DNA from: Thermoleophilum album
Lineage (GTDB): Bacteria; Actinomycetota; Thermoleophilia; Solirubrobacterales; Thermoleophilaceae
DNA: 64,000 nt
Reading direction: 5' to 3'
Assembly: GCF_900108055.1 (NCBI RefSeq)
Contig: NZ_FNWJ01000001.1
Location: 620,001 to 684,000, forward strand
The position numbers were made by a program, and so were the translations under genes. The notes under the pieces were generated by a model, which was given only the letters and a program-made list of their open reading frames with translations, was not told the DNA's origin and did no database searches. Positions 1 to 64,000 of the stretch are shown here, in pieces. The first letter of the stretch is position 1. Each line of letters opens with the position of its first letter.

Positions 1-67
1 CGAGCTCGGCAAGCGCGGCCGCCATCCCGTGCTCTTCGACACTGTCAGTCTGGCCGGCTTCGTGCAC
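1..67 (-). CDS. Possible 5' end of a gene running off the left edge
   Basis: On the minus strand a GTG at 67-65 opens a frame that stays open to the window edge (about 22 codons, starting MHEAGQTDSVEEHG) with mostly G or C in third position. A TAGAGT box sits exactly 7 nt upstream, the same spacing as at other putative leaderless starts in this window. Too little protein is visible to assign a family. The opposite strand also has an open frame here, so coding status is uncertain. Confidence 0.35.
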   Translation of the reverse strand, partial: MHEAGQTDSVEEHGMAAALAEL

Positions 68-74
68 GCGAGAG

Positions 75-80
75 ACTCTA
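75..80 (-). promoter_or_regulatory. Putative -10 box of the left-edge gene
   Basis: TAGAGT on the minus strand, 7 nt before the GTG at 67. It overlaps the first copy of a tandem 13-bp repeat (77-102), so a repressor bound there would cover the promoter. No good -35 hexamer is seen. Confidence 0.35.
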
Positions 81-102
81 TGTGCACCGTCTATGTGCAC
101 CG
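77..102. repeat. Perfect tandem 13-bp repeat with GTGCAC cores
   Basis: Positions 77-89 and 90-102 are identical (TCTATGTGCACCG). Each holds the palindrome GTGCAC (82-87 and 95-100), and a third GTGCAC lies at 62-67. The repeat lies in the promoter area of the putative left-edge gene, so a regulator-binding array is a reasonable guess. Confidence 0.5.
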
Positions 103-145
103 CGACCCGAGCCAGCTTCGCAGCGGCGTCAGAGTGTCTCGCGGC

Positions 146-2623
146 CTAGGCGTTGGTGCGTGCCGAGAGCGGCGCAGACCGACTGGGCGGGACGCTCCCC
201 GACAACTTGCGGTCGGTAGCCGCCGACTCGTCGCCCCGGGCAGCGAGACTTGCTCGCAGCAACTTTTCGGCTTCTTTTTCCGGTAGCGGACGAGCGAAGT
301 AGAAGCCCTGTCCAAGCTGGGACTGCATCCTGCGCAGGCAGTCGGCCTGTCGTTCGTCCTCGATCCCCTCCGCCACCACCTCCAGCCGCAGCGTGCTGCC
401 AAGGCTCACGATTCCCCGCACGAGCGCTTCCTTTTCGCGATCGCGGTCGATTCCGTCGATGAACGTGCGGTCGACCTTGAGCACATCGATCGGCAGCGTG
501 CGCAGGTGCGAGAGCGCCGAGTAACCGGTGCCGAAGTCGTCGACCGCGATGCGCACGCCCAGTGCCCGCAACCGCTCGAGCCGCGCGGCCAGCACCTTCG
601 GATCCTCGGCGAGCAGGCTCTCGGTGATCTCGAGCACCACCGCCGAAGGCGCGATGCCCGTCTCGCGAAGCACTTCCTGAACGTCCCGCTCGAAGTGCTC
701 GTCGCGCAACTGTCGGGGAGCCACGTTGACGCTGATGTCGACGTCGCAACCGGGGATCTGCTCGCGCCAGCGTGCCACCGTGGCGCACGCTTTTCGCAAT
801 ACCCAACGGCCGATCGGGATGATCAGTCCGGTCTCCTCGGCCAGCGGTACGAACTCCAACGGCGGCACCAAGCCGCGTCGCGGATGGCGCCAGCGCAAGA
901 GCGCCTCGAAGCCAACCGGTGCGCGCGACTCGAGGTCGACGATCGGTTGATAGTGGAGCTCGAATTCGCCCGCGTCGAGCGCCCGCTGGAGATCGCCACG
1001 CAGCTCGAGCCGCTCCAGCACCCGCCGGTGCATGTCCGTGTCGAACAGCTCCACGCGGTCCTTGCCGCCCTCCTTGGCCGCGTACATGGCGGTGTCGGCG
1101 TCGCGCAAAAGCTCCGCCACCGTCGTGTCCGGCGCAACGTCGACAACTCCGATCGACGCCGAGAGATTCAGTTCGCGACCGTCGACGGCATACGGGTCGC
1201 GTAGCGCCGCCAGCACCCGCAGTGCCAACGCCAGGGGATCGTCGCCGGACCCGACCGTCGCAAGCAGTGCGAACTCGTCGCCGCCGAAGCGAGCAACCGT
1301 GTCCGTGGGCTTGACGCAGCGAGCAATCCGGCGTCCGGCTTCGCGCAGGACATCGTCACCGATCGCGTGCCCGAGGCCGTCGTTGACGGTCTTGAAATCG
1401 TCGAGGTCGATCAACATCACCGCCGCCCGCAGCCCGCTCTCGCGCACCTGCGCCAGGACCTGGCCTACCCGATCCTCGAACAGCGCCCGGTTCGGAAGGC
1501 CGGTCAGTGCGTCGTGGAAGGCGCGGTGCAACAGCTCTTGTTCGAACTGCTTGCGCTCGCCGATGTCGCGGAGCGTCACGACGATGCCACCGATCAACGG
1601 ATCCGAGCAGCGGTCGCGCGCGACCGCCTCCACGTGGACCCAGTAACCGTCGAGGTGTCGCAGTCGACAATCCACCCCCTCGCCGCTGTGGCGCGCCGAA
1701 GCGGCAGCGATCAGGCCATTCAAAAGTCCCGCGTCGTCCGGGTGCACGAGCCCCAACAGCGATCTGCCGACCAACTCGCTGGGCGCCATCCCGAGGAGCG
1801 AGCGCCCCGGACCCGCCGCCCAACGCACGGTGAGCGAGCGATCGAGCACCAACACGCACTCCCGCGACTGGTCCAAAAGCGCCCGCAGGCGCGCTTCTTC
1901 GCGGCGCTCGGCGGCCCGCACTGCTCGTTCGACGCGCGCCCGACGACGCAAGCGCTCAAACCGCCAAGCAGCGAGCGCGAATAGCAGCAAGCCGCTCGTG
2001 AACGCGCCGAGAAAGGCCAGACGCGCACGTGCGAGCGTGCCTGCCGCACGCTCGTGCTGGCGCCTCGCTGTCTGCCGTGCTTCTGCACCAAGCCGCACGA
2101 CAGCCGGTTCGAGGCGCGACTGCACCAGCCGCACTGCCAGCGCTGGCCGTCCCAGCCGGTACGCCCCGAGTGCCGCCATGCCGGAGCGCCGAACGTCTGC
2201 TGCTGCTTGCGCTAGTCGCTTTTGATCGGCGGTCAGGCCGAGTGCACCGAGATCATCGAGCCCCGCCGACAACTCGGCCCAGGAGGCGAAACCGCGCGCG
2301 GGCAGGGCGGCCGTCAAAGATGGTGACGGACCGTGTGCTGCGTAGTCGTAGAGACCTCGCCAGGTAGCCGCTTGCAGGGTCGCGCTCGCGGCCTCGATGC
2401 GGGCGACCGCCGCCTCGGCTTGGCGGTACTCGTCGGCCCGGCGACGAGCGAGGTCCGCAACCAGCGCCAACGCCAAGACCATCGCGAGGCCCGCGACGAT
2501 CGTCGCCCACTGCGCAGGCGAAACACCACGCGGCAGCAGGCGTGCCAGACGGACTCGTATGGATCTGAGCAACTCTCCCCCGTGGGTGTGGGCAGGTCCG
2601 TCCTCGGCATCGGCATGCCCCAC
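146..2623 (-). CDS. Membrane-bound PAS-GGDEF-EAL cyclic-di-GMP turnover protein
   Basis: Probable dual-domain cyclic-di-GMP enzyme of 825 aa in the cytoplasmic membrane. Two membrane helices (about residues 39-58 and 202-221) frame an extracytoplasmic sensor region. A PAS domain follows (about 245-360), then GGDEF (intact FGGDEF near 445) and EAL (EALLRW near 570). The EAL domain keeps the expected catalytic motifs: SVNVAP, LEITES, VDDFGTG near 693, KVDRTF, and AEGIED followed by a GQGF segment. It therefore looks competent as a phosphodiesterase. The GGDEF signature is also intact, but the usual upstream RxxD inhibitory site reads KPTD. The start is a GTG and could lie slightly further in. 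It is divergent from nucS. The output of the signal cannot be read from the sequence. Confidence 0.93.
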   Translation of the reverse strand: MGHADAEDGPAHTHGGELLRSIRVRLARLLPRGVSPAQWATIVAGLAMVLALALVADLARRRADEYRQAEAAVARIEAASATLQAATWRGLYDYAAHGPSPSLTAALPARGFASWAELSAGLDDLGALGLTADQKRLAQAAADVRRSGMAALGAYRLGRPALAVRLVQSRLEPAVVRLGAEARQTARRQHERAAGTLARARLAFLGAFTSGLLLFALAAWRFERLRRRARVERAVRAAERREEARLRALLDQSRECVLVLDRSLTVRWAAGPGRSLLGMAPSELVGRSLLGLVHPDDAGLLNGLIAAASARHSGEGVDCRLRHLDGYWVHVEAVARDRCSDPLIGGIVVTLRDIGERKQFEQELLHRAFHDALTGLPNRALFEDRVGQVLAQVRESGLRAAVMLIDLDDFKTVNDGLGHAIGDDVLREAGRRIARCVKPTDTVARFGGDEFALLATVGSGDDPLALALRVLAALRDPYAVDGRELNLSASIGVVDVAPDTTVAELLRDADTAMYAAKEGGKDRVELFDTDMHRRVLERLELRGDLQRALDAGEFELHYQPIVDLESRAPVGFEALLRWRHPRRGLVPPLEFVPLAEETGLIIPIGRWVLRKACATVARWREQIPGCDVDISVNVAPRQLRDEHFERDVQEVLRETGIAPSAVVLEITESLLAEDPKVLAARLERLRALGVRIAVDDFGTGYSALSHLRTLPIDVLKVDRTFIDGIDRDREKEALVRGIVSLGSTLRLEVVAEGIEDERQADCLRRMQSQLGQGFYFARPLPEKEAEKLLRASLAARGDESAATDRKLSGSVPPSRSAPLSARTNA

Positions 2624-2624
2624 C

Positions 2625-2640
2625 GACCGGTTGATCGGTC
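2625..2640. promoter_or_regulatory. Inverted repeat, possible operator
   Basis: GACCG, a 6-nt spacer and CGGTC form an inverted repeat just upstream of the minus-strand GGDEF/EAL start, in the short gap it shares with nucS. The spacing resembles operators of TetR-like dimers. No regulator gene is adjacent, so this is only a candidate. Confidence 0.3.
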
Positions 2641-2694
2641 AGACGTCCAGGTAAGACCGCGTCGCCACGCGCTCGAAGCGTCCGCGCGAGTGCC

Positions 2695-2700
2695 TAGCGT
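2695..2700 (+). promoter_or_regulatory. Putative -10 box of nucS
   Basis: TAGCGT, 9 nt upstream of the nucS GTG with no Shine-Dalgarno between. This is compatible with a leaderless or very short-leader transcript. Confidence 0.35.
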
Positions 2701-2709
2701 GCAGGCGCC

Positions 2710-3384
2710 GTGCGCCTGATCGTCGCCCGCTGCGAGGTGCTCTATGACGGCCGTCTTTCGACGCGTCTACCGGAAGCGGTGCGTTTGATCTTGCTCAAGG
2801 CCGACGGGTCGGTGATGGTCCATGCCGACAGCGGGGGATACAAACCGCTCAACTGGATGTCGCCGCCGACCGTGATCGAGGAGCACCACGACCGTTTGCG
2901 AATCGCGCGACTGCGACCACCCGCGGAGCAGATCGAGATCAAGCTGTGCGAAGTTCTGGCAGACCAGCGCTTCGCGCTCGATGCTTCCGTCCAGCTCGAA
3001 AAGGACGGTGTAGAGCGGGAGCTGCAGGATCTCTTGGAGCGCGATCCGCTAGCGATCCGCGAGGGGCTGCGGCTCGTGCGTAGGGAGTGGGCAACCGACC
3101 TCGGCCCGGTCGATCTGATGTGTCGCGACGAGCTTCGCGGAGGGTACGTGGCAATTGAGGTAAAGCGCGTCGCGACAATCGCCGCGGTCGAGCAGCTAAG
3201 CCGTTACCTCGAGCGAATCGGGCACGACCCGAGCCTGCGTCCCTGCTCGGGAATTCTGGTGGCTTGTGAGATCAAACCGCAGGCGCGGACTCTCGCGAAG
3301 GCGCGGGGAATCGAGTGCGTCGAGATCGATCTGCAGGCGCTGAGGGCTAGCGGCAGGAACGAGCTGCAACTGTTCGCGGCGTAG
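2710..3384 (+). CDS. nucS: Mismatch-specific endonuclease NucS
   Basis: NucS (EndoMS) cuts both strands at mismatches and is the core of the non-canonical mismatch repair used by actinobacteria and archaea lacking MutS/MutL. The 224-aa protein has the usual length. The N-terminal half is the beta-rich DNA-binding and dimerisation region. The C-terminal nuclease domain shows the catalytic Asp in GPVDLM (near residue 133) and the E-V-K pair in VAIEVKR (near 148-150). The last residues, ELQLFAA, look like the sliding-clamp-binding tail known in this family, which would tie it to the DnaN encoded at 50247. The start is GTG (MRLIVARCEV). No mutS or mutL is present in the window. Confidence 0.95.
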   Translation: MRLIVARCEVLYDGRLSTRLPEAVRLILLKADGSVMVHADSGGYKPLNWMSPPTVIEEHHDRLRIARLRPPAEQIEIKLCEVLADQRFALDASVQLEKDGVERELQDLLERDPLAIREGLRLVRREWATDLGPVDLMCRDELRGGYVAIEVKRVATIAAVEQLSRYLERIGHDPSLRPCSGILVACEIKPQARTLAKARGIECVEIDLQALRASGRNELQLFAA

Positions 3385-3414
3385 GCGAGCGGCGCGACCG
3401 GCAGGGGTGAGGCT

Positions 3415-3420
3415 TATCCT
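3415..3420 (+). promoter_or_regulatory. Putative leaderless -10 box
   Basis: TATCCT ends 7 nt before the ATG at 3428. It supports that ATG over the in-frame GTG at 3407, which would lie upstream of the promoter. Confidence 0.4.
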
Positions 3421-3427
3421 CGGCCCC

Positions 3428-4354
3428 ATGAAAAGCCTCGCTGAGGGCGGGCGCAGGCGCAGCAAGGAGGCGCGTGCGCACAGCTTCGTCCACGAAGGTC
3501 ACCGCCTGGTCTACGACGAGTACGGCTCGGGCCCGCGCCATGTCCTGCTGCTGCCGGGCCTTTTGTTCCCCCGCTGGCTGAACGACCCGCTCGCGACGGC
3601 ACTCGCTGCGCAGGGCTTCCACGTCTACACGCTCGACCTCTTGGGCCACGGCGAGTCCGATCGTCCGCGAGAGATGTGGGCGTACTCGATGACGCGTTTC
3701 GGCTCCCAAGCGATCGCCCTGCTCGACCACGTCGGCGCGGAACAGGCGGTCGTTGGCGGCCCATCGTTGGGCGCCAACACCACGCTCGAGGCGGCTGCGC
3801 TCGCGCCCGAGCGGATCCGCGGAATGGTGATTTCGATGCCGGTGCTGGACAACGCCCTGCTGGCCTGTGCGCTTGCCTTCACGCCGCTTTTGGTCGCCCT
3901 GACCTTCGGCGCACCGGCGATGCGGGGCTTGGCGGCCGTGGCTCGGCGCGTGCCACGTGGCCTTTCGCACCTGACCGATACTGGCCTCGACTGGCTCTCT
4001 CAAGATCCCAAGCCCTCGGCCTCGCTGCTCCAAGGTCTCTTCTACGGGCGCATCGCGCCGCCCCACGAGATGTGGCACGAGCTGCGTCAACCAGCGCTGG
4101 TTATCGGCCACCCGCGCGACCCTATCCACCCGTTCTCCGATGCCGACCAGCTGGTGCGCGAACTTCCCAACGCACGCTTGGTGCGCAGCGGCTGGATCTT
4201 GGAGCTTTGGACCTCGCCAGAGCGACTGACCGGCGAGATCGCCCGCTTCGCGGCGGACTGTTGGCGGGGCGTGGGGGCGGGTTCCACGCGCAGGACCCGC
4301 CGACGACCCGCTACCGTGCGAACTCGTCGTACCCGAAGTGCAAGCTCGAACTGA
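3428..4354 (+). CDS. Alpha/beta-hydrolase-fold protein, catalytic His not evident
   Basis: A protein of about 308 aa with the alpha/beta hydrolase fold. An HVLLLPG strand is followed by a DLLGHGESD loop, the nucleophile elbow GGPSLGAN (Ser near residue 113) and a late GHPRDPIHPF segment carrying the acid. Where the catalytic His normally follows (a GHxxxxE-type loop), the sequence reads SGWILELWTSPERL and no His is visible. It may have lost hydrolase activity or use another residue. I chose the ATG at 3428 because of the TATCCT box 7 nt upstream; a GTG at 3407 adds seven residues. It overlaps the next gene by 17 bp. The substrate is unknown. Confidence 0.85.
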   Translation: MKSLAEGGRRRSKEARAHSFVHEGHRLVYDEYGSGPRHVLLLPGLLFPRWLNDPLATALAAQGFHVYTLDLLGHGESDRPREMWAYSMTRFGSQAIALLDHVGAEQAVVGGPSLGANTTLEAAALAPERIRGMVISMPVLDNALLACALAFTPLLVALTFGAPAMRGLAAVARRVPRGLSHLTDTGLDWLSQDPKPSASLLQGLFYGRIAPPHEMWHELRQPALVIGHPRDPIHPFSDADQLVRELPNARLVRSGWILELWTSPERLTGEIARFAADCWRGVGAGSTRRTRRRPATVRTRRTRSASSN

Positions 4355-4991
4355 GACCGTGCGCGGATCACAAAGGTGGAGAGGGAAATCGCTGGTCGCC
4401 CTGTTGGCCTTGCTGTTGCTCGGCCTCGCCACGGCCGGTTGCGGTGGTTCAAAAGAGAGCGGACCACAGGTTTTCCCGAAGGGCGGATCGGCACCGAAGG
4501 TAAGCGGCGTCAGCGTCGACGTGCGAGCCGCTGCACGCGCCGCCGGCTGCGTCTACAAGACCTTTCCAGCGCGGTCGCGCGATCACGTGACCGACCGCAA
4601 TGCGCCCGTCCGCTACACGTCGAACCCGCCGACGTCCGGTAAGCACTTCGAGTTCCCAGCGCGCGACGGCCTTTACCAACGGGCTCCGACAGACACCGAA
4701 CTGGTGCACTCACTCGAACACGGGCGCGTGATCCTCTGGGCCAAGCCGACCTTGCCGCGCGCACAACGCGCAGCTCTGCGCGCTTACTTCGAGCGCGACA
4801 AGTGGATGATGCTGCTGGTACCGCGGCGCAACATGCCTTACGCGGTGGCGATGACCGCTTGGAACGCCGACCCCGCGCCGCTCGGTACGGGCCGGCTTTT
4901 GGGGTGTCCGCGCCTCGACGATGCCACCTGGCGGGCACTCACCGCTTTCCGCGACGACAACCGCGGAAACGGTCCTGAAGCCGTCTTCTGA
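4338..4991 (+). CDS. DUF3105-family lipoprotein
   Basis: A 217-aa predicted lipoprotein. A basic N-terminus and a Leu-rich hydrophobic stretch end in the lipobox LATAGC (Cys near residue 35). The mature part has the DUF3105 signatures YTSNPPTSGKHF and the HSLEHG motif, typical of secreted actinobacterial proteins of unknown function. Two further Cys (in GCVYK and LLGCPR) could form a disulfide. GTG start, overlapping the end of the preceding hydrolase gene, so they are probably co-transcribed. A secreted amidase gene follows on the same strand, but a joint role in the envelope is only a guess. Confidence 0.85.
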   Translation: MQARTETVRGSQRWRGKSLVALLALLLLGLATAGCGGSKESGPQVFPKGGSAPKVSGVSVDVRAAARAAGCVYKTFPARSRDHVTDRNAPVRYTSNPPTSGKHFEFPARDGLYQRAPTDTELVHSLEHGRVILWAKPTLPRAQRAALRAYFERDKWMMLLVPRRNMPYAVAMTAWNADPAPLGTGRLLGCPRLDDATWRALTAFRDDNRGNGPEAVF

Positions 4992-5043
4992 GCGCTCTTT
5001 TGCAGGCCCGCAACCCGTGGGCGCATAGCCTGTTCCAATCCAC

Positions 5044-7008
5044 GTGCGCGCGAGATCTCGGTTCGTACGCGCAAGTGCGATCGCGCTCGTCGTGGCGGTC
5101 GCGCTGTTGGCCTGCCTGCGCCTCGCAAGCGAGCCCGCGGTCAGCGAGTTCGAGCAGCCGCTTACGATCACCCAGCGATCGGCCCACACCGGCGAACAAC
5201 CGGTGACGGCGCGGTCGCTTGGCGCGCCGCAACGCCAGGCCGATCCGCGCTCCCCCCGCTCGACCGTTGACCGCGCCCCCCGCTCGGCCGTTCGGCGCGC
5301 ACAGCGGCCGGTAGCGCACGCACACGATCACGATGCCGCCCTGAGCGCGAGCCAAGAGGTGGTGCGCGACGCGCGCCCCCTCGGGCGCTACGCGACGCCG
5401 CCGATCGAGACCCGGCGAAGCTTCGACCTCGTGGGTCTGCGCTGGCGAGGACCGGCGCGCCGGGTCTGGTTGCGCGCGCGCCTCGCCGGCGGACGCTGGA
5501 CGCCTTGGGCGCGGGTCGACGCCGACGACGCCGAGGGACCAGACCTCACGAGCCCCGAGGCAAACAAGTCGCTGCGCCACTCGCTGCCAGCGTGGGCCGG
5601 TGGCGCCGACGCGGTCGAAGTACGCGCCGACCGCCCGCTCCTCGATGGCCATCTGCACTTCGTAACCACCGGCCGCAGCGGTCTGCGCGCGGCCGTTGCG
5701 ACGGTCGGTAGCTGGGTCGCGCGCATCGCGGCTCCGCTTGCCCGCCTGTTCTCGCCGTCAGCGGCTCATGCCGATTCCCAACCGGCGATCGTTCCCCGTG
5801 AGCAGTGGGCAGGCGACCAGTGCAGGCCCCGCCGTTCCCCCGCCTACGGCACTGTGAAGGCGGCTGTGATTCACCACACGGTCACCCTCAACGACTACTC
5901 GCCCGACGAGGCACCGCAGATCGTGCTGGCGATCTGCCGCTACCACGTGCAGTCGAACGGTTGGAACGACATCGGCTACAACTTCCTCGTCGACCGCTAC
6001 GGCCGTATCTATGAAGGCCGCGCCGGCGGGGTCGAAGCTGCCGTGGTTGGCGCCCACGCCCAGGGCTACAACGCGCAAACGACCGGTATCGCCGAACTCG
6101 GAACCTTCGACTCCGACCCGCAAACCGAGGACGGGCTCCGCGCGACGGCGGCGCTGATTCGCTGGAAGCTGCCGATCCACGGCGTACCGACAAGCGGTAC
6201 CGCGCAACTCGAAAGCGCTGGCGGCTCGGAGAGCCGCTACACCGCGGGCACCGTGGTGACGGCGCCGCGCGTCGCCGGGCACCGCGACCTCGGCAAGACG
6301 AGCTGTCCGGGCGACGCGCTGTACGGCGAGCTCGCGCAACTGCGGGCGCTGGTCGGGGACGTGCCGGCGACCACCGCCGGCGTCCCGACCGCGGAGGTAC
6401 GCGTGCCGCGAAGCCTCGTCACCTACGGTCAGCCGGTCACCGTCGGCGGCACCCTGCAAGCGCCCGACGGTAGCCCGCTGGCCGGCACCCAAGTACGCCT
6501 CGAGACGCTCGTCGCGCGTCGTTGGCGGACAATTATCCGAGTCACCAGCGACGCGGCCGGCCGCTGGCGCGCGCGACTGCGCCCCCGTTCGACGCTCGTG
6601 CTGCGCGTGCGCGTGCCAGCACAGAACGGTTTCGCCGAGCTCCTTGCCCGAACCTTCACCCTGCGCGTGCGCCCGCGCATCGTGAGTTCGCTACGCGGCT
6701 CGCGGAGCGTCTACCCGCACACCGTAGTACGCGTCCGTGGACGGATCTCGCCGACAAGTAGCACAACGCAGTTCGTCGTGCTCCGGGCAGTTGGCAAGGG
6801 GCGTCGCCGGGTAGCCGTCATACCTTTGCAGCGCGACCGATCCGGGCGCTTTGGCGGCGCCTGGCGAGCGCCCGGACGAGCCGGTCGCTACTTCCTCTAC
6901 GTGTCGGCGCGCGCGCCTGGTCTCGCGTGGGGTCGCTCGGAGATCGCCGAGCTGTCGGTCGTCCCTGGGGTTGGTGGCGGCACGCTCGCCCCGGCGCGGT
7001 CGCCTTGA
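5044..7008 (+). CDS. Secreted PGRP-type N-acetylmuramoyl-L-alanine amidase with Ig-like repeats
   Basis: Peptidoglycan amidase (PGRP / amidase_2 fold) of 654 aa, exported to the wall. It has an N-terminal signal or anchor helix (about 8-28) and a low-complexity Arg/Ala-rich region. The amidase domain spans about 247-440. Zinc ligands are visible as His in VIHHTV (near 276), His in VAGHRD (near 411) and Cys in TSCPG (near 420), together with the GYNFLVD and GRIYEGRAGG segments. Two beta-sandwich modules at about 450-540 and 555-645 resemble Ig/carboxypeptidase-regulatory-like domains. GTG start. The last 112 bases overlap the oppositely transcribed sugar transferase gene. Likely role: cell-wall remodelling or defence against other cells. 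Confidence 0.92.
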   Translation: MRARSRFVRASAIALVVAVALLACLRLASEPAVSEFEQPLTITQRSAHTGEQPVTARSLGAPQRQADPRSPRSTVDRAPRSAVRRAQRPVAHAHDHDAALSASQEVVRDARPLGRYATPPIETRRSFDLVGLRWRGPARRVWLRARLAGGRWTPWARVDADDAEGPDLTSPEANKSLRHSLPAWAGGADAVEVRADRPLLDGHLHFVTTGRSGLRAAVATVGSWVARIAAPLARLFSPSAAHADSQPAIVPREQWAGDQCRPRRSPAYGTVKAAVIHHTVTLNDYSPDEAPQIVLAICRYHVQSNGWNDIGYNFLVDRYGRIYEGRAGGVEAAVVGAHAQGYNAQTTGIAELGTFDSDPQTEDGLRATAALIRWKLPIHGVPTSGTAQLESAGGSESRYTAGTVVTAPRVAGHRDLGKTSCPGDALYGELAQLRALVGDVPATTAGVPTAEVRVPRSLVTYGQPVTVGGTLQAPDGSPLAGTQVRLETLVARRWRTIIRVTSDAAGRWRARLRPRSTLVLRVRVPAQNGFAELLARTFTLRVRPRIVSSLRGSRSVYPHTVVRVRGRISPTSSTTQFVVLRAVGKGRRRVAVIPLQRDRSGRFGGAWRAPGRAGRYFLYVSARAPGLAWGRSEIAELSVVPGVGGGTLAPARSP

Positions 7009-7730
7009 TCGGCGGCGAACCCCTGCTGCGGATCGGAGCTGTAGAGGCCGTGCCCGCTCACGATCAGCCAGACGGTGCGCGCGATGATCCGCAGATCTAG
7101 CCACAGACTGCGGTTCTCGACGTACCAAAGGTCCAGCTCGATCCGCTCCGGCCACGGCAACTCGGTGCGCCCGTGAATTTGCGCCCAGCCGGTGATCCCC
7201 GGCTTGACCGCCAAGCGACGGCGCTGACGGTCGCTGTAGCGCACGACTTGCTGGGCCACTGTCGGGCGCGGACCGACGATCGCCATCTCGCCGCGCAGTA
7301 CGTTGATCAGATTGGGCAGCTCATCGAGCGACCAGCGGCGCAGCACCCTACCCACGCGCGTGATCCGCGGATCGTCGGCGGTTACATAGATGCCGGCGCC
7401 GATGCGTTCCGCCCCGACCACCATCGTGCGCAGCTTGAACAGCTCGAAGGGGCGGCCGCCGTAACCGACGCGTCGCTGGCGATAGAGCACGGGGCCGGCG
7501 GAGTCCAGCTTGATCGCGATGGCCGCGACCGCCAGCAGCGGTGCCGCAAGCGCAAGCCCCAGGCAAGCGAGCAGTACGTCGAGCGCGCGCCGGAGCACTC
7601 CGTGCGGAAGCGTCGGCACGGCCGGCACCGTCTGCTCTTCTGACGACACGCGCCGCGCTTCACCGGTCGCGTTGCCGGCCGGTGAGTCGCTAGCGTTGCC
7701 GCCCGTCCCGTGCGGATCCTCTACCTGCAT
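6897..7730 (-). CDS. Initiating sugar-phosphate transferase (WcaJ/PglC family)
   Basis: Bacterial sugar transferase (PF02397 type) that places the first sugar-1-phosphate on undecaprenyl phosphate. Visible features are one N-terminal membrane/re-entrant helix (RRALDVLLACLGLALAAP), the KLDSAGPVLYRQRRVG segment, FELFKLRTM, the SLDELPNL motif, GPRP, and a C-terminal KPGITGWAQIHGR block. It is short and lacks the extra N-terminal membrane domain of WcaJ/WbaP, so it resembles the PglC type. Start uncertain: ATG at 7730 overlaps the divergent GTG of the next gene, and GTG at 7649 (about 250 aa) is the main alternative. The 3' end overlaps the amidase gene. It heads the polysaccharide locus. Confidence 0.92.
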   Translation of the reverse strand: MQVEDPHGTGGNASDSPAGNATGEARRVSSEEQTVPAVPTLPHGVLRRALDVLLACLGLALAAPLLAVAAIAIKLDSAGPVLYRQRRVGYGGRPFELFKLRTMVVGAERIGAGIYVTADDPRITRVGRVLRRWSLDELPNLINVLRGEMAIVGPRPTVAQQVVRYSDRQRRRLAVKPGITGWAQIHGRTELPWPERIELDLWYVENRSLWLDLRIIARTVWLIVSGHGLYSSDPQQGFAADQGDRAGASVPPPTPGTTDSSAISERPHARPGARADT

Positions 7731-8945
7731 CAGTTCTTCGCGACGCGCGCGGACGTGGGAGGCACCCGCTCCTACGAGTTCGCACGCCGCTTCGTTGCGC
7801 GCGGGCACCAGGTGACGATGGTAACCGCCGCCCGCACCCCGCACGATCGGCCGCGGTCGGTCGACGGGATCGAGGTCGTACCGGTGCACGCGGGTTACGC
7901 CAACTACGTCGCCGCGACGAGACTCCCTTACCGGCGACGGATGGTCGCGTTCGCGCGCTTCGCGCACGCCGCTCGCCGCGCTGCACTCACGGTTGCGCGA
8001 CCGGACGTCGTCTATGCGACATCGCCGCCCCTCACGATGGCGCTACCGGCGCTCGCCGCTGCTCGCAAGTTCCGGGCACCACTGGTCTTCGAAGTGCGGG
8101 ACCTCTGGCCCGAGGCACCGATCCAGATGGGGGCGCTTCGCAGTCCGCCCCTGCGAGCAGCCGCACGAGCCGCCGAGCGCCACGTCTACCGACGTGCCGC
8201 GGCGCTAATCGCCCTCTCGCCGGGCATCCGCGACGGGATGTTGGCGGCCGGTGCCGATCCCGAGCGGATCGTGGTGGTGCCGAATGCCAGTGACCTCGAG
8301 CTGTTCCGCCCCGATCGCGACGGCTGGGAGTGGCGCCGCCGCCACGGCCTGCGCGACCGACTCGTCTGTGCCTACATCGGCACGATGGGAGCGGCTAACG
8401 ACCTGCAACAGGTGCTCGACGCCGCCGAGCAGCTCCAGAAACGCGGGTGCGAGGACGTGGCGCTCGTGTTGTGCGGCGGTGGTGCGCGGCGCGAGGCCTT
8501 GGAGGATGCGGCACGCGCTCGAGAGCTACGCAACGTCCACTTTGTGGGGCCCGTCCCGCGCGCCGAGGCGGCCGAGGTGGCCGCCGCCGCCGACGTCCTG
8601 CTCGTCATCTTCAAGGCGGTGCCGGCGCTGTGGACGGGTTCACCGAACAAGTTTTTCGACGCGCTCGCAGCCGGTCGACCAGTGATCGTCAACACGCCAG
8701 GATGGTTGGCCGAGCTGGTTGAGCGCCACGAGGCGGGAATTTTCGTCCCGCCCGACGACGGCCCGGCCCTTGCCGACGCGATCGAGCGTCTGCGATCCGA
8801 CCCCGTGCTGCGCGAGCGCATGGGCGCCCAGGCACGGGCACTGGCCGAGCGCGAGTTCGCCCGCGATCGCCTCGCCGCGCGCGTGCTCGCGGTGCTCGAG
8901 GCGGTGGTCCAACGACAACAAACAGCCCTGCCGCGCGAGCGGTGA
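7710..8945 (+). CDS. GT4-family glycosyltransferase (WcaI-like)
   Basis: A GT-B fold glycosyltransferase of 411 aa. The N-terminal domain starts MRILYLHQFF with the Gly-rich GGTRSYEFA acceptor loop and FEVRDLWPE. The C-terminal GT4 domain shows IVVVPNASD, the AYIGTMG turn, GSPNKFFDALAAGRP and the E-x7-E-type nucleotide-sugar site region. It probably adds a sugar to the lipid-linked repeat unit at the inner face of the membrane. GTG start, divergent from the initiating sugar transferase. The stop overlaps the GTG of the next gene by 4 bp, so it begins a tightly coupled four-gene run. Confidence 0.93.
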   Translation: MRILYLHQFFATRADVGGTRSYEFARRFVARGHQVTMVTAARTPHDRPRSVDGIEVVPVHAGYANYVAATRLPYRRRMVAFARFAHAARRAALTVARPDVVYATSPPLTMALPALAAARKFRAPLVFEVRDLWPEAPIQMGALRSPPLRAAARAAERHVYRRAAALIALSPGIRDGMLAAGADPERIVVVPNASDLELFRPDRDGWEWRRRHGLRDRLVCAYIGTMGAANDLQQVLDAAEQLQKRGCEDVALVLCGGGARREALEDAARARELRNVHFVGPVPRAEAAEVAAAADVLLVIFKAVPALWTGSPNKFFDALAAGRPVIVNTPGWLAELVERHEAGIFVPPDDGPALADAIERLRSDPVLRERMGAQARALAEREFARDRLAARVLAVLEAVVQRQQTALPRER

Positions 8946-9928
8946 GCGAGCGCGAATCTACTGCTCATCCTCTGGGTCAGGCCGCCGACCGCCCGGACAT
9001 CTCCTACTGCGTGGTGAACACGGCGGGACGCGACCTGCTGGCGGCTTGTCTAGCGGCGATCGAACGCCACCATCCGCCGCAGCTCACGCGCGAGGTCCTG
9101 GTGCTCGACAACGCGTCGCGAGACGGTTCAGTCGAGTTGGTACGCGAACGCTTCCCCTGGGTTCGCCTGCTCGCTCTCTCGCAACGCCAGGGCAAGGCCG
9201 CCAACGACACGCTGCTCTTGCGCACAGCGCGCGGGCGCTACTGCCTACTGCTGAACGAGGACTCGCAGCTGCTGCCAGGCGCTGTCGAGGCGCTGGTGGC
9301 CGCGCTCGAAGCCGATCCCGGCGCAGCTGCCGCCGGCGCGCGCCTGCTAGCACCCGACGGCACGCCGCAGGACTGCGCCTGGCGCTTACCGGACGTGATC
9401 TGGGCGTTGGCGGCGCTGGTGGGACTGCAGCGGCTGGCGGTGGAGAGTCGCGGAGAGCGAGTACGTGAGGTCGGTTGGTGCCAGTCGAGCGCCCTGCTGG
9501 TGCGCCGCGAGGCAGCCGCGCAGGTCGGATACCTCGACGATCGTTTCTTCGTCTACTCCGACGAAACCGACTTCCAGAAGCGGCTGCGCGACGCCGGCTG
9601 GCGAATCCTCTTCGTACCCCAGGCGCGCTGCGTCCACCACGACCAGTTGTCGAGCGATCCACACGCGATGCGCCGCCGCATTGTCGAGTTCCACCGCGGC
9701 CGGGAGCTCTACATGCGCAAGCACCACGGGCCGGTCACCCGCTTGATCTGGCGGTGGGCCTGGACCTGGTTCTACACCGTTCGCTTGGTCGTTTCCTTGC
9801 TGCGCCCGGGTGACGACCCCCGTCGCTGGCGCGTCCACGCCTGGCAGCAGCTAGTGGGCGGCCGGGGCGAGGGTCTTCGCGAGGCCGCTGCTCACTACAA
9901 CCAGAGCGGCGCGATCGCGGCGGGTTAA
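8942..9928 (+). CDS. GT2-family glycosyltransferase (rhamnosyltransferase-like)
   Basis: A GT-A fold family 2 glycosyltransferase of 328 aa. It begins with a disordered head, then ISYCVVNTAGRD, VLVLDNASRDGS and the metal/nucleotide region LLNEDSQLL (N-E-D where many relatives have N-x-D-D). Acceptor-domain segments include QSSALLVRR, GYLDDRFFVYSDETDFQKRL and a C-terminal amphipathic/hydrophobic segment (RLIWRWAWTWFYTVRLVVSLL) that probably sits on the membrane. It overlaps the upstream GT4 gene by 4 bp and the downstream polymerase gene follows after 10 bases. Confidence 0.92.
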   Translation: MSERESTAHPLGQAADRPDISYCVVNTAGRDLLAACLAAIERHHPPQLTREVLVLDNASRDGSVELVRERFPWVRLLALSQRQGKAANDTLLLRTARGRYCLLLNEDSQLLPGAVEALVAALEADPGAAAAGARLLAPDGTPQDCAWRLPDVIWALAALVGLQRLAVESRGERVREVGWCQSSALLVRREAAAQVGYLDDRFFVYSDETDFQKRLRDAGWRILFVPQARCVHHDQLSSDPHAMRRRIVEFHRGRELYMRKHHGPVTRLIWRWAWTWFYTVRLVVSLLRPGDDPRRWRVHAWQQLVGGRGEGLREAAAHYNQSGAIAAG

Positions 9929-9938
9929 GGTCCCCCGC

Positions 9939-11462
9939 GTGGAGCATGGGGCGCTTGCGGAGCTCGGCGCCGCCCTCGGCGCGGCTGGTTGTCTGCTCGC
10001 TTTGCTTGCCTACGACCGCAAGCCGACGCTAGCCGGACTGGTTGCGCTCGCCGCTGGCGAAGCCGCACTCGGTCTGGCGCTGCTCGGATCGTCAACGATC
10101 GAGCGACTCGCTTCACCGCTGGGAGCTGTCGCGGCCGCTTTCGGGCTCTTGACAGTCGCCGCCGGCGCCTTCCTGTTGTCGCGCAAGCCGGCGCTGGTGG
10201 CCCCGCTGGCGCTAGTCGCAGCGCCGCTGCGGCCGCCGCTCGATTTCGGCCCCGATCATCCGCTGCTCGTAGCGGTCGCTCGCGACGGTCGGATCGGTCG
10301 CCTGCTGCCCCTTTATCTGCTGCTGGCCTGCGCAGCGCTGGCGTTCGCCTGGCGACTGACGCGCGGCGGCGAAGCACCACCTCTTCCGCGGCCGCTTGCG
10401 CGCCCGCTTGCCGTCTTCACGGCGCTCGTCTGCCTTTCGCTGTTCTGGGCTGCCGACCCGGAGGCGGCGGCGAACCACTTGGCCTTTTTCACAATCCCCT
10501 TCGCGACCCTGCTGTGCATCGTCGGCCGCACACCGGCGGCGCGGTCGTTGCCGAAGACTGCGGCGATCGTGGCGGTCGCCGCGACCGGCGTGTTCGCAGC
10601 GATCGGTATTTGGCAGTTCGCGACCCACCGGCTCTTCTTCTACGCCCCGAACCTCGCCCTCTCCAACGCCAACACCGACCTCTTCCGGGTGACCTCGCTG
10701 TTCGGCGACCCGAGCCTCTACGGACGCCACTTGGTGCTCGGCTTGTGCGTGCTGTTGACGGCCGTTGCCTGCGCTCGCCTCTCGGCCCTGCGGGCACTGC
10801 CGCTGGTGGCGCTGTTGTGGGTGGGTTTGCTCTTTTCGTTTTCCCAAACCAGCATGGTCAGCCTGCTCGTCGGCACGCTCGTGATCGCGGTTCTGCTCGG
10901 TGGCCGGCGCCTGCGGTTGGCGGCAGCGGCGATCGCCCTCGCGGCGGTTCTGGTGGCGAGTTCCTACGCTGCCTTTCAAGTCGCTAACGGCGAGTCGGTG
11001 GACCGCGTCTCGAGCGACCGCCTGGGGCGCCTCGAACGCACCCTCGACGCCGCTGCCGAACGCCCGCTCGTGGGCGTCGGAATCGCCAGTCAGCCACGCG
11101 TCAGCAAGCGCCTGGCGCACAGCGACCGTCCGACCGCGAGCTTCGCTTCACACACCGCGCCGGCCGCCGTGCTGGCCGAACTCGGGGTCGTGGGACTTGC
11201 CTTGTTCATCGCCGCGTGCGCGGGGGTGTGGAGGACCCTTCGACGGCTCCGCCTACGACACGAGCCGCTCGCGATCGGGGTCGCGTCCTGTCTTGTGGCG
11301 TTGTTCGTCCACTCGCTCGGCTACAGCAACCTGATCGAAGATCCGCTCACTTGGCTCCTGGTCGCGATCCCTTGCTCGTGGCTGGCGCTTCCCGACCGCG
11401 AGGCGCGTCGCCGGGAGCGCGAGCTGCGGCGTCGTCCGACGGTCGTGGGTGGACGGCTGTGA
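9939..11462 (+). CDS. O-antigen ligase/polymerase family membrane protein
   Basis: A polytopic protein of 507 aa with roughly eleven hydrophobic segments. The Wzy_C-like region around residues 270-400 contains FSFSQTSMVSLLVG and a long extracytoplasmic loop (GVGIASQPRVSKRLAHSDRP) like those carrying the essential Arg/His of O-antigen ligases. Likely role: polymerising or ligating lipid-linked repeat units on the outer face. It ends in a basic tail. The TGA overlaps the GTG of the next gene (GTGA), so the two are translationally coupled. No Wzx-type flippase gene is seen in the window. Confidence 0.85.
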   Translation: MEHGALAELGAALGAAGCLLALLAYDRKPTLAGLVALAAGEAALGLALLGSSTIERLASPLGAVAAAFGLLTVAAGAFLLSRKPALVAPLALVAAPLRPPLDFGPDHPLLVAVARDGRIGRLLPLYLLLACAALAFAWRLTRGGEAPPLPRPLARPLAVFTALVCLSLFWAADPEAAANHLAFFTIPFATLLCIVGRTPAARSLPKTAAIVAVAATGVFAAIGIWQFATHRLFFYAPNLALSNANTDLFRVTSLFGDPSLYGRHLVLGLCVLLTAVACARLSALRALPLVALLWVGLLFSFSQTSMVSLLVGTLVIAVLLGGRRLRLAAAAIALAAVLVASSYAAFQVANGESVDRVSSDRLGRLERTLDAAAERPLVGVGIASQPRVSKRLAHSDRPTASFASHTAPAAVLAELGVVGLALFIAACAGVWRTLRRLRLRHEPLAIGVASCLVALFVHSLGYSNLIEDPLTWLLVAIPCSWLALPDREARRRERELRRRPTVVGGRL

Positions 11463-12841
11463 GAGCCCAGCGCCTCGACCTCGCCGGTTCGCTGGCGGTG
11501 GCCTTGGCGCTGTTCGCGATGGCCGCCCTCAACCTTCCGGAGCTTGGCTCCGACGGTTGGCCTTTCCGACCACCGCGAGTTGAGCCGAGCGGTGCGCTTG
11601 CACCGCTGGTGCGCCTGGTCGGCGAGCGGCCCGACGTGGGGCTTCCGCGCGCCGCCGCCTTCCTCGCTGCGCTGGTGGCCGCGGCCTACGCCGTTATCGC
11701 CCTGCGTTGGGCGGGCAGCCGACTGCTCACCGCCCTGACCGCCACGGCCGCCTGCGCCGTGCTCCTGCTACTTCCCGCGACCCTCATTCAGATCGGCCTG
11801 CGGGCGGCAACGGCGCCGTGGTTCTACACCAACGACTCCACCTACCAAATCGAGCTCGCCGGATCGCTGGTGAAGTCCGGCGGCAACCCGTACGGCCACG
11901 ATTGGCGGGGCTCGGGGCTGGAGCGCTTCTACACCTTCGACGGCTCGCGCTCGGCACGCATCGAGCGCGAAGAGCCGGCGCTTAGACACTTCGCTTACCC
12001 GCCCGGCGCACCGCTCACCGCCGCTTTGTGGCAGCTGCTCCCGAGGCCCTTCGACGACTATCGCCTGTTCGTGGTTCTCGCGACCGTCGCGTGCGCCGCC
12101 GCCGCCCTCGCGCTGCCAGCGCCGCCCGCTGCGCGCCTGACGATCGCGGCGCTGCTTGCGATCAATCCGATCGCCGTACGCTCGGCCTGGTTCGGGCAAA
12201 ACGACGCCCCCTCGCTCGCCTTCCTCGTGCTAGCGGCGGCACTCGCGCTGCGCGGGCGGGGGCTAGCCGCCGGGCTCGCGTTGGCTGGCGCGGTGCTGCT
12301 CAAACAGTTCGCGCTGGTGGCGCTGCCGTTCCTGGTGATCATGCTGTGGCGGAACTCGGGCGCGCGCGCGGCGCAGCGCTTTGTGGTCGCCACGTTGGCG
12401 CTCTCGGCGCTTGTCTGCGCACCGTTCGTGGTCGCCAACCCCTCCGCTTTTTTCGCCGACGTGGTCGGCTACGGCGCGGCCAGCTACCGCATCGTCGGCT
12501 ACGGCTTGGCCGGAATCCTCGTGGAACTTGGCGCGGTCGCGAGCAGAAGCGGTTATTACCCGTTCCTACCTCTAGCCGTCTTGCTGTGGCTGCCGCTGAC
12601 GCTCTGGCTGGCGCGGCTTGCCTGGCGCGACGGCTCTGCGACTAGCGCCCTAGTGGCCGCCGCGGTGTCGCTGACGGCACTGATGTTCATCGGCCGCACC
12701 TTCAACAACTACTACCTGGTTTGGCCGCTCACCCTCGGACTCTGCGCAGCCGCCGCCTTGCTCGCCGAGCGCACGCGCGCCGACCGCGAACGCGGCGCGC
12801 GCGGTTCGAGCGCGTACAGCCGCGCCCGGCCAACAAGGTAG
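11459..12841 (+). CDS. GT-C-type membrane glycosyltransferase (GT87/DUF2029-like)
   Basis: A polytopic polyprenol-phosphate-sugar-dependent glycosyltransferase, about 460 aa with about ten membrane helices. The first large loop carries the acidic/aromatic stretch YTNDSTYQIELAGSL followed by GGNPYGHD and FAYPPGAPL, typical of mannosyltransferase-like GT-C proteins. SAWFGQNDAPSLAFL and LLKQFALVALPF are further family-like segments. The frame extends upstream, but GTG at 11459 overlaps the polymerase stop by 4 bp and is the natural start. The last 130 bases (a basic, poorly conserved tail) overlap the convergent beta-propeller gene. Confidence 0.88.
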   Translation: MRAQRLDLAGSLAVALALFAMAALNLPELGSDGWPFRPPRVEPSGALAPLVRLVGERPDVGLPRAAAFLAALVAAAYAVIALRWAGSRLLTALTATAACAVLLLLPATLIQIGLRAATAPWFYTNDSTYQIELAGSLVKSGGNPYGHDWRGSGLERFYTFDGSRSARIEREEPALRHFAYPPGAPLTAALWQLLPRPFDDYRLFVVLATVACAAAALALPAPPAARLTIAALLAINPIAVRSAWFGQNDAPSLAFLVLAAALALRGRGLAAGLALAGAVLLKQFALVALPFLVIMLWRNSGARAAQRFVVATLALSALVCAPFVVANPSAFFADVVGYGAASYRIVGYGLAGILVELGAVASRSGYYPFLPLAVLLWLPLTLWLARLAWRDGSATSALVAAAVSLTALMFIGRTFNNYYLVWPLTLGLCAAAALLAERTRADRERGARGSSAYSRARPTR

Positions 12842-14091
12842 ATGCGACGGCCGTCGCTGACGACCGGGTTCGCGTACTTGCCGGCACCGAACTTCCAAAG
12901 CAAGCGGCCGGTGCGCGCGTCGAGCGCATAGGTGCCGTCGGGGCCACGTTTGACGGTGCGTTTCGCAGCCGACCCACAGCTCGAGCAGGTCGCGTAGTAG
13001 ACGACACCGTTCATCACCGTCGGTGCCCCGTGCACGGCCCCCGGCGCCTCGCGCACCCAGCGGATGTCGCCGGTCGCCGCGTCGAGGGCGTAGAAGCGCC
13101 CGTCGTAGGTGCCGGTGAAAACAAGTCGTCGCCAGACGGCGGCGGCGGCGTAGATGTAGCTGCCGAGCGGACGCGCCCACAGCAAGCGCCCGCTGCGGGC
13201 TCCGTAGGTGTAGAGCGTGCCATCGGTGTTACCGATGTAGACACGCCCATAGGCGACCGTCGGCGTGGCGTAGAAGAACTCGCGGGTGCCGAAGCGCGCC
13301 TGCGATTGCGCGCGCCAGCGCAGGCGGCCGGTGCGCGCGTCGAGCGCGTAGAGAGACCCGCCGTCGGTCGCGATGTAGATCGTGCCCCGCCAGTACGCCG
13401 CCGAGGTGTTGACCTGCTCGTCGGTTTGAAACCGCCAGCGCAGGCGGCCGGTGCGCGCGTCGAGCGCGTAAACGTTGTGGTCCCACGACCCGACGTAGAC
13501 CGTTCCGCGCACCACGAGCGGCGAGGACTCAATCGGTGCGGCCCGGAAGATCCAGCGGCGGCGGCCGCTACGTGCGTCCCAGGCAACGACGTATCCGGTC
13601 GCTCCCGGACGGTCCTGCGGGCAGGGGTCGAAGTCCATCCAGCTCTGGATCACGAGATCACGCCACAGCGCCGGCGAAGCAGCCGAGCAGCGACCGGTGC
13701 GCTTGCGCCAGCGCACCTTGCCGGTGCGCGCGTCCAGCGCGAAGAAGAGGCCGCGCTGCTGTGGCTGGTAGACGATCCCGTGGCCGACGACCGGCGGGAA
13801 CTCGAGCGTGTCGTGGGCATCGATCGTCCACACGCGCTTGAACGGTGGGCGCAGACGGAAGCCTCGGGCGACGTGCGTGCGGACAGCATCGAAACCGTAG
13901 GTCGGCCAGGGGAGGGCGGGCGCTGGCGGTCGCCGGGGTGACGGTTCGCGGGGCAGAAACTCTTCGCGTGCCGACCCGCGCTTCTCGAGCGGGCGCGTCT
14001 CCGCGCGGTACCAGAGGACCCCGGCGAGCGCCAACGCAACTACCGCGGCGGCGAGAACCACCGCCTTTCGCTTCCGTTCGGGTCGCCGCAC
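12712..14091 (-). CDS. Membrane-anchored PQQ-like beta-propeller protein
   Basis: A 459-aa protein with a basic N-terminus, one membrane helix (KAVVLAAAVVALALAGVLW) and a seven- or eight-bladed PQQ/BamB-type propeller outside the membrane. The blade signature YALDARTGRLRWR, or close variants, recurs about every 40 residues. Two blades are nearly identical at DNA level. Cys residues are present in one blade (TCSSCG) and in FDPCPQD. The start is uncertain: GTG at 14091 follows the upstream stop by 32 bases and gives a normal anchor, while the frame is open to 14211. Propellers of this type usually scaffold envelope complexes. PQQ binding itself is not shown. Confidence 0.85.
   Translation of the reverse strand: MRRPERKRKAVVLAAAVVALALAGVLWYRAETRPLEKRGSAREEFLPREPSPRRPPAPALPWPTYGFDAVRTHVARGFRLRPPFKRVWTIDAHDTLEFPPVVGHGIVYQPQQRGLFFALDARTGKVRWRKRTGRCSAASPALWRDLVIQSWMDFDPCPQDRPGATGYVVAWDARSGRRRWIFRAAPIESSPLVVRGTVYVGSWDHNVYALDARTGRLRWRFQTDEQVNTSAAYWRGTIYIATDGGSLYALDARTGRLRWRAQSQARFGTREFFYATPTVAYGRVYIGNTDGTLYTYGARSGRLLWARPLGSYIYAAAAVWRRLVFTGTYDGRFYALDAATGDIRWVREAPGAVHGAPTVMNGVVYYATCSSCGSAAKRTVKRGPDGTYALDARTGRLLWKFGAGKYANPVVSDGRRIYLVGRARLYALEPRAPRSRSARVRSASKAAAAQSPRVSGQTR
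13313..13350. repeat. 38-bp repeat, copy 1 (propeller blade)
   Basis: Identical over 38 bases to 13433-13470 and exactly 120 bases (40 codons, one blade) away. A third, slightly diverged copy begins at 12901. It encodes the YALDARTGRLRWR blade motif, so blades were probably duplicated recently or homogenised by recombination. Confidence 0.8.
13433..13470. repeat. 38-bp repeat, copy 2 (propeller blade)
   Basis: Second identical copy of the 13313-13350 repeat within the beta-propeller gene. The surrounding blades share protein motif but less DNA identity. Confidence 0.8.
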
Positions 14092-14123
14092 GGCGGCGAA
14101 GAATGGCAGAGGGGCTGGTGCGA

Positions 14124-15914
14124 TCAGCCGCCTGCGACGAGGCGTGCGACTCGCGCCGTGATGCGGGGCACCTGACGGTCGAAGGCCGTCGGCTCGAGCC
14201 GACTGAGCCACTCGGGGGTACCGACCCTGATCACCAAGCCGCGGCCGAGACGGTAGGCGGTAAACGCCAGGAGGTCGGGCGGGGGGCCGGCAGCGGCGAG
14301 CAGGCGCGCGCCCCTTGGCGTGGCGCGTATGACCTCGGCGCGCGCGAACAAACCAAACAAGCGCTCACCCGTGCCGAACAGACGGATCCCGTCCGAGCGC
14401 ACGGCGAACGGTGCGGTCGGGACCTTCACGATCTCGGCCGCTATTCCGAAGAGGTCGACCGCACGGCGCGCGCCGCAGCGCAAAAGCGGTCCCGCGATTC
14501 GGCAGCGGCGGTGCAAGGAGTCGACACCGAGCAGCGCCAGTCGCCCGCCCGCCTCCACGTGCCGCAGCAAGGCACGGGCGGTCTTCGCCCCCGCGAACGG
14601 CAGCGCTCCCGCGACCAAGACGCCGGGGCCGACGGCGGCCGACGGCGCCCCGCCCGCGAGCCAGCGACCGGCTTCCAGATCGAGGTCCGTCGCCAGCTCG
14701 AAGCCGATGGCGCTGCGTCGCAAAAGCGACAACAAGGCGGCGACCTCGCGCAGCTCGTGCATCAGCCTCGGGGCAGCGGCGTAAGGGCGGTTGAGCGCGA
14801 CGACGCCGCCGCGTCGCCCGATCACTTCGGGAAAGCCGTTGGCGTCGCTGTCGGCCGGGTTAGCGGCCTGCCAGCTCGTGACCGGTACGACGACCAGAAG
14901 GCGTGGGCCGAACCGAGGGAGCGCTTGGCTGCGCACCACAAGCGGCCAACCGGCGGCAGCGCGGCCGCGGCGCGCGCGCAGCAGGTAAACGCCGCTGGGG
15001 AGACTCCGGGGCAGCCGGAAGCGCAGCGACGAGGCACGAGCGCGACCCCTAAGCACAGGCCGCCGCGAACCGACCCTGTAGAGCGCAAAGCGGTAGCGCC
15101 GGCCATCGGCCGGGGCGATGCGTAGGCCCACGCGCGCGCCGGCGCTAACTGCGGTCGTCGGCCCACTGACCGCGATCGCGGTGACCGTTACGCCGGTCCC
15201 CGGCCGCGCGCTCGCCGGACTCGGCACGCGCGCCGGCGCGAACGCCTGGTTGCCGGCGCGGTCGCGCACCCGCACCGCGAAGGCGTAAGTCCCGGGCGGG
15301 GCCGGCCGACCAGCGATCAAGCCGTCCCAAACGCCTGCTCTACCGTGCCCGCGAAAGCGCGCGACGAGCACTGCGTGTCGCGCGTCGGTGCGAAAGACGT
15401 AGAACTCGGGGGCACGGTTGGCCGGTCCTGCGTAGCGCACGGTGACCGCGTTGCCGGGCGCGACCACCGCTGGCCGGGCACTCACGATCCGCACCGCCGG
15501 AGGCTTGGTATCGACACGGATCTCCTTCAGCGAATCGATCACACGGCCCTCGTCGCGGGCGATCAACCGAAGCCGGTAGATGCCGTCGGGGACGATGTGA
15601 CCGCGGTCGTCGCGCCCGTCCCAGCGGAAGCGGTAACGGATGTCGCCGCGCAGCCGCCGCTCGGCCATCAGTCGGCGTACCTCGCGCCCCTCGGCATCGA
15701 TCAGCCAAAAAGACACCCTGGCATCGCGTGTGAGGTCGAAACCGACGGTCGTCTCGTCGCGAAAGCCGTCGCCGTTCGGCGAGAACACGGCCGGGTTCGC
15801 GGCGAACCGGATGACCAACGGAAAGCTGCCCTTCAGGCGCTGGGTGACCAGAAACGCCGCCAACGTCGCAACCAGGACAGCGGCGAACAGCAGGCGTGTG
15901 CCGGTGGAGCGCAC
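14124..15914 (-). CDS. Membrane-anchored protein with FlgD/CHU_C-like Ig domain
   Basis: A 596-aa exported protein of unknown function. One N-terminal helix (residues 8-24) is followed by a domain opening FSPNGDGFRDETTVGFDL, the hallmark of FlgD-like and gliding-motility C-terminal-like Ig folds. WDGRDDRGHIVPDGIYRLRL fits the same fold. A second Ig-like unit follows (about 110-190, with a YAFAVRVRDRAGN stretch). The rest (about 290-596) contains a LLVVVPVTSWQAANPADSDANG segment and a Rossmann-like stretch ending GLVIRVGTPEW, reminiscent of the large domain seen with N,N-dimethylformamidase-like proteins. GTG start. The beta-propeller gene lies immediately downstream. Possibly an extracellular polysaccharide-binding or processing factor. 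Confidence 0.8.
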   Translation of the reverse strand: MRSTGTRLLFAAVLVATLAAFLVTQRLKGSFPLVIRFAANPAVFSPNGDGFRDETTVGFDLTRDARVSFWLIDAEGREVRRLMAERRLRGDIRYRFRWDGRDDRGHIVPDGIYRLRLIARDEGRVIDSLKEIRVDTKPPAVRIVSARPAVVAPGNAVTVRYAGPANRAPEFYVFRTDARHAVLVARFRGHGRAGVWDGLIAGRPAPPGTYAFAVRVRDRAGNQAFAPARVPSPASARPGTGVTVTAIAVSGPTTAVSAGARVGLRIAPADGRRYRFALYRVGSRRPVLRGRARASSLRFRLPRSLPSGVYLLRARRGRAAAGWPLVVRSQALPRFGPRLLVVVPVTSWQAANPADSDANGFPEVIGRRGGVVALNRPYAAAPRLMHELREVAALLSLLRRSAIGFELATDLDLEAGRWLAGGAPSAAVGPGVLVAGALPFAGAKTARALLRHVEAGGRLALLGVDSLHRRCRIAGPLLRCGARRAVDLFGIAAEIVKVPTAPFAVRSDGIRLFGTGERLFGLFARAEVIRATPRGARLLAAAGPPPDLLAFTAYRLGRGLVIRVGTPEWLSRLEPTAFDRQVPRITARVARLVAGG

Positions 15915-15950
15915 GCGCGAAACCTATTTGGCCGGGCAGAATCAGCCGCA

Positions 15951-17072
15951 GTGCAAGTCGAACTGATCGATCCGCGCGGCGACGTTGCCCCCTACGCCAG
16001 ACAGCTGGCTGCCGCGCTAGCTTCGGCGGGCGCCGATGTGCGGCTGCTGACGGCGCCGTTCGTACACGGTCGTCTCGAGGAAGCATCAGGAGTGGAGCTC
16101 GTGGAAGCCTTCCACCGGCGCAGCGGCCGCATCGAGCGGCCTTTGTTGCGGGCACTCGCGCGGCCGCTCGAGCACACGCTCGACAGCGTCCGCCACCGCC
16201 GCACCGCCGCACCGGCCGTTCGCCACTACCAGTGGCTTCCCTACGAGCCAGTCGACCCCTGGCTGCTGCCGGCGCCCGGCCCGCGCGTTCTGACCCTGCA
16301 CAACGTGCTGCGCCGCCGCGGCCCGCTCGCGGCACCCCGTTACCTGCGCGCGCTCGCACGGCGCTTCGATCGACTGATCGTGCACACCTCGGCCGCCGCC
16401 GAGCGGCTCCAGGCCGCCGGGGTACCGGCGCGGCAGGTGTTCGTCCATCCCCACCCCGCCTTCACTCACCTCGTGCACCTCGCGCACCAGCGGCCACTCC
16501 CAGCGGAGCTGGCGGCGCCCACAGCACCGGTCGTTCTCTACTTCGGCTCGGTGCGACCCTACAAGGGGCTGGACGTGCTGCTCAAGGCGATCCAGTCGCT
16601 TTCCAACATCGAGCTCTGGATCGTCGGACGCCCGCTCACCGGGACGCTGGAGCGCGAGCGTCGACTGGCCTCGCGCGCACGATGCCGCGTCCGTTTTGTG
16701 GAGCACTACGTCGACGACGCCGAGGTGGCCGCGATCTTCGCGCACGCCGATCTTGTCGTGCTGCCCTACCGAGCGATCGACCAGTCCGGCGTTTTGGCCC
16801 TCGCTATCGGTTTCGGTCGCGCCGCCATCGCGAGCGACATCGGCGGCTTCGGCGAGTTGGCGCGCGCGCATGGATACCCGCGCACGGTCCCGGCCGGTGA
16901 TGCGTCGGCGCTCGCCCGAGCGCTTGGCGAACTCGCTGAGGACGAGCAAGCTCGGCGGTTGCTCGGCGAGCGGGCGCGGGCGCTGGCGGAGGGCGAACTC
17001 TCGGTGCGGGCGGTGGCGGAGCGCCTGCTCGGTCTCTACCGCTGCCTGATCGAGGAGCATCGGACGCGGTGA
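15951..17072 (+). CDS. GT4-family glycosyltransferase
   Basis: A GT-B glycosyltransferase of 373 aa. It starts MQVELIDPRGDVAPYARQLA, has LTLHNVLRRR and VHTSAAAERL in the N-domain, and VVLYFGSVRPYKGLDVLLKA, LWIVGRPLTG and LPYRAIDQSGVLALAIGFG in the donor-binding domain. The frame is open far upstream, but that part is antisense to the FlgD/Ig gene. GTG at 15951 gives the normal family start. Only 36 bases separate it from the divergent neighbour. The stop overlaps the formyltransferase GTG by 4 bp, coupling the two. Confidence 0.92.
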   Translation: MQVELIDPRGDVAPYARQLAAALASAGADVRLLTAPFVHGRLEEASGVELVEAFHRRSGRIERPLLRALARPLEHTLDSVRHRRTAAPAVRHYQWLPYEPVDPWLLPAPGPRVLTLHNVLRRRGPLAAPRYLRALARRFDRLIVHTSAAAERLQAAGVPARQVFVHPHPAFTHLVHLAHQRPLPAELAAPTAPVVLYFGSVRPYKGLDVLLKAIQSLSNIELWIVGRPLTGTLERERRLASRARCRVRFVEHYVDDAEVAAIFAHADLVVLPYRAIDQSGVLALAIGFGRAAIASDIGGFGELARAHGYPRTVPAGDASALARALGELAEDEQARRLLGERARALAEGELSVRAVAERLLGLYRCLIEEHRTR

Positions 17073-17881
17073 GCGCGAATCGCCACACGCGCCCCCTGCG
17101 CGCCATCTTCATGGCCAAGCACAAACGCTCGGCCGCGCGCGCGCTGGCTTGGCTGGTCGAGCGCGGCGTCGAGGTCGTCGCGGTCGTCTGTCCGCCCGAC
17201 CCCGGCGACGCGACCGCGCAACAGCGGGTCGATCTGGTTGCGCGCAGGTTCGACCTGCCGATCACCTCCGACGACAATCTCTACTCGCGACTTGCCGCTG
17301 GCGACCCCGCGCTTGAGGGGATCGACCTCGTCCTCTCGTTCCTTTTTTGGAAGCGGATCCGCCGGCCCTTGATCGAACTGCCGCGCCGCTACTGCCTGAA
17401 CTTTCATCCCGCACCGTTGCCGGAGCTGCGCGGTCTCGGCGGCTACAACGTCGCAATCCTCGAAGGCCATCGCTGGTACGGGGTCTCGTGCCACCACGTG
17501 GCCGAGGAGATCGACGCTGGCGACATCGTGCGGGTGGTGCGCTTTCCGATCGACCCGCAGCGCGAAACCGCGCTCTCGCTCGACCTTCGTAGCCAACCGC
17601 GCCTGCTTGCCCTCTTCCAGCAAGTGCTCGACGACGTGATCGCTGGGCGGACGCTGCCGCGCACCCCCCAGGGGCCCGGGCGCTATATCGACCGTGCCGA
17701 GTTCGAGCAGTTGCGCGTAGTGCGTCCCGGCGACGACATCGAACGCAAGATCCGCGCCTTCTGGTACCCGCCCTACCCAGGGGCGGTGGTGGAGATGGAG
17801 GGCCGCCGCCTGACCGTCGTCGACGACCGCCTGTTGAGCGAGCTCGCCGACCTTTACCGCCGGACGGATCAGGTGCCCTGA
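17069..17881 (+). CDS. Formyltransferase-fold enzyme, probable sugar N-formyltransferase
   Basis: A 270-aa N10-formyl-tetrahydrofolate-dependent transferase. The Asn-His-Asp catalytic set is visible in LNFHPAPLPELRG (Asn, His) and EEIDAGDIV (Asp). The GGYN and GVSCHHV segments match the hydrolase/transferase fold. The C-terminal piece FWYPPYPGAVVEMEG resembles small sugar N-formyltransferases more than the OB-domain of tRNA formyltransferase. It is coupled by a 4-bp overlap to a GT4 gene and lies close to a 4,6-dehydratase and a DegT aminotransferase, so its likely substrate is a 4-amino-4,6-dideoxy sugar nucleotide. Housekeeping fmt is the alternative but would be longer. Confidence 0.82.
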   Translation: MSANRHTRPLRAIFMAKHKRSAARALAWLVERGVEVVAVVCPPDPGDATAQQRVDLVARRFDLPITSDDNLYSRLAAGDPALEGIDLVLSFLFWKRIRRPLIELPRRYCLNFHPAPLPELRGLGGYNVAILEGHRWYGVSCHHVAEEIDAGDIVRVVRFPIDPQRETALSLDLRSQPRLLALFQQVLDDVIAGRTLPRTPQGPGRYIDRAEFEQLRVVRPGDDIERKIRAFWYPPYPGAVVEMEGRRLTVVDDRLLSELADLYRRTDQVP

Positions 17882-17885
17882 GCGC

Positions 17886-18860
17886 TTACGGCGTTTGGTC
17901 GGCGCCGGCGATTACGACCACCGTCGCGTCGCCTCCCAGCTGGCGCGCAACCGGGTCGATCGGCTCGCGTTGCATGATCCCGAGCTTGCGACCCACGAAC
18001 GCCGCCTCGCGTTCGTGCCCGGGCTGGAACAGTACGACCGACTCCGCCCGCTGTTGGTCGGCGTTGTTGGTGATGTTGCCGACGTCGAAACCGAGCGCGG
18101 AGAGACGATCGCCGATCTGTGCAGCAAGCCCCGGCACGGTCGTCCCGTTGAGCACTGCAACGCGAATGCGCGCCGGGACGATCGCTTTCCGTGCCGGAGC
18201 GCGCTCGGTCACGCGACTCGCTGCCGGCTGCCGCTCCGGCGGCGCGAGCAGCGAGTAGCCGGCGACGGCCGCGGTGACCGCGACCGCAACTGCCAGCAGC
18301 GCGATCGCCAGCCAGCGCACTCGCTTCGGCCGCGGCAGCGCGGGGAAGCGCCGGCGCGCGACCGGCGGTCGCATGACCATCGTTTGCTCGAGCGCCGGCG
18401 CGGGGGTCGGCGGTCGGATGGGGATCGTCTGGCGGACCGGCGGGGGCGTCGGCGCGTCGGCACCGTTTCCCCCAGCCGCGGCGCCCGCTCCCACCCCGGC
18501 AGGGGCAGCACCCGCTGCTACCGCGTCGGGCCGCGCTGGGGCGGCGTCCCGGCTCGTCGCTGCAGCCGCTGCGGCGGTCGCGGCTGCGGCCGGGGTGGCA
18601 GGTGTTGGCGCCGCGCTGCTAGGCGTTGGCACTACTTGCGGGGCGCGCTGTACGACCGAGGTGCTTTGGACGCGCGCAGCGCCCTCGGCTGGGCGCGCGG
18701 CACCCCCGATCGTCATGGCACGCGCTGCCTCCTCCGCCCAAGCACGCAGCCGTCGCAGGTCGCGTGCCTGCGAGAAGTAGAGCGCCGACAGCAGCGCGAG
18801 CCCGAAAATCGCCGCGATTCCTGCGTAGGCGCCGACTTGCTGGACGATCTCGGTCGCCAA
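17886..18860 (-). CDS. Membrane protein with C-terminal LytR_C domain
   Basis: A 324-aa protein with one helix near residues 10-30, an Ala/Pro/Thr-rich low-complexity linker (about 60-170) and a second helix (RWLAIALLAVAVAVTAAVAGYSLL, about 190-213). The C-terminal LytR_C domain (about 235-318) is marked by RVAVLNGTTVPGLA and VVLFQPGHEREAAFVG. LytR_C usually follows the LytR-CpsA-Psr phosphotransferase domain that attaches polymers to peptidoglycan. Here it stands alone without that catalytic domain, so an accessory or wall-attachment role is an inference. It is 12 bases downstream of the dehydratase gene, at the end of that run. Confidence 0.82.
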   Translation of the reverse strand: MATEIVQQVGAYAGIAAIFGLALLSALYFSQARDLRRLRAWAEEAARAMTIGGAARPAEGAARVQSTSVVQRAPQVVPTPSSAAPTPATPAAAATAAAAAATSRDAAPARPDAVAAGAAPAGVGAGAAAGGNGADAPTPPPVRQTIPIRPPTPAPALEQTMVMRPPVARRRFPALPRPKRVRWLAIALLAVAVAVTAAVAGYSLLAPPERQPAASRVTERAPARKAIVPARIRVAVLNGTTVPGLAAQIGDRLSALGFDVGNITNNADQQRAESVVLFQPGHEREAAFVGRKLGIMQREPIDPVARQLGGDATVVVIAGADQTP

Positions 18861-18872
18861 ACCTTCGACACT

Positions 18873-20837
18873 CTAGAGCGCCGGGCGGGCTTCTCCTTCG
18901 ACCCGTGGTCCGGCGGCGCGTTGAGCAGGGCTGTCGGTGCCAGGGGAGGTGCGCGCCCAACGCTCGGCGGCGAGCTCCGCGACGGCCGCGGCGAGCTCGC
19001 TTGCGTCACCCGCGTAGGCGACCTCCTCGACGCGAGCGAAAGCACTCTCCACCCAGTCGGGATCCAGCGGCGGGCGCTCCGCGCAGACGATCTTGTCGAC
19101 ACCGGTGGGGCGGGGCGTCTCGTCGGGGTTGAAGAGCTCCTCGTGCAGCTTCTCGCCGGGTCGGGGCCCGACGATCTCGATCGGGATGTCCACGCCGGGC
19201 TCGTAACCGGCCAAACGGATCATGTTGCGCGCGAGGTCGATGATCCGCACCGGTTCTCCCATCTCGAGCACGAACACCTCCCCGCCACGGGCGAGGTCGC
19301 CGGAGCGGATGATCAGCTGAACCGCCTCGGGGATCGTCATGAAGTAACGGGTCATGCGCGGGTCGGTGACCGTCACCGGCCCACCCTTGGCGATTTGGCG
19401 ACGGAAGATCGGGACTACCGAGCCGGAGGAGCCGAGCACGTTGCCGAAGCGCACGGCTGCGAAACGTGTTCCCGGAAAGCGCCGCTGGGCAGCCTCGATC
19501 GCCCATTCGGCGAGCGCCTTCGAAGCGCCCATCACGGTTTGTGGGCGCACCGCTTTGTCGGTCGAGACCAGCACGAAGCGCTCGGCTCGGACCTCGCCGG
19601 CGGCCGCCGCCACGATCCGCGTGGCAACCGCGTTGTTGCGGATCGCTTCGACCGGGTTTTCCTCCATCAACGGTACGTGCTTGTAGGCAGCGGCGTGGAA
19701 GACGATCTCCGGCCGATGCTCGTGGAAGACCTCGCGCACTCGGGTGGCATCACGGCAATCGGCGAGAACCGCTGCGAGCCGCCCGAAGTGGCGCTCCTGC
19801 TCGAGCTCACGCCGGATCTCGAACAGCGCGGTCTCGGCGTTGTCGAGCAGCACCAGCAGCTTCGGTCCGACGCGAGCGATCTGACGCGAGAGCTCCGAAC
19901 CGATCGACCCACCGGCACCGGTCACCAGCACCACGCGGCCGCGCAGGTAGGCACCGGCGCGGTCGATCTCCATGCGCACGGGTTCGCGACCTAGGACGTC
20001 CTCGACCCGCACCTCGCGCGCCTGGCGCACTAGCTCGACGCCGCCGGAGAGCAACTCGAACACCGTCGGCAGCGTGCGCACCGGTATCTGGCGTTCCCGA
20101 CACGCGGTCACGACTTTCTGGCGCAGCAGACCGGGGGCCGAAGGGATCGCGATGATCACCTCGTCGGGCTTGGTTTCGTCGAGGATGCGCGGCAGCTCGT
20201 CGGTTCCGCCGAGCACCTTGAGTCCGGCGATTCGCATCCCCTGCTTGCGCGGGTCGTCGTCGACGAAACCGATCGGCGCGCTTCCCAGCTCGGGGTTGCG
20301 ACGCAGCTCGGCTGCTACCTGCTGGCCGCCGTTGCCCGCACCGACGATCAGCACCTCGCGCGCTGCGCGCTCCAGAAGCGGCCCGCGTAGCGGTCGCTCG
20401 ACGACCAGCGCCCGCACCAGGAAGCGGGCGCCGCCGAGCAGAGCGAGCGTCAGCAAGAGGTCGAGCGCGATTACTCCGCGGGGTGGATCGACCCGGCCCG
20501 GGGCCAACGCGAAAGTGCTGGCGATCACCGCGACGCTGGCCACCAGCACGGCCCGCACGAGCGACCGAAAATCGCGCTGGTCGACGTATCGCCAAAGCTT
20601 GGAGTAGGCGCCGAGCAGTGCGAGCACGGCGATCTTGATCGCCACCACCAGCGGCAGCGTCGCCACCAACAGGTCGCGGTAGCGGGGCGGTATCCCACTG
20701 TCGAAACGCAGCAGGAAGGCCGAAATCCAGGCGCAGGCGACGAGCCCGGCGTCGACCGCCAACTGACCAACGCGGCGCACCTTGGGCGAGGAGCTCAAGG
20801 CCCGCAACGACCGGATGATGTGTAGGAGCGCTTTCAT
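18873..20837 (-). CDS. Membrane-bound UDP-sugar 4,6-dehydratase (CapD/PglF/WbpM family)
   Basis: A 654-aa nucleotide-sugar dehydratase. Four N-terminal helices (about 15-120) are followed by a CoA-binding-like Rossmann domain (VLIVGAGNGGQQVA) and then the extended SDR domain with VTGAGGSIGSEL for NAD. AAYKHVPLMEENPVEAIRNN and STDKAVRPQTVMGASK are also present. The usual SDR Tyr is Met in VMGASK, as in the WbpM/PglF branch. Known relatives turn UDP-GlcNAc into the 4-keto-6-deoxy sugar. It overlaps DUF354 upstream by 4 bp (ATGA) in the run DegT - DUF354 - dehydratase. Confidence 0.94.
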   Translation of the reverse strand: MKALLHIIRSLRALSSSPKVRRVGQLAVDAGLVACAWISAFLLRFDSGIPPRYRDLLVATLPLVVAIKIAVLALLGAYSKLWRYVDQRDFRSLVRAVLVASVAVIASTFALAPGRVDPPRGVIALDLLLTLALLGGARFLVRALVVERPLRGPLLERAAREVLIVGAGNGGQQVAAELRRNPELGSAPIGFVDDDPRKQGMRIAGLKVLGGTDELPRILDETKPDEVIIAIPSAPGLLRQKVVTACRERQIPVRTLPTVFELLSGGVELVRQAREVRVEDVLGREPVRMEIDRAGAYLRGRVVLVTGAGGSIGSELSRQIARVGPKLLVLLDNAETALFEIRRELEQERHFGRLAAVLADCRDATRVREVFHEHRPEIVFHAAAYKHVPLMEENPVEAIRNNAVATRIVAAAAGEVRAERFVLVSTDKAVRPQTVMGASKALAEWAIEAAQRRFPGTRFAAVRFGNVLGSSGSVVPIFRRQIAKGGPVTVTDPRMTRYFMTIPEAVQLIIRSGDLARGGEVFVLEMGEPVRIIDLARNMIRLAGYEPGVDIPIEIVGPRPGEKLHEELFNPDETPRPTGVDKIVCAERPPLDPDWVESAFARVEEVAYAGDASELAAAVAELAAERWARTSPGTDSPAQRAAGPRVEGEARPAL

Positions 20838-21835
20838 TCGGCCGCGGTGAGCATCAACCGCGCTAGTTCGCCGGGGTCTCGCCGTCTGCGCTCGAAACCG
20901 CCGCGCGGCTTGTGCTCGATGCGGACCTTGGCTGGATCCTCGAGCCGCCGCATACGGCCCGTGCGCAACAGCAGTTCGTCGACAGCGCCCAGCCGCCCTT
21001 CGAAGGTCGTATAGACGGGCGTGCCGAGCGCCACCGCCTCACGGTTCATCGTACCGCCAGCCGAGATCACCAGATCCGCGAAAGCGATCAGGCTCGGCGC
21101 ATCGATCGCTCGCTCGGGCACGATCAGACGCGGCCGGCGAGCGAGCTCCGCGCGTTGCTCGGGGAGGCGCGGCAGCACCACGACCTGCGCGTCTTCCCGC
21201 TCCAGGCGCTCCAGCAGCGTCGTAAACAGGGGGTTGCGAAAGCGGTGGTAGAGAGAGACCTCGGGCGGCGTACGCACCACCACAATCGGTGCTCCGTCGC
21301 GCTCGAGCCCGAGCTCGTCGAGCACCGTCGCCTGGGGCTCGAAGTCGGCGAGGTAGTACTCCTCCTTGAGCCCCGCGTAGCGCCGGAGCTTGCCGGCGGC
21401 GCCGTAGCGAGCCAGCCGCTCCGGCGGGATCGCTTCGGGAACCACCACCGCTCGTGCAAGCCGGCAGTTGAGGTGGTGTTGAACGCTGGCCCACTCGTAG
21501 TCAAAAGCGGTCGCGCTCGGAATCCCAAGCAGCCGCGCCGCCACCGTGACGTCGTTCGAGCCATGACCAAGCGCGAGGTCGAAGCCCCGGCGCCGCGCCC
21601 AGCGCGCGAGCGCGATACTGCGCGCGACCAAGCCTCTCGCCTTGCCGCTCAGCCGACCGCCACCGTGGCGCCCGATAGCCACGTGGTCCAAGCGGTGTTG
21701 CCGACACAGCTCGAGTGTTTGCGCGAAGTCGCGGGCGGTCACCTCGACTTCGTGTCCCTGCGCCCGCAACCAGCGCACGATCGGCGCCATCACCAGCACG
21801 TGCGGACTGTTGGTGAGGTCGACCCAGATCCTCAT
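20834..21835 (-). CDS. DUF354-family protein (GT-B-like fold)
   Basis: A 333-aa protein starting MRIWVDLTNSPHVLVMAPIV, the DUF354 signature, followed by GHEVEVTARDF and LALGHGSND. Further matches are TAFDYEWASVQHHLNCRLA and a C-terminal SAGGTMNREAVALGTPVYTTF like the nucleotide-binding half of GT-B enzymes. The family has no firmly assigned reaction; it is found in polysaccharide loci and may be a glycosyltransferase or epimerase-like enzyme. The frame is open further upstream, but the ATG at 21835 overlaps the aminotransferase stop by 4 bp. It also overlaps the dehydratase by 4 bp, so the three genes form one translationally coupled unit. Confidence 0.88.
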   Translation of the reverse strand: MRIWVDLTNSPHVLVMAPIVRWLRAQGHEVEVTARDFAQTLELCRQHRLDHVAIGRHGGGRLSGKARGLVARSIALARWARRRGFDLALGHGSNDVTVAARLLGIPSATAFDYEWASVQHHLNCRLARAVVVPEAIPPERLARYGAAGKLRRYAGLKEEYYLADFEPQATVLDELGLERDGAPIVVVRTPPEVSLYHRFRNPLFTTLLERLEREDAQVVVLPRLPEQRAELARRPRLIVPERAIDAPSLIAFADLVISAGGTMNREAVALGTPVYTTFEGRLGAVDELLLRTGRMRRLEDPAKVRIEHKPRGGFERRRRDPGELARLMLTAAE

Positions 21836-22938
21836 CGCACGCTCGGGCGCGAGGGGGCATCGCTGAATGCGGCAGCGATAGCGTCGACCACTTCCGCGAC
21901 CTCGTTCGCTGTCAAGTCCGGACCGATCGGCAGCGCGAGGTTGGTGGCTGCAACCTCCTCGGTGCCTGGCAGCGCATAGGTGGGCGCGAAAGAGCGCATC
22001 GCGGGCTGACAGTGGATCGGGCGCGCGTAGTAAGAGCGGGCCTCGATACCGCGCTCGCTCAGGGCTCGTGCGAGCGACTCGCGGTGGCGGTGACGGGTGA
22101 CGAACAGGTGGTAGACGTGCCGCCCGTCTGGCGGCTCGACGGGCAGCGCCAGCCAGCGTTCCAGTTGCGCGCGGCGATAGTGGTCGGCGGCCGCGCGACG
22201 CCGCTGCGTCCACTCTTCGAGGTGCGGCAGGAGGACGCGTAGCACGGCTGCCTGCAAGGCGTCAAGGCGAGAGTTGAGACCGATCGCTTCGAACGTTTCC
22301 TTGTCACGCGACCCGTGGTGGCGGAGCAGGCGCACGCGTTCCGCGAGCACCGGATCGTCGCTCGTAACCGCCCCGCCGTCGCCGAGGCACGGCAGATTTT
22401 TCGACGGGAAGAACGAGAAGGCAGCGATGTCGCCAAGCGCGCCGGCGCGGCGGCCGCCGCGCGCCGCACCGGCGGCCTGAGCCGCGTCCTCGACGATCGG
22501 CAGCCCGAAGGCCCGAAGCTCTTCGATCGGCGCCGGGTAGCCGAAGAGGTGGACGGCAACGATCGCCCGCGTCCTCAGCCCGAGTCGCGGCTTCACCGTT
22601 TCCGGCGTGACGCAGAAGGTCTGCGGATCGACGTCGCAGAAAACCGGCCGTGCGCCGATCGCCGCCACCGCCTCGGCCGTTGCGTAGAAGGTGAAGGACG
22701 GCACGATCACCTCGTCTTCGGGGCCCACGCCGAGGGCCCTAAGAGCGAGCATCAACGCTTCGGTGCCGTTCGCGACGCCGACGCAGTGGCGGGCGCCGAC
22801 TGCCTGTGCGAACTCTCGCTCGAACGCTTCCACCTCTGGGCCGAGCACGTAGCGACCGCTCGCCAGCACGCGTTCGATCGCCGTCAACAGCTCGGCTCGG
22901 TAAGGGGCGAGGGAAAAGCGAAAAAGCGAGATACGCAC
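21832..22938 (-). CDS. DegT/DnrJ/EryC1-family sugar aminotransferase
   Basis: A PLP-dependent sugar aminotransferase of 368 aa. GVANGTEAL binds the cofactor phosphate. The DVDPQTF segment, IVEDAAQAAG (acid near the pyridine) and SFFPSKNLPCLGDGG with the Schiff-base Lys are all present. RHVYHLFVTRH and GIEARSYYARPIH are the C-terminal acceptor region. Family enzymes aminate 4-keto-6-deoxy (or 3-keto) nucleotide sugars; with the dehydratase two genes downstream, a 4-amino-4,6-dideoxy product is likely. ATG start. It leads the minus-strand run of the polysaccharide locus, divergent from dedA across a 100-bp gap. Confidence 0.94.
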   Translation of the reverse strand: MRISLFRFSLAPYRAELLTAIERVLASGRYVLGPEVEAFEREFAQAVGARHCVGVANGTEALMLALRALGVGPEDEVIVPSFTFYATAEAVAAIGARPVFCDVDPQTFCVTPETVKPRLGLRTRAIVAVHLFGYPAPIEELRAFGLPIVEDAAQAAGAARGGRRAGALGDIAAFSFFPSKNLPCLGDGGAVTSDDPVLAERVRLLRHHGSRDKETFEAIGLNSRLDALQAAVLRVLLPHLEEWTQRRRAAADHYRRAQLERWLALPVEPPDGRHVYHLFVTRHRHRESLARALSERGIEARSYYARPIHCQPAMRSFAPTYALPGTEEVAATNLALPIGPDLTANEVAEVVDAIAAAFSDAPSRPSVR

Positions 22939-23038
22939 GGCCGGCTAGGCTAACCGGGCACGGCTCGGCGAGCGCGCTGGCCAAAACTGCTGCGCCCGCG
23001 GCTCTCACCGGCACCCACCTCCGGCTACCCACTACCCA

Positions 23039-23722
23039 GTGTTTCTCCTAGCCTCGTTAACCGACCCGATCGTCGAGCTGGCGGTCGACGTGGTACGCAC
23101 GCTCGGCCTTCCCGGCGTGTTCGTGCTGATGGTTCTCGAAAGCGCGTGCATACCGGTGCCGAGCGAGGCGACGATGTTGTTCGCCGGCTTCAACGTCTCG
23201 CGCGGCGAGTACACGTTGGCGGCGGCGACCGCCGTCGGTGCCCTCGCCAACCTCGTCGGTTCTTGGATCGCTTACGGACTCGGGCGAGCGGGGCGCGTCG
23301 ACCTGCTGGAGCGCCACGGTCAGAAGCTGCACATCAAGCGCAGCCACCTCGAACTCGCCGACCGCTGGTTCCAGCGCTACGGCGACGCGACCGTCTTCTT
23401 CACGCGAATGCTGCCGATCGTTCGCACCTTCATCTCGTTGCCGGCCGGCGTCGCGCGGATGCCGTTCTGGCGCTTCAGCGTGTTGACCCTTGCGGGGTGC
23501 ATCCCGTGGGTGCTGATGCTGACTTGGATCGGCGTTCAGGCCGGTAGCCGCTGGGAGGAGTGGCGCAACAAGCTCCACTACCTCGACTACGCGGTAGGGG
23601 CCGCCTTGGTCTTGGCGATCGCTTGGTTCGTCGTCAAGCGGCGACGCGCGACGGCGACACGGGGTGACGCCGAACGCGCAGCCCCGCTCTCGGAGCTCTC
23701 GGAGCCGGCGCGACCGGAGTGA
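23039..23722 (+). CDS. DedA-family membrane protein
   Basis: A DedA/VTT-family integral membrane protein of 227 aa. It shows the N-terminal re-entrant segment LESACIPVPSEATMLFAGF, the FTRMLPIVRTFISLPAGVARM motif with its conserved Arg residues, and GCIPWVLMLTWIG. Several DedA proteins have recently been assigned as flippases returning undecaprenyl phosphate (UptA) or phospholipids across the membrane. The stop overlaps the start of uppP by 4 bp, which fits a carrier-lipid role very well. Start taken as GTG at 23039; the Arg/Glu-rich C-terminus is cytoplasmic. Confidence 0.93.
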   Translation: MFLLASLTDPIVELAVDVVRTLGLPGVFVLMVLESACIPVPSEATMLFAGFNVSRGEYTLAAATAVGALANLVGSWIAYGLGRAGRVDLLERHGQKLHIKRSHLELADRWFQRYGDATVFFTRMLPIVRTFISLPAGVARMPFWRFSVLTLAGCIPWVLMLTWIGVQAGSRWEEWRNKLHYLDYAVGAALVLAIAWFVVKRRRATATRGDAERAAPLSELSEPARPE

Positions 23723-24564
23723 CCAGCGCCAGCGGACGCCTGGCCACACGCCTGCGCCGCCAGCGCGCAGCGCAGCGAGCAGGCGATGCGACCCGGTGGT
23801 TCGTCGCCGGCATGGTGCAGGGCGCTACCGAGTTGCTGCCCGTATCGAGCTCGGCGCACACCGCGCTAGCGAGGCGCCTTTTGCGACTGACCAATCGCCG
23901 CGTGCCCGAACAACGCAGCGGGCGAGCGGCGGAGGTCGCCGCGCACGCTGGCAGTTTGCTCGCGCTCTTGGTCTGCGGACGCCTGCGACGTCCCCGCGAC
24001 ACGACCGCCGTGCTCTTGACGCTCGGGCCGCCGGTCGTCGCAGCGACGCTCTTTCGACGCTGGTTGACGCAGGCGGCACGGGACGGGCGCACCACCGCGT
24101 GCGCCCAAGCGTGCTCTGCGCTTCTGCTGCTCGCCGCCGCCCAGCGTTCGCCACGAGCGGGCGCCGGCAGCACGCGCCGCCGGCGACGTTACGAAGCGCT
24201 GAGCGGCTTGGCGCAGACGTTGGCGCTGATTCCCGGTGTCTCGCGGTCGGGAGCGATCACCGCGGCTGTGATGTTGGCTGGCGGGGACCGGCGGCTCGCC
24301 AGCGAACTGGTCGACGAAACTACCGGCCCGGTGTTGGCAGCCGCGGTGGTGCGCGAAGCGCTGACGGTGGCTCTCTCGCCCGTTCGCCGTGAGCTCGCTA
24401 CGCCGCTAGCGGCCTGCGCGCTCGGGGCGGGCACAGCTACCGCCCTCTCCGCGCAGTTTTTGCCCCGTGAGCTTGAGCACCCGGCGCTGCGGCGTCTCGC
24501 GATCTACCGGCTCCTGCTCGCAGCCCTCCAGGGGCGCCTAGCGATGCCGCGCGGTGGTCCCTAG
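23719..24564 (+). CDS. uppP: Undecaprenyl-diphosphate phosphatase
   Basis: The UppP/BacA enzyme dephosphorylates undecaprenyl diphosphate released by peptidoglycan and polysaccharide polymerases. The 281-aa protein has both active-site motifs: QGATELLPVSSSAH (the QxxxE and following Ser/His) and IPGVSRSGAITAA (the PGxSRS box with its Arg). About seven or eight hydrophobic segments are present, with a somewhat longer basic cytoplasmic loop (GSTRRRRRYEA) than usual. It overlaps dedA by 4 bp, so dephosphorylation and recycling of the carrier are probably made together. It lies beside the polysaccharide locus that consumes the carrier. Confidence 0.92.
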   Translation: MTSASGRLATRLRRQRAAQRAGDATRWFVAGMVQGATELLPVSSSAHTALARRLLRLTNRRVPEQRSGRAAEVAAHAGSLLALLVCGRLRRPRDTTAVLLTLGPPVVAATLFRRWLTQAARDGRTTACAQACSALLLLAAAQRSPRAGAGSTRRRRRYEALSGLAQTLALIPGVSRSGAITAAVMLAGGDRRLASELVDETTGPVLAAAVVREALTVALSPVRRELATPLAACALGAGTATALSAQFLPRELEHPALRRLAIYRLLLAALQGRLAMPRGGP

Positions 24565-24567
24565 GCT
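24562..24567 (+). promoter_or_regulatory. Putative leaderless -10 box
   Basis: TAGGCT ends 6 nt before the GTG at 24574, with no Shine-Dalgarno. It overlaps the uppP stop codon, so the downstream gene may have its own promoter. Confidence 0.4.
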
Positions 24568-24573
24568 TGTTCG

Positions 24574-26247
24574 GTGTCCTCGCCCGCCCACGCAGTCGTC
24601 GCGACCGCGCGACCAACGCTCGAGCGTCTGCTCGGCCACGCGCGGACCTTGCTGCGGCCGCGAGCGGTCGCCTACGCCGAACGGTCGGGCACACAGGTCG
24701 CTACGTGGACGGCCGCAGCCGCCTTCGACGAGGTAATGCCACGGCTCGCCTCGCTGGTCGCCGGTCGTGACCGCCCCCTGTTGCTACCGCGGCTCGACGC
24801 CTGGCAAGGGTCGATCGAGGTCCATGAAGGGCTCGTGCGCGACCTCGGCAAGAGCCGCGCGCAGGCGGTTTGGGACGTCGCCGCTGGCTGCTCGCTGCTC
24901 ATCGTGCCAGTGTGCGGATCAATCGGCCAGCGCCTCGGCACGATCGTGGCGCTACGAGAGGGCGGCGAAGCCCAGTTCTCGGCCGCCGACCTACGCAACG
25001 CTCAGGTCTTGGCCGATCTCTCCGCCCTAGCGCTAGAGCGAGCCGAGCTGGTAGAGCTGGAGAGTCGTCGCGCGCACCGCGAACTGCGACTCAAGCGAGC
25101 CAGCGAAGAGATCGCCGCGAGCCTCGATCCGGAGGCCGTCGTGGAGCGCCTCGCCGAGCAGGCGCGTGCGGTAACCGGCGGAGAGTTCGCGATCGTTCTG
25201 CGGCTCGAGCCGGGTGCCACGCGCGCCACGCTCGCCGCAGCGGCCGGCATCGACCGCGCGGCAGCTCGTGCCGAGTCGCTCGACAGCGGCCTAGTCGCAG
25301 AGGTCGCTCGTTCGCGGCGCCCGTGGCTCGGCGATGCCTCCGGCTGGCGCGGCCCTGCAACCGTGTCCGTCGGCTCGCTCGCGCTCGCACCGCTCGGCAC
25401 CGGTGCGCGCGTGCGTGGCGTCGTTTGCGTCGGCCACCCCGATCCTCAAGGCCTCGATCACGAAGCGCTGGAGGCGCTGGTCGAACTGCTGCGCTTCGCC
25501 GACGTCGCGATCGCCAACGCCCTCGAGCACACGCGGGAACGGCGCATCGCCGAGGCCTTGACGCTCGGCTTCGTGCCCGCTCCCCTGCCGGCGTTGCCGG
25601 GCTACGAGCTGGGCCTGGTGTACGAGCCGGCGGCGGACGCGATTACTGGCGGCGACGTCTACGGAGCGTGGGAGTTGAACGGCGGCGCGATCGCCCTGCT
25701 GGTTGGCGATGCCGCGGGCAAGGGCGTCGAATCGGCAGCCCTTAGCGCAATGGTTCGATTCTTCGCCGAAGCCCGCTCGGCCGACGCCAGCGACCCGCTC
25801 GCAGCTTTCGCGGAGGTCAACCGCCTACTCGCACGACGGCTCCCCAACGACGTGTTCGTGACCGCCTTCTTTGCAGTCTTGCAGGGCACACAGATCGACT
25901 GGGCGTTAGCCGGTCATCTCCCACCCGTGCTGATCGAGAACGGCGAGATCAGGGAACTTGGCCCCGGCGGTTTGCCGCTCGGCATCACCGAAGAACCGCA
26001 ACTTGAGCGCGGCGCCCACGTTCTGCGACCGGGCGCGACGCTCGTCGCGTACACCGACGGCGTGGTTGAGGCCCGTCGCGAGCGTGAGCTCTTCGGGCGG
26101 GAGCGGCTTCTCGAACTGCTGCGCGAGCGCGCCCACAACGACTCCGCGCAGCAACTTGCGGAGGCAGTCCGCGAGGCCGTTCTCGCGTTCTCGAACCGCC
26201 CTCAGGACGACCTACTCGTACTGGTAGTACGCCGAAGCGCCGGCTGA
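24574..26247 (+). CDS. GAF-GAF-SpoIIE (PP2C-type) serine phosphatase
   Basis: A cytoplasmic 557-aa signalling phosphatase. Two GAF-like sensor regions (about 1-150 and 175-330) precede the SpoIIE/RsbU domain (about 340-555). Metal-binding signatures are ITGGDVYGAW, VGDAAGKGVESA, YTDGVVEAR and QDDLLVLVVR. The canonical GGDxYD reads GGDVYG, so one Asp of that motif is missing, while the other acids remain. Relatives dephosphorylate anti-anti-sigma factors in partner-switching pathways. No STAS or HPK-like anti-sigma gene is nearby, so the partner is encoded elsewhere. Confidence 0.9.
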   Translation: MSSPAHAVVATARPTLERLLGHARTLLRPRAVAYAERSGTQVATWTAAAAFDEVMPRLASLVAGRDRPLLLPRLDAWQGSIEVHEGLVRDLGKSRAQAVWDVAAGCSLLIVPVCGSIGQRLGTIVALREGGEAQFSAADLRNAQVLADLSALALERAELVELESRRAHRELRLKRASEEIAASLDPEAVVERLAEQARAVTGGEFAIVLRLEPGATRATLAAAAGIDRAAARAESLDSGLVAEVARSRRPWLGDASGWRGPATVSVGSLALAPLGTGARVRGVVCVGHPDPQGLDHEALEALVELLRFADVAIANALEHTRERRIAEALTLGFVPAPLPALPGYELGLVYEPAADAITGGDVYGAWELNGGAIALLVGDAAGKGVESAALSAMVRFFAEARSADASDPLAAFAEVNRLLARRLPNDVFVTAFFAVLQGTQIDWALAGHLPPVLIENGEIRELGPGGLPLGITEEPQLERGAHVLRPGATLVAYTDGVVEARRERELFGRERLLELLRERAHNDSAQQLAEAVREAVLAFSNRPQDDLLVLVVRRSAG

Positions 26248-26322
26248 GAGCGTCGCTGCCCGTCGCGGTCATAAGGCAAGCACGAACCCCTCAAGCGCCG
26301 GGGCGCGCTTGAATGCCAAGCG

Positions 26323-27408
26323 GTGAGCGAGAGCGAGCGGCCCGCACAGCCCGCCTACGCCCGCGCCGGGGTCGACCAGGCGCGTGCCCATGCTGGCGTG
26401 GCCGCGATTGTGAGCGAACTAGCGCGCGCACAAGGCGCTGTGCGCTCGCTAGTACCGGACGGGCACTACGCGGCAGTCATCGACGCTGGCATCGGCCGCG
26501 CGCTGGCGCTTGCCACGGACGGCGTCGGCTCGAAGCTGGTAGTCGCCGAGCGGCTCGGTCGCTTCGACACGGTGGGCGTCGACTGCGTCGCGATGAACGT
26601 CAACGACGTCGTCTGCGTGGGCGCGAAGCCGCTCGCCTTCCTCGACTACGTGGCAGTCGAGGAGCCCGACCAGGCGATGCTCGCGGCAATCGGCAAGGGC
26701 TTGGCCGAGGGTGCGCGCCGGGCTGGCGTAGTGGTGCCGGGAGGTGAGTTGGCGGTCGTCCCGGATCTGCTTCGAGGCCACCCCTCGCCGCGTGGCTTCG
26801 ACCTGGTCGGCTTTTGCCTCGGTATCGCCGAGCCGAAGGCGCTCGTCACGGGCGAGCGCATACAACCGGGCGACGTCATCATCGGCCTGCCTTCGAGCGG
26901 TGTCCACGCCAACGGCCTGACGCTGGCGCGCGCCGCGCTTCCGGACCTCGAAGAGCGGCCACCGGAACTCCAGGGGCGGTCGGTCGGCGAGGAGCTGCTC
27001 GAACCCACGGAGATCTACGTGCCCTGCATCCTCGATCTGCTGGCGAGCGGCGTCGCCGTGCATGGTCTTGCGCACATCACCGGCGACGGCCTGCTCAACC
27101 TCCTGCGCCTCGGCCGCGCGGTCGGTTATCGGGTCGAGGAACCACTACCAACGCCGCCGATCTTCCATCTGATCCAGCACCGGGGCGAGGTCTCCGAGGC
27201 CGAGATGTGGGAGGTCTTCAACATGGGTTGTGGCTTTTGCTGCATCGTCGGGGAGGACGCCAGCGAGGCCGCGCTGTCAGTGGTGCGCGATCACTATCCA
27301 GCCGCTGCGGTGATCGGCACCGTGAGCGATCGCGCCGGCGTGGTCGAGCTGCCGGCGCAGGCGCTCGTGGGACGACGGGGCGAGGGTTTCAAGAAACTCC
27401 CGACTTGA
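26323..27408 (+). CDS. purM: Phosphoribosylformylglycinamidine cyclo-ligase (AIR synthetase)
   Basis: PurM, fifth step of purine synthesis: ATP-dependent ring closure of FGAM to AIR in the cytosol. The 361-aa protein has the usual length. Recognisable blocks are YARAGVDQARAHAGV, LALATDGVGSKL, VGVDCVAMNVNDVVCVGAKP with FLDYVAVE, GGELAVVPD, GDVIIGLPSSGVHANG, and HITGDGLLNLLRL with the FNMGCGF segment near the C-terminus. GTG start. No other pur gene is adjacent; it stands between an unrelated phosphatase and a convergent DsbA-like gene. Confidence 0.96.
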   Translation: MSESERPAQPAYARAGVDQARAHAGVAAIVSELARAQGAVRSLVPDGHYAAVIDAGIGRALALATDGVGSKLVVAERLGRFDTVGVDCVAMNVNDVVCVGAKPLAFLDYVAVEEPDQAMLAAIGKGLAEGARRAGVVVPGGELAVVPDLLRGHPSPRGFDLVGFCLGIAEPKALVTGERIQPGDVIIGLPSSGVHANGLTLARAALPDLEERPPELQGRSVGEELLEPTEIYVPCILDLLASGVAVHGLAHITGDGLLNLLRLGRAVGYRVEEPLPTPPIFHLIQHRGEVSEAEMWEVFNMGCGFCCIVGEDASEAALSVVRDHYPAAAVIGTVSDRAGVVELPAQALVGRRGEGFKKLPT

Positions 27409-27452
27409 GCACCGGCGGCACCCCCGCCAGCCACCGCAGCCGAGCGGTTCGC

Positions 27453-28259
27453 TCAAGCAGCACGGAACAGGAAGCCGCCGCCCGTCACCGCGACCGGCTG
27501 GGCGCGCCAGGCGAGCACCTCGGCCCAAAGCTCAGCATGCGCGCGTGGAAGCGGCAGATCGAGACAGCTCGCAAGCTCGCTGGCCGTCAGCGACCGGAAG
27601 CGTCGGAGCAGGGACGCCGGCGACTCGTCGATGCGCCCTGCGGTGACGCCGCCTTGCGCGAGCACAGCTTCCACGGCGCTCATAGAGGCGCTCGCCACGA
27701 CCTTGCGATCGCCGAAATCGAACTCGAAGAGCGGCGTGAGATGTTCGCTACCGGCCCTCGCTTGGGCCGCCCGACCCTCCTCGATCGCTGCGCCGAAGCG
27801 TTCGAGGGTCGCGTTCGACTCGAGCGCTCGCGCGAACCGCTCGCGCTCGTAGCCGACCGCCGCGGCCAACTCACAGAGGGCGGCCACGCCGTCGACGCGC
27901 TGCTGCTCGCACAGCGCTGCCTCGCGCAGGCGCCGTAGCAGCCAAGGGACGCGCGCGCTATCCAGCTCGACCGCGGCGTGCACAGCTAGGCAAGCGGGAT
28001 GGCTCGAGCGGATCGGCTCGCGACCGATCCACACCCGCGGATCGACCGGCATACCGGGGGTCTTCGCCGCCTCCAGGAGGTCGCGCGCACGCTCGAGTGC
28101 GGCGCTCGCGTCCCTCGGTGGGTCACGAAACAGCCCAACCGCCACCGGCTCGATCGCGAGCGAACCCGCGTACCTGACCTCGAGCAGGCGTAGCATGGGC
28201 TCCAGCGCCCACGAGCGCGGACACAGCGGATCGGTGAAGTAGCGGGCACGCACGGCCAT
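27453..28259 (-). CDS. DsbA-family thioredoxin-fold protein with CPxS motif
   Basis: A 268-aa cytoplasmic protein of the DsbA/FrnE-like superfamily. The N-terminus MAVRARYFTDPLCPRSWALEP aligns with the DPLCPWCW-type active site, but the second Cys is Ser (CPRS), so it cannot cycle an intramolecular disulfide. Helical insertion follows, and FGDRKVVASASMSAVEAVL sits near the place of the cis-Pro loop. SpxH/YjbH-like adaptors and glutathione-S-transferase-kappa-like enzymes share this overall form; I cannot choose. The ATG at 28259 is preferred over upstream in-frame starts, which would run into the divergent kinase gene only 25 bases away. Confidence 0.75.
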   Translation of the reverse strand: MAVRARYFTDPLCPRSWALEPMLRLLEVRYAGSLAIEPVAVGLFRDPPRDASAALERARDLLEAAKTPGMPVDPRVWIGREPIRSSHPACLAVHAAVELDSARVPWLLRRLREAALCEQQRVDGVAALCELAAAVGYERERFARALESNATLERFGAAIEEGRAAQARAGSEHLTPLFEFDFGDRKVVASASMSAVEAVLAQGGVTAGRIDESPASLLRRFRSLTASELASCLDLPLPRAHAELWAEVLAWRAQPVAVTGGGFLFRAA

Positions 28260-28284
28260 CGGCGCACGGACCCTAGAAGAACGA

Positions 28285-29766
28285 TTGATCGGCAGTCTGC
28301 TCGCCGGCAGATACCGGCTCGACGCGCACGTCGGCCGCGGCGGCATGTGCACGGTTTGGCGCGCTCACGACCTAGCGCTCGAACGGACGGTCGCAGTCAA
28401 GCTGCTGCATACCGAGCTTTCCGGTGACGGCGCCCAGCTCGAGCGTTTCCGTCGCGAAGCGCGGGCGGTGGCACGGCTCAGCCACCCCCACATTGTCACC
28501 GTCATCGACGCCGGGGAGGAGGAGGGGCGGCCTTACATCGTTCTCGAGTACGTCGAGGGCGAGACGTTGAAAGAGCGCATCAAGCGCCACGGGCGACTGC
28601 CGGTGACGGAAGCGGTCGCCTATGCGATCGAGATCGCCCGTGCGCTGGCCTGCGCTCATGCGCAACGGTTGGTGCACCGCGACATCAAACCTCAGAACGT
28701 TTTGATCGACCGTGAGGGGCGGGCGAAAGTCACCGATTTCGGCATCGCCCGCTCACTGGAGAGCGGCCAAGAGGATCTGACGGCCACCGGCCGCGTGCTC
28801 GGAACGACCGAGTACGTGGCTCCTGAGCAAGCGCTGGGTGAGAGCGTAACCGAGCGTTCCGACCTCTACTCGCTGGGCATTGTGCTGTTCGAGATGCTCA
28901 CCGGCGCCCCGCCCTTCCGCGGCCCGACCCCCGTCGCCACCGCTATGGCGCACGTGCGCGAGCCCTTGCCAGACGTGCAGAAGTTGCGGCCCGAGGTCTC
29001 GGCATCGCTCGCCGCCGTCATCGAGCGTGCCTGCGCGAAAAACCCGGAGCGGCGCCACCGCAATGCGCTCGAGCTGGCGGAGGAGCTCGAGCAGGTCTTG
29101 GCGATCGAAACCGCGCGCTCGGGCACGGCCCCTGACGAGGTTACGCAGGTGCTGCGAACGCTGCCCCGCGAAGTCGCTGAGGTCGCTCCCCGCCGTCTCC
29201 GCATGGGTCGGGCGATGCGGCGGCTGCTAGCGCTAGCAGCGCTCGCGGCAAGCGGTGTCGCGATCTGGCAGGCACTCGAGCACACGCGCCCTGGCGCCGG
29301 ACCACCGCGCGTCGAGGCCGGCCAGCTGCGGCCACTGGCGCTGCCGTCGACCGCTGCTCACGACTTCGACCCCGAAGGCGACGGAAGCGAGCACCCGGAG
29401 AGCGTCCAGTTGGCGGTCGACGGGAACCTGACGACCACCTGGGAAACCGAGACCTATCGCGGTGGGCTCACCGGGTCAGGTAAAAGCGGTGTCGGGCTCT
29501 ACATCGACACCGGCAAGCCGCAGCGGGTAAGGCGGCTCGACCTAGTGACCAGCACCCCGGGGCTCCACGCCGGCGTCTACGGGGCGAACTCGCCGGCCGG
29601 CGACATCTCCGGCTGGCGGCAACTGGTGCCACCGCGCGCGCTCGCCCAGAACGCCCACCTGCCGCTACCGACCGGTACGCCACCGTTCCGCTACTACCTG
29701 CTCTGGATTACCGAGCTGCCGAGCGGCGGCCGAGCCGAGATTCGCGAGCTCGGGCTATCCCGTTGA
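28285..29766 (+). CDS. Ser/Thr protein kinase with extracellular discoidin-like domain
   Basis: A Hanks-type receptor kinase of 493 aa. The kinase domain spans about 8-270: Gly-rich VGRGGMCTVW, Lys in VAVKLL (39), HRDIKPQN (about 130-137), DFGIARS, and VAPEQ with the SDLYSLG segment. A single helix follows (about 312-328). The outside part (about 350-490) resembles a discoidin/F5-8C beta-sandwich, with an AVDGNLTTTWETE stretch and a late YYLLWITELP segment, so it may bind carbohydrate. The start is TTG at 28285, preceded by a good AGAAGAA Shine-Dalgarno. Such C-terminal domains occur in actinobacterial kinases but differ from PASTA sensors. The regulatory input is unknown. Confidence 0.92.
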   Translation: MIGSLLAGRYRLDAHVGRGGMCTVWRAHDLALERTVAVKLLHTELSGDGAQLERFRREARAVARLSHPHIVTVIDAGEEEGRPYIVLEYVEGETLKERIKRHGRLPVTEAVAYAIEIARALACAHAQRLVHRDIKPQNVLIDREGRAKVTDFGIARSLESGQEDLTATGRVLGTTEYVAPEQALGESVTERSDLYSLGIVLFEMLTGAPPFRGPTPVATAMAHVREPLPDVQKLRPEVSASLAAVIERACAKNPERRHRNALELAEELEQVLAIETARSGTAPDEVTQVLRTLPREVAEVAPRRLRMGRAMRRLLALAALAASGVAIWQALEHTRPGAGPPRVEAGQLRPLALPSTAAHDFDPEGDGSEHPESVQLAVDGNLTTTWETETYRGGLTGSGKSGVGLYIDTGKPQRVRRLDLVTSTPGLHAGVYGANSPAGDISGWRQLVPPRALAQNAHLPLPTGTPPFRYYLLWITELPSGGRAEIRELGLSR

Positions 29767-29872
29767 AGAGCAGTCGCGCTTGCCGCCGGCGTGCCCAGCA
29801 GAGACTTCGGACAAGCGCCGACCGCGTGACGAGCGGAGACGCCGGGACACCCGAGGCGCTGCGGCCTCAGCC

Positions 29873-30856
29873 TCAATGAGCGAGGGCGCGTTCCTGTTGG
29901 AAGCGTTCGACGGCTAGTCGCACCAGCCGGTCGACCAGCTCCGGGTAGGACACACCGGCCGCTTCCATCAACCGCGCGTAGACGCTCGTGGGGGTGAAAC
30001 CCGGCATCGTGTTGATCTCGTTAAGCAGCACACGGGCCTCGCCCCAGGGGTCCTCGACGAAGAAGTCGACACGCGCAAGCCCGCAGCATCCCGCTCGCTC
30101 GTAGGCGGCGCGGGCGATTGCCTGCACCCGCTCGCTGACTTCGCTCGGCAATGGTGCGGGCACCACCAGCTCCATCCCGCCCGGCGTGTACTTCGCCTCG
30201 TAGTCGTAGAAACCCGCTCGCGACCTACGCACACGAATCTCGCCGCACGGCGAAACCAGAAGGCGATCGTTGCCGAGCACGCCGCACTCGATCTCGACGC
30301 CGCTGGCAGCTTGTTCGATCAGCACCAGGCGATCGTGCGCAAATGCGCGTTCCAGGGCCTCCTCGAGCGCGTCCGGTCCCTCCACCCGTGAGATCCCAAC
30401 CGAAGAGCCGAGGCGCGCCGGCTTGACGAACACAGGCCATCCGAATCCGTCCGGTAAGCGCCACTGCTCCCCCGAGCGAACACCCACGTACGCGACCTGC
30501 GGCAAACCGGCCGCCCGCATCAGCTCCTTGAAGGCGAACTTGTCCATGCACACGGCGGAGGCCAGGACGCCCGAACCGACGTAGGGAACGTCGAGCGTCT
30601 CGAGCACGCCCTGCACGGTTCCGTCCTCGCCGAACGGCCCGTGCAGCGCCGGGAACACAACGTCGCACTCCAGGAGCCCCGCCCCGGGAGTGAGGCTCAG
30701 TACCTCGCCCTCGTGTAGCCAGCGCCCCTCGGCGGTGATCTCGACCGCGAGCGCCTCGTGACCGGCAGCGATCAAGCCCTCCCGAACGGCCTCGCCGGAG
30801 CTGAGCGAGACCTCCCGCTCGCTTGAGCGACCCCCGCTCAGCACCGCGACCCTCAC
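29873..30856 (-). CDS. ddl: D-alanine--D-alanine ligase (first copy)
   Basis: ATP-grasp ligase making the D-Ala-D-Ala end of the peptidoglycan stem. 327 aa. Key segments are GGRSSEREVSL (catalytic Glu), LHGPFGEDG, VKPARLGSSVG (ATP Lys), EIECGVLG, GFYDYEAKY (the Lys-Tyr of the omega loop), ARVDFF, and NEINTMPGFTPTS. All expected catalytic residues appear intact. Its start overlaps the stop of the PASTA kinase gene by 4 bp, so it is the last gene of the kinase/RodA/PBP operon, unlike the mycobacterial order. A second ligase is encoded at 58501. Confidence 0.95.
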   Translation of the reverse strand: MRVAVLSGGRSSEREVSLSSGEAVREGLIAAGHEALAVEITAEGRWLHEGEVLSLTPGAGLLECDVVFPALHGPFGEDGTVQGVLETLDVPYVGSGVLASAVCMDKFAFKELMRAAGLPQVAYVGVRSGEQWRLPDGFGWPVFVKPARLGSSVGISRVEGPDALEEALERAFAHDRLVLIEQAASGVEIECGVLGNDRLLVSPCGEIRVRRSRAGFYDYEAKYTPGGMELVVPAPLPSEVSERVQAIARAAYERAGCCGLARVDFFVEDPWGEARVLLNEINTMPGFTPTSVYARLMEAAGVSYPELVDRLVRLAVERFQQERALAH

Positions 30857-32727
30857 GGCATCTGACCACCTTCGAGCGGCGGCGGCATCGCCCCCGCCGC
30901 AAGCTTCCCGACGAAGATCACCACTTGCGTGCCCCGCCGAACTTCGACCCCCGCTTGCGGGCTCTGTTCGAGCACCGTGTCGACGTCGTCGGGGTTGGTC
31001 ACCTCCTGCGAACGCTCAACCACCCGCAACCCGGCCTGGCTCAAGCGAGCCCGTGCTCGGTCGACGCTTTCGCCCACAACGTTCGGGACCGCCACCTGCT
31101 GTGGCCCACTGGAGACGACGATCGTCACCACCGCTCCGCGCTGTAGCTCCGAGCCCGCGGCCGGATCTTGGTCGAGCACGGTGCCCTCGCGCTCTTCCGA
31201 GGAGCGTTGCCTGACACGCACCTCGAAGCCGCGCCGCTGCAGCTCCGCCTCGGCGGCGTCCTGCGTCAAACCGACGACGTCGGGAACGCGCGCCCGGCGC
31301 GGACCGGAGCTCACAAACAGTCGTACGCGCGTCCCGCGCTCGACCAGCGTTCCTTCGCGCGGAACCGTGCGCACCGCTAGCCCCGCCGCGTAGCGATCCG
31401 AGGGGATCTCGTCGAGCATGACTTTCAGACCCGCGTCGTTGAGCTGCGCGATCGCCACGGCACGCGGCAGACCTGCGACCGACGGCACGCGGACCTCCCC
31501 CGGCCCTTCCGAAACTTCGAGAGTGACCGTCGACCCGCGTTTGACACGCACCCCGGGGTTGGGGTCCTGGTCGACGACCTCGCCCTCCGGGCGGTCCGAC
31601 CTCACGCGCACTTCCCGTGCCTGAAAGCCATCCCGCTCGAGGATCTGGCGCGCCTCGAACAGTTGCTTTCCGACTACCCGCGGCACCGCGACGCGTTCGC
31701 TGGTCAAGAGCGAGGAGAGGGCGAGCCAACCGACCACTAGCGCCAGCAACAAGACCAGTCCGCCCAATAACCAGGCGCCCCACGGCCGACGCGGGCCATC
31801 GTCGGCCGCACTCGCGGCCTGCGCTGGCGCCGGATTACCGCCGTCAGCTGCGACGGCGGCGAACGCACTGGTATGGGATCCGCTTCCGCTTCCGCTACCG
31901 AGCGTCGCCGCGATCTGCTCGAGTTCGGCAACCACCTCGGCCGCCGAGGCTGGCCGTTGCTCGGGATCCTTCTCCAGCAGTCGCCGGACCAGATCCGCCA
32001 GCCGGGGATCGACGTCGGGTCGCAGCTGCTCGAGGGGTGGTGGCGGTTCGGATATGTGCTTGAGCGCGATCGAGACGGCGCTGTCGCCCTCGAACGGCAA
32101 GCGACCGGTCAGCATCTCGAAGAGGATCACGCCGATCGAGTACAGGTCCGAGCGCGGACTCACCGGCAGGCCCTGTGCCTGTTCGGGCGAGAGATATTGG
32201 GCGGTGCCGAGAATCGAACCGGTTTCGGTGATTTCCGACGGTCCGGCGCGCGCGATCCCGAAGTCTGTGACCTTCACCGAACCTTGCTCGTCAACGATCA
32301 CGTTCTGCGACTTGAGGTCGCGGTGAATCACCCCCCGCGAGTGCGCGAAGCCGGCCGCGCGCGCGATTTGCAGCGCGATCGCCAACGCCTCGGCCTGCGG
32401 TAGCGGCCCCTTTTCGGCGATCAGCCGCTTCAGCGAGCGGCCCGGGAGGTACTCCATGGCGATGTAGTAGGTGCCGTCGTGCTCGCCGCGGTTGAAGATC
32501 GTGACGACGTTCGGATGCACCAGCGAGGCGGCCGCTTGCGCCTCGCGCCGGAAGCGCTCCACGAACTCCGCGTCCTGGGCGAAACGCCTGTGCAGAACCT
32601 TGAGTGCGACCTCGCGCCCCAGCTGGACGTCCTCGGCCCGGTAGACGTCCGCCATACCACCGACGCCGACCCGTTCGATTACTCGGTAGCGCCCGTCGAC
32701 GAGGGTGTTGTCTGCGACTTCCGTCAC
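30853..32727 (-). CDS. pknB: PASTA-domain Ser/Thr kinase PknB
   Basis: A growth-regulating receptor kinase of 624 aa. The kinase domain spans about 10-275 with RVGVGGMADVY, VALKVL, HRDLKSQN (Ser in place of the common Pro), DFGIAR, LSPEQ and SDLYSIG. One helix lies near 320-345. Four extracellular PASTA repeats (about 350-615) open with RVVGKQLFEA, SVAGLPRAVA, DVVGLTQDAA and NVVGESVDRA. PASTA repeats sense muropeptides or lipid II and localise the kinase to growth sites. It follows pbpA by 14 bases and overlaps ddl by 4 bp. The position matches pknB in the conserved actinobacterial cluster, but no pknA is present beside it. Confidence 0.96.
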   Translation of the reverse strand: MTEVADNTLVDGRYRVIERVGVGGMADVYRAEDVQLGREVALKVLHRRFAQDAEFVERFRREAQAAASLVHPNVVTIFNRGEHDGTYYIAMEYLPGRSLKRLIAEKGPLPQAEALAIALQIARAAGFAHSRGVIHRDLKSQNVIVDEQGSVKVTDFGIARAGPSEITETGSILGTAQYLSPEQAQGLPVSPRSDLYSIGVILFEMLTGRLPFEGDSAVSIALKHISEPPPPLEQLRPDVDPRLADLVRRLLEKDPEQRPASAAEVVAELEQIAATLGSGSGSGSHTSAFAAVAADGGNPAPAQAASAADDGPRRPWGAWLLGGLVLLLALVVGWLALSSLLTSERVAVPRVVGKQLFEARQILERDGFQAREVRVRSDRPEGEVVDQDPNPGVRVKRGSTVTLEVSEGPGEVRVPSVAGLPRAVAIAQLNDAGLKVMLDEIPSDRYAAGLAVRTVPREGTLVERGTRVRLFVSSGPRRARVPDVVGLTQDAAEAELQRRGFEVRVRQRSSEEREGTVLDQDPAAGSELQRGAVVTIVVSSGPQQVAVPNVVGESVDRARARLSQAGLRVVERSQEVTNPDDVDTVLEQSPQAGVEVRRGTQVVIFVGKLAAGAMPPPLEGGQMP

Positions 32728-32741
32728 CGCGTCCCTGCGCT

Positions 32742-34166
32742 CTACCTGTTCGCGAGCAAGACCTTCAAGACCTCTCGGGCGATCGGTGCCGCGACGGTGC
32801 CACCCTGCCCCTGCGTCCGTTCAACCGTCACCGCGATCGCGACACGCGGCCGTTCCACGGGAGCGAAGCCTATGAACCAGGCCTGGTTCGCCGCACCTCC
32901 CGCTACCTCGGCAGTGCCTGTCTTGCCAGCCACACGGATGCCAGCCAAGGCGGCAGCCGTACCCGAGCCTTCCTCGACCACCCGGCTCATCATCTCAGTG
33001 AGCTGGCCGGCGGTCGTCGCCGACATCACCCGCGCCTGCGGATCAGCACCGATGCGCTTGACGACGCGACCATCCGGATCGACGATCCTGTCCGTCAGAT
33101 GCGGCTTCATCAGCAAGCCGCCGTTGGCCACCGCGGCCGCGACCAGCGCCATTTGCAGAGGCGTGACCTGTAGTCGCTCCTGACCGATCGCAACGCGGCC
33201 GACGTCGAGCGGGTCGTCGGGCCCAAGCAAACGCGAGCCGGCGAAGACCCCGCTAACCGTCATCTGCTGGCGCGGATAGTCGAGCTGCGGAAGCCGGCCG
33301 AAGCCGAAGCGGTCCATGTAAGCGAACAGCGTGCGCTTACCGAGCCGCTCGCCAACTTGCGCGAACACCGTGTTCACCGAGTTGGTGAGCGCATCGGTCA
33401 AAGAGATCGGCCCAAAACTCTGGTTTCCGAAGTTCGCAAGCGGCGCTCCTCCGATGATCTGCGGAGAGTCTCCGTTGAGCACCGACTGTGGTGTGAACTC
33501 GCCGGTATCGAGCGCCGCCGCGGCGGTGACCACCTTCATCGTCGAGCCCGGGGGGTAGCGACCCTGTGTGGCGCGGTTGAGTTCCGGAGCCAGCGCCCCC
33601 CCAGTCGACCGCTTGGTACGCAAAAGGTTCGGGTCGTAGGTCGGCTCCGATGCCATCACCAGCACGGCGCCGTTGCGCGGGTCGAGCGCAACTACTGCGC
33701 CCGCCCGGCCAGCTAAGCCGGCGTAAGCCGCGCGTTGACCAGCGGGGTCGAGCGTGGTGACGACGTCGTCGGGTCGACCGGAGCGCCCCTCGATCAGCGC
33801 TAGCAGCGTGTCAACGCCCTGCCGTTTACCGGACAGCGCGTCGTTGCGGTAACGCTCGATACCGGCGCGCCCGAGCTCGATCAGCGAATACCCAACCGCG
33901 TGAGCGAACAGACCACCCAACGGATAGACGCGCTCGTAATGAGCGCGGCTGCCTCGACCCCGGCGCACGCTGCGTGCCAACACGGTGCCGTCGCGGGCGA
34001 GGATCAATCCGCGCGGATGCCGGGCTTCCTCGATTAGGGAACGCCGGTTGCTTGGCTGGTCGCGCAAGGCGCCCGCTTCGAGCACCGTCCAGCGGGTCGT
34101 AAAGACCACTAGCAACGTGAACAGCAGCGCCGTTGCCGAAAAGATCGTGGCGATCCGGGCGTTCAC
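32742..34166 (-). CDS. pbpA: Penicillin-binding protein (transpeptidase), PbpA-like
   Basis: A class B PBP cross-linking peptidoglycan. 474 aa. One N-terminal anchor (8-25) and a short dimerisation region are followed by the transpeptidase domain with SxxK as STMK (Ser near 208), SxN as SVN (near 265) and KTGT (near 412). PHLTDRIVDPDGRVV is a further family-like segment. Its length and position next to rodA match PbpA of the mycobacterial cluster. GTG or ATG starts are near 34166, overlapping the RodA stop by 4 bp. The RodA polymerase and this transpeptidase probably form one enzyme pair. Confidence 0.94.
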   Translation of the reverse strand: MNARIATIFSATALLFTLLVVFTTRWTVLEAGALRDQPSNRRSLIEEARHPRGLILARDGTVLARSVRRGRGSRAHYERVYPLGGLFAHAVGYSLIELGRAGIERYRNDALSGKRQGVDTLLALIEGRSGRPDDVVTTLDPAGQRAAYAGLAGRAGAVVALDPRNGAVLVMASEPTYDPNLLRTKRSTGGALAPELNRATQGRYPPGSTMKVVTAAAALDTGEFTPQSVLNGDSPQIIGGAPLANFGNQSFGPISLTDALTNSVNTVFAQVGERLGKRTLFAYMDRFGFGRLPQLDYPRQQMTVSGVFAGSRLLGPDDPLDVGRVAIGQERLQVTPLQMALVAAAVANGGLLMKPHLTDRIVDPDGRVVKRIGADPQARVMSATTAGQLTEMMSRVVEEGSGTAAALAGIRVAGKTGTAEVAGGAANQAWFIGFAPVERPRVAIAVTVERTQGQGGTVAAPIAREVLKVLLANR

Positions 34167-35620
34167 GGTGCGACACCTCCAACCAACCCGCCCCGGCGCA
34201 GTCGCTCAGCCCGGCTGTGCTGGGAAACCATCAGCAGCAAGGCGAGCACGATCATGTTCGCGACGATCGACGATCCTCCGTAGGAGACAAACGGCAAGGT
34301 CACGCCGGTCAAGGGGATCACGCGCGTGACGCCGCCAACGATCACGAACACTTGCAGCGCCAGTACGGCTGTGAGACCCGTCGCCAGCAGCTTCGAGTAG
34401 GCGTCGTTAGCGGCCAACGCAATGCGCAGTCCGCGCGCCGTCACCAGCAAATACACCACGAGCAGCGCCACGCCACCGGCCAGACCAAGCTCGTTGACGA
34501 TCACCGCGTAAATCAAGTCGGTGTGCGGCGCTGGCACTAACGGTCCGCCATCGAGGCCGCGCAGTAGTGACTCACCGAGTCCGCGCCCCAGCAACCCGCC
34601 GTCGGCTTGCGCGAACAGCGACTGCGCGATCTGGTAGCCCGGGCCCTCCACGATCTGCGGGCGAAAGGGGTCGAGCCAGATCTCGATCCGTTCGTGCACG
34701 TGCGGGATGCGCTCGGCGAAAAAGATCGCCCCGGCCGCGAACAGCGAAGCTCCGAAGCCGACCAGCCAGCCCCGCCCGGTGGCGGTCCACAAAAGCGCGA
34801 GGAAGCCGCCGAAGAACATCAGCGAACTGCCAAGGTCTCGGATAACCACGAGCATCAGCATCGCCAGCCCCCACACCAGGAGCAGCGGGCCGAAGTGTTT
34901 GAGCGACGGTCGCTCCCGCGCCAACCCGAGTCCACTGGCAGCGAGCGCCGCGACCAACAGAGCGGCGAGCCACGGCCCCCCGAGGATCGGGCCGACGAGC
35001 GCTGCAACCACAACCGCTAGCCCAAGCTCGGGAAGCCTCCGGGCGAACCCCGGGCGCGAGCGCGAACGCACCAGCACGCCCGCGGTGTCCCGCAAGTAGC
35101 TGGCGAGGAACACGATGATGCCGACCTTCGCGAGCTCAGCCGGTTGAAACTGGATTGGGCCGACGTCGATCGCGAGATAGGCGCCGTTGACGGGCGCACC
35201 AATTAGCGGCAACCGCGGCAAGGCGAGCAGCCCGATCGACACCGCCGCGATCGTGTAGCGGTACCGCTCGAGGCGGTGCGGATCGCGCAACCAGAGGACC
35301 GCGATCGCGAAGACAGCAAGCCCCACCACGAACCACTGCGCTTGTCTCCGCGCAAGGTCGGGGTCGATCCGATAGATCTCGACCAGACCGACCGCGGCGA
35401 GCGCCGCTACGAGTGGGAACAGATAAGGGTCGGCAAGCGGCAACGCTCGCCGGATGACCAGGTGCACGGCCAGGCAAAGCGCGAGGAAAACACCGCCGTA
35501 GGAGAGCGTCGCCTCCTGCGCCGCATGGCCGCGCGCGATTAGTACCGACGCGAACCCGATCGAAATCAGCGCTGCGGCCGGAACAAGGCCGAAAAGCTCG
35601 CGCAGGCGCTCGGATCTCAC
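34163..35620 (-). CDS. rodA: RodA/FtsW-family peptidoglycan glycosyltransferase (SEDS)
   Basis: SEDS-family lipid II polymerase, 485 aa, with about twelve helices. Family blocks are VALAAVGLVEIYRIDPDLARRQ, LAVFAIAVLWLRDPHRLERYRY, QFQPAELAKVGIIVFLASYL (the QPSE-like motif with QPAE), VIRDLGSSLMFFGGFLALLW, PHTDLIYAVIVNELGLAGG and GVTLPFVSYGGSSIVANM. The catalytic Asp region and the late GGSS motif are intact. Gene order pstP-rodA-pbpA supports the RodA name, but FtsW cannot be excluded by sequence alone. It overlaps pstP upstream and pbpA downstream by 4 bp. Confidence 0.95.
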   Translation of the reverse strand: MRSERLRELFGLVPAAALISIGFASVLIARGHAAQEATLSYGGVFLALCLAVHLVIRRALPLADPYLFPLVAALAAVGLVEIYRIDPDLARRQAQWFVVGLAVFAIAVLWLRDPHRLERYRYTIAAVSIGLLALPRLPLIGAPVNGAYLAIDVGPIQFQPAELAKVGIIVFLASYLRDTAGVLVRSRSRPGFARRLPELGLAVVVAALVGPILGGPWLAALLVAALAASGLGLARERPSLKHFGPLLLVWGLAMLMLVVIRDLGSSLMFFGGFLALLWTATGRGWLVGFGASLFAAGAIFFAERIPHVHERIEIWLDPFRPQIVEGPGYQIAQSLFAQADGGLLGRGLGESLLRGLDGGPLVPAPHTDLIYAVIVNELGLAGGVALLVVYLLVTARGLRIALAANDAYSKLLATGLTAVLALQVFVIVGGVTRVIPLTGVTLPFVSYGGSSIVANMIVLALLLMVSQHSRAERLRRGGLVGGVAP

Positions 35621-36894
35621 TGCCGATCGAGACCCTCTATGCGGCCCTGTTCGATCGCCCGAACTAGCCCGATCGCGTCGGAACGGTCACGCAACCGGTG
35701 ATCGAGAACGGCAGCGCGCCGCTCCGCAGGCAAGGCCAGCGCCGGGATCCCCGATACGTACTCCTGCTCGTAGAGCTCGATCCCGAACGGGAGCTCGTAG
35801 GGGAGACCGCGGTAGACGGCGATCAGACCGGACTGATCGGTACCCACGAAGTACACCGAGCGCACTGCCGCGCGCCCGCCGACGAACAGCCCCGCCAACA
35901 GCAGCAAGGCGGTGGCGGTGGCCACGACCCGTCGCAGGGGTCGGGCGCGACCGCTGCTGCGCCCCCGCGCGCGGCGGGCGCGACGCTGCGCGACCGCGGG
36001 TCCTGGCTCCTGCTCGGAGAGCGTGACCGAGCCAACTCGCCCGCTCGCTTCTCGAGGCGCGCGGGCGGCGAGCTCGGCCGCCTTGAGACCGCCCACGATC
36101 GTGTGCTCGTGATCGGCCTGGCGGTCGTCGGTCGATCCTGCATCTTGCGCTGTATCGACACCCGCGCCCCGCTGCGACTCCTCCTCCGCGAGCTTGAACA
36201 AGACAACCGTGATGTTGTCGCGACCACCGCTCTGGTTAGCCGCCCGCACAAGGTTCTCGGCCGCTTCCTTGAGATCGCGACTGCTCTTCAACACGGCCTC
36301 GATCTCACCATCGCTCAGCATCGTCGTGAGGCCGTCCGAGCAGAGCAGGAAGACATCACCATCGCGCGCCGGCACTGTGTAGGTGTCGACCTCGACTTCC
36401 GGCTCGGGACCGAGGGCGCGGGTGATCACCGACCGCTGCGGATGTTGCTCAGCCGCCTCCGGGGTGATCTGGCCGGACCGCTGGAGCTCTGCAACCAAAG
36501 AATGGTCGCGGGTCAGTTGCTCGAGCCGACCGTCGCGGAACCGGTAGGCGCGACTGTCACCGACGTGTCCGATCGCGACCTCGTCGCCGGCAACGAGCGC
36601 CGCCGTCAAGGTCGTGCCCATCCCGCGGTGCCGCTCGTCACGAGCAGCAAGCTCGTAGATCCGGCGGTTCGCCTCGCGGGCGATGTCGGCGAGCAGCGAC
36701 TCTGGCGGCAGATCGCGACGGTGCTCCCTTACGACTTCGGCGGCCACGCGCGAGGCGACCTCACCGGCTTGCGCGCCGCCCATCCCGTCGGCGACCGCGA
36801 AGTAAGGGGGCGCTACGACTAGCGCGTCCTCGTTGATCTCGCGGTAACGGCCACGATCGGTGGCTTCTGCGTGCTCGACGATCCGTAGCGTCAC
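35617..36894 (-). CDS. pstP: PP2C-family Ser/Thr phosphatase PstP-like
   Basis: The phosphatase that reverses the Ser/Thr kinases of the same operon. 425 aa. The catalytic domain (about 1-240) has RGRYREINEDAL, VADGMGGAQAGE, IGHVGDSRAYR, LLCSDGLTTML and GGRDNITVVL with all expected metal-binding Asp. A charged linker, one helix (about 318-338) and an extracytoplasmic tail of about 85 residues follow, as in PstP. It overlaps rodA by 4 bp and starts 7 bases after fhaB. Confidence 0.95.
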   Translation of the reverse strand: MTLRIVEHAEATDRGRYREINEDALVVAPPYFAVADGMGGAQAGEVASRVAAEVVREHRRDLPPESLLADIAREANRRIYELAARDERHRGMGTTLTAALVAGDEVAIGHVGDSRAYRFRDGRLEQLTRDHSLVAELQRSGQITPEAAEQHPQRSVITRALGPEPEVEVDTYTVPARDGDVFLLCSDGLTTMLSDGEIEAVLKSSRDLKEAAENLVRAANQSGGRDNITVVLFKLAEEESQRGAGVDTAQDAGSTDDRQADHEHTIVGGLKAAELAARAPREASGRVGSVTLSEQEPGPAVAQRRARRARGRSSGRARPLRRVVATATALLLLAGLFVGGRAAVRSVYFVGTDQSGLIAVYRGLPYELPFGIELYEQEYVSGIPALALPAERRAAVLDHRLRDRSDAIGLVRAIEQGRIEGLDRQ

Positions 36895-36901
36895 GGACCA
36901 C

Positions 36902-37375
36902 TCACTCCCAGTAGCGGTACTCGCTGTCGCCGATGCGGATCACGTCCGAGGGTCGCAGCCGCTGTGGCGCGTCGATACGCCGGCCGTTGACGTAGGTCCC
37001 GTTCGTCGAGCCGAGGTCCTCGATCCACATGAAGCCGCCTTGCGGGAAGATGCGCGCGTGCACCGCCGACGCGAAGGGGTCGTCGACGACCACGTCGGCC
37101 GATGCCGACCGCCCGAGCGTAGCTCCGCCGTTAAGAGGTACTTCTGCACCTGGTGAGTGCCCCATCGCGGCGATCACCTCGAGCCGCGGATTCAGGCCAC
37201 CGGCCAAGTCCAACATCGGCTCCGAGGGTCTCTCTGTGTGCAGCGGCGGCGGCTCGGTCGCGACCTCCGCAGTTCGTGCAAGCTCGCGGCGGGCACTGCT
37301 GACGACCCACACCAAGAAGAGGTAAAGGATCGCCAGGAACGCGAATTTGAGTAGCGCGACGACCGGGTCCTCCAC
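36902..37375 (-). CDS. fhaB: FHA-domain membrane protein FhaB-like
   Basis: A 157-aa protein with an N-terminal helix (LLKFAFLAILYLFLVWVV) and a C-terminal FHA domain (about 80-155): TLGRSASADVVVDD, SAVHARI and DLGSTNGTYVNG. FHA domains bind phosphothreonine made by the kinases of this cluster. In mycobacteria FhaB (FipA) links PknA/PknB signalling to the divisome. The start lies 5 bases from the end of fhaA. The phosphopeptide-binding Arg, Ser and Asn positions are conserved. Confidence 0.93.
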   Translation of the reverse strand: MEDPVVALLKFAFLAILYLFLVWVVSSARRELARTAEVATEPPPLHTERPSEPMLDLAGGLNPRLEVIAAMGHSPGAEVPLNGGATLGRSASADVVVDDPFASAVHARIFPQGGFMWIEDLGSTNGTYVNGRRIDAPQRLRPSDVIRIGDSEYRYWE

Positions 37376-37380
37376 GGCCG

Positions 37381-38133
37381 CTATTCGATCTCGAAGACGA
37401 GGTCGGTCAGGCCCAACGTCAAGCGATCACCGGACCGCAGACGGGCTGCCTGAACGCGTCGACCGTTGACCAGCGTGCCGTTGGTCGAGCCGAGGTCGCG
37501 CACGATCCAACCCTCCCGATCGCGTCGGATCTCGGCATGCCGACGCGAAGCGTTGGGATCCGCGAGCACGACGTCGCACTCCCGACTGCGCCCGATCACA
37601 GCCCTGTCGCCTAGCACCACCCGCTTGCCATCGAGCAAAAGCAGGGCGCGACCGTGTTCGCCAGCTGCGCCTGCGAGCGGCCGGGCAGCTCGCTCCGGCG
37701 AATAGACCATCGTTTGGCCGAACTCGGCGGCGTGGGGCGGCGCCTCGGCGGGTGCGCCCTCATCGACGCTCAACAGCTGAGCCTGAATCCCGAACTCGCC
37801 GACAGCCAGCCGTTCGTCGGTGAGGAACTCGACCTGAGGGCGACTGGTCAGCGAGAGTCCCTCGCGCCGAGCGTGTTCGAGCAGGTAGTCGGAGAGCTCC
37901 TTGCGGAGCGCTTCCTCGTAGCTCTTGAACTGCTCGCGGTCGGCGGGCGACAAGTAGACGCGGTAGAAGTTCGGGGCGTACACGCGCGAGACGGAGACGA
38001 GCTGGTTCTCTTCCATCTCGCGCGCCAGCTTCTCGGCGATCTCGACGGGCTGAACGCTCGAGCGGAAGACTCGCCCAAAGGCACCTTCGACGAGCGCCTC
38101 AAGCTTGGCTTCGATGTTTCGGAGGACGCTCAC
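37381..38133 (-). CDS. fhaA: DUF3662-FHA protein FhaA-like
   Basis: A 250-aa cytoplasmic protein. The N-terminal DUF3662 domain (about 1-120) starts MSVLRNIEAKLEALVEGAFG and contains PVEIAEKLAREME and RVYAPNFYRVYLSP. The linker holds a TMVYSPE Thr, a possible kinase target. The C-terminal FHA domain has VIGRSRECDVVL, SRRHAEIRR and DLGSTNGTLVNGRR. In M. tuberculosis FhaA binds phosphorylated MviN/MurJ and regulates late peptidoglycan steps. The frame is open much further upstream, but GTG at 38133 overlaps the upstream kinase stop by 4 bp and gives the family N-terminus. Confidence 0.93.
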   Translation of the reverse strand: MSVLRNIEAKLEALVEGAFGRVFRSSVQPVEIAEKLAREMEENQLVSVSRVYAPNFYRVYLSPADREQFKSYEEALRKELSDYLLEHARREGLSLTSRPQVEFLTDERLAVGEFGIQAQLLSVDEGAPAEAPPHAAEFGQTMVYSPERAARPLAGAAGEHGRALLLLDGKRVVLGDRAVIGRSRECDVVLADPNASRRHAEIRRDREGWIVRDLGSTNGTLVNGRRVQAARLRSGDRLTLGLTDLVFEIE

Positions 38134-40130
38134 GACCAGCGAGCAGGGTAGACCTCGGCGCCGGTCGTCGCTGCCGCCGCATGCTGTTGCGAGGCTCGAC
38201 GGGCTCCCTGGAAGATCGCGACCAAACCGCAAACGACGCCAGTGGCAGCTACCTGGAGCGCGATTTTCGAGCTCGCATAGCCGAGCGTCACGCCGGTCAC
38301 CCCGGCTAGACGCGCGATTAGCAGTGCCACTAGCGCCAGCGCGCAGCCGCCGAGAACTGCCCGCCCCGGTGCACGGCCAAGCACCACCGGCCGTACCGCA
38401 AGCGCGACGAGCAACCACCCCGCAAGCTCGCCGGTGAGCTGCGCGAGCGTGCTCGACGATCCAGCGACGAAGAGCTGATCGAGGCTCACTGGTCGCAGCT
38501 CGGTAAGCAAGACATTGCCGAACGCGAGCTGGGCGGCGAGCGCCCACAGGAACCCGCAAACAACGACCAGCGTGCGTATCACCGGGGAGCGCAAGAGGCC
38601 AATCAGCACACACCACGGAAGCGCCCCGACAGTGGCGGCGGCGAGCGGCGCCACCAGCACGGCGCCGACCAGCGCCGGAGCGACGAGCGCGCCGATCAGC
38701 GTCACCGCGGCAGCAGCCCCCGCAGCGAGAGCCCCGGTGTCCGGCTCTATCGCGGTGATCGCGTGGAGACCGTGCGCGCCGGTAACCAGCACGAGCAGGC
38801 CGGCCATGATCACTAGCGCAGCCCCCAGGCGCGGCAAAGCAAAGCCGGCGAGTGCTGCCCCAACACTTGCCACCAAGGCTGGGGTCCCTGTGCTCGCTCC
38901 ACTGCCGAGCGTGGTCGCGAGCAACACCGCGCATCCGCTTTGAACGCCGCCAACCAGGCGCTTTACGAAGGCGCCGGCCCGAGCGGGCGGCGGAGCGGAC
39001 GGCGGTTTCGGTGGAGCGGGTTCCAGGTTCGAGGGGGCCGAGCGCAGATCCGACGGCTGGCGTTCGCGCATCAGCGTCGCTAGCTCGCGGGTGCGGGCGG
39101 TCGCCGTTCTGTCGCTTTTGGCAGACAGCGCCGGCAGGCCCAGGAGAAGCGCCGGTTTTTGGTGACCTTCCAATAAGCGCGAGTGCGGCGTTCGATCGGC
39201 AATTTGCGAGAGCAGTGCGCGGACCTCACGGGCCTGGGGACGATCGCCGGGCCGCGGCGCGAGCATTGCACCGACCAGGTTCGTCAGCTCACCGCCAAGG
39301 TCCGGTCGCAGCTGCTCTATCGGCCGCGGCTGCACGTACGGCGTCGGTCGCTCGTTAGCGAATGGAACTCCGGTCAGCAACTCGTAGAGACATGCGCCGA
39401 GGCCCCAAATGTCGGACGCTGCCTGCACCTCACCGCCCGTCGCCTGTTCTGGGGCCATGTAGGCGAGGGTTCCGACGATCTCGCCTGGCGTGGTCAGCGT
39501 CGTCGCACCGCGCTCGCCGAGGGCAGAGATCAGCGTCTGCGCAGCGTCCAGCGCGAGGCCAGCAACCCCGAAATCGGCCAGTTTCGCGGGCGGCGCGCCC
39601 TCCTGGCGATCGCCCACCAGCAGCACATTTTGCGGTTTGACGTCGCGGTGAACCACACCCCGCGCATGGGCGTGCGCGAGCGCATCGGCGACCGCCGCAC
39701 CTACGTCGAGCACCTCGGCGAGGCCCAACCTACGGGCGCGGCCTGCGCGCGCCAGGTCCGGGCCGTCGACGAGCTCGTAAACGAGCGCGAGGCCGTCACT
39801 CCACTCAAGGAACTCATAAAGCGCCACGATCGCCGGGTGGTGCAAGTTCGCGGCGAGTTTCGCCTCCCGTCGCACACGGCGCTCGTCCCACGCGGGGTCG
39901 ATGATCTTCACCGCTACGGCGCGACCAAGCCGCGCGTCGACCGCTTCGTAGACACAGCCCGCCGATCCACGCCCGAGCAGTCGCGTCACGCGGTAGCGGC
40001 GGTGGGCAGGTAACCAGTCGCCGGGCGCGAACACGAGCAGCGAGCGTCGACCTCGCGCCGGCGAGGAAACGGGGGCGGCGGGGCGTGTAGGCTCGTCGTG
40101 ACGCACCTCGGTTGGCCTTTCGCTCCCCAC
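38130..40130 (-). CDS. Ser/Thr protein kinase with polytopic membrane C-terminus
   Basis: A 666-aa kinase leading the growth operon. The kinase domain spans about 46-310: LLGRGSAGCVYEA, Lys 75 in VAVKII, HRDVKPQN (161-168), DFGVAG, and YMAPEQ with the SDIWGLG segment. After a Pro-rich linker come about seven or eight hydrophobic segments (about 400-655) with no recognisable family, replacing the single-helix-plus-sensor form of PknA/PknB. It could sense a membrane or lipid signal, or couple to a transporter-like partner; this is speculation. It overlaps fhaA by 4 bp. It occupies the place upstream of fhaA where mycobacteria have no kinase. Confidence 0.9.
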   Translation of the reverse strand: MGSERPTEVRHDEPTRPAAPVSSPARGRRSLLVFAPGDWLPAHRRYRVTRLLGRGSAGCVYEAVDARLGRAVAVKIIDPAWDERRVRREAKLAANLHHPAIVALYEFLEWSDGLALVYELVDGPDLARAGRARRLGLAEVLDVGAAVADALAHAHARGVVHRDVKPQNVLLVGDRQEGAPPAKLADFGVAGLALDAAQTLISALGERGATTLTTPGEIVGTLAYMAPEQATGGEVQAASDIWGLGACLYELLTGVPFANERPTPYVQPRPIEQLRPDLGGELTNLVGAMLAPRPGDRPQAREVRALLSQIADRTPHSRLLEGHQKPALLLGLPALSAKSDRTATARTRELATLMRERQPSDLRSAPSNLEPAPPKPPSAPPPARAGAFVKRLVGGVQSGCAVLLATTLGSGASTGTPALVASVGAALAGFALPRLGAALVIMAGLLVLVTGAHGLHAITAIEPDTGALAAGAAAAVTLIGALVAPALVGAVLVAPLAAATVGALPWCVLIGLLRSPVIRTLVVVCGFLWALAAQLAFGNVLLTELRPVSLDQLFVAGSSSTLAQLTGELAGWLLVALAVRPVVLGRAPGRAVLGGCALALVALLIARLAGVTGVTLGYASSKIALQVAATGVVCGLVAIFQGARRASQQHAAAATTGAEVYPARWS

Positions 40131-40278
40131 CGTCGCTCACCTCTCCGCGCGTGCGACGCTCGTGCGCCTCTCGCTCGCTGTCGAGGCGCGGTTCATACTT
40201 GGCACCCTGAGCAACCGAGCGCCGGAGCTACGAACACTGTTAGAGCAATCACAGTCGACCGCTCGCTCGCCTCGCCGC

Positions 40279-41304
40279 GTGGGACCTGATCCCCAGACCC
40301 TAATGGTCCGGCGCGGCGCCGCGATCGCGGGGATGCTGCTCTTCGTGATCGTCGCCGGTTTGGGTGTGCGCGGGTGTTTGGATGCCCGCAAGCGCGCTGC
40401 GATCAAGGATTGGACGGGCGATGCGGCAGCGCTGGTGCGGGAGTCGAACGCTCAAGGGACAACGCTCGTCGAGTTGCTGCAGGGCGGGCGCCGCGGCACC
40501 GATCCGGTGCAAGTCGAGAACGAACTCAACACGCTGCGCTCCGAGTCGCGTCAACTGGTGACTCGCCTCGAGGACCTAGGCCGTCCGGACGAGTTAGCAA
40601 GGCCCTACCGCTACTTACTCGAGGTGCTTGCGCTGCGGCGCGATGCGATCGACCGCATTGCCGATCAGTTGCCGCTAGCGATCGGTGATCGCGGTGCCGC
40701 GCAGGCCACCGAGCGGATCGCTGCGGAGGTACAGACGCTGCTGGCCGCCGACGTGCTCTACCGGGTTCGCTTCTTGACCGAGCTGCGCGCGGTGCTGCGC
40801 AGCGAGGGGCTGGCCGACGAGGTGGCGTTGCCGCGCAGCGAGATCATCAAGGACCTGACCCTGCTCGACCCCGCCCGTATCGCCGACGGCATCAACGCCC
40901 TGCGTAACGGTGGGGGACGCGAGCAGGCGACTGCCCGGCCCGGTTTGCACGGCACCGGGATCGTTACGGCGAGTATCGGCGGCCAGCCGCTCGCGAACGG
41001 CGGCTCCGCGACGGTCACGCTCCGCGGCCCCCTGAGCGCACAGGTGCAAGTAGCCAACCAAGGTGAAAGCGACGAGATGGGGGTGCGGGTGCGGGTGCGG
41101 ATCGGCAGTGGCCCGGGTGCTATAGAGGCAGGGGCCCGCATCGAGTGCATCGCCCGCGGTCAGACGGCCACTGTGACGGTGCCGATCACGCGCGAACCAC
41201 CGACCGGTCAGCAGGTCCCAGTCGAGGTGCGCGTCGATCCGGTGCCTGGCGAGCGCAAGACCGATAACAACGTGCTGCGCGCGAGCGTGATCTTTACGCG
41301 CTGA
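40279..41304 (+). CDS. Membrane-anchored protein with CARDB-like C-terminal domain
   Basis: Unknown function; about 341 aa with this start. One N-terminal helix (AAIAGMLLFVIVAGLGVRGCL), a charged helical region with TTLVELLQGG and LVTRLEDLGRP (about 60-210) probably outside, then a beta-rich CARDB-like domain (about 230-340) ending in TDNNVLRASVIF. Start uncertain: the frame is open from GTG 40162, but 40162-40278 is AT-richer than the gene and contains a rare TTA codon, so it looks intergenic. ATG 40303 is the other candidate. It is divergent from the kinase operon, so the gap may hold both promoters. Confidence 0.8.
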   Translation: MGPDPQTLMVRRGAAIAGMLLFVIVAGLGVRGCLDARKRAAIKDWTGDAAALVRESNAQGTTLVELLQGGRRGTDPVQVENELNTLRSESRQLVTRLEDLGRPDELARPYRYLLEVLALRRDAIDRIADQLPLAIGDRGAAQATERIAAEVQTLLAADVLYRVRFLTELRAVLRSEGLADEVALPRSEIIKDLTLLDPARIADGINALRNGGGREQATARPGLHGTGIVTASIGGQPLANGGSATVTLRGPLSAQVQVANQGESDEMGVRVRVRIGSGPGAIEAGARIECIARGQTATVTVPITREPPTGQQVPVEVRVDPVPGERKTDNNVLRASVIFTR

Positions 41305-41409
41305 GCTGGTCGGCGAGTCACCGGCGTCGCTCGAGCTGCTCGCCGAATCAGCGGCGCCCGCTGCGCGCGGCGGAGATCTTGACCGCCCGGGTCTTGCGCG
41401 CCCCGCTAG

Positions 41410-41415
41410 TACATT
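41410..41415 (+). promoter_or_regulatory. Putative -10 box of the DUF4446 gene
   Basis: TACATT ends 9 nt before the GTG at 41425. A TTGACC lies at 41379-41384, but the spacer is 25 bases, too long for a normal pair. Confidence 0.35.
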
Positions 41416-41424
41416 TGCCCGGCG

Positions 41425-41982
41425 GTGGATACCCCTGCGTTGGAAATCGCGGTCGCGGTCGCGGCCCTTGCCGTGGCAGCTGCCGCGATGGTGGCTCTGG
41501 TGTTCGTCTACCGGAGGATCCGCCAGCTGCGGCGAGATCAGGAGGCGGTGCTCGGTTCGGGGGAGCCTCGAGACCTCATTGCCCACGCGCACGAGCTGCA
41601 GCGCAGGGTCGACGAGTTCGCAGCGCGTCTCGACGCGCTGGAAAGAAAGCTCGCATCGGGACTCGCCGATGTCGAAACGCAGCTTTCGCTGTGTCTCGAC
41701 CGCCACGGACTCGTTCGCTACGACGCATACAACGAGATGTCGGGCCGGCAGTCGGCCTCGCTAGCCCTCTTAGATCGCGCCGGCAACGGCCTGGTGTTGT
41801 CATCGATCGTGCATCGCGAACAGGCGCGTTTGTATGCGAAGCGGATGATCGGCGGAAAAGCCGACGTACCACTCTCGCCAGAGGAACAGCAGTGCGTCGA
41901 GGAGGCGTTGGCGCGGTCCTGGATCGAGAAGGATCCCGAGCTACGCGCCGAGCGGGGCGGTGGCGATCGCTTTCGCGGCTGA
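41425..41982 (+). CDS. DUF4446-family membrane protein
   Basis: A 185-aa protein with one N-terminal helix (about 8-28), a coiled-coil-prone stretch (about 35-85) and the DUF4446 core: LDRHGLVRYDAYNEMSGRQS, LLDRAGNGLVLSSIVHREQ and RLYAKRM. The family is widespread in Firmicutes and Actinobacteria without assigned function. Residues near the end (PLSPEEQQCVEEAL) are also conserved. The last 23 bases overlap the start assigned to pheA. Confidence 0.88.
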   Translation: MDTPALEIAVAVAALAVAAAAMVALVFVYRRIRQLRRDQEAVLGSGEPRDLIAHAHELQRRVDEFAARLDALERKLASGLADVETQLSLCLDRHGLVRYDAYNEMSGRQSASLALLDRAGNGLVLSSIVHREQARLYAKRMIGGKADVPLSPEEQQCVEEALARSWIEKDPELRAERGGGDRFRG

Positions 41983-42880
41983 AGCGCCGCACGCAGTGAT
42001 TCGCGTCTGTTACCTCGGGCCTGCGGGCACCTTCACCGAGGAGGCGTTGCGTGCGTCGGCAGCTCAGGTGGTCGCGGGCGACTTCCAGATCGAAGAGGTC
42101 CCGCTCGCCAGCGAACGGGAAGTGGTGGAAGCGATCGGCGAGCGCTCTTGCGAGCTCGGTGTCGTGGCTATCGAGAACGCCTTGGAGGGCGGTGTAGCGG
42201 CGACGCTCGACGCCTTGGCGGAGCAAGCCGATCGCGTCGCGATAAAGATGGAGGTCGTCCATCCGGTCCGCCACTGTCTGGTTGCGCGGCGAGCACTCGA
42301 CCTTGCCGAGGTCACGCGCGTCTACTCGCACCCAATCGCGACCGCCCAGTGCGCGCGCTTCTTGCGCGAGCGCCTACCGCGGGCGCAGCGCATCGCCTGT
42401 GCATCGACGGCGGAGGCTGTGCGCGCGGTCGCTGCTGCCAACGAACCATGGGTCGCGCTGGGTTCACAGCTGGCAGCGCAGTTGTACGACTGCGTGGTCT
42501 TGGCAAGCGACGTCTCCGACCATGCCGGCAACGAGACTCGTTTCGTGTGGTTGGAGCCGCGTTCCGCGCATCGGCCAGCCAGGGGCGACGGCGTGAAGAC
42601 GTCGATCGTCTTCTGGGGTAGCGGTGACGAACGCCCTGGCTGGCTGGTGTCGGTGCTCTCCGAGCTGGCCGAGAGGCGCATCAACCTGACGCGCATTGAG
42701 TCGCGCCCGCGCCGCATTGGTCTCGGCCACTACATGTTTTTCTGTGATCTCGAGGGGTCGCCCCTGGACCGGCCGGTGGCGGCCGCACTCGAGGCGGTGC
42801 GCAGCAAGGTCGAAGAGCTACGCCTTCTAGGCAGCTATCCGGTGTTGCGCACCGACCAAGCAGCCGATAACCGAGGCTGA
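41960..42880 (+). CDS. pheA: Prephenate dehydratase
   Basis: A monofunctional PheA turning prephenate into phenylpyruvate for Phe synthesis. The 306-aa protein has the dehydratase domain (about 12-190) with VCYLGPAGTFTEEAL, GVVAIENALEGGV, YSHPIATAQC and SDHAGNETRFVWL (a TRF-type motif). A C-terminal ACT domain (about 205-295) has KTSIVFWGSG, RINLTRIESRPRR and MFFCDLEG, the ESRP element being the Phe-binding allosteric signature. It is therefore probably feedback-inhibited by Phe. No chorismate mutase domain is fused. The start overlaps the DUF4446 gene. Confidence 0.95.
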   Translation: MAIAFAAEAPHAVIRVCYLGPAGTFTEEALRASAAQVVAGDFQIEEVPLASEREVVEAIGERSCELGVVAIENALEGGVAATLDALAEQADRVAIKMEVVHPVRHCLVARRALDLAEVTRVYSHPIATAQCARFLRERLPRAQRIACASTAEAVRAVAAANEPWVALGSQLAAQLYDCVVLASDVSDHAGNETRFVWLEPRSAHRPARGDGVKTSIVFWGSGDERPGWLVSVLSELAERRINLTRIESRPRRIGLGHYMFFCDLEGSPLDRPVAAALEAVRSKVEELRLLGSYPVLRTDQAADNRG

Positions 42881-42913
42881 TCGTGTCGTCCCGCGGCTAC
42901 ACTGGCCGCGAAA

Positions 42914-43528
42914 GTGGCTGTTCGTCCGGCACCGGCCGGGGTCACCGAGGTCGTCGACCCGGAACCTCACCCTAGCGGCGCGCCGTCCGCTGTGGACCAG
43001 GGCGGGCGGCGCGAGCAGGCTGGTGGCCGCGTGCTGGTCCTCAACGCGACGTACGAGCCGATCAACGTCTGCACGGTTCGGCGTGCGACGGTGCTGGTGT
43101 TGAAGGAGCGTGCTGAGATCCTCGAGCATGGCGACGGTGCGCTGCACGCCGAGCGCATGGTGCTGCCACGCCCGTCGGTGATCCGCCTGCGGCGTTTCGT
43201 GCATGTACCGCGAGCGACTTTTGCCCGGCGAATCACACGCCGGGCGATCTTCGCTCGCGACGGCTGGACCTGCCAGTACTGCGGCGAGCGTCGCGGGGTG
43301 CTGACGGTCGACCACGTGGTTCCGCGTTCGAAGGGCGGTAGCTCGACGTGGGACAACATCGTGACGTGTTGCGCGACCTGCAACCGGCGCAAGGGCGACC
43401 GCCTTCCTGACCAGGCCGGCATGGTCCCGATGCGCAAGCCGCGGGCTCCATCTCCGACGATCTTCGTGCACGTTGCCGTACCGCGCGTGCCAGAGAGCTG
43501 GCGTCAGTACTTGAAAGACGCGGCTTAA
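42914..43528 (+). CDS. HNH endonuclease-family protein
   Basis: A 204-aa protein of the conserved actinobacterial HNH family. VLVLNATYEPINVCTVRRA opens the conserved part. The zinc/HNH module is CQYCGERRGVLTVDHVVPRSKGG with DNIVTCCATCNRRKGDR, showing both CxxC pairs, the DH and the Asn/His-like metal site. The first 38 residues are poorly conserved, so a GTG further in (about 43030) may be the true start. A TACACT box lies 10 nt before the GTG at 42914. Biological role unknown; often found as a core gene rather than a mobile one. It is convergent with gyrA. Confidence 0.9.
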   Translation: MAVRPAPAGVTEVVDPEPHPSGAPSAVDQGGRREQAGGRVLVLNATYEPINVCTVRRATVLVLKERAEILEHGDGALHAERMVLPRPSVIRLRRFVHVPRATFARRITRRAIFARDGWTCQYCGERRGVLTVDHVVPRSKGGSSTWDNIVTCCATCNRRKGDRLPDQAGMVPMRKPRAPSPTIFVHVAVPRVPESWRQYLKDAA

Positions 43529-43548
43529 GTAGCTGGTAGCTCGGAATC

Positions 43549-43563
43549 CCCGGGCCCTCCGGG
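43549..43563. terminator. Possible bidirectional terminator hairpin
   Basis: CCCGG, a 5-nt loop and CCGGG form a 5-bp GC stem between the convergent HNH and gyrA genes. There is no T tract, so this is only a candidate. Confidence 0.3.
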
Positions 43564-43625
43564 TCGCCCGGTCTCGCACGACCGCTTGCGCGCTTGCGTC
43601 CTTCGGCGCTTGGCTGCTTGCGCTC

Positions 43626-46154
43626 TTAACCCTGGTGATCGTCGCGACGGCCTGCGTTCTCGTCGAGCGAAGGAGTCGCGTCGCTCGCAGCAGTCTGGGT
43701 GTCCTCCTCGACCACCGCGACCGCACTCACGCGGTCACCCGGTCTGAGGTTCATCAGCTTCACGCCGGTCGCCGTGCGGCCCTGGCGCGATATGCCGCGT
43801 ACGGCCGTGCGCTGGACCATTCCGTTCTGCGATACGACGACGATCTCTTGGTGTTCGCGAACGACCAGCGCTCCCGCCAACTTGCCCTTGCGTTCGGTCA
43901 GGTTGATGGTCTTGACGCCCATTGTCCCGCGACCCTTGATCGGGTACTCCTCGACTGGCGTCCGTTTCGCGAAGCCGTTTTCGGTGACGACGAGGAGCTC
44001 GGTCCCCGGTTCGGCGACGTCCATCGCGATCACCTCGCCGCCGCGGGCCAGGTTCATGCCGCGCACACCGCTGGTGTCGCGTCCCATCGGTCGCACCTCG
44101 CGTTCGTGGAAACGCACCGCGTGCCCTGTGCTCGAGACCATCAGGATCGTGTCCTCTCCGCTCGTCCCGCGCACCGACACCAACTCGTCGCCCTCGCGGA
44201 TTCGGATCGCGATGATGCCGTCGGCTTTGATCGGCGTGTTGTAGGCAGCGAACTCGGTCTTCTTGATCATGCCCCGGCGCGTCGCGAACACCAGGAAGCG
44301 ACTCTCGTCGAAGTTGCGCGTGTCGAGGACGGCCCGCACCTCTTCGCCGGGGCGCAGCGGCAGCAGGTTCACAAGCGCCCGACCCTTCGACGTACGTGAA
44401 CCCTCCGGCAGCTCGTAGACCTTGAGCCGGTAGACGCGCCCGTGGTTGGTGAAGAACAGCAGGTAGTCGTGGGTCGAGCACACCAAAAGGCGGGCGACGT
44501 AGTCGTCCTCCTTGGTCTCCATGCCAGTTACCCCCACTCCGCCGCGCTTCTGTTTGCGGTAGGTGGCGAGGGGGATCGACTTCACATAGCCGGACTTGGT
44601 AATCGTGACGACCATCTTCTGGTCGGCGATCAAATCCTCGATGTCGATCTCGCCCTCGGCGTGAGTGATCTCCGTTCGCCGTTCGTCGGCGTAGCGCTGC
44701 TTGATCTCCAACAACTCCTCTTTGATAAGCGCCATCACCCGGCGCTCGTCGCCGAGGATCTCGCGCAGCTCACGGATCCGCTCGACGGTGTCGGCGTGTT
44801 CTTGTCGGATCTTGTCTGCTTCGAGCGCCGTAAGGCGTTGGAGGCGTAGATCGAGGATTGCTTGCGCCTGCACCTGGGACAGCTCGAACCGCTCCATCAG
44901 GCGCGCTCTGGCAGTCTCGGGATCGCGCGACGACCGGATTAACTCGATCACAGCATCGATATCGCCGATCGCGATCAGCAGACCCTCAAGAATGTGAAGC
45001 CGCCGCTCGCGCTCTCGTAGCTCGTGCTTGGTCCGACGAACTACGACCTCTCGCTGGTGGTCGACGTAGTTCTTGATCAGTTGTACTAGGCCAAGGGTGC
45101 GCGGCACACCGTCGACCAGTGCCACCATGTTGACGCCGAACGTAGTCTGCATCGGCGTGTGCTTGTAGAGCTTGTTGAGTACGACTTTCGGAACGGCGTC
45201 CCGCTTGAGCTCGATCACGAGTCGCACGCCCGACTTGTCGGACTCGTCGCGTAAGTCGGAGATTTCCTTAATGCGACCGTTCTCGACCTGTTCGGCGATC
45301 TTTTTGATCAGGCCCGCACCTTCATTGCGCCCGTCACCCTTGGCGACCTGGTAGGGCATCTCGGTAACGACGATCGCCTGCTTGCCGTGGCGCAGGGGCT
45401 CCACATGGGCGCGGGCCCGCACCGTGAGCCGACCACGGCCGGTCCGGTACGCCTCGCGTATGCCCTCGCGACCGACGATGATTCCGCCAGTCGGGAAATC
45501 GGGCCCTTGCAGGTGCCGCATCAGTCCATCGACGTCGATTTGTGGATCGTCGATGAAGGCGACGACTGCGTCGATTGCTTCGCCGAGGTTGTGAGGTGGG
45601 ATGTTGGTGGCCATGCCGACCGCGATCCCTGAGGCCCCGTTGACCAGCAGATTCGGAAAGCGCGAAGGGAGAACAAGTGGCTCGAGGCGCGACTCGTCGT
45701 AGTTCGGCCCGAAGTCGACCGTGTCGGCGTCGATGTCCCGCAACATTTCGGTCGCGAGCCGCGCAAGCCGGGCCTCGGTGTAACGCATGGCCGCGGGCGG
45801 ATCGTTGTCGATGGATCCAAAGTTGCCCTGGCCGTCGACCAGCGGGTAGCGCATCGCGAAGTCCTGGCCCAGCCGGACGAGGGCGTCGTAGATAGCGGCG
45901 TCGCCGTGTGGGTGGAAGTTACCCATCACGTCGCCGACCACGCGCGCGCACTTACGGTAGGGCCGGTTCGGCTGCAGCCCGGACTCGTGCATCGCGAAAA
46001 GTACGCGCCGGTGTACAGGCTTAAGGCCGTCGCGTACATCGGGAAGAGCTCGCCCCACGATCACGCTCATCGCGTAATCGAGGTAGGAGGAACGCATTTC
46101 CTCCTCGATGCCGCGCGGCTCGATGTTGCCACCTGTTAGCTGCTCTACAGACAA
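43626..46154 (-). CDS. gyrA: DNA gyrase subunit A
   Basis: The DNA-breaking subunit of gyrase, 842 aa. The breakage-reunion domain has [35 protein letters not shown] and MRYTEARL with the catalytic Tyr near residue 125. The QRDR reads [10 protein letters not shown]; Ala follows Asp where Ser or Ala is usual, and Ala is also native in mycobacteria. The C-terminal beta-pinwheel begins after [11 protein letters not shown], a GyrA box with Val in place of the second basic residue, and carries repeats such as [11 protein letters not shown] and [12 protein letters not shown]. It follows gyrB by about 70 bases, as in the standard origin-proximal order. Confidence 0.97.
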
Positions 46155-46222
46155 GGTAGGTCCCCGTGTGAGGTGCTCGAATGGGCTTTCCGGCCTTTAC
46201 CTAGCAACTCGTTAGACGCTTG

Positions 46223-48745
<2,523 letters not shown>

Positions 48746-48825
48746 TCAGGTGCGGATCGCGCCACGCCCCGTCGCGAAAGGGAAAAGGCCAGCAAATCGC
48801 GGGGTTTCGGGCCCGTCTGAGAGGC

Positions 48826-49113
48826 TCAGGAGCGACCGCTTAGGTGGAGATCCGTGAGCGCGAAGCCGCGGGCGCGCAGTTGTTCAGCGAGCTCTTTCCG
48901 ACGCAGGTCTAGCTCGGCCCGAACGATGGGGTCGGGGCAGTGGATGTGGAGGGTGCGCTGGTCGATGCGCTGTGGTGTGGCGTGAGTCGCAACAAAACTG
49001 CCGACGATCTCCCGCCAGGCAGTAAGGATGGCTGGCGGTAGCAGATTAGGTGCCTCGAGCGTGTCGAGGTTATTGAGGATCTCGCGCAATGAGCGAGGTA
49101 GTGGTCGCCGCAT
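48826..49113 (-). CDS. dciA: DciA-type DUF721 protein
   Basis: A small (95 aa) DUF721 protein. The N-terminal part LPRSLREILNNL is followed by the conserved KH-like core: ILTAWREIVGSFVATHATPQRI, LHIHCPDPIVRAELDLRRKEL. DciA proteins serve as replicative helicase operators/loaders in bacteria that lack DnaC/DnaI. Its place between recF and gyrB is the standard actinobacterial one. The start overlaps recF by 44 bases. Confidence 0.88.
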   Translation of the reverse strand: MRRPLPRSLREILNNLDTLEAPNLLPPAILTAWREIVGSFVATHATPQRIDQRTLHIHCPDPIVRAELDLRRKELAEQLRARGFALTDLHLSGRS

Positions 49114-50242
49114 GGTGGCTCGGGTTGACGTGCGTGCTGGGGGCTGGCGGGCTTAGATGTTTAGGGGGACGCGCACCCTGCCTGAGGGCTGAGACGTCCA
49201 CAAGGCAGGTATCCGTTGTGTCTGTGAGGGATGGGCAAAAATAGGTGTCGGTGGAAGTGATGAGGGTTTGACCTAGAGCCCCGGCTCGCGCTATGAGCAG
49301 CCGGCGGCGGCGTTCCTCAAGCTCTCCTAGGGGATCGTCGAGTAGGAGCAGTGGTTCGCTACCACGCCAGGCAGCAATCAGGCGTGCCTCAGCAAGGATG
49401 AGTGCTAACACGAGGGTCCGCTGTTCACCTTGGGAAGCAAAGGTCTTAGCTGGCTGACGAGCGATCGTTAGAATCACGTCGTGGCGGTGGGGTCCGACTG
49501 TGGTTGTGCGTAGTCGCGCATCGCGCATGCGGCTCGCGACGAGCGCGCGGCTTATTCCCTCGGCGTCTAGCTCGCAATCGGGAGCTCCGTAGCGAAGCTG
49601 GCAGGTCGCCAGTCCTAGCTGCTCTGCTTCTTCCGTAAGAAGCGGGGCGAGGGACTCGAGCACCTGGAGCCGGGCGGCGACCAGTTCAGCCCCTAGGCGC
49701 GCCAGCTGTTCCTCCCAGGCATCAAGAGCGCCCGGATGATGGGCTGCGAGGCATGCAGTCCGCTGCGCGACAGCCTCCCGGTAGGAGCGAATGACGGCAT
49801 CAACGCGGGGGATTAGGAGTGCGGCGAGTCGATCAAAGTGCAGTCTTCGGACGCCTGGTTGGCCGCGTATGAGCTCCACCCGTTGTGGAGTAAAGACGCA
49901 TAAGGGTGATCGGAGGGTGACCAATGAGCGTTTCGGTGCGGGCTCATTGTCGATAAAGATCTGGGAGCTAGTCGGTGTCAAGACAAGCCGAAAGTGACGG
50001 GCTCTACCCTTCTCATCGAACATCTCACTGTGCGCGGTTGATATCTGCGAGCCACGAGCCATTAGCGCACTGAGACCGCCCGGCCTTAGGTAGTGACCTG
50101 AGAGCGTTGCGTAAGCACCCTCGAGAAGGGTTGTTTTGCCAACACCATTCGCGCCAGTTAGAATGGTTACTCTATGATCGATGTTCAGCCGCACGTAAGC
50201 AAAACAACGAATACTTTGGAGTGTTATCGACTCTAGGTGCAA
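49070..50242 (-). CDS. recF: DNA replication/repair protein RecF
   Basis: An SMC-like ABC ATPase acting with RecO/RecR at gaps, 390 aa. It starts with TTG (MHLESITLQSIRCFAYVRL), has Walker A TGANGVGKTTLLEG, a signature-region FASQGEQRTLVLALILAEA and Walker B LLLLDDPLGELEERRR. A poorly conserved tail follows (AATTTSLIARDPQ). Base composition is clearly lower in GC than in most of the window. Coding begins 4 bases after the dnaN stop, so they are co-transcribed. Confidence 0.95.
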   Translation of the reverse strand: MHLESITLQSIRCFAYVRLNIDHRVTILTGANGVGKTTLLEGAYATLSGHYLRPGGLSALMARGSQISTAHSEMFDEKGRARHFRLVLTPTSSQIFIDNEPAPKRSLVTLRSPLCVFTPQRVELIRGQPGVRRLHFDRLAALLIPRVDAVIRSYREAVAQRTACLAAHHPGALDAWEEQLARLGAELVAARLQVLESLAPLLTEEAEQLGLATCQLRYGAPDCELDAEGISRALVASRMRDARLRTTTVGPHRHDVILTIARQPAKTFASQGEQRTLVLALILAEARLIAAWRGSEPLLLLDDPLGELEERRRRLLIARAGALGQTLITSTDTYFCPSLTDTTDTCLVDVSALRQGARPPKHLSPPAPSTHVNPSHHAATTTSLIARDPQ

Positions 50243-50246
50243 AAGA

Positions 50247-51356
50247 TCACGTGTTCAAGCGAATAGGCATCACCAGGTAGAGCATTTTCTGGTTGGCGTC
50301 TTGCGACTCTGATTCGATAAGTGCGGGTCGTAAGGGTGTAAGGAGTTTGAGGCGAATAGTCTGCGACAGAGCGGTCTCGAGTCCGTCACGAAGGAAGTCG
50401 GGGTTGAAGCCGATCTCGAACTCATCGGCGGAGTAGGAAATGGGGAGTCTCTCGCTCGCTTCACCCACCTCCGGTGTCTCTGCGCTGACCTCGAGCTCTC
50501 CTGGGCGGAAGCGCAACCGCAGTGGTGAGTGGCGTTGAGCTAGAAGAGCGACGCGTCTCACGACATCGAGGAGCTCGTCGCGGTCGAGAGATAGTTCGTG
50601 CTCCCAAGTGTCGGGTAGTAGCTGTTCGTAACTCGGGAAGCGTCCCTCGACAAGGCGTGAGACCATCCGCACACGGCCCAGCAGGAAGATTACTCTTTGC
50701 TCGTCGACGGCAAGCCGGAGATGCGACTCTTCGAGTTGTCCTCCGATGCGTGCCAACTCCTGGAGTGAGCGTGCGGGAATGTTGGCGTCGATGCCTTCGC
50801 TAGGGACCGGCACTTCGATGACGGCGAGTCGGTAAGAGTCGGTTGCGACGAGACGCAGGCGACTGGAGGAACTTTGAAGTAGTACGCCGGTGAGATGCGG
50901 GCGTGTTTCGTCGCGCGAAGCCGCGCGTGCAACGCGGGCGATCGCATCAGAGAGGGAGGAGAAGGGCAGGTCCACGAGCTTGTCGGTGGGTAGGTCGTCG
51001 ACGAACGCGGGGAAGTCGGCGGTAGGAAGGCAACGCAGGGTGAAGTGCGCGTTGCCGGAGCGCAGGGAAATCGAGCTGTCGCTGGACGACTCGAGCGTGA
51101 CGCGATCGGATGGCAGGTTGCGAACAACGTCGACGAAGATGCGGCCCGGTACAACAACTTCGCCTTGCTCGGCGATGCTCGCGTCGACCTGCGCGGCGAG
51201 CGATAGCTCCATGTCGGTGGCCGCCAGCTCGAGGGACTCGTTGCGAGTCGTCAGGCGGATCCCCGCAAGCACTTGCAGAGACGGACGCGAGGAAACAGCG
51301 CGACCGACAATTGCGGTCGCGTTCACGAGATCAGTCTTAGCGAGTTCGAGCTTCAC
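50247..51356 (-). CDS. dnaN: DNA polymerase III sliding clamp (beta)
   Basis: The ring-shaped processivity factor, 369 aa, three-domain clamp. It begins MKLELAKTDLVNATAIVGRAVSSRP. The second domain has LTGVLLQ and RLRLVATDSYRLAV. The end has KMLYLVMPIRL, which matches the canonical clamp C-terminus. GTG start. It is a candidate partner of the NucS C-terminal clamp motif. GC is lower here than elsewhere: a hand count of 50281-50340 gives 30 G+C in 60. Confidence 0.97.
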   Translation of the reverse strand: MKLELAKTDLVNATAIVGRAVSSRPSLQVLAGIRLTTRNESLELAATDMELSLAAQVDASIAEQGEVVVPGRIFVDVVRNLPSDRVTLESSSDSSISLRSGNAHFTLRCLPTADFPAFVDDLPTDKLVDLPFSSLSDAIARVARAASRDETRPHLTGVLLQSSSSRLRLVATDSYRLAVIEVPVPSEGIDANIPARSLQELARIGGQLEESHLRLAVDEQRVIFLLGRVRMVSRLVEGRFPSYEQLLPDTWEHELSLDRDELLDVVRRVALLAQRHSPLRLRFRPGELEVSAETPEVGEASERLPISYSADEFEIGFNPDFLRDGLETALSQTIRLKLLTPLRPALIESESQDANQKMLYLVMPIRLNT

Positions 51357-51414
51357 GGGAGAAGTGATTGTGGTTGATCTGTCGGATGGTGTTGGTTGGC
51401 GGGTGTCCGGTTCG

Positions 51415-52911
51415 CTATAGGGGGTGAGGGGAGGAGTGGGAGGTGTCCGGGCCTGTCGGGCGGTCTGTCGGGTGGGTGTCGGCTGGCGGTTGGGGTGGCG
51501 GGGGGTAGGTGGTGGTGTGGGTATAGGAGTGGTCGGGCTGTCGGGAGCGGTTGGTTTCGGTTGTCGGATGAAGCTGCGCCCGCGAGCGGGTCAGCGCGAG
51601 GAGGTCGGAGAACCGGCGGTCACGTTGCTCGAGGTCTTTGGCAGAGCGGATCATTCCGACCACCGTGCTGTGACTGCGACCGCCGAGGAGGCGCCCGATC
51701 TCCGGAAGAGTTGCGCGGGCTAGCTCGCGAAGCAGGAGGGCTGCGGCGGCGCGGGCGCGGGTGACCTGCGTGGTGCGGGTGCGGCCGCGGATCGCGTCGA
51801 GGGGTATCGAGAAGCAATCAGTGACCGCTGCTAGCACAAGGTCGGCGTCGGGGCGCGGTAGCTGTGGTGGGTTGGTTCGTGTCAGCAAGTGGTCGACGAG
51901 TTCGGTCGACGGGGGCTCGCCGCGTAAAGACGCGTACGTTGATACCTGAACGACGGCGGAGTGAAGGGCGAGGGGATTCGGGGGTGAGAGGTCGCAGATG
52001 CGCTGTATGACGGGGTCGGGCAGAACGACGCCTGTCGCCTGGCATGCGCGGTGTGCGAGCGTGGGGGCTGCGTCCTTGGGTGGGTCTGTCACTTCGAGCG
52101 GTAGTGCCGCGTCAAGTTCGCGCGCCAGGGTGGGAGCGCTGGTTGTGAGGCGGTCAGCTTGCTTGCTGGCCACCAGTAGGACTTTGCTGCCGCGGGTGCG
52201 CAGATGGAGGATTACTTCCCCGAGTACTTCCGCGGTCTGAGTGCGGCTCAGTAGGAGGTCGAGGTCATCGACTACTAGCAGCTCGATGCGACCGAGCGTC
52301 TCACGAAGGTCGGTTACGGCACGCGCCCGCACCGCCCGCACGAACGCGCTCGTGAAGTCCTGCGCTGTGAAGTAGGCAACGCGAGAGGGGGTTGCAGCCG
52401 AGCGGTAGAGGGCGGCACTCGCCTGGACAAGGTGCGACTTGCCAGTTCCCCGCCTGCCGTGAATCAGTACCACGGGGAAAGGAGGTGTGCGGTGCTCGGC
52501 AATCGTCAAGGCAGCGGCGTGCGCCAGTCGGTTGCCGTCGTGGACCACGTAGGTGTCGAAACGGAACTGCGGGTCGAGCGGAGAGGAGCCAGTGAGCGAG
52601 GTTTCGGCGCCGCGATCTGAGTGGGAGCGTCGCGGGCCAGGCTCGGGAACCTGCTCGCGAGCCTCGTACGTGACGCGCGCATGGGCGCCGATCACCGCGC
52701 GCGCAGCGCGCAACACAAGGTCGCCGTAGCGTTCGGCCAGCCACTGGCGACGGCCAGCGGGGACGACCACACGCAGGCAACCACTGCTGTCGGCTGAGAG
52801 CGAGAGGTCGGAGAGCCAAAGCTTGTAGGTGACCGCTGGCGCTTGCGACCGGAGCGCCGAGTGGAAGCGCTCGGTAAGGCTCGCTGCGGGTGCTTGCGGG
52901 CGCGTGCTCAT
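51415..52911 (-). CDS. dnaA: Chromosomal replication initiator DnaA, divergent
   Basis: The initiator ATPase, 498 aa from ATG 52911. Domain I: LTERFHSALRSQ and YKLWLSDLSLSAD. AAA+ domain: Walker A HGRRGTGKSHL (about 151-160; Ser for the usual Thr) and Walker B LLVVDDLDLL (about 208-217). Sensor I reads VASKQADRL instead of the usual TSDRxP. Box VII reads TLARELDAALPLEV with no Arg at the arginine-finger place. Sensor II reads NPLALHSAV instead of NVRELEGAL. Domain IV is recognisable (TLPEIGRLLGGRSHSTVV), but GGRDHTTV is GGRSHSTV. A 50-residue Pro/Thr/His tail follows. It is the only DnaA in the window and sits in the normal place. Confidence 0.93.
   Translation of the reverse strand: MSTRPQAPAASLTERFHSALRSQAPAVTYKLWLSDLSLSADSSGCLRVVVPAGRRQWLAERYGDLVLRAARAVIGAHARVTYEAREQVPEPGPRRSHSDRGAETSLTGSSPLDPQFRFDTYVVHDGNRLAHAAALTIAEHRTPPFPVVLIHGRRGTGKSHLVQASAALYRSAATPSRVAYFTAQDFTSAFVRAVRARAVTDLRETLGRIELLVVDDLDLLLSRTQTAEVLGEVILHLRTRGSKVLLVASKQADRLTTSAPTLARELDAALPLEVTDPPKDAAPTLAHRACQATGVVLPDPVIQRICDLSPPNPLALHSAVVQVSTYASLRGEPPSTELVDHLLTRTNPPQLPRPDADLVLAAVTDCFSIPLDAIRGRTRTTQVTRARAAAALLLRELARATLPEIGRLLGGRSHSTVVGMIRSAKDLEQRDRRFSDLLALTRSRAQLHPTTETNRSRQPDHSYTHTTTYPPPPQPPADTHPTDRPTGPDTSHSSPHPL
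51420..51530 (+). other. G-rich, strand-asymmetric stretch
   Basis: The plus strand over the dnaA 3' end is strongly G-rich: 35 G against 9 C in 51421-51480. It has many G runs (for example GGGGTGAGGGG and GGCGGGGGGTAGG) that could fold into G-quadruplexes. On the coding strand it encodes the Pro/Thr/His-rich DnaA tail. It may be a coding by-product or may matter for the origin. Confidence 0.6.
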
Positions 52912-52923
52912 CCTGAGGCGGGC

Positions 52924-52929
52924 AGTGTA
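52924..52929 (-). promoter_or_regulatory. Putative dnaA -10 box
   Basis: TACACT on the minus strand, 12 nt before the ATG at 52911, with a TCAGG Shine-Dalgarno-like sequence between. No clear -35 is seen. Confidence 0.4.
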
Positions 52930-53063
52930 GGAACGGGGCACTGGCGGGCCCGCTGGTGAGCGGCAGAGAAACCGCTAAACGCGGCCGAAATCTGACCTAG
53001 CGCGGGTAGGCCGTCGTTGCCGCCGCGACACGATGCGGTTGCCCCCTGCCTGCCGCCGCCCCG
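52930..53063. other. dnaA-rpmH intergenic region, candidate origin divergence point
   Basis: Genes diverge from here: dnaA/dnaN/recF/gyrBA to the left, rpmH/rnpA/yidC/parAB to the right. This makes it the positional candidate for oriC. I see no TTATCCACA-like DnaA box (either strand) and no AT-rich unwinding stretch in it; it is GC-rich. The origin may use divergent boxes or lie elsewhere. Confidence 0.35.
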
Positions 53064-53069
53064 TATACT
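53039..53069 (+). promoter_or_regulatory. Putative rpmH promoter
   Basis: TTGCCC (53039-53044) and TATACT (53064-53069) with a 19-bp spacer, 39 bases before the rpmH ATG. This is the only near-consensus -10 in the dnaA-rpmH gap on this strand. Confidence 0.5.
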
Positions 53070-53108
53070 CGGCTGCCGCCCATCGACTGACGGCACCGAG
53101 ATTCCCAG

Positions 53109-53243
53109 ATGAAGCGCACCTATCAGCCGAAAAAACGCCGTCGTGCCCGCACCCACGGCTTTCTTAAGCGCTCGATGACGAGGCAAGGACGAGCGGTCCT
53201 GAAGCGCAGACGACGCAAAGGGAGGCGCCGGCTCGCCGGCTGA
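53109..53243 (+). CDS. rpmH: Ribosomal protein bL34
   Basis: A 44-aa basic protein starting [18 protein letters not shown] and continuing with [12 protein letters not shown] and a run of Arg/Lys before the end, the standard bL34 sequence. Its position next to rnpA, divergent from dnaA, is the classic bacterial arrangement. It is too short for most length cut-offs but unmistakable by sequence. Confidence 0.97.
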
Positions 53244-53252
53244 TCCTCGACG

Positions 53253-53687
53253 ATGGGCGCGCAAGGGCGCCGTAGGGGACGTCTAAAACGCAGCGGCGAT
53301 TTTGAGCGGGCCTATCGTAAGGGCCGCTCCGCGTCTGGACGTTTCATCGTGCTTCACGTGTTTGAGCGCGAGGATCGGGAAGGAGGGCCGCGTCTGGGCT
53401 TGGCTGTCGGGAGGAAGGTCGGCGGGGCCGTACAGCGCAACCGCGCCAAACGCATTATGCGCGCTGCCTTCGGGGAGTTGGAGGAAACGCTGCCGCGCGG
53501 CCTCGACCTGGTTATCACGGCGCGGCGCGAACTCGGGGAGCGCATCGATTCACTAAAGGTGAGCGACCTCGTTGAGGAGCTACAGGCGCTTATCGAGCGC
53601 TTGGGTCTCGAGGGGTCGCAGCGATCGGTTGGCGAGCCACCAGGAGCCTCCGCGCGCAGCGGGGAATCGCTTGGAAACAACCAGTGA
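53253..53687 (+). CDS. rnpA: Ribonuclease P protein component
   Basis: The protein subunit of RNase P, which matures tRNA 5' ends with the P RNA. 144 aa. Typical blocks are [41 protein letters not shown] (the RNR motif) and [11 protein letters not shown]. The C-terminal 25 residues are variable. The end overlaps the yidD start by 17 bases. Confidence 0.95.
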
Positions 53688-53955
53688 CAGCCGTACCGCT
53701 GGCGGTGGAAACCTGCTTGTCCGGGCTCTCGTGGCGGCGATTCGCCTCTACCAGCGCCTGTTGTCGCCCGCCCTGGCTCCGCGCTGCAAGTACTATCCGA
53801 CGTGTTCCGAGTACGCCGTTCGGGCGCTGCGCGAACACGGACTGCTGAGAGGATCAGCACTAGCCGTGTGGCGGCTATTGCGCTGCAACCCGTGGAGTCT
53901 GGGCGGCGTCGATCCGGTCCCGCCGGCGAAGCGCGGTGCCCGTGGCGGGCAATAG
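53671..53955 (+). CDS. yidD: Membrane protein insertion efficiency factor YidD
   Basis: A small (about 94 aa) membrane-associated protein assisting YidC. Core sequence: [36 protein letters not shown], then [14 protein letters not shown], followed by VDPVPP; the three Cys typical of the family are present. TTG at 53671, with a GGGGA Shine-Dalgarno, overlaps rnpA and gives a short N-terminal extension. The frame is open further upstream but lies within rnpA. It precedes yidC by 11 bases. Confidence 0.92.
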
Positions 53956-53966
53956 CGAGCTAGACG

Positions 53967-54719
53967 ATGCCGATAGCGAACATTCTGCAACCACTGATAG
54001 ACGCCTGTGGCGCGATCCTCAAGTTCTGGCACGGCGTGCTCGGAGATTTCCCAGGCTCCTGGGGTGTTTCGATCATCCTCATGACGTTCACCGTGCGGCT
54101 CGCGATCCTGCCCTTGACCTTCAAGGGGATCAAGGCGATGCAGCGGCTGCAGCAGCTGCAGCCCGAGATCAAGAGGATCCAGGAGCGCTATCGGGACGAT
54201 CGGCAGCGGATGCAAGAGGAGCTGCTGCGCTTTTACCGGGAGCAGCGCGTGAATCCACTCGGATCTTGCCTCCCACTACTCCTGCAGATTCCCTTCTTCA
54301 TCTCACTCTTCTACCTGTTGCGCTCGAGCGAGTTCCGCGCGGAGATCCGTGGCAACGAGAGCTTTTTGTTCATCCCGGACCTCTCGGAGCGCCTGACCGA
54401 TCGGCCCTTGTTGCTGGCGATCATGATCGCCCTGTACGTCGCTACTCAGCTTGGTGCGAGTGCCGTCACAGCTGTCAGCGCCGATCCCACGCAGCGGCGC
54501 ATCATGTTTGCGCTGCCGCTGGTGTTCGCAGTGTTCATCGTGAACTTCGAAGCGGGGTTGATCCTTTACTGGATCACCACCAACGTCTGGACGATTGGCC
54601 AGCAACTGCTTGTGAAGCGCTTGCTCCCGACCCCAGAGCCGGCGCCAGCCGCCGCCGGGGCGGTGCGTACCCAGGCGACACCTCCGCCACCCCCGAAGCG
54701 AAGGAGTCGTAAGCGCTGA
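53967..54719 (+). CDS. yidC: Membrane protein insertase YidC/Oxa1
   Basis: A YidC-type insertase of 250 aa, single-domain Gram-positive form without a large periplasmic domain. Helices start near GVSIILMTFTVRLAILPL (conserved Arg in the groove), then KRIQERY (cytoplasmic hairpin), LPLLLQIPFFISLFYLL and LPLVFAVFIVNFEAGLILYWITTNVWT. A basic tail ends in KRRSRKR, which may bind ribosomes. There is no lipobox. It works with the YidD product encoded upstream. Confidence 0.95.
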   Translation: MPIANILQPLIDACGAILKFWHGVLGDFPGSWGVSIILMTFTVRLAILPLTFKGIKAMQRLQQLQPEIKRIQERYRDDRQRMQEELLRFYREQRVNPLGSCLPLLLQIPFFISLFYLLRSSEFRAEIRGNESFLFIPDLSERLTDRPLLLAIMIALYVATQLGASAVTAVSADPTQRRIMFALPLVFAVFIVNFEAGLILYWITTNVWTIGQQLLVKRLLPTPEPAPAAAGAVRTQATPPPPPKRRSRKR

Positions 54720-54739
54720 TGAAGGTTGGGGCGTTCTAG

Positions 54740-55240
54740 ATGAGCACCGAAACAAGCAGCGAGGGTGCAGCGCGTGCCGCAGAGGTGACGCGCAGGGTGG
54801 TAGACGAGCTGGGCATCGAAGCCACGCTCGCGGTCCACGAGGACGGCGACGAGATCAGAATCTCGATCGAGGGCGAGGACGTGGGGATTTTGATCGGGCG
54901 CCACGGTGCGACGATCGACGCGGTGCAACACCTCGCCTTCCGGGCAGCGCGGATGGCGGGTGATGAGCGCAGGGTGGTGGTCGACGCAGCTGGTTACCGA
55001 TCGCGCCGGGAGGAGATCCTCAAGCGCATTGGGGAGCGGGCGGCACGAGAGGCCCTGCGCTTTGGTCGCGCGGTCGAGCTCGAACCGATGCGGGCATCGG
55101 AGCGGCGGGTGATTCACGAGCACCTGCGCGAGTTCGGTGGCGTGGAAACACGAAGCGAGGGCGAGGAGCCGGACCGTCGGTTGGTGGTCGAGCCGACGCG
55201 GCGCCGCCCGCGTGGCGGTCGCGGCAGGGACCGGTCCTGA
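54740..55240 (+). CDS. jag: Jag/KhpB RNA-binding protein (KH-R3H)
   Basis: 166 aa. A KH domain with EDVGILIGRHGATIDAVQHLAF and an R3H domain with PMRASERRVIHEHLREF; the GRHG loop and the ERRxxH signature are intact. It lacks the N-terminal Jag_N domain found in Firmicutes and ends in an Arg-rich tail (RRRPRGGRGRDRS). KhpB/EloR proteins bind RNA and affect cell elongation in streptococci; the role in actinobacteria is less known. It lies 20 bases after yidC, in the standard order. Confidence 0.93.
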   Translation: MSTETSSEGAARAAEVTRRVVDELGIEATLAVHEDGDEIRISIEGEDVGILIGRHGATIDAVQHLAFRAARMAGDERRVVVDAAGYRSRREEILKRIGERAAREALRFGRAVELEPMRASERRVIHEHLREFGGVETRSEGEEPDRRLVVEPTRRRPRGGRGRDRS

Positions 55241-55288
55241 GGCGCACCCTGCGGGGGCGTCCGGACCGTGATCTTGAAGCCACTCCAA

Positions 55289-55306
55289 GCGTTACACGTG
55301 AAACGC
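55289..55306. promoter_or_regulatory. parS-like centromere site
   Basis: The 18-base near-palindrome GCGTTACACGTGAAACGC matches the core parS consensus GTTTCACGTGAAAC at 13 of 14 positions. It lies in the 86-base jag-rsmG gap, about 800 bases before parA. parS sites cluster near origins, so this is probably the loading site for the ParB encoded downstream. No other site this close was seen in the window. Confidence 0.75.
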
Positions 55307-55326
55307 TGCTCACGCACTGCCAGGTT

Positions 55327-56016
55327 GTGAGTGGGCGCGAGGTTGCCATCCCTGACCTTGCGGCGCGGACCCGGGACCGGCTTGAGGCGCTCGTCTCTGC
55401 GCTGCTCGAAGAGCCAGACCCGCCAACCGGGCACCGGACCCGTCGCGAGATCTGGGAACGCGACATCCTCGACTCACTCGCAGCGCTTGCTCTGCCTGCG
55501 GTGAACCGCGCCCGGACCGCCGTGGACCTCGGCTGCGGTATCGGTTTCCCTGGGCTTCCACTCGCCACTGCTCTCCCGACTACCCACTTCACGCTCGTTG
55601 ACTCCGTCGCTAGGCGCTTGCAGGTGGCGGCGAACCTGGCTCGCCGCGCCGGTCTTCGGAACGTAGAGTTGGTGCAAGCGCGGATCGAAGATTTCGCTCG
55701 CGGACCGGCGCGTGAGCAATTCGCCCTGGCGACAGCCCGGGCGCTGGGACCGGTCGTGACTGTTCTCGAGCTTGCTGCCCCACTTCTGGCGGTTTCGGGT
55801 GCTTTGGTCATCTGGCGGGGCCGCTTGGATCCGGCCGAACGAGATCGTGTGGAACGAGTCGCCGAGCAACTCGGTCTCGTCACCGCGGAGATCCGCAAGA
55901 CACTTCCCTTCGAGGGAGCGAAACACCTGCACCTGCACGTGTTCTCAAAGCAAGGTCCAACCCCCGATCGGTTTCCTCGGCGCCCTGGTCTCGCCCGTAA
56001 GCGTCCGCTCGCCTAG
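55327..56016 (+). CDS. rsmG: 16S rRNA (guanine527-N7)-methyltransferase
   Basis: RsmG (GidB), 229 aa, using SAM to methylate the 16S 530 loop. SAM-binding motif VDLGCGIGFPGLPLA, followed by FTLVDSVARRLQ and the helix VAANLARRAGLRNVELV. Upstream, the family segment ERDILDSLA is present. The C-terminal half has ATARALGPVVTVLELAAPLL and ALVIWRG. GTG start; loss of this enzyme commonly gives low-level streptomycin resistance in other bacteria. The parS-like site lies just upstream. Confidence 0.95.
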   Translation: MSGREVAIPDLAARTRDRLEALVSALLEEPDPPTGHRTRREIWERDILDSLAALALPAVNRARTAVDLGCGIGFPGLPLATALPTTHFTLVDSVARRLQVAANLARRAGLRNVELVQARIEDFARGPAREQFALATARALGPVVTVLELAAPLLAVSGALVIWRGRLDPAERDRVERVAEQLGLVTAEIRKTLPFEGAKHLHLHVFSKQGPTPDRFPRRPGLARKRPLA

Positions 56017-56083
56017 GTCGATCCAGTTAGTGACGCATAGGCGCTGGCGGCTGCGCCTTCCCGATTCGGTCCGATCGCCTCTC

Positions 56084-56089
56084 TACCGT
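56084..56089 (+). promoter_or_regulatory. Putative -10 box of parAB
   Basis: TACCGT ends 10 nt before the parA GTG, with no clear Shine-Dalgarno, in the 83-base gap after rsmG. Confidence 0.3.
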
Positions 56090-56099
56090 TCGTGCGGTC

Positions 56100-56858
56100 G
56101 TGGGATACGTGTACGCGATCGCAAATCAGAAGGGCGGCGTCGGTAAGACGACGACCGCCGTCAACCTTGGTGCAAGCATCGCGGCCGCCGGCCAACGCGT
56201 GCTGGTTGCCGACCTCGACCCGCAGTGCAATGCGACGGTCGCACTTGGACTCTCGCGCACCGAGAGCCCCAACACCTACGACTGTCTGGTCGGTGGTGTC
56301 GATCTACTGTCGGTTGCTCGCCCTACGTCGACACCGGACCTCGACATCGCCCCGGCTGCGCCGGATCTTGCCGGCGCGTCTATCGAACTGGCGCGAATCG
56401 CGGGTTTCGAGACCCGTCTCCTTGAAGCGATTGGGCCGGTGCGCGACCACTACCTCTTCACCCTCCTCGACTGTCCGCCCTCACTTGGCCCGCTTACCGT
56501 GGCTGCTTTGGTGGCTGCCGACCGCGTGATCGTGCCGGTCCAAAGCGAGTACTTCGCGCTCGAGGGCCTGGCCGGTTTGCTCGAGACGCTCGAGCTGATC
56601 AAGCGGGAGCTGAACCCGCGGCTCGAGATCGCGGGGATGGTGCTGACGATGCACGACGGAAGGACCCGCCTGGCGCGCGACGTAGAGAAGGAGTTAAGGC
56701 GGCACTTCCCCGAGCTCGTATTCGAGACCGTCGTGCCACGCAGCATTCGGATCAGCGAGGCCCCCAGTTTCGGGCGCCCGGTGTTGGCTCACGCGCCGAC
56801 CAGCGCTGGATCGGCCGCTTACCTGCGCCTTGCTAAGGAGGTGGCAGCACGTGCCTGA
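56100..56858 (+). CDS. parA: Chromosome partitioning ATPase ParA (Soj)
   Basis: A Walker-type partition ATPase of 252 aa. The deviant Walker A NQKGGVGKTT (about 9-18) has both Lys. Switch segments LVADLDPQCNAT and LLDCPPSLGPLT (Walker B) follow, with VVPRSIRISEAPSFG near the end. No N-terminal HTH domain is present, so it is the short chromosomal form. GTG start. ParB follows with an 8-base overlap and its own strong Shine-Dalgarno. The pair segregates the origin using the parS-like site upstream. Confidence 0.96.
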   Translation: MGYVYAIANQKGGVGKTTTAVNLGASIAAAGQRVLVADLDPQCNATVALGLSRTESPNTYDCLVGGVDLLSVARPTSTPDLDIAPAAPDLAGASIELARIAGFETRLLEAIGPVRDHYLFTLLDCPPSLGPLTVAALVAADRVIVPVQSEYFALEGLAGLLETLELIKRELNPRLEIAGMVLTMHDGRTRLARDVEKELRRHFPELVFETVVPRSIRISEAPSFGRPVLAHAPTSAGSAAYLRLAKEVAARA

Positions 56859-57762
56859 GATGCGCGGCATGGGGCGCGGCCTCGCCGCGATCCTCGAACG
56901 AGGCGGTGCCCAGACCGGCTCGCTGCGTCAGGTACCGATCGACGCGATCGTTCCCAACCCTCTTCAACCGCGTCGCCACTTTGACGCCGAGGCCCTGCAG
57001 GAGCTGGCCGAATCAATCCGCCGGAAGGGCGTCCTCCAGCCACTGGTGGTACGTCCGGCGGACCGCGGCTACGAGTTGATTGCTGGCGAGCGAAGGCTGC
57101 GCGCAGCGCGACTAGCAGGTCTTGTCACGGTGCCGGTGATCGTCCGCGAGCTGGCGGACGAAGAACGCCTCGAGGTGGCGTTAGCGGAGAATCTGGCGCG
57201 GGCGGACCTCAATCCTGTAGAGACGGCGCGGGCGCTGGCGACGTTGGTGGAAGATCTCGGCTGTCCGAAGGCCGAGGTGGCGCGACGGGTCGGGCGCAGC
57301 CGAGCGAGCGTGGCGAACGCCATCCGCTTGCTCGAACTCCCGGACGATGTGCTCGAGATGCTCGAGCGTGGCGAGCTCTCGGAGGGGCACGGCCGCGCGC
57401 TCCTGATGTGCAAGGACCACGATCAGCGGCGGCTACTTGCGCGTTTGGCGCGCGACAACGGCTGGTCGGTGCGGCAAACCGAAGAGGCGGCGCGCCGCGT
57501 TGGTGAGGCGGCGGAGGCCCGCGATCAGCGCCCGCCCAGGTCCGATGAGGGGCGCGACCTAGCAGCTGCGGAACTGGTCGAGCGCCTCGAGGCGCTGTTC
57601 GAAAGCAGCCTTGCGGTGCCAGCAAGGGTGCGCGCTAGGCGCTCCGGTCGCGTCGTGATCGAGCTCGCATCAGCCGAGGCGGCGGCTTTGCTGTGCGAGC
57701 GCCTAGGCCAGGTCGCGGCTCAAGAGGGGGCGACGCGCGAAGCGGTGCTCCGCGCGGCGTAA
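56851..57762 (+). CDS. parB: Chromosome partitioning protein ParB (Spo0J)
   Basis: A CTP-dependent clamp that loads at parS, 303 aa. VPIDAIVPNPLQPRRHFDAEAL opens the ParB/Srx domain; IRRKGVLQPLVVR and the CTP-binding box GERRLRAAR follow, then ALAENLARADLNPVETA. The HTH has CPKAEVARRVGRSRASVANAIRLL. The C-terminal dimer domain is at about 230-300. GTG at 56851 is preferred because AAGGAGG lies 9-10 bases upstream; the ATG at 56860 is an alternative. Confidence 0.95.
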   Translation: MPEMRGMGRGLAAILERGGAQTGSLRQVPIDAIVPNPLQPRRHFDAEALQELAESIRRKGVLQPLVVRPADRGYELIAGERRLRAARLAGLVTVPVIVRELADEERLEVALAENLARADLNPVETARALATLVEDLGCPKAEVARRVGRSRASVANAIRLLELPDDVLEMLERGELSEGHGRALLMCKDHDQRRLLARLARDNGWSVRQTEEAARRVGEAAEARDQRPPRSDEGRDLAAAELVERLEALFESSLAVPARVRARRSGRVVIELASAEAAALLCERLGQVAAQEGATREAVLRAA

Positions 57763-57769
57763 CCCCCGC

Positions 57770-57775
57770 TAGGAT
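57770..57775 (+). promoter_or_regulatory. Putative -10 box of tRNA-Ile
   Basis: TAGGAT, 12 bases before the first tRNA base and directly after the parB stop. The matching -35 is unclear. Confidence 0.4.
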
Positions 57776-57787
57776 TGCGCCTCGCGT

Positions 57788-57861
57788 GGGCGCTTAGCTC
57801 AGCTGGTTAGAGCGCCGCTCTGATAAGGCGGAGGTCCCAGGTTCGAGTCCTGGAGCGCCCA
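57788..57861 (+). tRNA. tRNA-Ile (GAT)
   Basis: A complete 74-nt tRNA. The acceptor GGGCGCT pairs with AGCGCCC before discriminator A. The D-arm is AGCTCAGCTGGTTAGAGCG. The anticodon loop CTGATAA gives GAT for Ile, on a 5-bp stem with one G-U pair. The T-arm carries GGTTCGAGTCC. No CCA is encoded. It is a single gene, not next to an rRNA operon in this window. Confidence 0.97.
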
Positions 57862-57910
57862 TCAGCGTCGACCGCCTGGTCGTAGCATCTCGATTGCGGC
57901 CCGCTGCGGC

Positions 57911-57927
57911 CTCTCGGGGTGCGAGAG
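57911..57927. terminator. Possible terminator hairpin after tRNA-Ile
   Basis: CTCTCG, a 5-nt loop and CGAGAG make a perfect 6-bp stem about 50 bases after the tRNA. No T tract follows; intrinsic terminators of this kind occur in high-GC genomes, but support is limited to the stem. The rest of 57862-58012 shows nothing else. Confidence 0.4.
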
Positions 57928-58012
57928 CTAGCTACCGGTGCGGTGTACGACGGCCGTCACTAGACTTGGCCGTGAGCCGAGCGAGCCGAGCCAGCGAGGG
58001 AGCCGCCACGCC

Positions 58013-58504
58013 ATGCAGGAGATGGTCATCTACGGTGTGAGCTTCGACATGGTCGGCAAGCAGCCGATCGTGTTGCTGAAGACTCGCGAAGGCAACAAGT
58101 TCTTGCCGATCTGGATTGGGCATCCGGAGGCAGCGGCGATCCTGATGAAGCTCCAAGGTGCGAGCACGCCGCGCCCGATGACCCACGATCTGATGAGCGA
58201 CATCTTGAGCGAGCTCGACGTCACCTGTGCACGCGTCACGGTCACCGAGCTCCGCGAGAACACCTTCTACGCCGAGGTAACACTGCGCATGAACGGTCGC
58301 GAGTTCCTGATCGACTCGCGACCCTCGGACGCGCTCGCACTGGCCGTGCGCACCGGCGCCCCGATCTTCGTTGCCGATGAGGTGCTCGCGGAGTCCGCAA
58401 TCGAGTTCGAGCACGAGGTCGAGGACACCGAGCAGGTCGTGGAGAAGTTCCGCGAGTTCCTCGACAGCGTGACGCCCGAAGACTTCGCGACCGGCGGCAG
58501 CTAG
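58013..58504 (+). CDS. Bifunctional nuclease (BFN, DUF151) family protein
   Basis: A 163-aa BFN-domain protein. The core MVIYGVSFDMVGKQPIVLLKT, LPIWIGHPEAAAILMKLQG and RPMTHDLMSDILSELD with SRPSDALALAVRTGAPIFVADEVL fits the family. The C-terminus adds an acidic tail with EVEDTEQVVEKFREFLDSV resembling the UVR-associated helix. Plant relatives have RNase/DNase activity; bacterial roles are unclear. ATG at 58013, with a GAGGGAG sequence about 12 bases upstream, is chosen over longer frames. It ends 4 bases into the convergent second ddl gene. Confidence 0.92.
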   Translation: MQEMVIYGVSFDMVGKQPIVLLKTREGNKFLPIWIGHPEAAAILMKLQGASTPRPMTHDLMSDILSELDVTCARVTVTELRENTFYAEVTLRMNGREFLIDSRPSDALALAVRTGAPIFVADEVLAESAIEFEHEVEDTEQVVEKFREFLDSVTPEDFATGGS

Positions 58505-59448
58505 CTCGCTCGAGCGAGCGCTTCGTCGAGGATCGTCGCAACCAGCTCGTCGAAGTCCAGGCCGGCCGCCGCCGCCGCTTGCGGCAGCAAGCTCGTCTCG
58601 GTGAGGCCGGGAATCGCGTTGATCTCGAGTACCGTCGGTGACCCGTCCTCGGCAAGCAGTAGATCGACACGGGCAAAACCGCGACACCCGAGCAGACGGA
58701 ACGCGCGGAGCGCGACCTCGCTGCTGGCGGCCGCAGTATCGGCATCTAGCTCGGCCGGACAGACGAAGCGCGTGCGCCCGATCTCGTAACGAGCTTCGAA
58801 GTCGTAGAAGGGCTCGTCTAGCGGAATCGCCTCGACGATCGGTAGTGCCTGGGGCTCACCGTCGCGCTCGATAATGCCGACTGCCAGGTCGCGCCCGGCG
58901 ACGTAGCGCTCGAGTAAAACCTTGCTGTCGTAGGCGAACGCTGAGACCAGGGCTCCTGGCACGTCGTCCGGGTCGCCCGCGAACTTGATGCCCAGCGCTG
59001 AGCCTTGGCTAGAAGGCTTGACGACGATCGGAAAGCCCAGCGCAGCCTCGATCTCTGCGAGCGCGTCAGCCGCGCCTAACTCGCGGAAGGCGACCTGACT
59101 GAATGCGAAGAAATCGGGCGTCGGGATTGCGGCTTCGACGAACAGGTGCTTCGCCAGCACCTTGTCCATGCACCGTTGGCAGGCCAGCACTCCCGAGCCC
59201 GTGTACGGGATGCCGAGGATTTCGAGCAGCTCTTGAACGGTGCCGTCCTCGCCCCCGGGACCGTGTAAGGCCACGAACGCGAGATCTGGCTGGAGGTCTC
59301 GCAAGCGCCGGACGAAGTCCGGCCCAACGTCAACCGGTAGCGGCTCGTGGCCAAGGCGCTCGAGCGCGTCCTCAACTCGTGCTCCCGAGCGCAGCGATAC
59401 CTGTCGCTCGAGTGAGCGCCCTCCCTTGAGCACCGCGATGCGGCTCAT
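58501..59448 (-). CDS. ddl: D-alanine--D-alanine ligase family protein (second copy)
   Basis: A second ATP-grasp ligase of 315 aa. It has GGRSLERQVSL with the catalytic Glu, LHGPGGEDGTV, the YTGSGVLACQRCMDK stretch, VVKPSSQGSALGI (ATP Lys), PFYDFEARYEIG, ARVDLLLAEDG, and LEINAIPGLTETS. The omega-loop Lys-Tyr of the first copy is Arg-Tyr here, and the metal-binding region retains its acids. It may be a second D-Ala-D-Ala ligase, or it may prefer another second amino acid. The ATG start overlaps the aminotransferase stop by 4 bp, so the two are made together. Confidence 0.9.
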   Translation of the reverse strand: MSRIAVLKGGRSLERQVSLRSGARVEDALERLGHEPLPVDVGPDFVRRLRDLQPDLAFVALHGPGGEDGTVQELLEILGIPYTGSGVLACQRCMDKVLAKHLFVEAAIPTPDFFAFSQVAFRELGAADALAEIEAALGFPIVVKPSSQGSALGIKFAGDPDDVPGALVSAFAYDSKVLLERYVAGRDLAVGIIERDGEPQALPIVEAIPLDEPFYDFEARYEIGRTRFVCPAELDADTAAASSEVALRAFRLLGCRGFARVDLLLAEDGSPTVLEINAIPGLTETSLLPQAAAAAGLDFDELVATILDEALARAS

Positions 59449-60833
59449 CTGTGACCGGGAGCCCGGCGACGCATCGGCACGACCCGGCCCGGCTCCGAGC
59501 CGGCGCCCTCGCGCCCCGGTTCCTTTGCTGTTGACTCCCGTCTGCCCGACCGGGCGCCGTGCCGAGGTTGTCCGGTGAGGGTGCCGTAGAGGGCGATCTG
59601 TTCTTCGACGACCTCACCGATGCGCCGCACACCCTCACGGATCTGTTGCTCGTCGCAGCCCGAGAAGTTCAACCGCATCGAGCTCTTGCCACGCCCGTCG
59701 ACGAACGCCTGCTCGCCCGGCACGAAAGCCACGTTTTCGCGCAGCGCACGCGCCAGCAGGTCGGTCGTGTCGATGTAGTCGGGCAGCGTCACCCACACGA
59801 ACAGCCCGCCGCGCGGAACCGTCCAGGTCGCTTCCGGCGGCAGGTGCTCGGCCAGGGCGTTCAGCAGCGTGTCGCGACGCCGGCGGTAGATCGTGCTCAC
59901 CAGCTCCACGTAAGAGCGCCAGCGCTGGCGCTCGAAGTAGGCGTGAACCATCAACTGCGAGAGTGTTGAGGTGCAGAGGTCGGCGGCCTGTTTGCCGATG
60001 TTGATCTTCTCCCGCACCGGGGTCGGTGCGACGACCCAGCCCAGGCGAATGCCGGGGGCGAGGATCTTCGAGAAGGTGCCCAGGTAGATGACCTGCTCGC
60101 CACCGTCGAGCGCGAACAGCGGGGTCGTCGGCTCGCCTTCGTACCGCAGTAGGCCGTACGGGTTGTCCTCGAGGATCAGGAACCCGTACTCGCGGGCCAG
60201 CTCGAGGATCCGCCGCCGCCGCCCAGTCGCCAGCGTGACGCCCGCCGGGTTCTGGAAGGTCGGGACCGTGTAGAGCAGCTTCACCCGCTTGCCGAGGGCG
60301 CGCAGCTGTTCGAGCTGCTCGGCGAGCTCGTCGACCCGCAAGCCCTCGTCGTCGACCGAAATCTGGACGATCTCCGCCTCGTAGGAGCAGAAAGCCGGAA
60401 TCGCGCCTGGGTAGGTCGGACCCTCGGCGATCACGACATCGCCAGGGTCGACAAGCGCGCGCGCGACGAGGTCGATCACCTGCTGGCCACCGGTGGTAAC
60501 GATCACGTCCTGCGGATCGACACGCATCCCCTCGGCCGACATCACCTCACGGATGCAGCGCTTGGTCTCCGCAAGACCCTCGGTCGGCCCGTACTGAAGC
60601 GCGCGCGCGCACGCCTCGCTCGCGATGCTCTCGAAGATCTCCGCGAACACGCGGGGCGGAAAGCTCGCAGTGTCAGGCAGGCCGCCCGCCAACGAGATCA
60701 CCTCTGGGCGCTCTGTGATCGACATCAGGTCGCGCATCGCGGTCGAACGCATGGCTTGGGTGCGGCGGGCCAGTAACCGTGCGTAGCGCTCGACCTGTGG
60801 GGGCAGGGACCCGCCTCTACGGCCGCCGCTCAT
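59445..60833 (-). CDS. PLP-dependent aminotransferase (class I, LysN/Aro8-like)
   Basis: A 462-aa class I aminotransferase without the N-terminal GntR domain of MocR proteins. MSITERPEVISLAGGLPD opens the fold. ALQYGPTEGLAETKRCI, VTTGGQQVIDLVARALVDPGD and LYTVPTFQNPAGVTL with LEDNPYGLLRYEG follow. YLGTFSKILAPGIRLGWV carries the PLP Lys. The end has MRLNFSGCDE and a poorly conserved basic tail. Relatives act on 2-aminoadipate, branched-chain or aromatic amino acids. The start is ATG 60833; the frame extends upstream to 60956 without conserved sequence. Overlap with the second ddl suggests a shared pathway, perhaps amino-acid supply for that ligase. Confidence 0.9.
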   Translation of the reverse strand: MSGGRRGGSLPPQVERYARLLARRTQAMRSTAMRDLMSITERPEVISLAGGLPDTASFPPRVFAEIFESIASEACARALQYGPTEGLAETKRCIREVMSAEGMRVDPQDVIVTTGGQQVIDLVARALVDPGDVVIAEGPTYPGAIPAFCSYEAEIVQISVDDEGLRVDELAEQLEQLRALGKRVKLLYTVPTFQNPAGVTLATGRRRRILELAREYGFLILEDNPYGLLRYEGEPTTPLFALDGGEQVIYLGTFSKILAPGIRLGWVVAPTPVREKINIGKQAADLCTSTLSQLMVHAYFERQRWRSYVELVSTIYRRRRDTLLNALAEHLPPEATWTVPRGGLFVWVTLPDYIDTTDLLARALRENVAFVPGEQAFVDGRGKSSMRLNFSGCDEQQIREGVRRIGEVVEEQIALYGTLTGQPRHGARSGRRESTAKEPGREGAGSEPGRVVPMRRRAPGHR

Positions 60834-61092
60834 GCGTCCATCTTTTCTTCGGGAGACGGTCTGCTCCTGCGCGCCAGCTGCGAGCGGCCGAGGAGTTCGC
60901 GCTACCGCCGTCGCGGCGACGGGAACAGCCGGTTGCGACGCCGGTCGATCCGCCACTCTCGACTACAGTCATGCGCCCGGAGGGTAGCGGCGGGTCACGC
61001 AGCCCCCAGCTTCCGGTGCCGCTCGGGCCGCCACATGGATCGGCTGCGCACGACCAATCGCCGCTGCTTTATTGGAAGCGCAGGTGGTCGCA

Positions 61093-61680
61093 GTGAACGA
61101 ATTGCTACACATCCTCACATCTCTCACGCTCGGTCTCGCGACCGGCATCAACGGGCCGATCGCCGGACTCGCGGCGGTAGCGCTGGCGCGCCTTGACCTC
61201 GGTTTTGACTTCGACGACAGCGCTTTGCCTTGGCTGGAATCGCCAGCAATCGCGCTACTCCTCTTTGGTTGGGTGGTCGTCGCTTACCTGAGCGCCGTGC
61301 ATCGCCGTGGACAGGGAGCGGGAGCACGCGCAGCGGATGGGCCTGCCCGCACCGTTCAGCTAGCGGCGAGTGTGGTGCTGGCCGCGCTGCTCGCTGTGGC
61401 CGAAACAAACAGCCTCGTCGCGTTGCCCTTTGCGGCCAGCGCAGCACTTTTCGGTGCCCTCGGCTTCGGCGACTTCTTTGCGCGGGCCGCCCGCCGCGCA
61501 GAGCGCTCGGCGCGGACGCTGGTCGTCTTGACGCGCGACCTGTGCGCCTTGGCCGCGGTTGCGGCGGCGGCGTTCGTGGCACCGCTGGGCGCCGCACTCG
61601 CCCTTCTTTCACCAGTCCTTTGGTGGCGAGCCAAGGGGCGAGCCGATGAACGCCCCGCGGGGCTGCGCATCCTCCGATGA
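61093..61680 (+). CDS. Small polytopic membrane protein, DUF4126-like
   Basis: A protein of about 195 aa with four or five hydrophobic segments. The opening ELLHILTSLTLGLATGINGPIAGLAAVALARL and LPWLESPAIALLLFGWVVV resemble DUF4126 membrane proteins, but the match is by eye only. The basic loop RAARRAERSART lies in the middle. Start uncertain: GTG 61093, following AGGTGG, or earlier TTG 61072. The 259-base gap to the aminotransferase (60834-61092) holds no clear element. It lies 46 bases before the alkaline-phosphatase-like gene, probably in the same transcript. Confidence 0.65.
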   Translation: MNELLHILTSLTLGLATGINGPIAGLAAVALARLDLGFDFDDSALPWLESPAIALLLFGWVVVAYLSAVHRRGQGAGARAADGPARTVQLAASVVLAALLAVAETNSLVALPFAASAALFGALGFGDFFARAARRAERSARTLVVLTRDLCALAAVAAAAFVAPLGAALALLSPVLWWRAKGRADERPAGLRILR

Positions 61681-61726
61681 ACGGCGAACGTGCGGCGGCC
61701 CCTTGACGAACGACCGGTACCGGTAG

Positions 61727-63205
61727 ATGGCCTCACGGGGGCTGATCCTGGCGGTGGTCGATTCGCTCCGGCCCGATGCCCTCGAGCGGGCGGTGCGCTC
61801 GGGTGCTGCGCCGACGCTCGCCGCGTTGGTCGCGGCGGGCGACGGAATCCGTCCGCTTCTTTCCGTCTTTCCGTCGTTGACCCCCGCGGCCGCGGCAACG
61901 ATCGCCACCGGAGCCCCGGTCGACGTTCACCGCATTCCCTCGATCAATTGGTACTCGCGCGACGAGCAGCGCTACGTCGAGTACGGAACCTCGCTCGCCG
62001 CGTCACGCGCCTTCGGGGTCCTCTCGGTGCTTTCTGACACTGTCTACAACCTCAACCTCGCACACTTGCCGCGCGACGTGCCGACGATTTTCGAGCGGCT
62101 GGAAGACGCCGGTTTGGTCTGTGCCTGTACGACCTACCTCGTGTTCCGGGGACGTCATCGGCATCGTCCGACTAGCGGCCCGGGAGTCGCGCGTCTAGCC
62201 ACCGCCACTCGCTTTCGCCAAGCCGTTTGGGGCCCGCGGGAGTTGTTCTACGCCGATCTGTTTGCCAGCCGTGAACTGCCCTGTAGCTCGCTGCTCGGGC
62301 TGCCGGGTCGTAGAGATCCCCACGCCGCCTGCGTGGCCGAGCACCTGCTGCGGGAGGATGCCTTCGACTTTTTGCTTTTGTCGTTGCCTGATACCGATAC
62401 GCGCTCACACCGTCTCGGCCCGCGGGCCCAACATCAGGCGCTCGCCAGCGCGGAGCGCGCGCTCGAGCGGGTGGTCAAAGCCGCGGGCGGTGTCGATGCC
62501 TTGCTTGACCGCTATGCGGTCGTCGTTTGCTCGGACCACGGCCAAAGCGCGGTCGAGCGAACCCTCGACCTTGGGCGGGTGTTGTCCGATCGGCGCTTGC
62601 TGCGCCCTGTTGACCCGAGACCGGCCGATGCCGAGCTGGCGCTCTCACCAGGCGGCAGGATCACGATGGTCTATGCGCTGGTCGACGACCGCAACCGACG
62701 CAGCAGGCTTCTTCGCCGGCTAAGGAGACGCCTGCGCGACCTTCCCGGGGTTGCCTTCGTGGCATCGAAGGTTCGGGGCGAAGCCGTGATCGAGGGCCCC
62801 GGTGGCGAGCTTCGCTTCGCACCGGGCGACGACACGCGCGACGAGTACGGCGATCGTTGGTCGTTCAGCGGCGCAACTGAGCTTCTCGAGTTGTCGTACG
62901 CCGACGGCCTGGTGCGGTCGGCGCGCTACCCGCGCGCCTTCGCCCGTCTCTGGAGTGCCCTCTCCTGTGCGACCGCTGGCGACCTCTTCGTGGTCGCCGA
63001 GCCCGGTGTCGAGTTCGTCGATTGGGGCGGCGCTAGTCACCTCGGGGGTGGGAGCCACGGTGGGCTCGACGCCGAGGACTCGACCGGCGTGCTTGTGGCC
63101 GCGGGTCTCGAGGCGGTCGCTCCCGAGCGAGACGATCGATACCTCGCCCTAACGGACCTGGTACCGCTGGCACTTAGGCACTTCTCGGTGTCCCCGACCC
63201 ACTAG
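61727..63205 (+). CDS. Alkaline phosphatase superfamily (phosphodiesterase/NPP-like) protein
   Basis: A 492-aa metal-dependent phosphatase or phosphodiesterase. Metal ligands are recognisable: Asp in LAVVDSLRPD, the nucleophile Thr in FPSLTPAAAA, Asp/His in LPDTDTRSHRLG, Asp-His in CSDHGQS, and a late His in GGGSHGGLD. WYSRDEQRYVEYG and the variable central region match type I phosphodiesterase / nucleotide pyrophosphatase relatives. No signal peptide is seen, so it may act in the cytoplasm. A FSGATELLE segment and FVVAEPGVEF lie near the end. Substrate unknown. The adjacent GtrA and secreted genes give little help. Confidence 0.88.
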   Translation: MASRGLILAVVDSLRPDALERAVRSGAAPTLAALVAAGDGIRPLLSVFPSLTPAAAATIATGAPVDVHRIPSINWYSRDEQRYVEYGTSLAASRAFGVLSVLSDTVYNLNLAHLPRDVPTIFERLEDAGLVCACTTYLVFRGRHRHRPTSGPGVARLATATRFRQAVWGPRELFYADLFASRELPCSSLLGLPGRRDPHAACVAEHLLREDAFDFLLLSLPDTDTRSHRLGPRAQHQALASAERALERVVKAAGGVDALLDRYAVVVCSDHGQSAVERTLDLGRVLSDRRLLRPVDPRPADAELALSPGGRITMVYALVDDRNRRSRLLRRLRRRLRDLPGVAFVASKVRGEAVIEGPGGELRFAPGDDTRDEYGDRWSFSGATELLELSYADGLVRSARYPRAFARLWSALSCATAGDLFVVAEPGVEFVDWGGASHLGGGSHGGLDAEDSTGVLVAAGLEAVAPERDDRYLALTDLVPLALRHFSVSPTH

Positions 63206-63208
63206 ATT
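63203..63208 (+). promoter_or_regulatory. Putative leaderless -10 box
   Basis: TAGATT ends 7 nt before the GtrA ATG at 63216 and overlaps the stop of the previous gene. There is no Shine-Dalgarno, which fits a leaderless start. Confidence 0.4.
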
Positions 63209-63215
63209 CGCGCGC

Positions 63216-63674
63216 ATGCAAGATCCAACGGCGCTTGACAACTGGATCGTTGCCAACGCCACCCGCGTTCGCCTCGGCCTGCGTCGTCCCCACAACTGGC
63301 TCCAGCTGGCCAAGTTCTGCACGGTAGGAGCCTCCGGCTACGTCGTGAACCTCTCGGTATTCGCCGTCTGCGTGCACGCCCTTGGGCTTCACTATCTGGA
63401 GGCTGCCACCCTTGCTTTCGCGTGCGCGCTGACGAACAACTTCCTATGGAACCGCCGCTGGACCTTTCGGGCGCACGACGGCCGACCCGCGTTCCAGGCT
63501 GCGCGCTTCGTGCTCGTGAGCGTGATCGCTTTCCTCTTTGCGGCATCGGTGCTCGAGTTCTTGGTAGCCGTGGTCGGTCTCCCAGAGCTGCCGGCTCAGG
63601 CAGTCGCGATCGTGGTGGCAACACCACTCAACTTCCTGGGCAACAAGATGTGGAGCTTCGCTCGGGCCCGCTAG
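63216..63674 (+). CDS. GtrA-family membrane protein
   Basis: A 152-aa GtrA-like protein with four helices: FCTVGASGYVVNLSVFAVCV, ATLAFACALTNNFLWNRRWTF (the family NFxWNRxWTF motif), VLVSVIAFLFAASVLEFLV and AVAIVVATPLNFLGNKMWSF. GtrA proteins are thought to flip polyprenyl-phosphate-linked sugars or assist cell-surface polysaccharide synthesis. No cognate polyprenyl-phosphate glycosyltransferase lies next to it in the window. ATG start with a TAGATT box 7 nt upstream. Confidence 0.92.
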   Translation: MQDPTALDNWIVANATRVRLGLRRPHNWLQLAKFCTVGASGYVVNLSVFAVCVHALGLHYLEAATLAFACALTNNFLWNRRWTFRAHDGRPAFQAARFVLVSVIAFLFAASVLEFLVAVVGLPELPAQAVAIVVATPLNFLGNKMWSFARAR

Positions 63675-63733
63675 GCGGGCAGACAGGAGAACAGCTCGCC
63701 CGTCAATCTTGCGGTCGTCCGCGGCGGCTTCGC

Positions 63734-64000
63734 GTGCGGCATCTTGTGCGGCGCGCACTTGCTTTGGCTGCGTTTCTGACCTTGCTCGTCGGGGTGTCCG
63801 GGCGGCCCGCACTAGCTGCTTCGCTGACGGCGCCCCCGAGCTTCGATAAGCCGCCGGTCGGCTGGCGGCTGTCGGCTGAACAGGCGATCACGATCGCTCG
63901 GCGGAGCCACGCGTTCCAGTCGCAGCGCGAGCGGCGCGGCGAGCTCGCTGCGAGCGCCTACATGGCTCCCGGCAAGCGCTGGCAGGTCGGCTTCTTCGCG
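63734..64000 (+). CDS. Secreted protein, 5' part (runs off the right edge)
   Basis: From GTG 63734 an open frame continues to the edge (89 codons) with a clear signal peptide. The basic MRHLVRRA head is followed by LALAAFLTLLVGVSG and a likely cleavage after PALAA. The mature start has PPSFDKPPVGW, LSAEQAITIARRS and APGKRWQVGFFA, which loosely recalls PepSY-like or other small exported domains. Function cannot be assigned from this fragment. It follows gtrA by 59 bases. Confidence 0.65.
   Translation, partial: MRHLVRRALALAAFLTLLVGVSGRPALAASLTAPPSFDKPPVGWRLSAEQAITIARRSHAFQSQRERRGELAASAYMAPGKRWQVGFFA

Follow-up and report, generated by a model that had tools for sequence, protein, structure and literature searches.

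The dnaA locus of Thermoleophilum album

DnaA is the protein that starts chromosome copying. The window considered here, a stretch of 64 kb from the Thermoleophilum album genome (2.2 Mb in 5 contigs, 95.6% complete), carries dnaA on the minus strand, from 52911 to 51415, with a translation of 498 amino acids. The reading frame is open from 52941 to 51415, giving 508 amino acids from a GTG start at 52941 or 498 from the ATG at 52911, and every DnaA domain falls within this single frame; no frameshift was found. The surroundings are those usual for the gene, a dnaA-dnaN-recF-gyrB cluster beside rpmH and rnpA. After dnaA come dnaN, recF, dciA and gyrB, in that order, and before it, divergently oriented, rpmH (53109) and rnpA.

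46223-48655, minus strand: gyrB
48826-49113, minus strand: dciA, helicase loader (PF05258)
49070-50242, minus strand: recF-like gene
50247-51356, minus strand: dnaN
51357-51414, no strand: gap between dnaA and dnaN, 58 bp as against about 90-150 bp in relatives
51415-52911, minus strand: dnaA, 498 amino acids, the sole DnaA found in the genome
51418-51570, minus strand: C-terminal tail of DnaA (residues 448-498), rich in Pro, His and Thr, predicted to be disordered
51571-51849, minus strand: domain IV, the DNA-binding domain (DnaA residues 355-447), intact, signature GGRSHSTV

Just upstream of the gene, 52971-52985 reads GGCCGCGTTTAGCGG, and a CGCGATTTGCGG-like motif is kept at that place across the order (L005-L032).

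The protein is a true DnaA orthologue, the only one found. Its ATPase domain matches Bac_DnaA (PF00308) at 97.9 bits, well over the gathering score of 23, and its DNA-binding domain matches PF08299 at 56.8 bits (gathering score 31.5). Domain I (PF11638) scores 18 bits, below the cut-off of 24.6, and is predicted with high confidence in a structure model. The score against the NCBIfam DnaA equivalog TIGR00362, 218 bits, falls short of its cut-off of 343.9.

Residues lost and kept in the AAA+ domain

A sequence-only reading of this DNA had proposed that the protein lacks the arginine finger and the sensor II arginine while keeping Walker A and Walker B, and had cited by eye the stretches TLARELDAAL, VASKQADRL and NPLALHSAV. 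All three are present in the translated gene. Residue columns were defined by alignment to 28 canonical DnaAs of the same order and to those of Bacillus subtilis and Thermotoga maritima, with B. subtilis numbering used in the text and T. album numbering in the list:

52432-52458, minus strand: Walker A, GRRGTGKSH (residues 152-160), intact
52291-52293, minus strand: AID-1 position (E. coli R227), Gly207; Arg in 28 of 28 relatives, Gly in the genus-mate
52258-52284, minus strand: Walker B region, ELLVVDDLD (residues 210-218); both Asp kept, conserved Gln of DDxQ replaced by Asp
52165-52167, minus strand: sensor I Asp position, Ser249
52114-52131, minus strand: box VII, TLAREL (residues 261-266); box VII Arg (E. 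coli R281) replaced by Thr261
52117-52119, minus strand: codon of the arginine finger position (E. coli R285), Glu265; a stray Arg264 lies one residue off
51952-51978, minus strand: sensor II helix, NPLALHSAV (residues 312-320); sensor II Arg (E. coli R334) replaced by Leu314 (codon 51970-51972)

Four arginines, those of AID-1, box VII, the arginine finger and sensor II, are present in all 28 relatives from the order, and none of the four is present in either T. album or its genus-mate (G001), so the two losses first noticed by eye are borne out and recur in a second genome. In T. album and the genus-mate, respectively, R206 of AID-1 has become G and G, R260 of box VII T and S, and R313 of sensor II L and S, while the finger itself, R264, is E in the one and deleted in the other. 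As the columns align, the AID-1 arginine, which the sequence-only reading did not mention, is lost as well, and in T. album the sensor I aspartate (D248) is replaced by S. What binds the nucleotide in cis has fared otherwise: K157 of Walker A and D214/D215 of Walker B are kept in T. album. The AID-2 leucine and the basic B-motif residue are kept too. In both genomes 7 of 8 cis-pocket residues are kept by identity, as against none of the four trans and sensor arginines (Fisher p about 0.01).

The arginine of TLAREL was considered as a shifted finger and rejected, since it lies one residue before the finger column, with the helix register off. Nor does it serve as a substitute shared by the genus. 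The corresponding stretch of the genus-mate, TSDSDNPPLALPLPDTSLLHVELSPPEPPAH, contains neither Arg nor Lys, and therefore no substitute is common to both genomes; the genus-mate's DnaA has in fact lost the box VII helix segment.

A single DnaA and a DnaC-type loader

A Bac_DnaA search of the T. album genome (95.6% complete) found no second DnaA. The only other match is an AAA+ protein encoded directly after dnaB, a DnaC-type loader of a kind present across the family. The genus-mate likewise gave no second DnaA, its Bac_DnaA matches being DnaA and the DnaC-type loader only. The loaders of the genus retain the box VII arginine, in the form RRT[IV]SRL.

L002:1183-2145 (G000:C1, about 704.9-705.9 kb): DnaC-type loader, next to dnaB

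The loaders of the genus and of two further genomes (G010 and G007) have some 50 additional residues inserted ahead of the box VII arginine; other members of the family lack this insertion.

Distribution of the losses

The comparison within the genus rests on two genomes, T. album and the near-complete, single-contig G001, whose DnaA is 40% identical to that of T. album; in a third, G002 (72% complete), the dnaA region is missing. When 300 genomes of the class were searched with TIGR00362, 283 exceeded the cut-off and 4 gave no hit. T. album scored E-64 and G001 E-53, and the other hits that were not evident fragments scored about E-96 or better. A few further genomes scored poorly (about E-7 to E-27); their assemblies are fragmented, and the hits seem to be partial genes. 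Among the 300, then, the outliers are the two members of the genus.

One might suppose that decay of the AAA+ domain is a general trait of divergent actinobacterial DnaAs. Low-scoring DnaAs occur in three families (f24, f30 and f45) among 248 genomes of the phylum, and 11 of these proteins were read. All 11 keep the arginine finger, as SR, and the sensor II arginine, as NIR or SIR, including those examined from f24 and f45 (L191-L199), which fall below the NCBIfam DnaA cut-off and yet keep both. Divergence alone therefore does not usually cost these residues, and the supposition was rejected. The losses probably arose in the genus, before its two sampled lineages split. Single-sequence searches of genome-contig and viral-contig collections with T. 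album DnaA found no relatives, and an alignment-based search gave mainly matches from Firmicutes.

Unequal conservation of domains

Near-invariant positions of the AAA+ domain are kept in only 36 of 84 cases in T. album and 41 of 84 in the genus-mate, as against 74-78 of 78-80 in each canonical member (about 95-100%). Those of the DNA-binding domain are kept in 11 of 13 and 10 of 13 cases, respectively. The DNA-binding domain is also the best-conserved part of DnaA between the two genomes, with 55% identity against 38% for the AAA+ domain, whereas in the family the order is reversed (51% against 65%).

Rates were compared through the ratio of genus-to-family distance to within-family distance in trees of the same 13 genomes. 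The ratio is 3.5-3.6 for the AAA+ domain of DnaA, 2.1-2.2 for its DNA-binding domain, 3.2-3.3 for DnaN, 2.9-3.0 for RecF and 1.5-1.8 for GyrB, all approximate because long branches are estimated poorly. Since DnaN and RecF are fast too, the acceleration is common to the dnaA-dnaN-recF block, and some of the divergence of DnaA belongs to the locus as a whole. In the genus, the three genes also have in common a marked excess of C over G on the coding strand at third codon positions (skew -0.22 to -0.58; 49070-52911 in the window, 1-4300 in G001); in the relatives, third-position skew of dnaN and recF is mostly near zero.

An AlphaFold model made from an alignment with 19 relatives has a mean pLDDT of 81, about 90 across domain III, and the predicted domain III superimposes on that of T. 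maritima DnaA (2z4r) with Z 28.9 and an rmsd of 1.7 A over 239 residues. Since canonical DnaAs were part of the alignment and may pull the model towards the canonical fold, what the model shows, short of proof, is that the T. album sequence is compatible with the fold of DnaA domain III.

The putative origin region

In both genomes of the genus, sampled GC skew changes sign near dnaA, most values being below zero on one flank and above zero on the other, at low amplitude. Cumulative skew reaches its lowest point towards the gyrA/gyrB end of the cluster (39000-47000 in the window), not at dnaA, so replication may in truth start a few kb away from the gene.

Classical DnaA boxes (TTRTCCACA) are absent from the window and form no cluster in either genome. 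Canonical relatives likewise lack them beside dnaA, and so their absence is not evidence that the origin has been lost. Within 20 kb around dnaA, no cluster of consensus boxes was found in three families of the order (f1-f3), and a fourth (f4) has a few boxes. Canonical relatives carry TC[ACG]ACA sites in the gap between dnaA and dnaN. In T. album, the DnaA tail of about 50 residues reads over the DNA that corresponds to the relatives' non-coding origin, and there lies a set of candidate sites:

51380-51567, minus strand: candidate DnaA-site array, six direct repeats of CCGACA at 51567, 51544, 51482, 51471, 51459 and 51385

Four of the six are CCGACAG, and three are spaced 11-12 bp apart. Six copies on one strand within 284 bp make this the densest cluster in the window, and the genus-mate has five copies at the same place, the 3' end of dnaA. 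Dinucleotide shuffles of the segment match the CCGACA counts in 0.02% or fewer of trials. Any hexamer at all is equally frequent in 12% and 5% of trials (for the two genomes), and the strength of the observation therefore lies in the same hexamer occurring at the same place in both. Genome-wide, close pairs of CCGACA number 5 in T. album and 6 in the genus-mate, near the control level, with 2 at the 3' end of dnaA in each. One repeat pair is homologous between the genomes (CCGACACCCACCCGACAGACCGCCC and CCGACATTCACCCGACAGTTCGCCC, 21 of 25 positions identical); its conservation may reflect the DNA, the encoded protein or the two together. Coding sequence runs through the array, whose conservation is shared in part with that of a peptide, D-x-H-P-T-x-R-P-T, so that selection on the protein is a possible alternative reason for its conservation.

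Across the order (L005-L032), base 6 of the DnaA-box-like TCNACA sites in the dnaA-dnaN gaps varies with the residue at the Asp position of GRDHTTV. Asp goes mostly with C (9 of 15), Asn with a mix of G, A and C, and Arg with G (10 of 11), counts that ignore phylogeny and the G-rich background. Perhaps residue and base co-vary in specificity.

How replication may start

Judged by its residues, T. album DnaA is a variant DnaA whose four-arginine loss is common to two species. The residues concerned have well-studied roles. In E. coli, ATP-dependent assembly requires the arginine finger (R285) together with AID-1 and box VII. Hydrolysis of ATP requires the sensor II arginine (R334), yet a functional initiation complex can do without that residue (PMC5742627; PMC3401641). 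The sequence-only reading had assigned both arginines to assembly; this stands for the finger and does not for sensor II. With both kinds of arginine gone, the protein would be expected to bind ATP but not to assemble in response to it, nor to hydrolyse it efficiently.

The reading we favour, to which we give a probability of roughly 0.5, is that T. album DnaA would still bind the origin but would have lost the ATP-driven switch between subunits, with the array and the DnaC and DciA loaders supporting initiation. The missing residues of AID-1, box VII and the arginine finger are those of the interface that senses the ATP of a neighbouring DnaA, and the missing sensor II arginine is that of hydrolysis; the ATP-binding pocket and the DNA-binding domain are retained. 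DnaA would mark the origin by binding the array of near-identical CCGACA(G) sites, while ATP-dependent assembly and the ATP/ADP timing switch would be lost or greatly weakened. Bound ATP might then be structural, or might serve as a docking site for the intact box VII arginine of the DnaC loader. A model from Aquifex aeolicus has the box VII arginine of DnaC docking into the ATP site of DnaA (PMC3401641), and such docking would explain why the pocket has been kept. Helicase loading would proceed through DnaA domain I, DnaC and DciA, and timing would be set by the amount or titration of DnaA rather than by ATP hydrolysis.

There is a precedent for such an arrangement. In vivo, an E. coli oriC in which all sites accept DnaA-ADP rescues the otherwise lethal DnaA(R285A), although initiation is then mistimed (PMC6727663), and an origin of that sort fits the CCGACA array. 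On the other hand, arginine-finger mutants of three other DnaAs fail to open the origin in vitro (PMC8287927), so loss of the finger with nothing to compensate should do harm, which counts against a DnaA that works with no switch. In its boldest form, in which the genus has a DnaA-oriC system free of the ATP switch, its DnaA having naturally lost both ATP-dependent self-assembly and ATP hydrolysis, with a tandem array of equivalent sites and docking of the DnaC arginine on DnaA-bound ATP to compensate, the proposal is more tentative. Some oligomerisation may persist, as the 11-12 bp spacing of the tandem sites would suit contact between neighbouring AAA+ domains, and it is possible, as was first suggested from the sequence, that the protein oligomerises differently or depends on a partner.

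Two alternatives deserve the most weight, though each seems unlikely. Perhaps DnaA is no longer the essential initiator but a DNA-binding transcription factor or a protein of the origin region, and replication starts independently of it, as in some cyanobacteria. A role in transcription would give just what is seen, an eroded AAA+ domain with the DNA-binding domain retained; DnaA-independent replication is documented in species that still encode dnaA (PMC7198777); and neither genome of the genus has a cluster of classical boxes. Such boxes, however, are scarce beside dnaA in canonical relatives too, the ATP pocket has been kept, a candidate array lies at the usual place of the origin, and in both genomes GC skew, at low amplitude, changes sign close to dnaA, whereas in the DnaA-independent cyanobacteria it is mostly irregular. 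Or perhaps, with about the same slim chance, the interface has been rewired, other residues replacing the lost arginines, so that ATP-dependent assembly persists in a different oligomer. The retained P-loop, Walker B, AID-2 leucine and basic B-motif residue, the confidently predicted AAA+ fold, and tandem sites at a distance suited to side-by-side DnaA all accord with this. Against it, no box VII substitute is shared, the genus-mate having lost the helix segment and every Arg or Lys of the stretch, and T. album has lost the sensor I aspartate besides.

Far less probable is relaxed selection, with dnaA on its way to becoming a pseudogene and its role passing to some other initiator that has escaped recognition. 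DnaA, DnaN and RecF are indeed highly divergent in the genus, and T. album has lost 48 of 84 near-invariant AAA+ residues, but full-length open frames persist in two lineages whose DnaAs are only 40% identical, the DNA-binding domain and P-loop have been selectively kept, and so has the gene order. An artefact (a sequencing error, a misalignment, or a canonical dnaA in the unassembled part of a 95.6% complete genome in 5 contigs) is hardly credible, given the same losses in an independent single-contig genome that also has no second DnaA, the normal place of the gene, and the agreement of the residue alignment with a phmmer alignment to solved DnaAs.

The arginine finger of DnaA has been described as invariant (PMC8287927), and whether initiation demands ATP-dependent DnaA filaments is still debated (PMC6727663). 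Here a natural genus has a sole DnaA devoid of the entire arginine interface and may start replication with no ATP switch of the usual kind; it offers a direct test of how an origin is opened, and initiation held to once per cycle, when that switch is missing.

Comparison with known systems

With the canonical DnaAs of B. subtilis, T. maritima, A. aeolicus and E. coli, the T. album protein shares the domain order I-II-III-IV, Walker A and Walker B, the predicted fold of domain III, the DNA-binding signature GRxHxT and the position beside dnaN; it differs in lacking the four arginines and the FFHTFN and NPLF motifs. The very divergent DnaAs of families f24, f30 and f45 resemble it in their divergence, but the 11 examined keep the finger and the sensor II arginine. 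The DnaA-independent cyanobacteria that retain dnaA (PMC7198777) offer a parallel in that DnaA may have become less tightly tied to replication; in the genus, however, it is AAA+ residues that have gone, and the dnaA locus can still be recognised by its GC skew. The synthetic combination of DnaA(R285A) and its altered oriC (PMC6727663) is alike in pairing an initiator that lacks the arginine finger with an array of equivalent sites. That strain was engineered and initiates at the wrong time, whereas the loss in the genus is natural, occurs in two species, and takes in sensor II, box VII and AID-1 as well.
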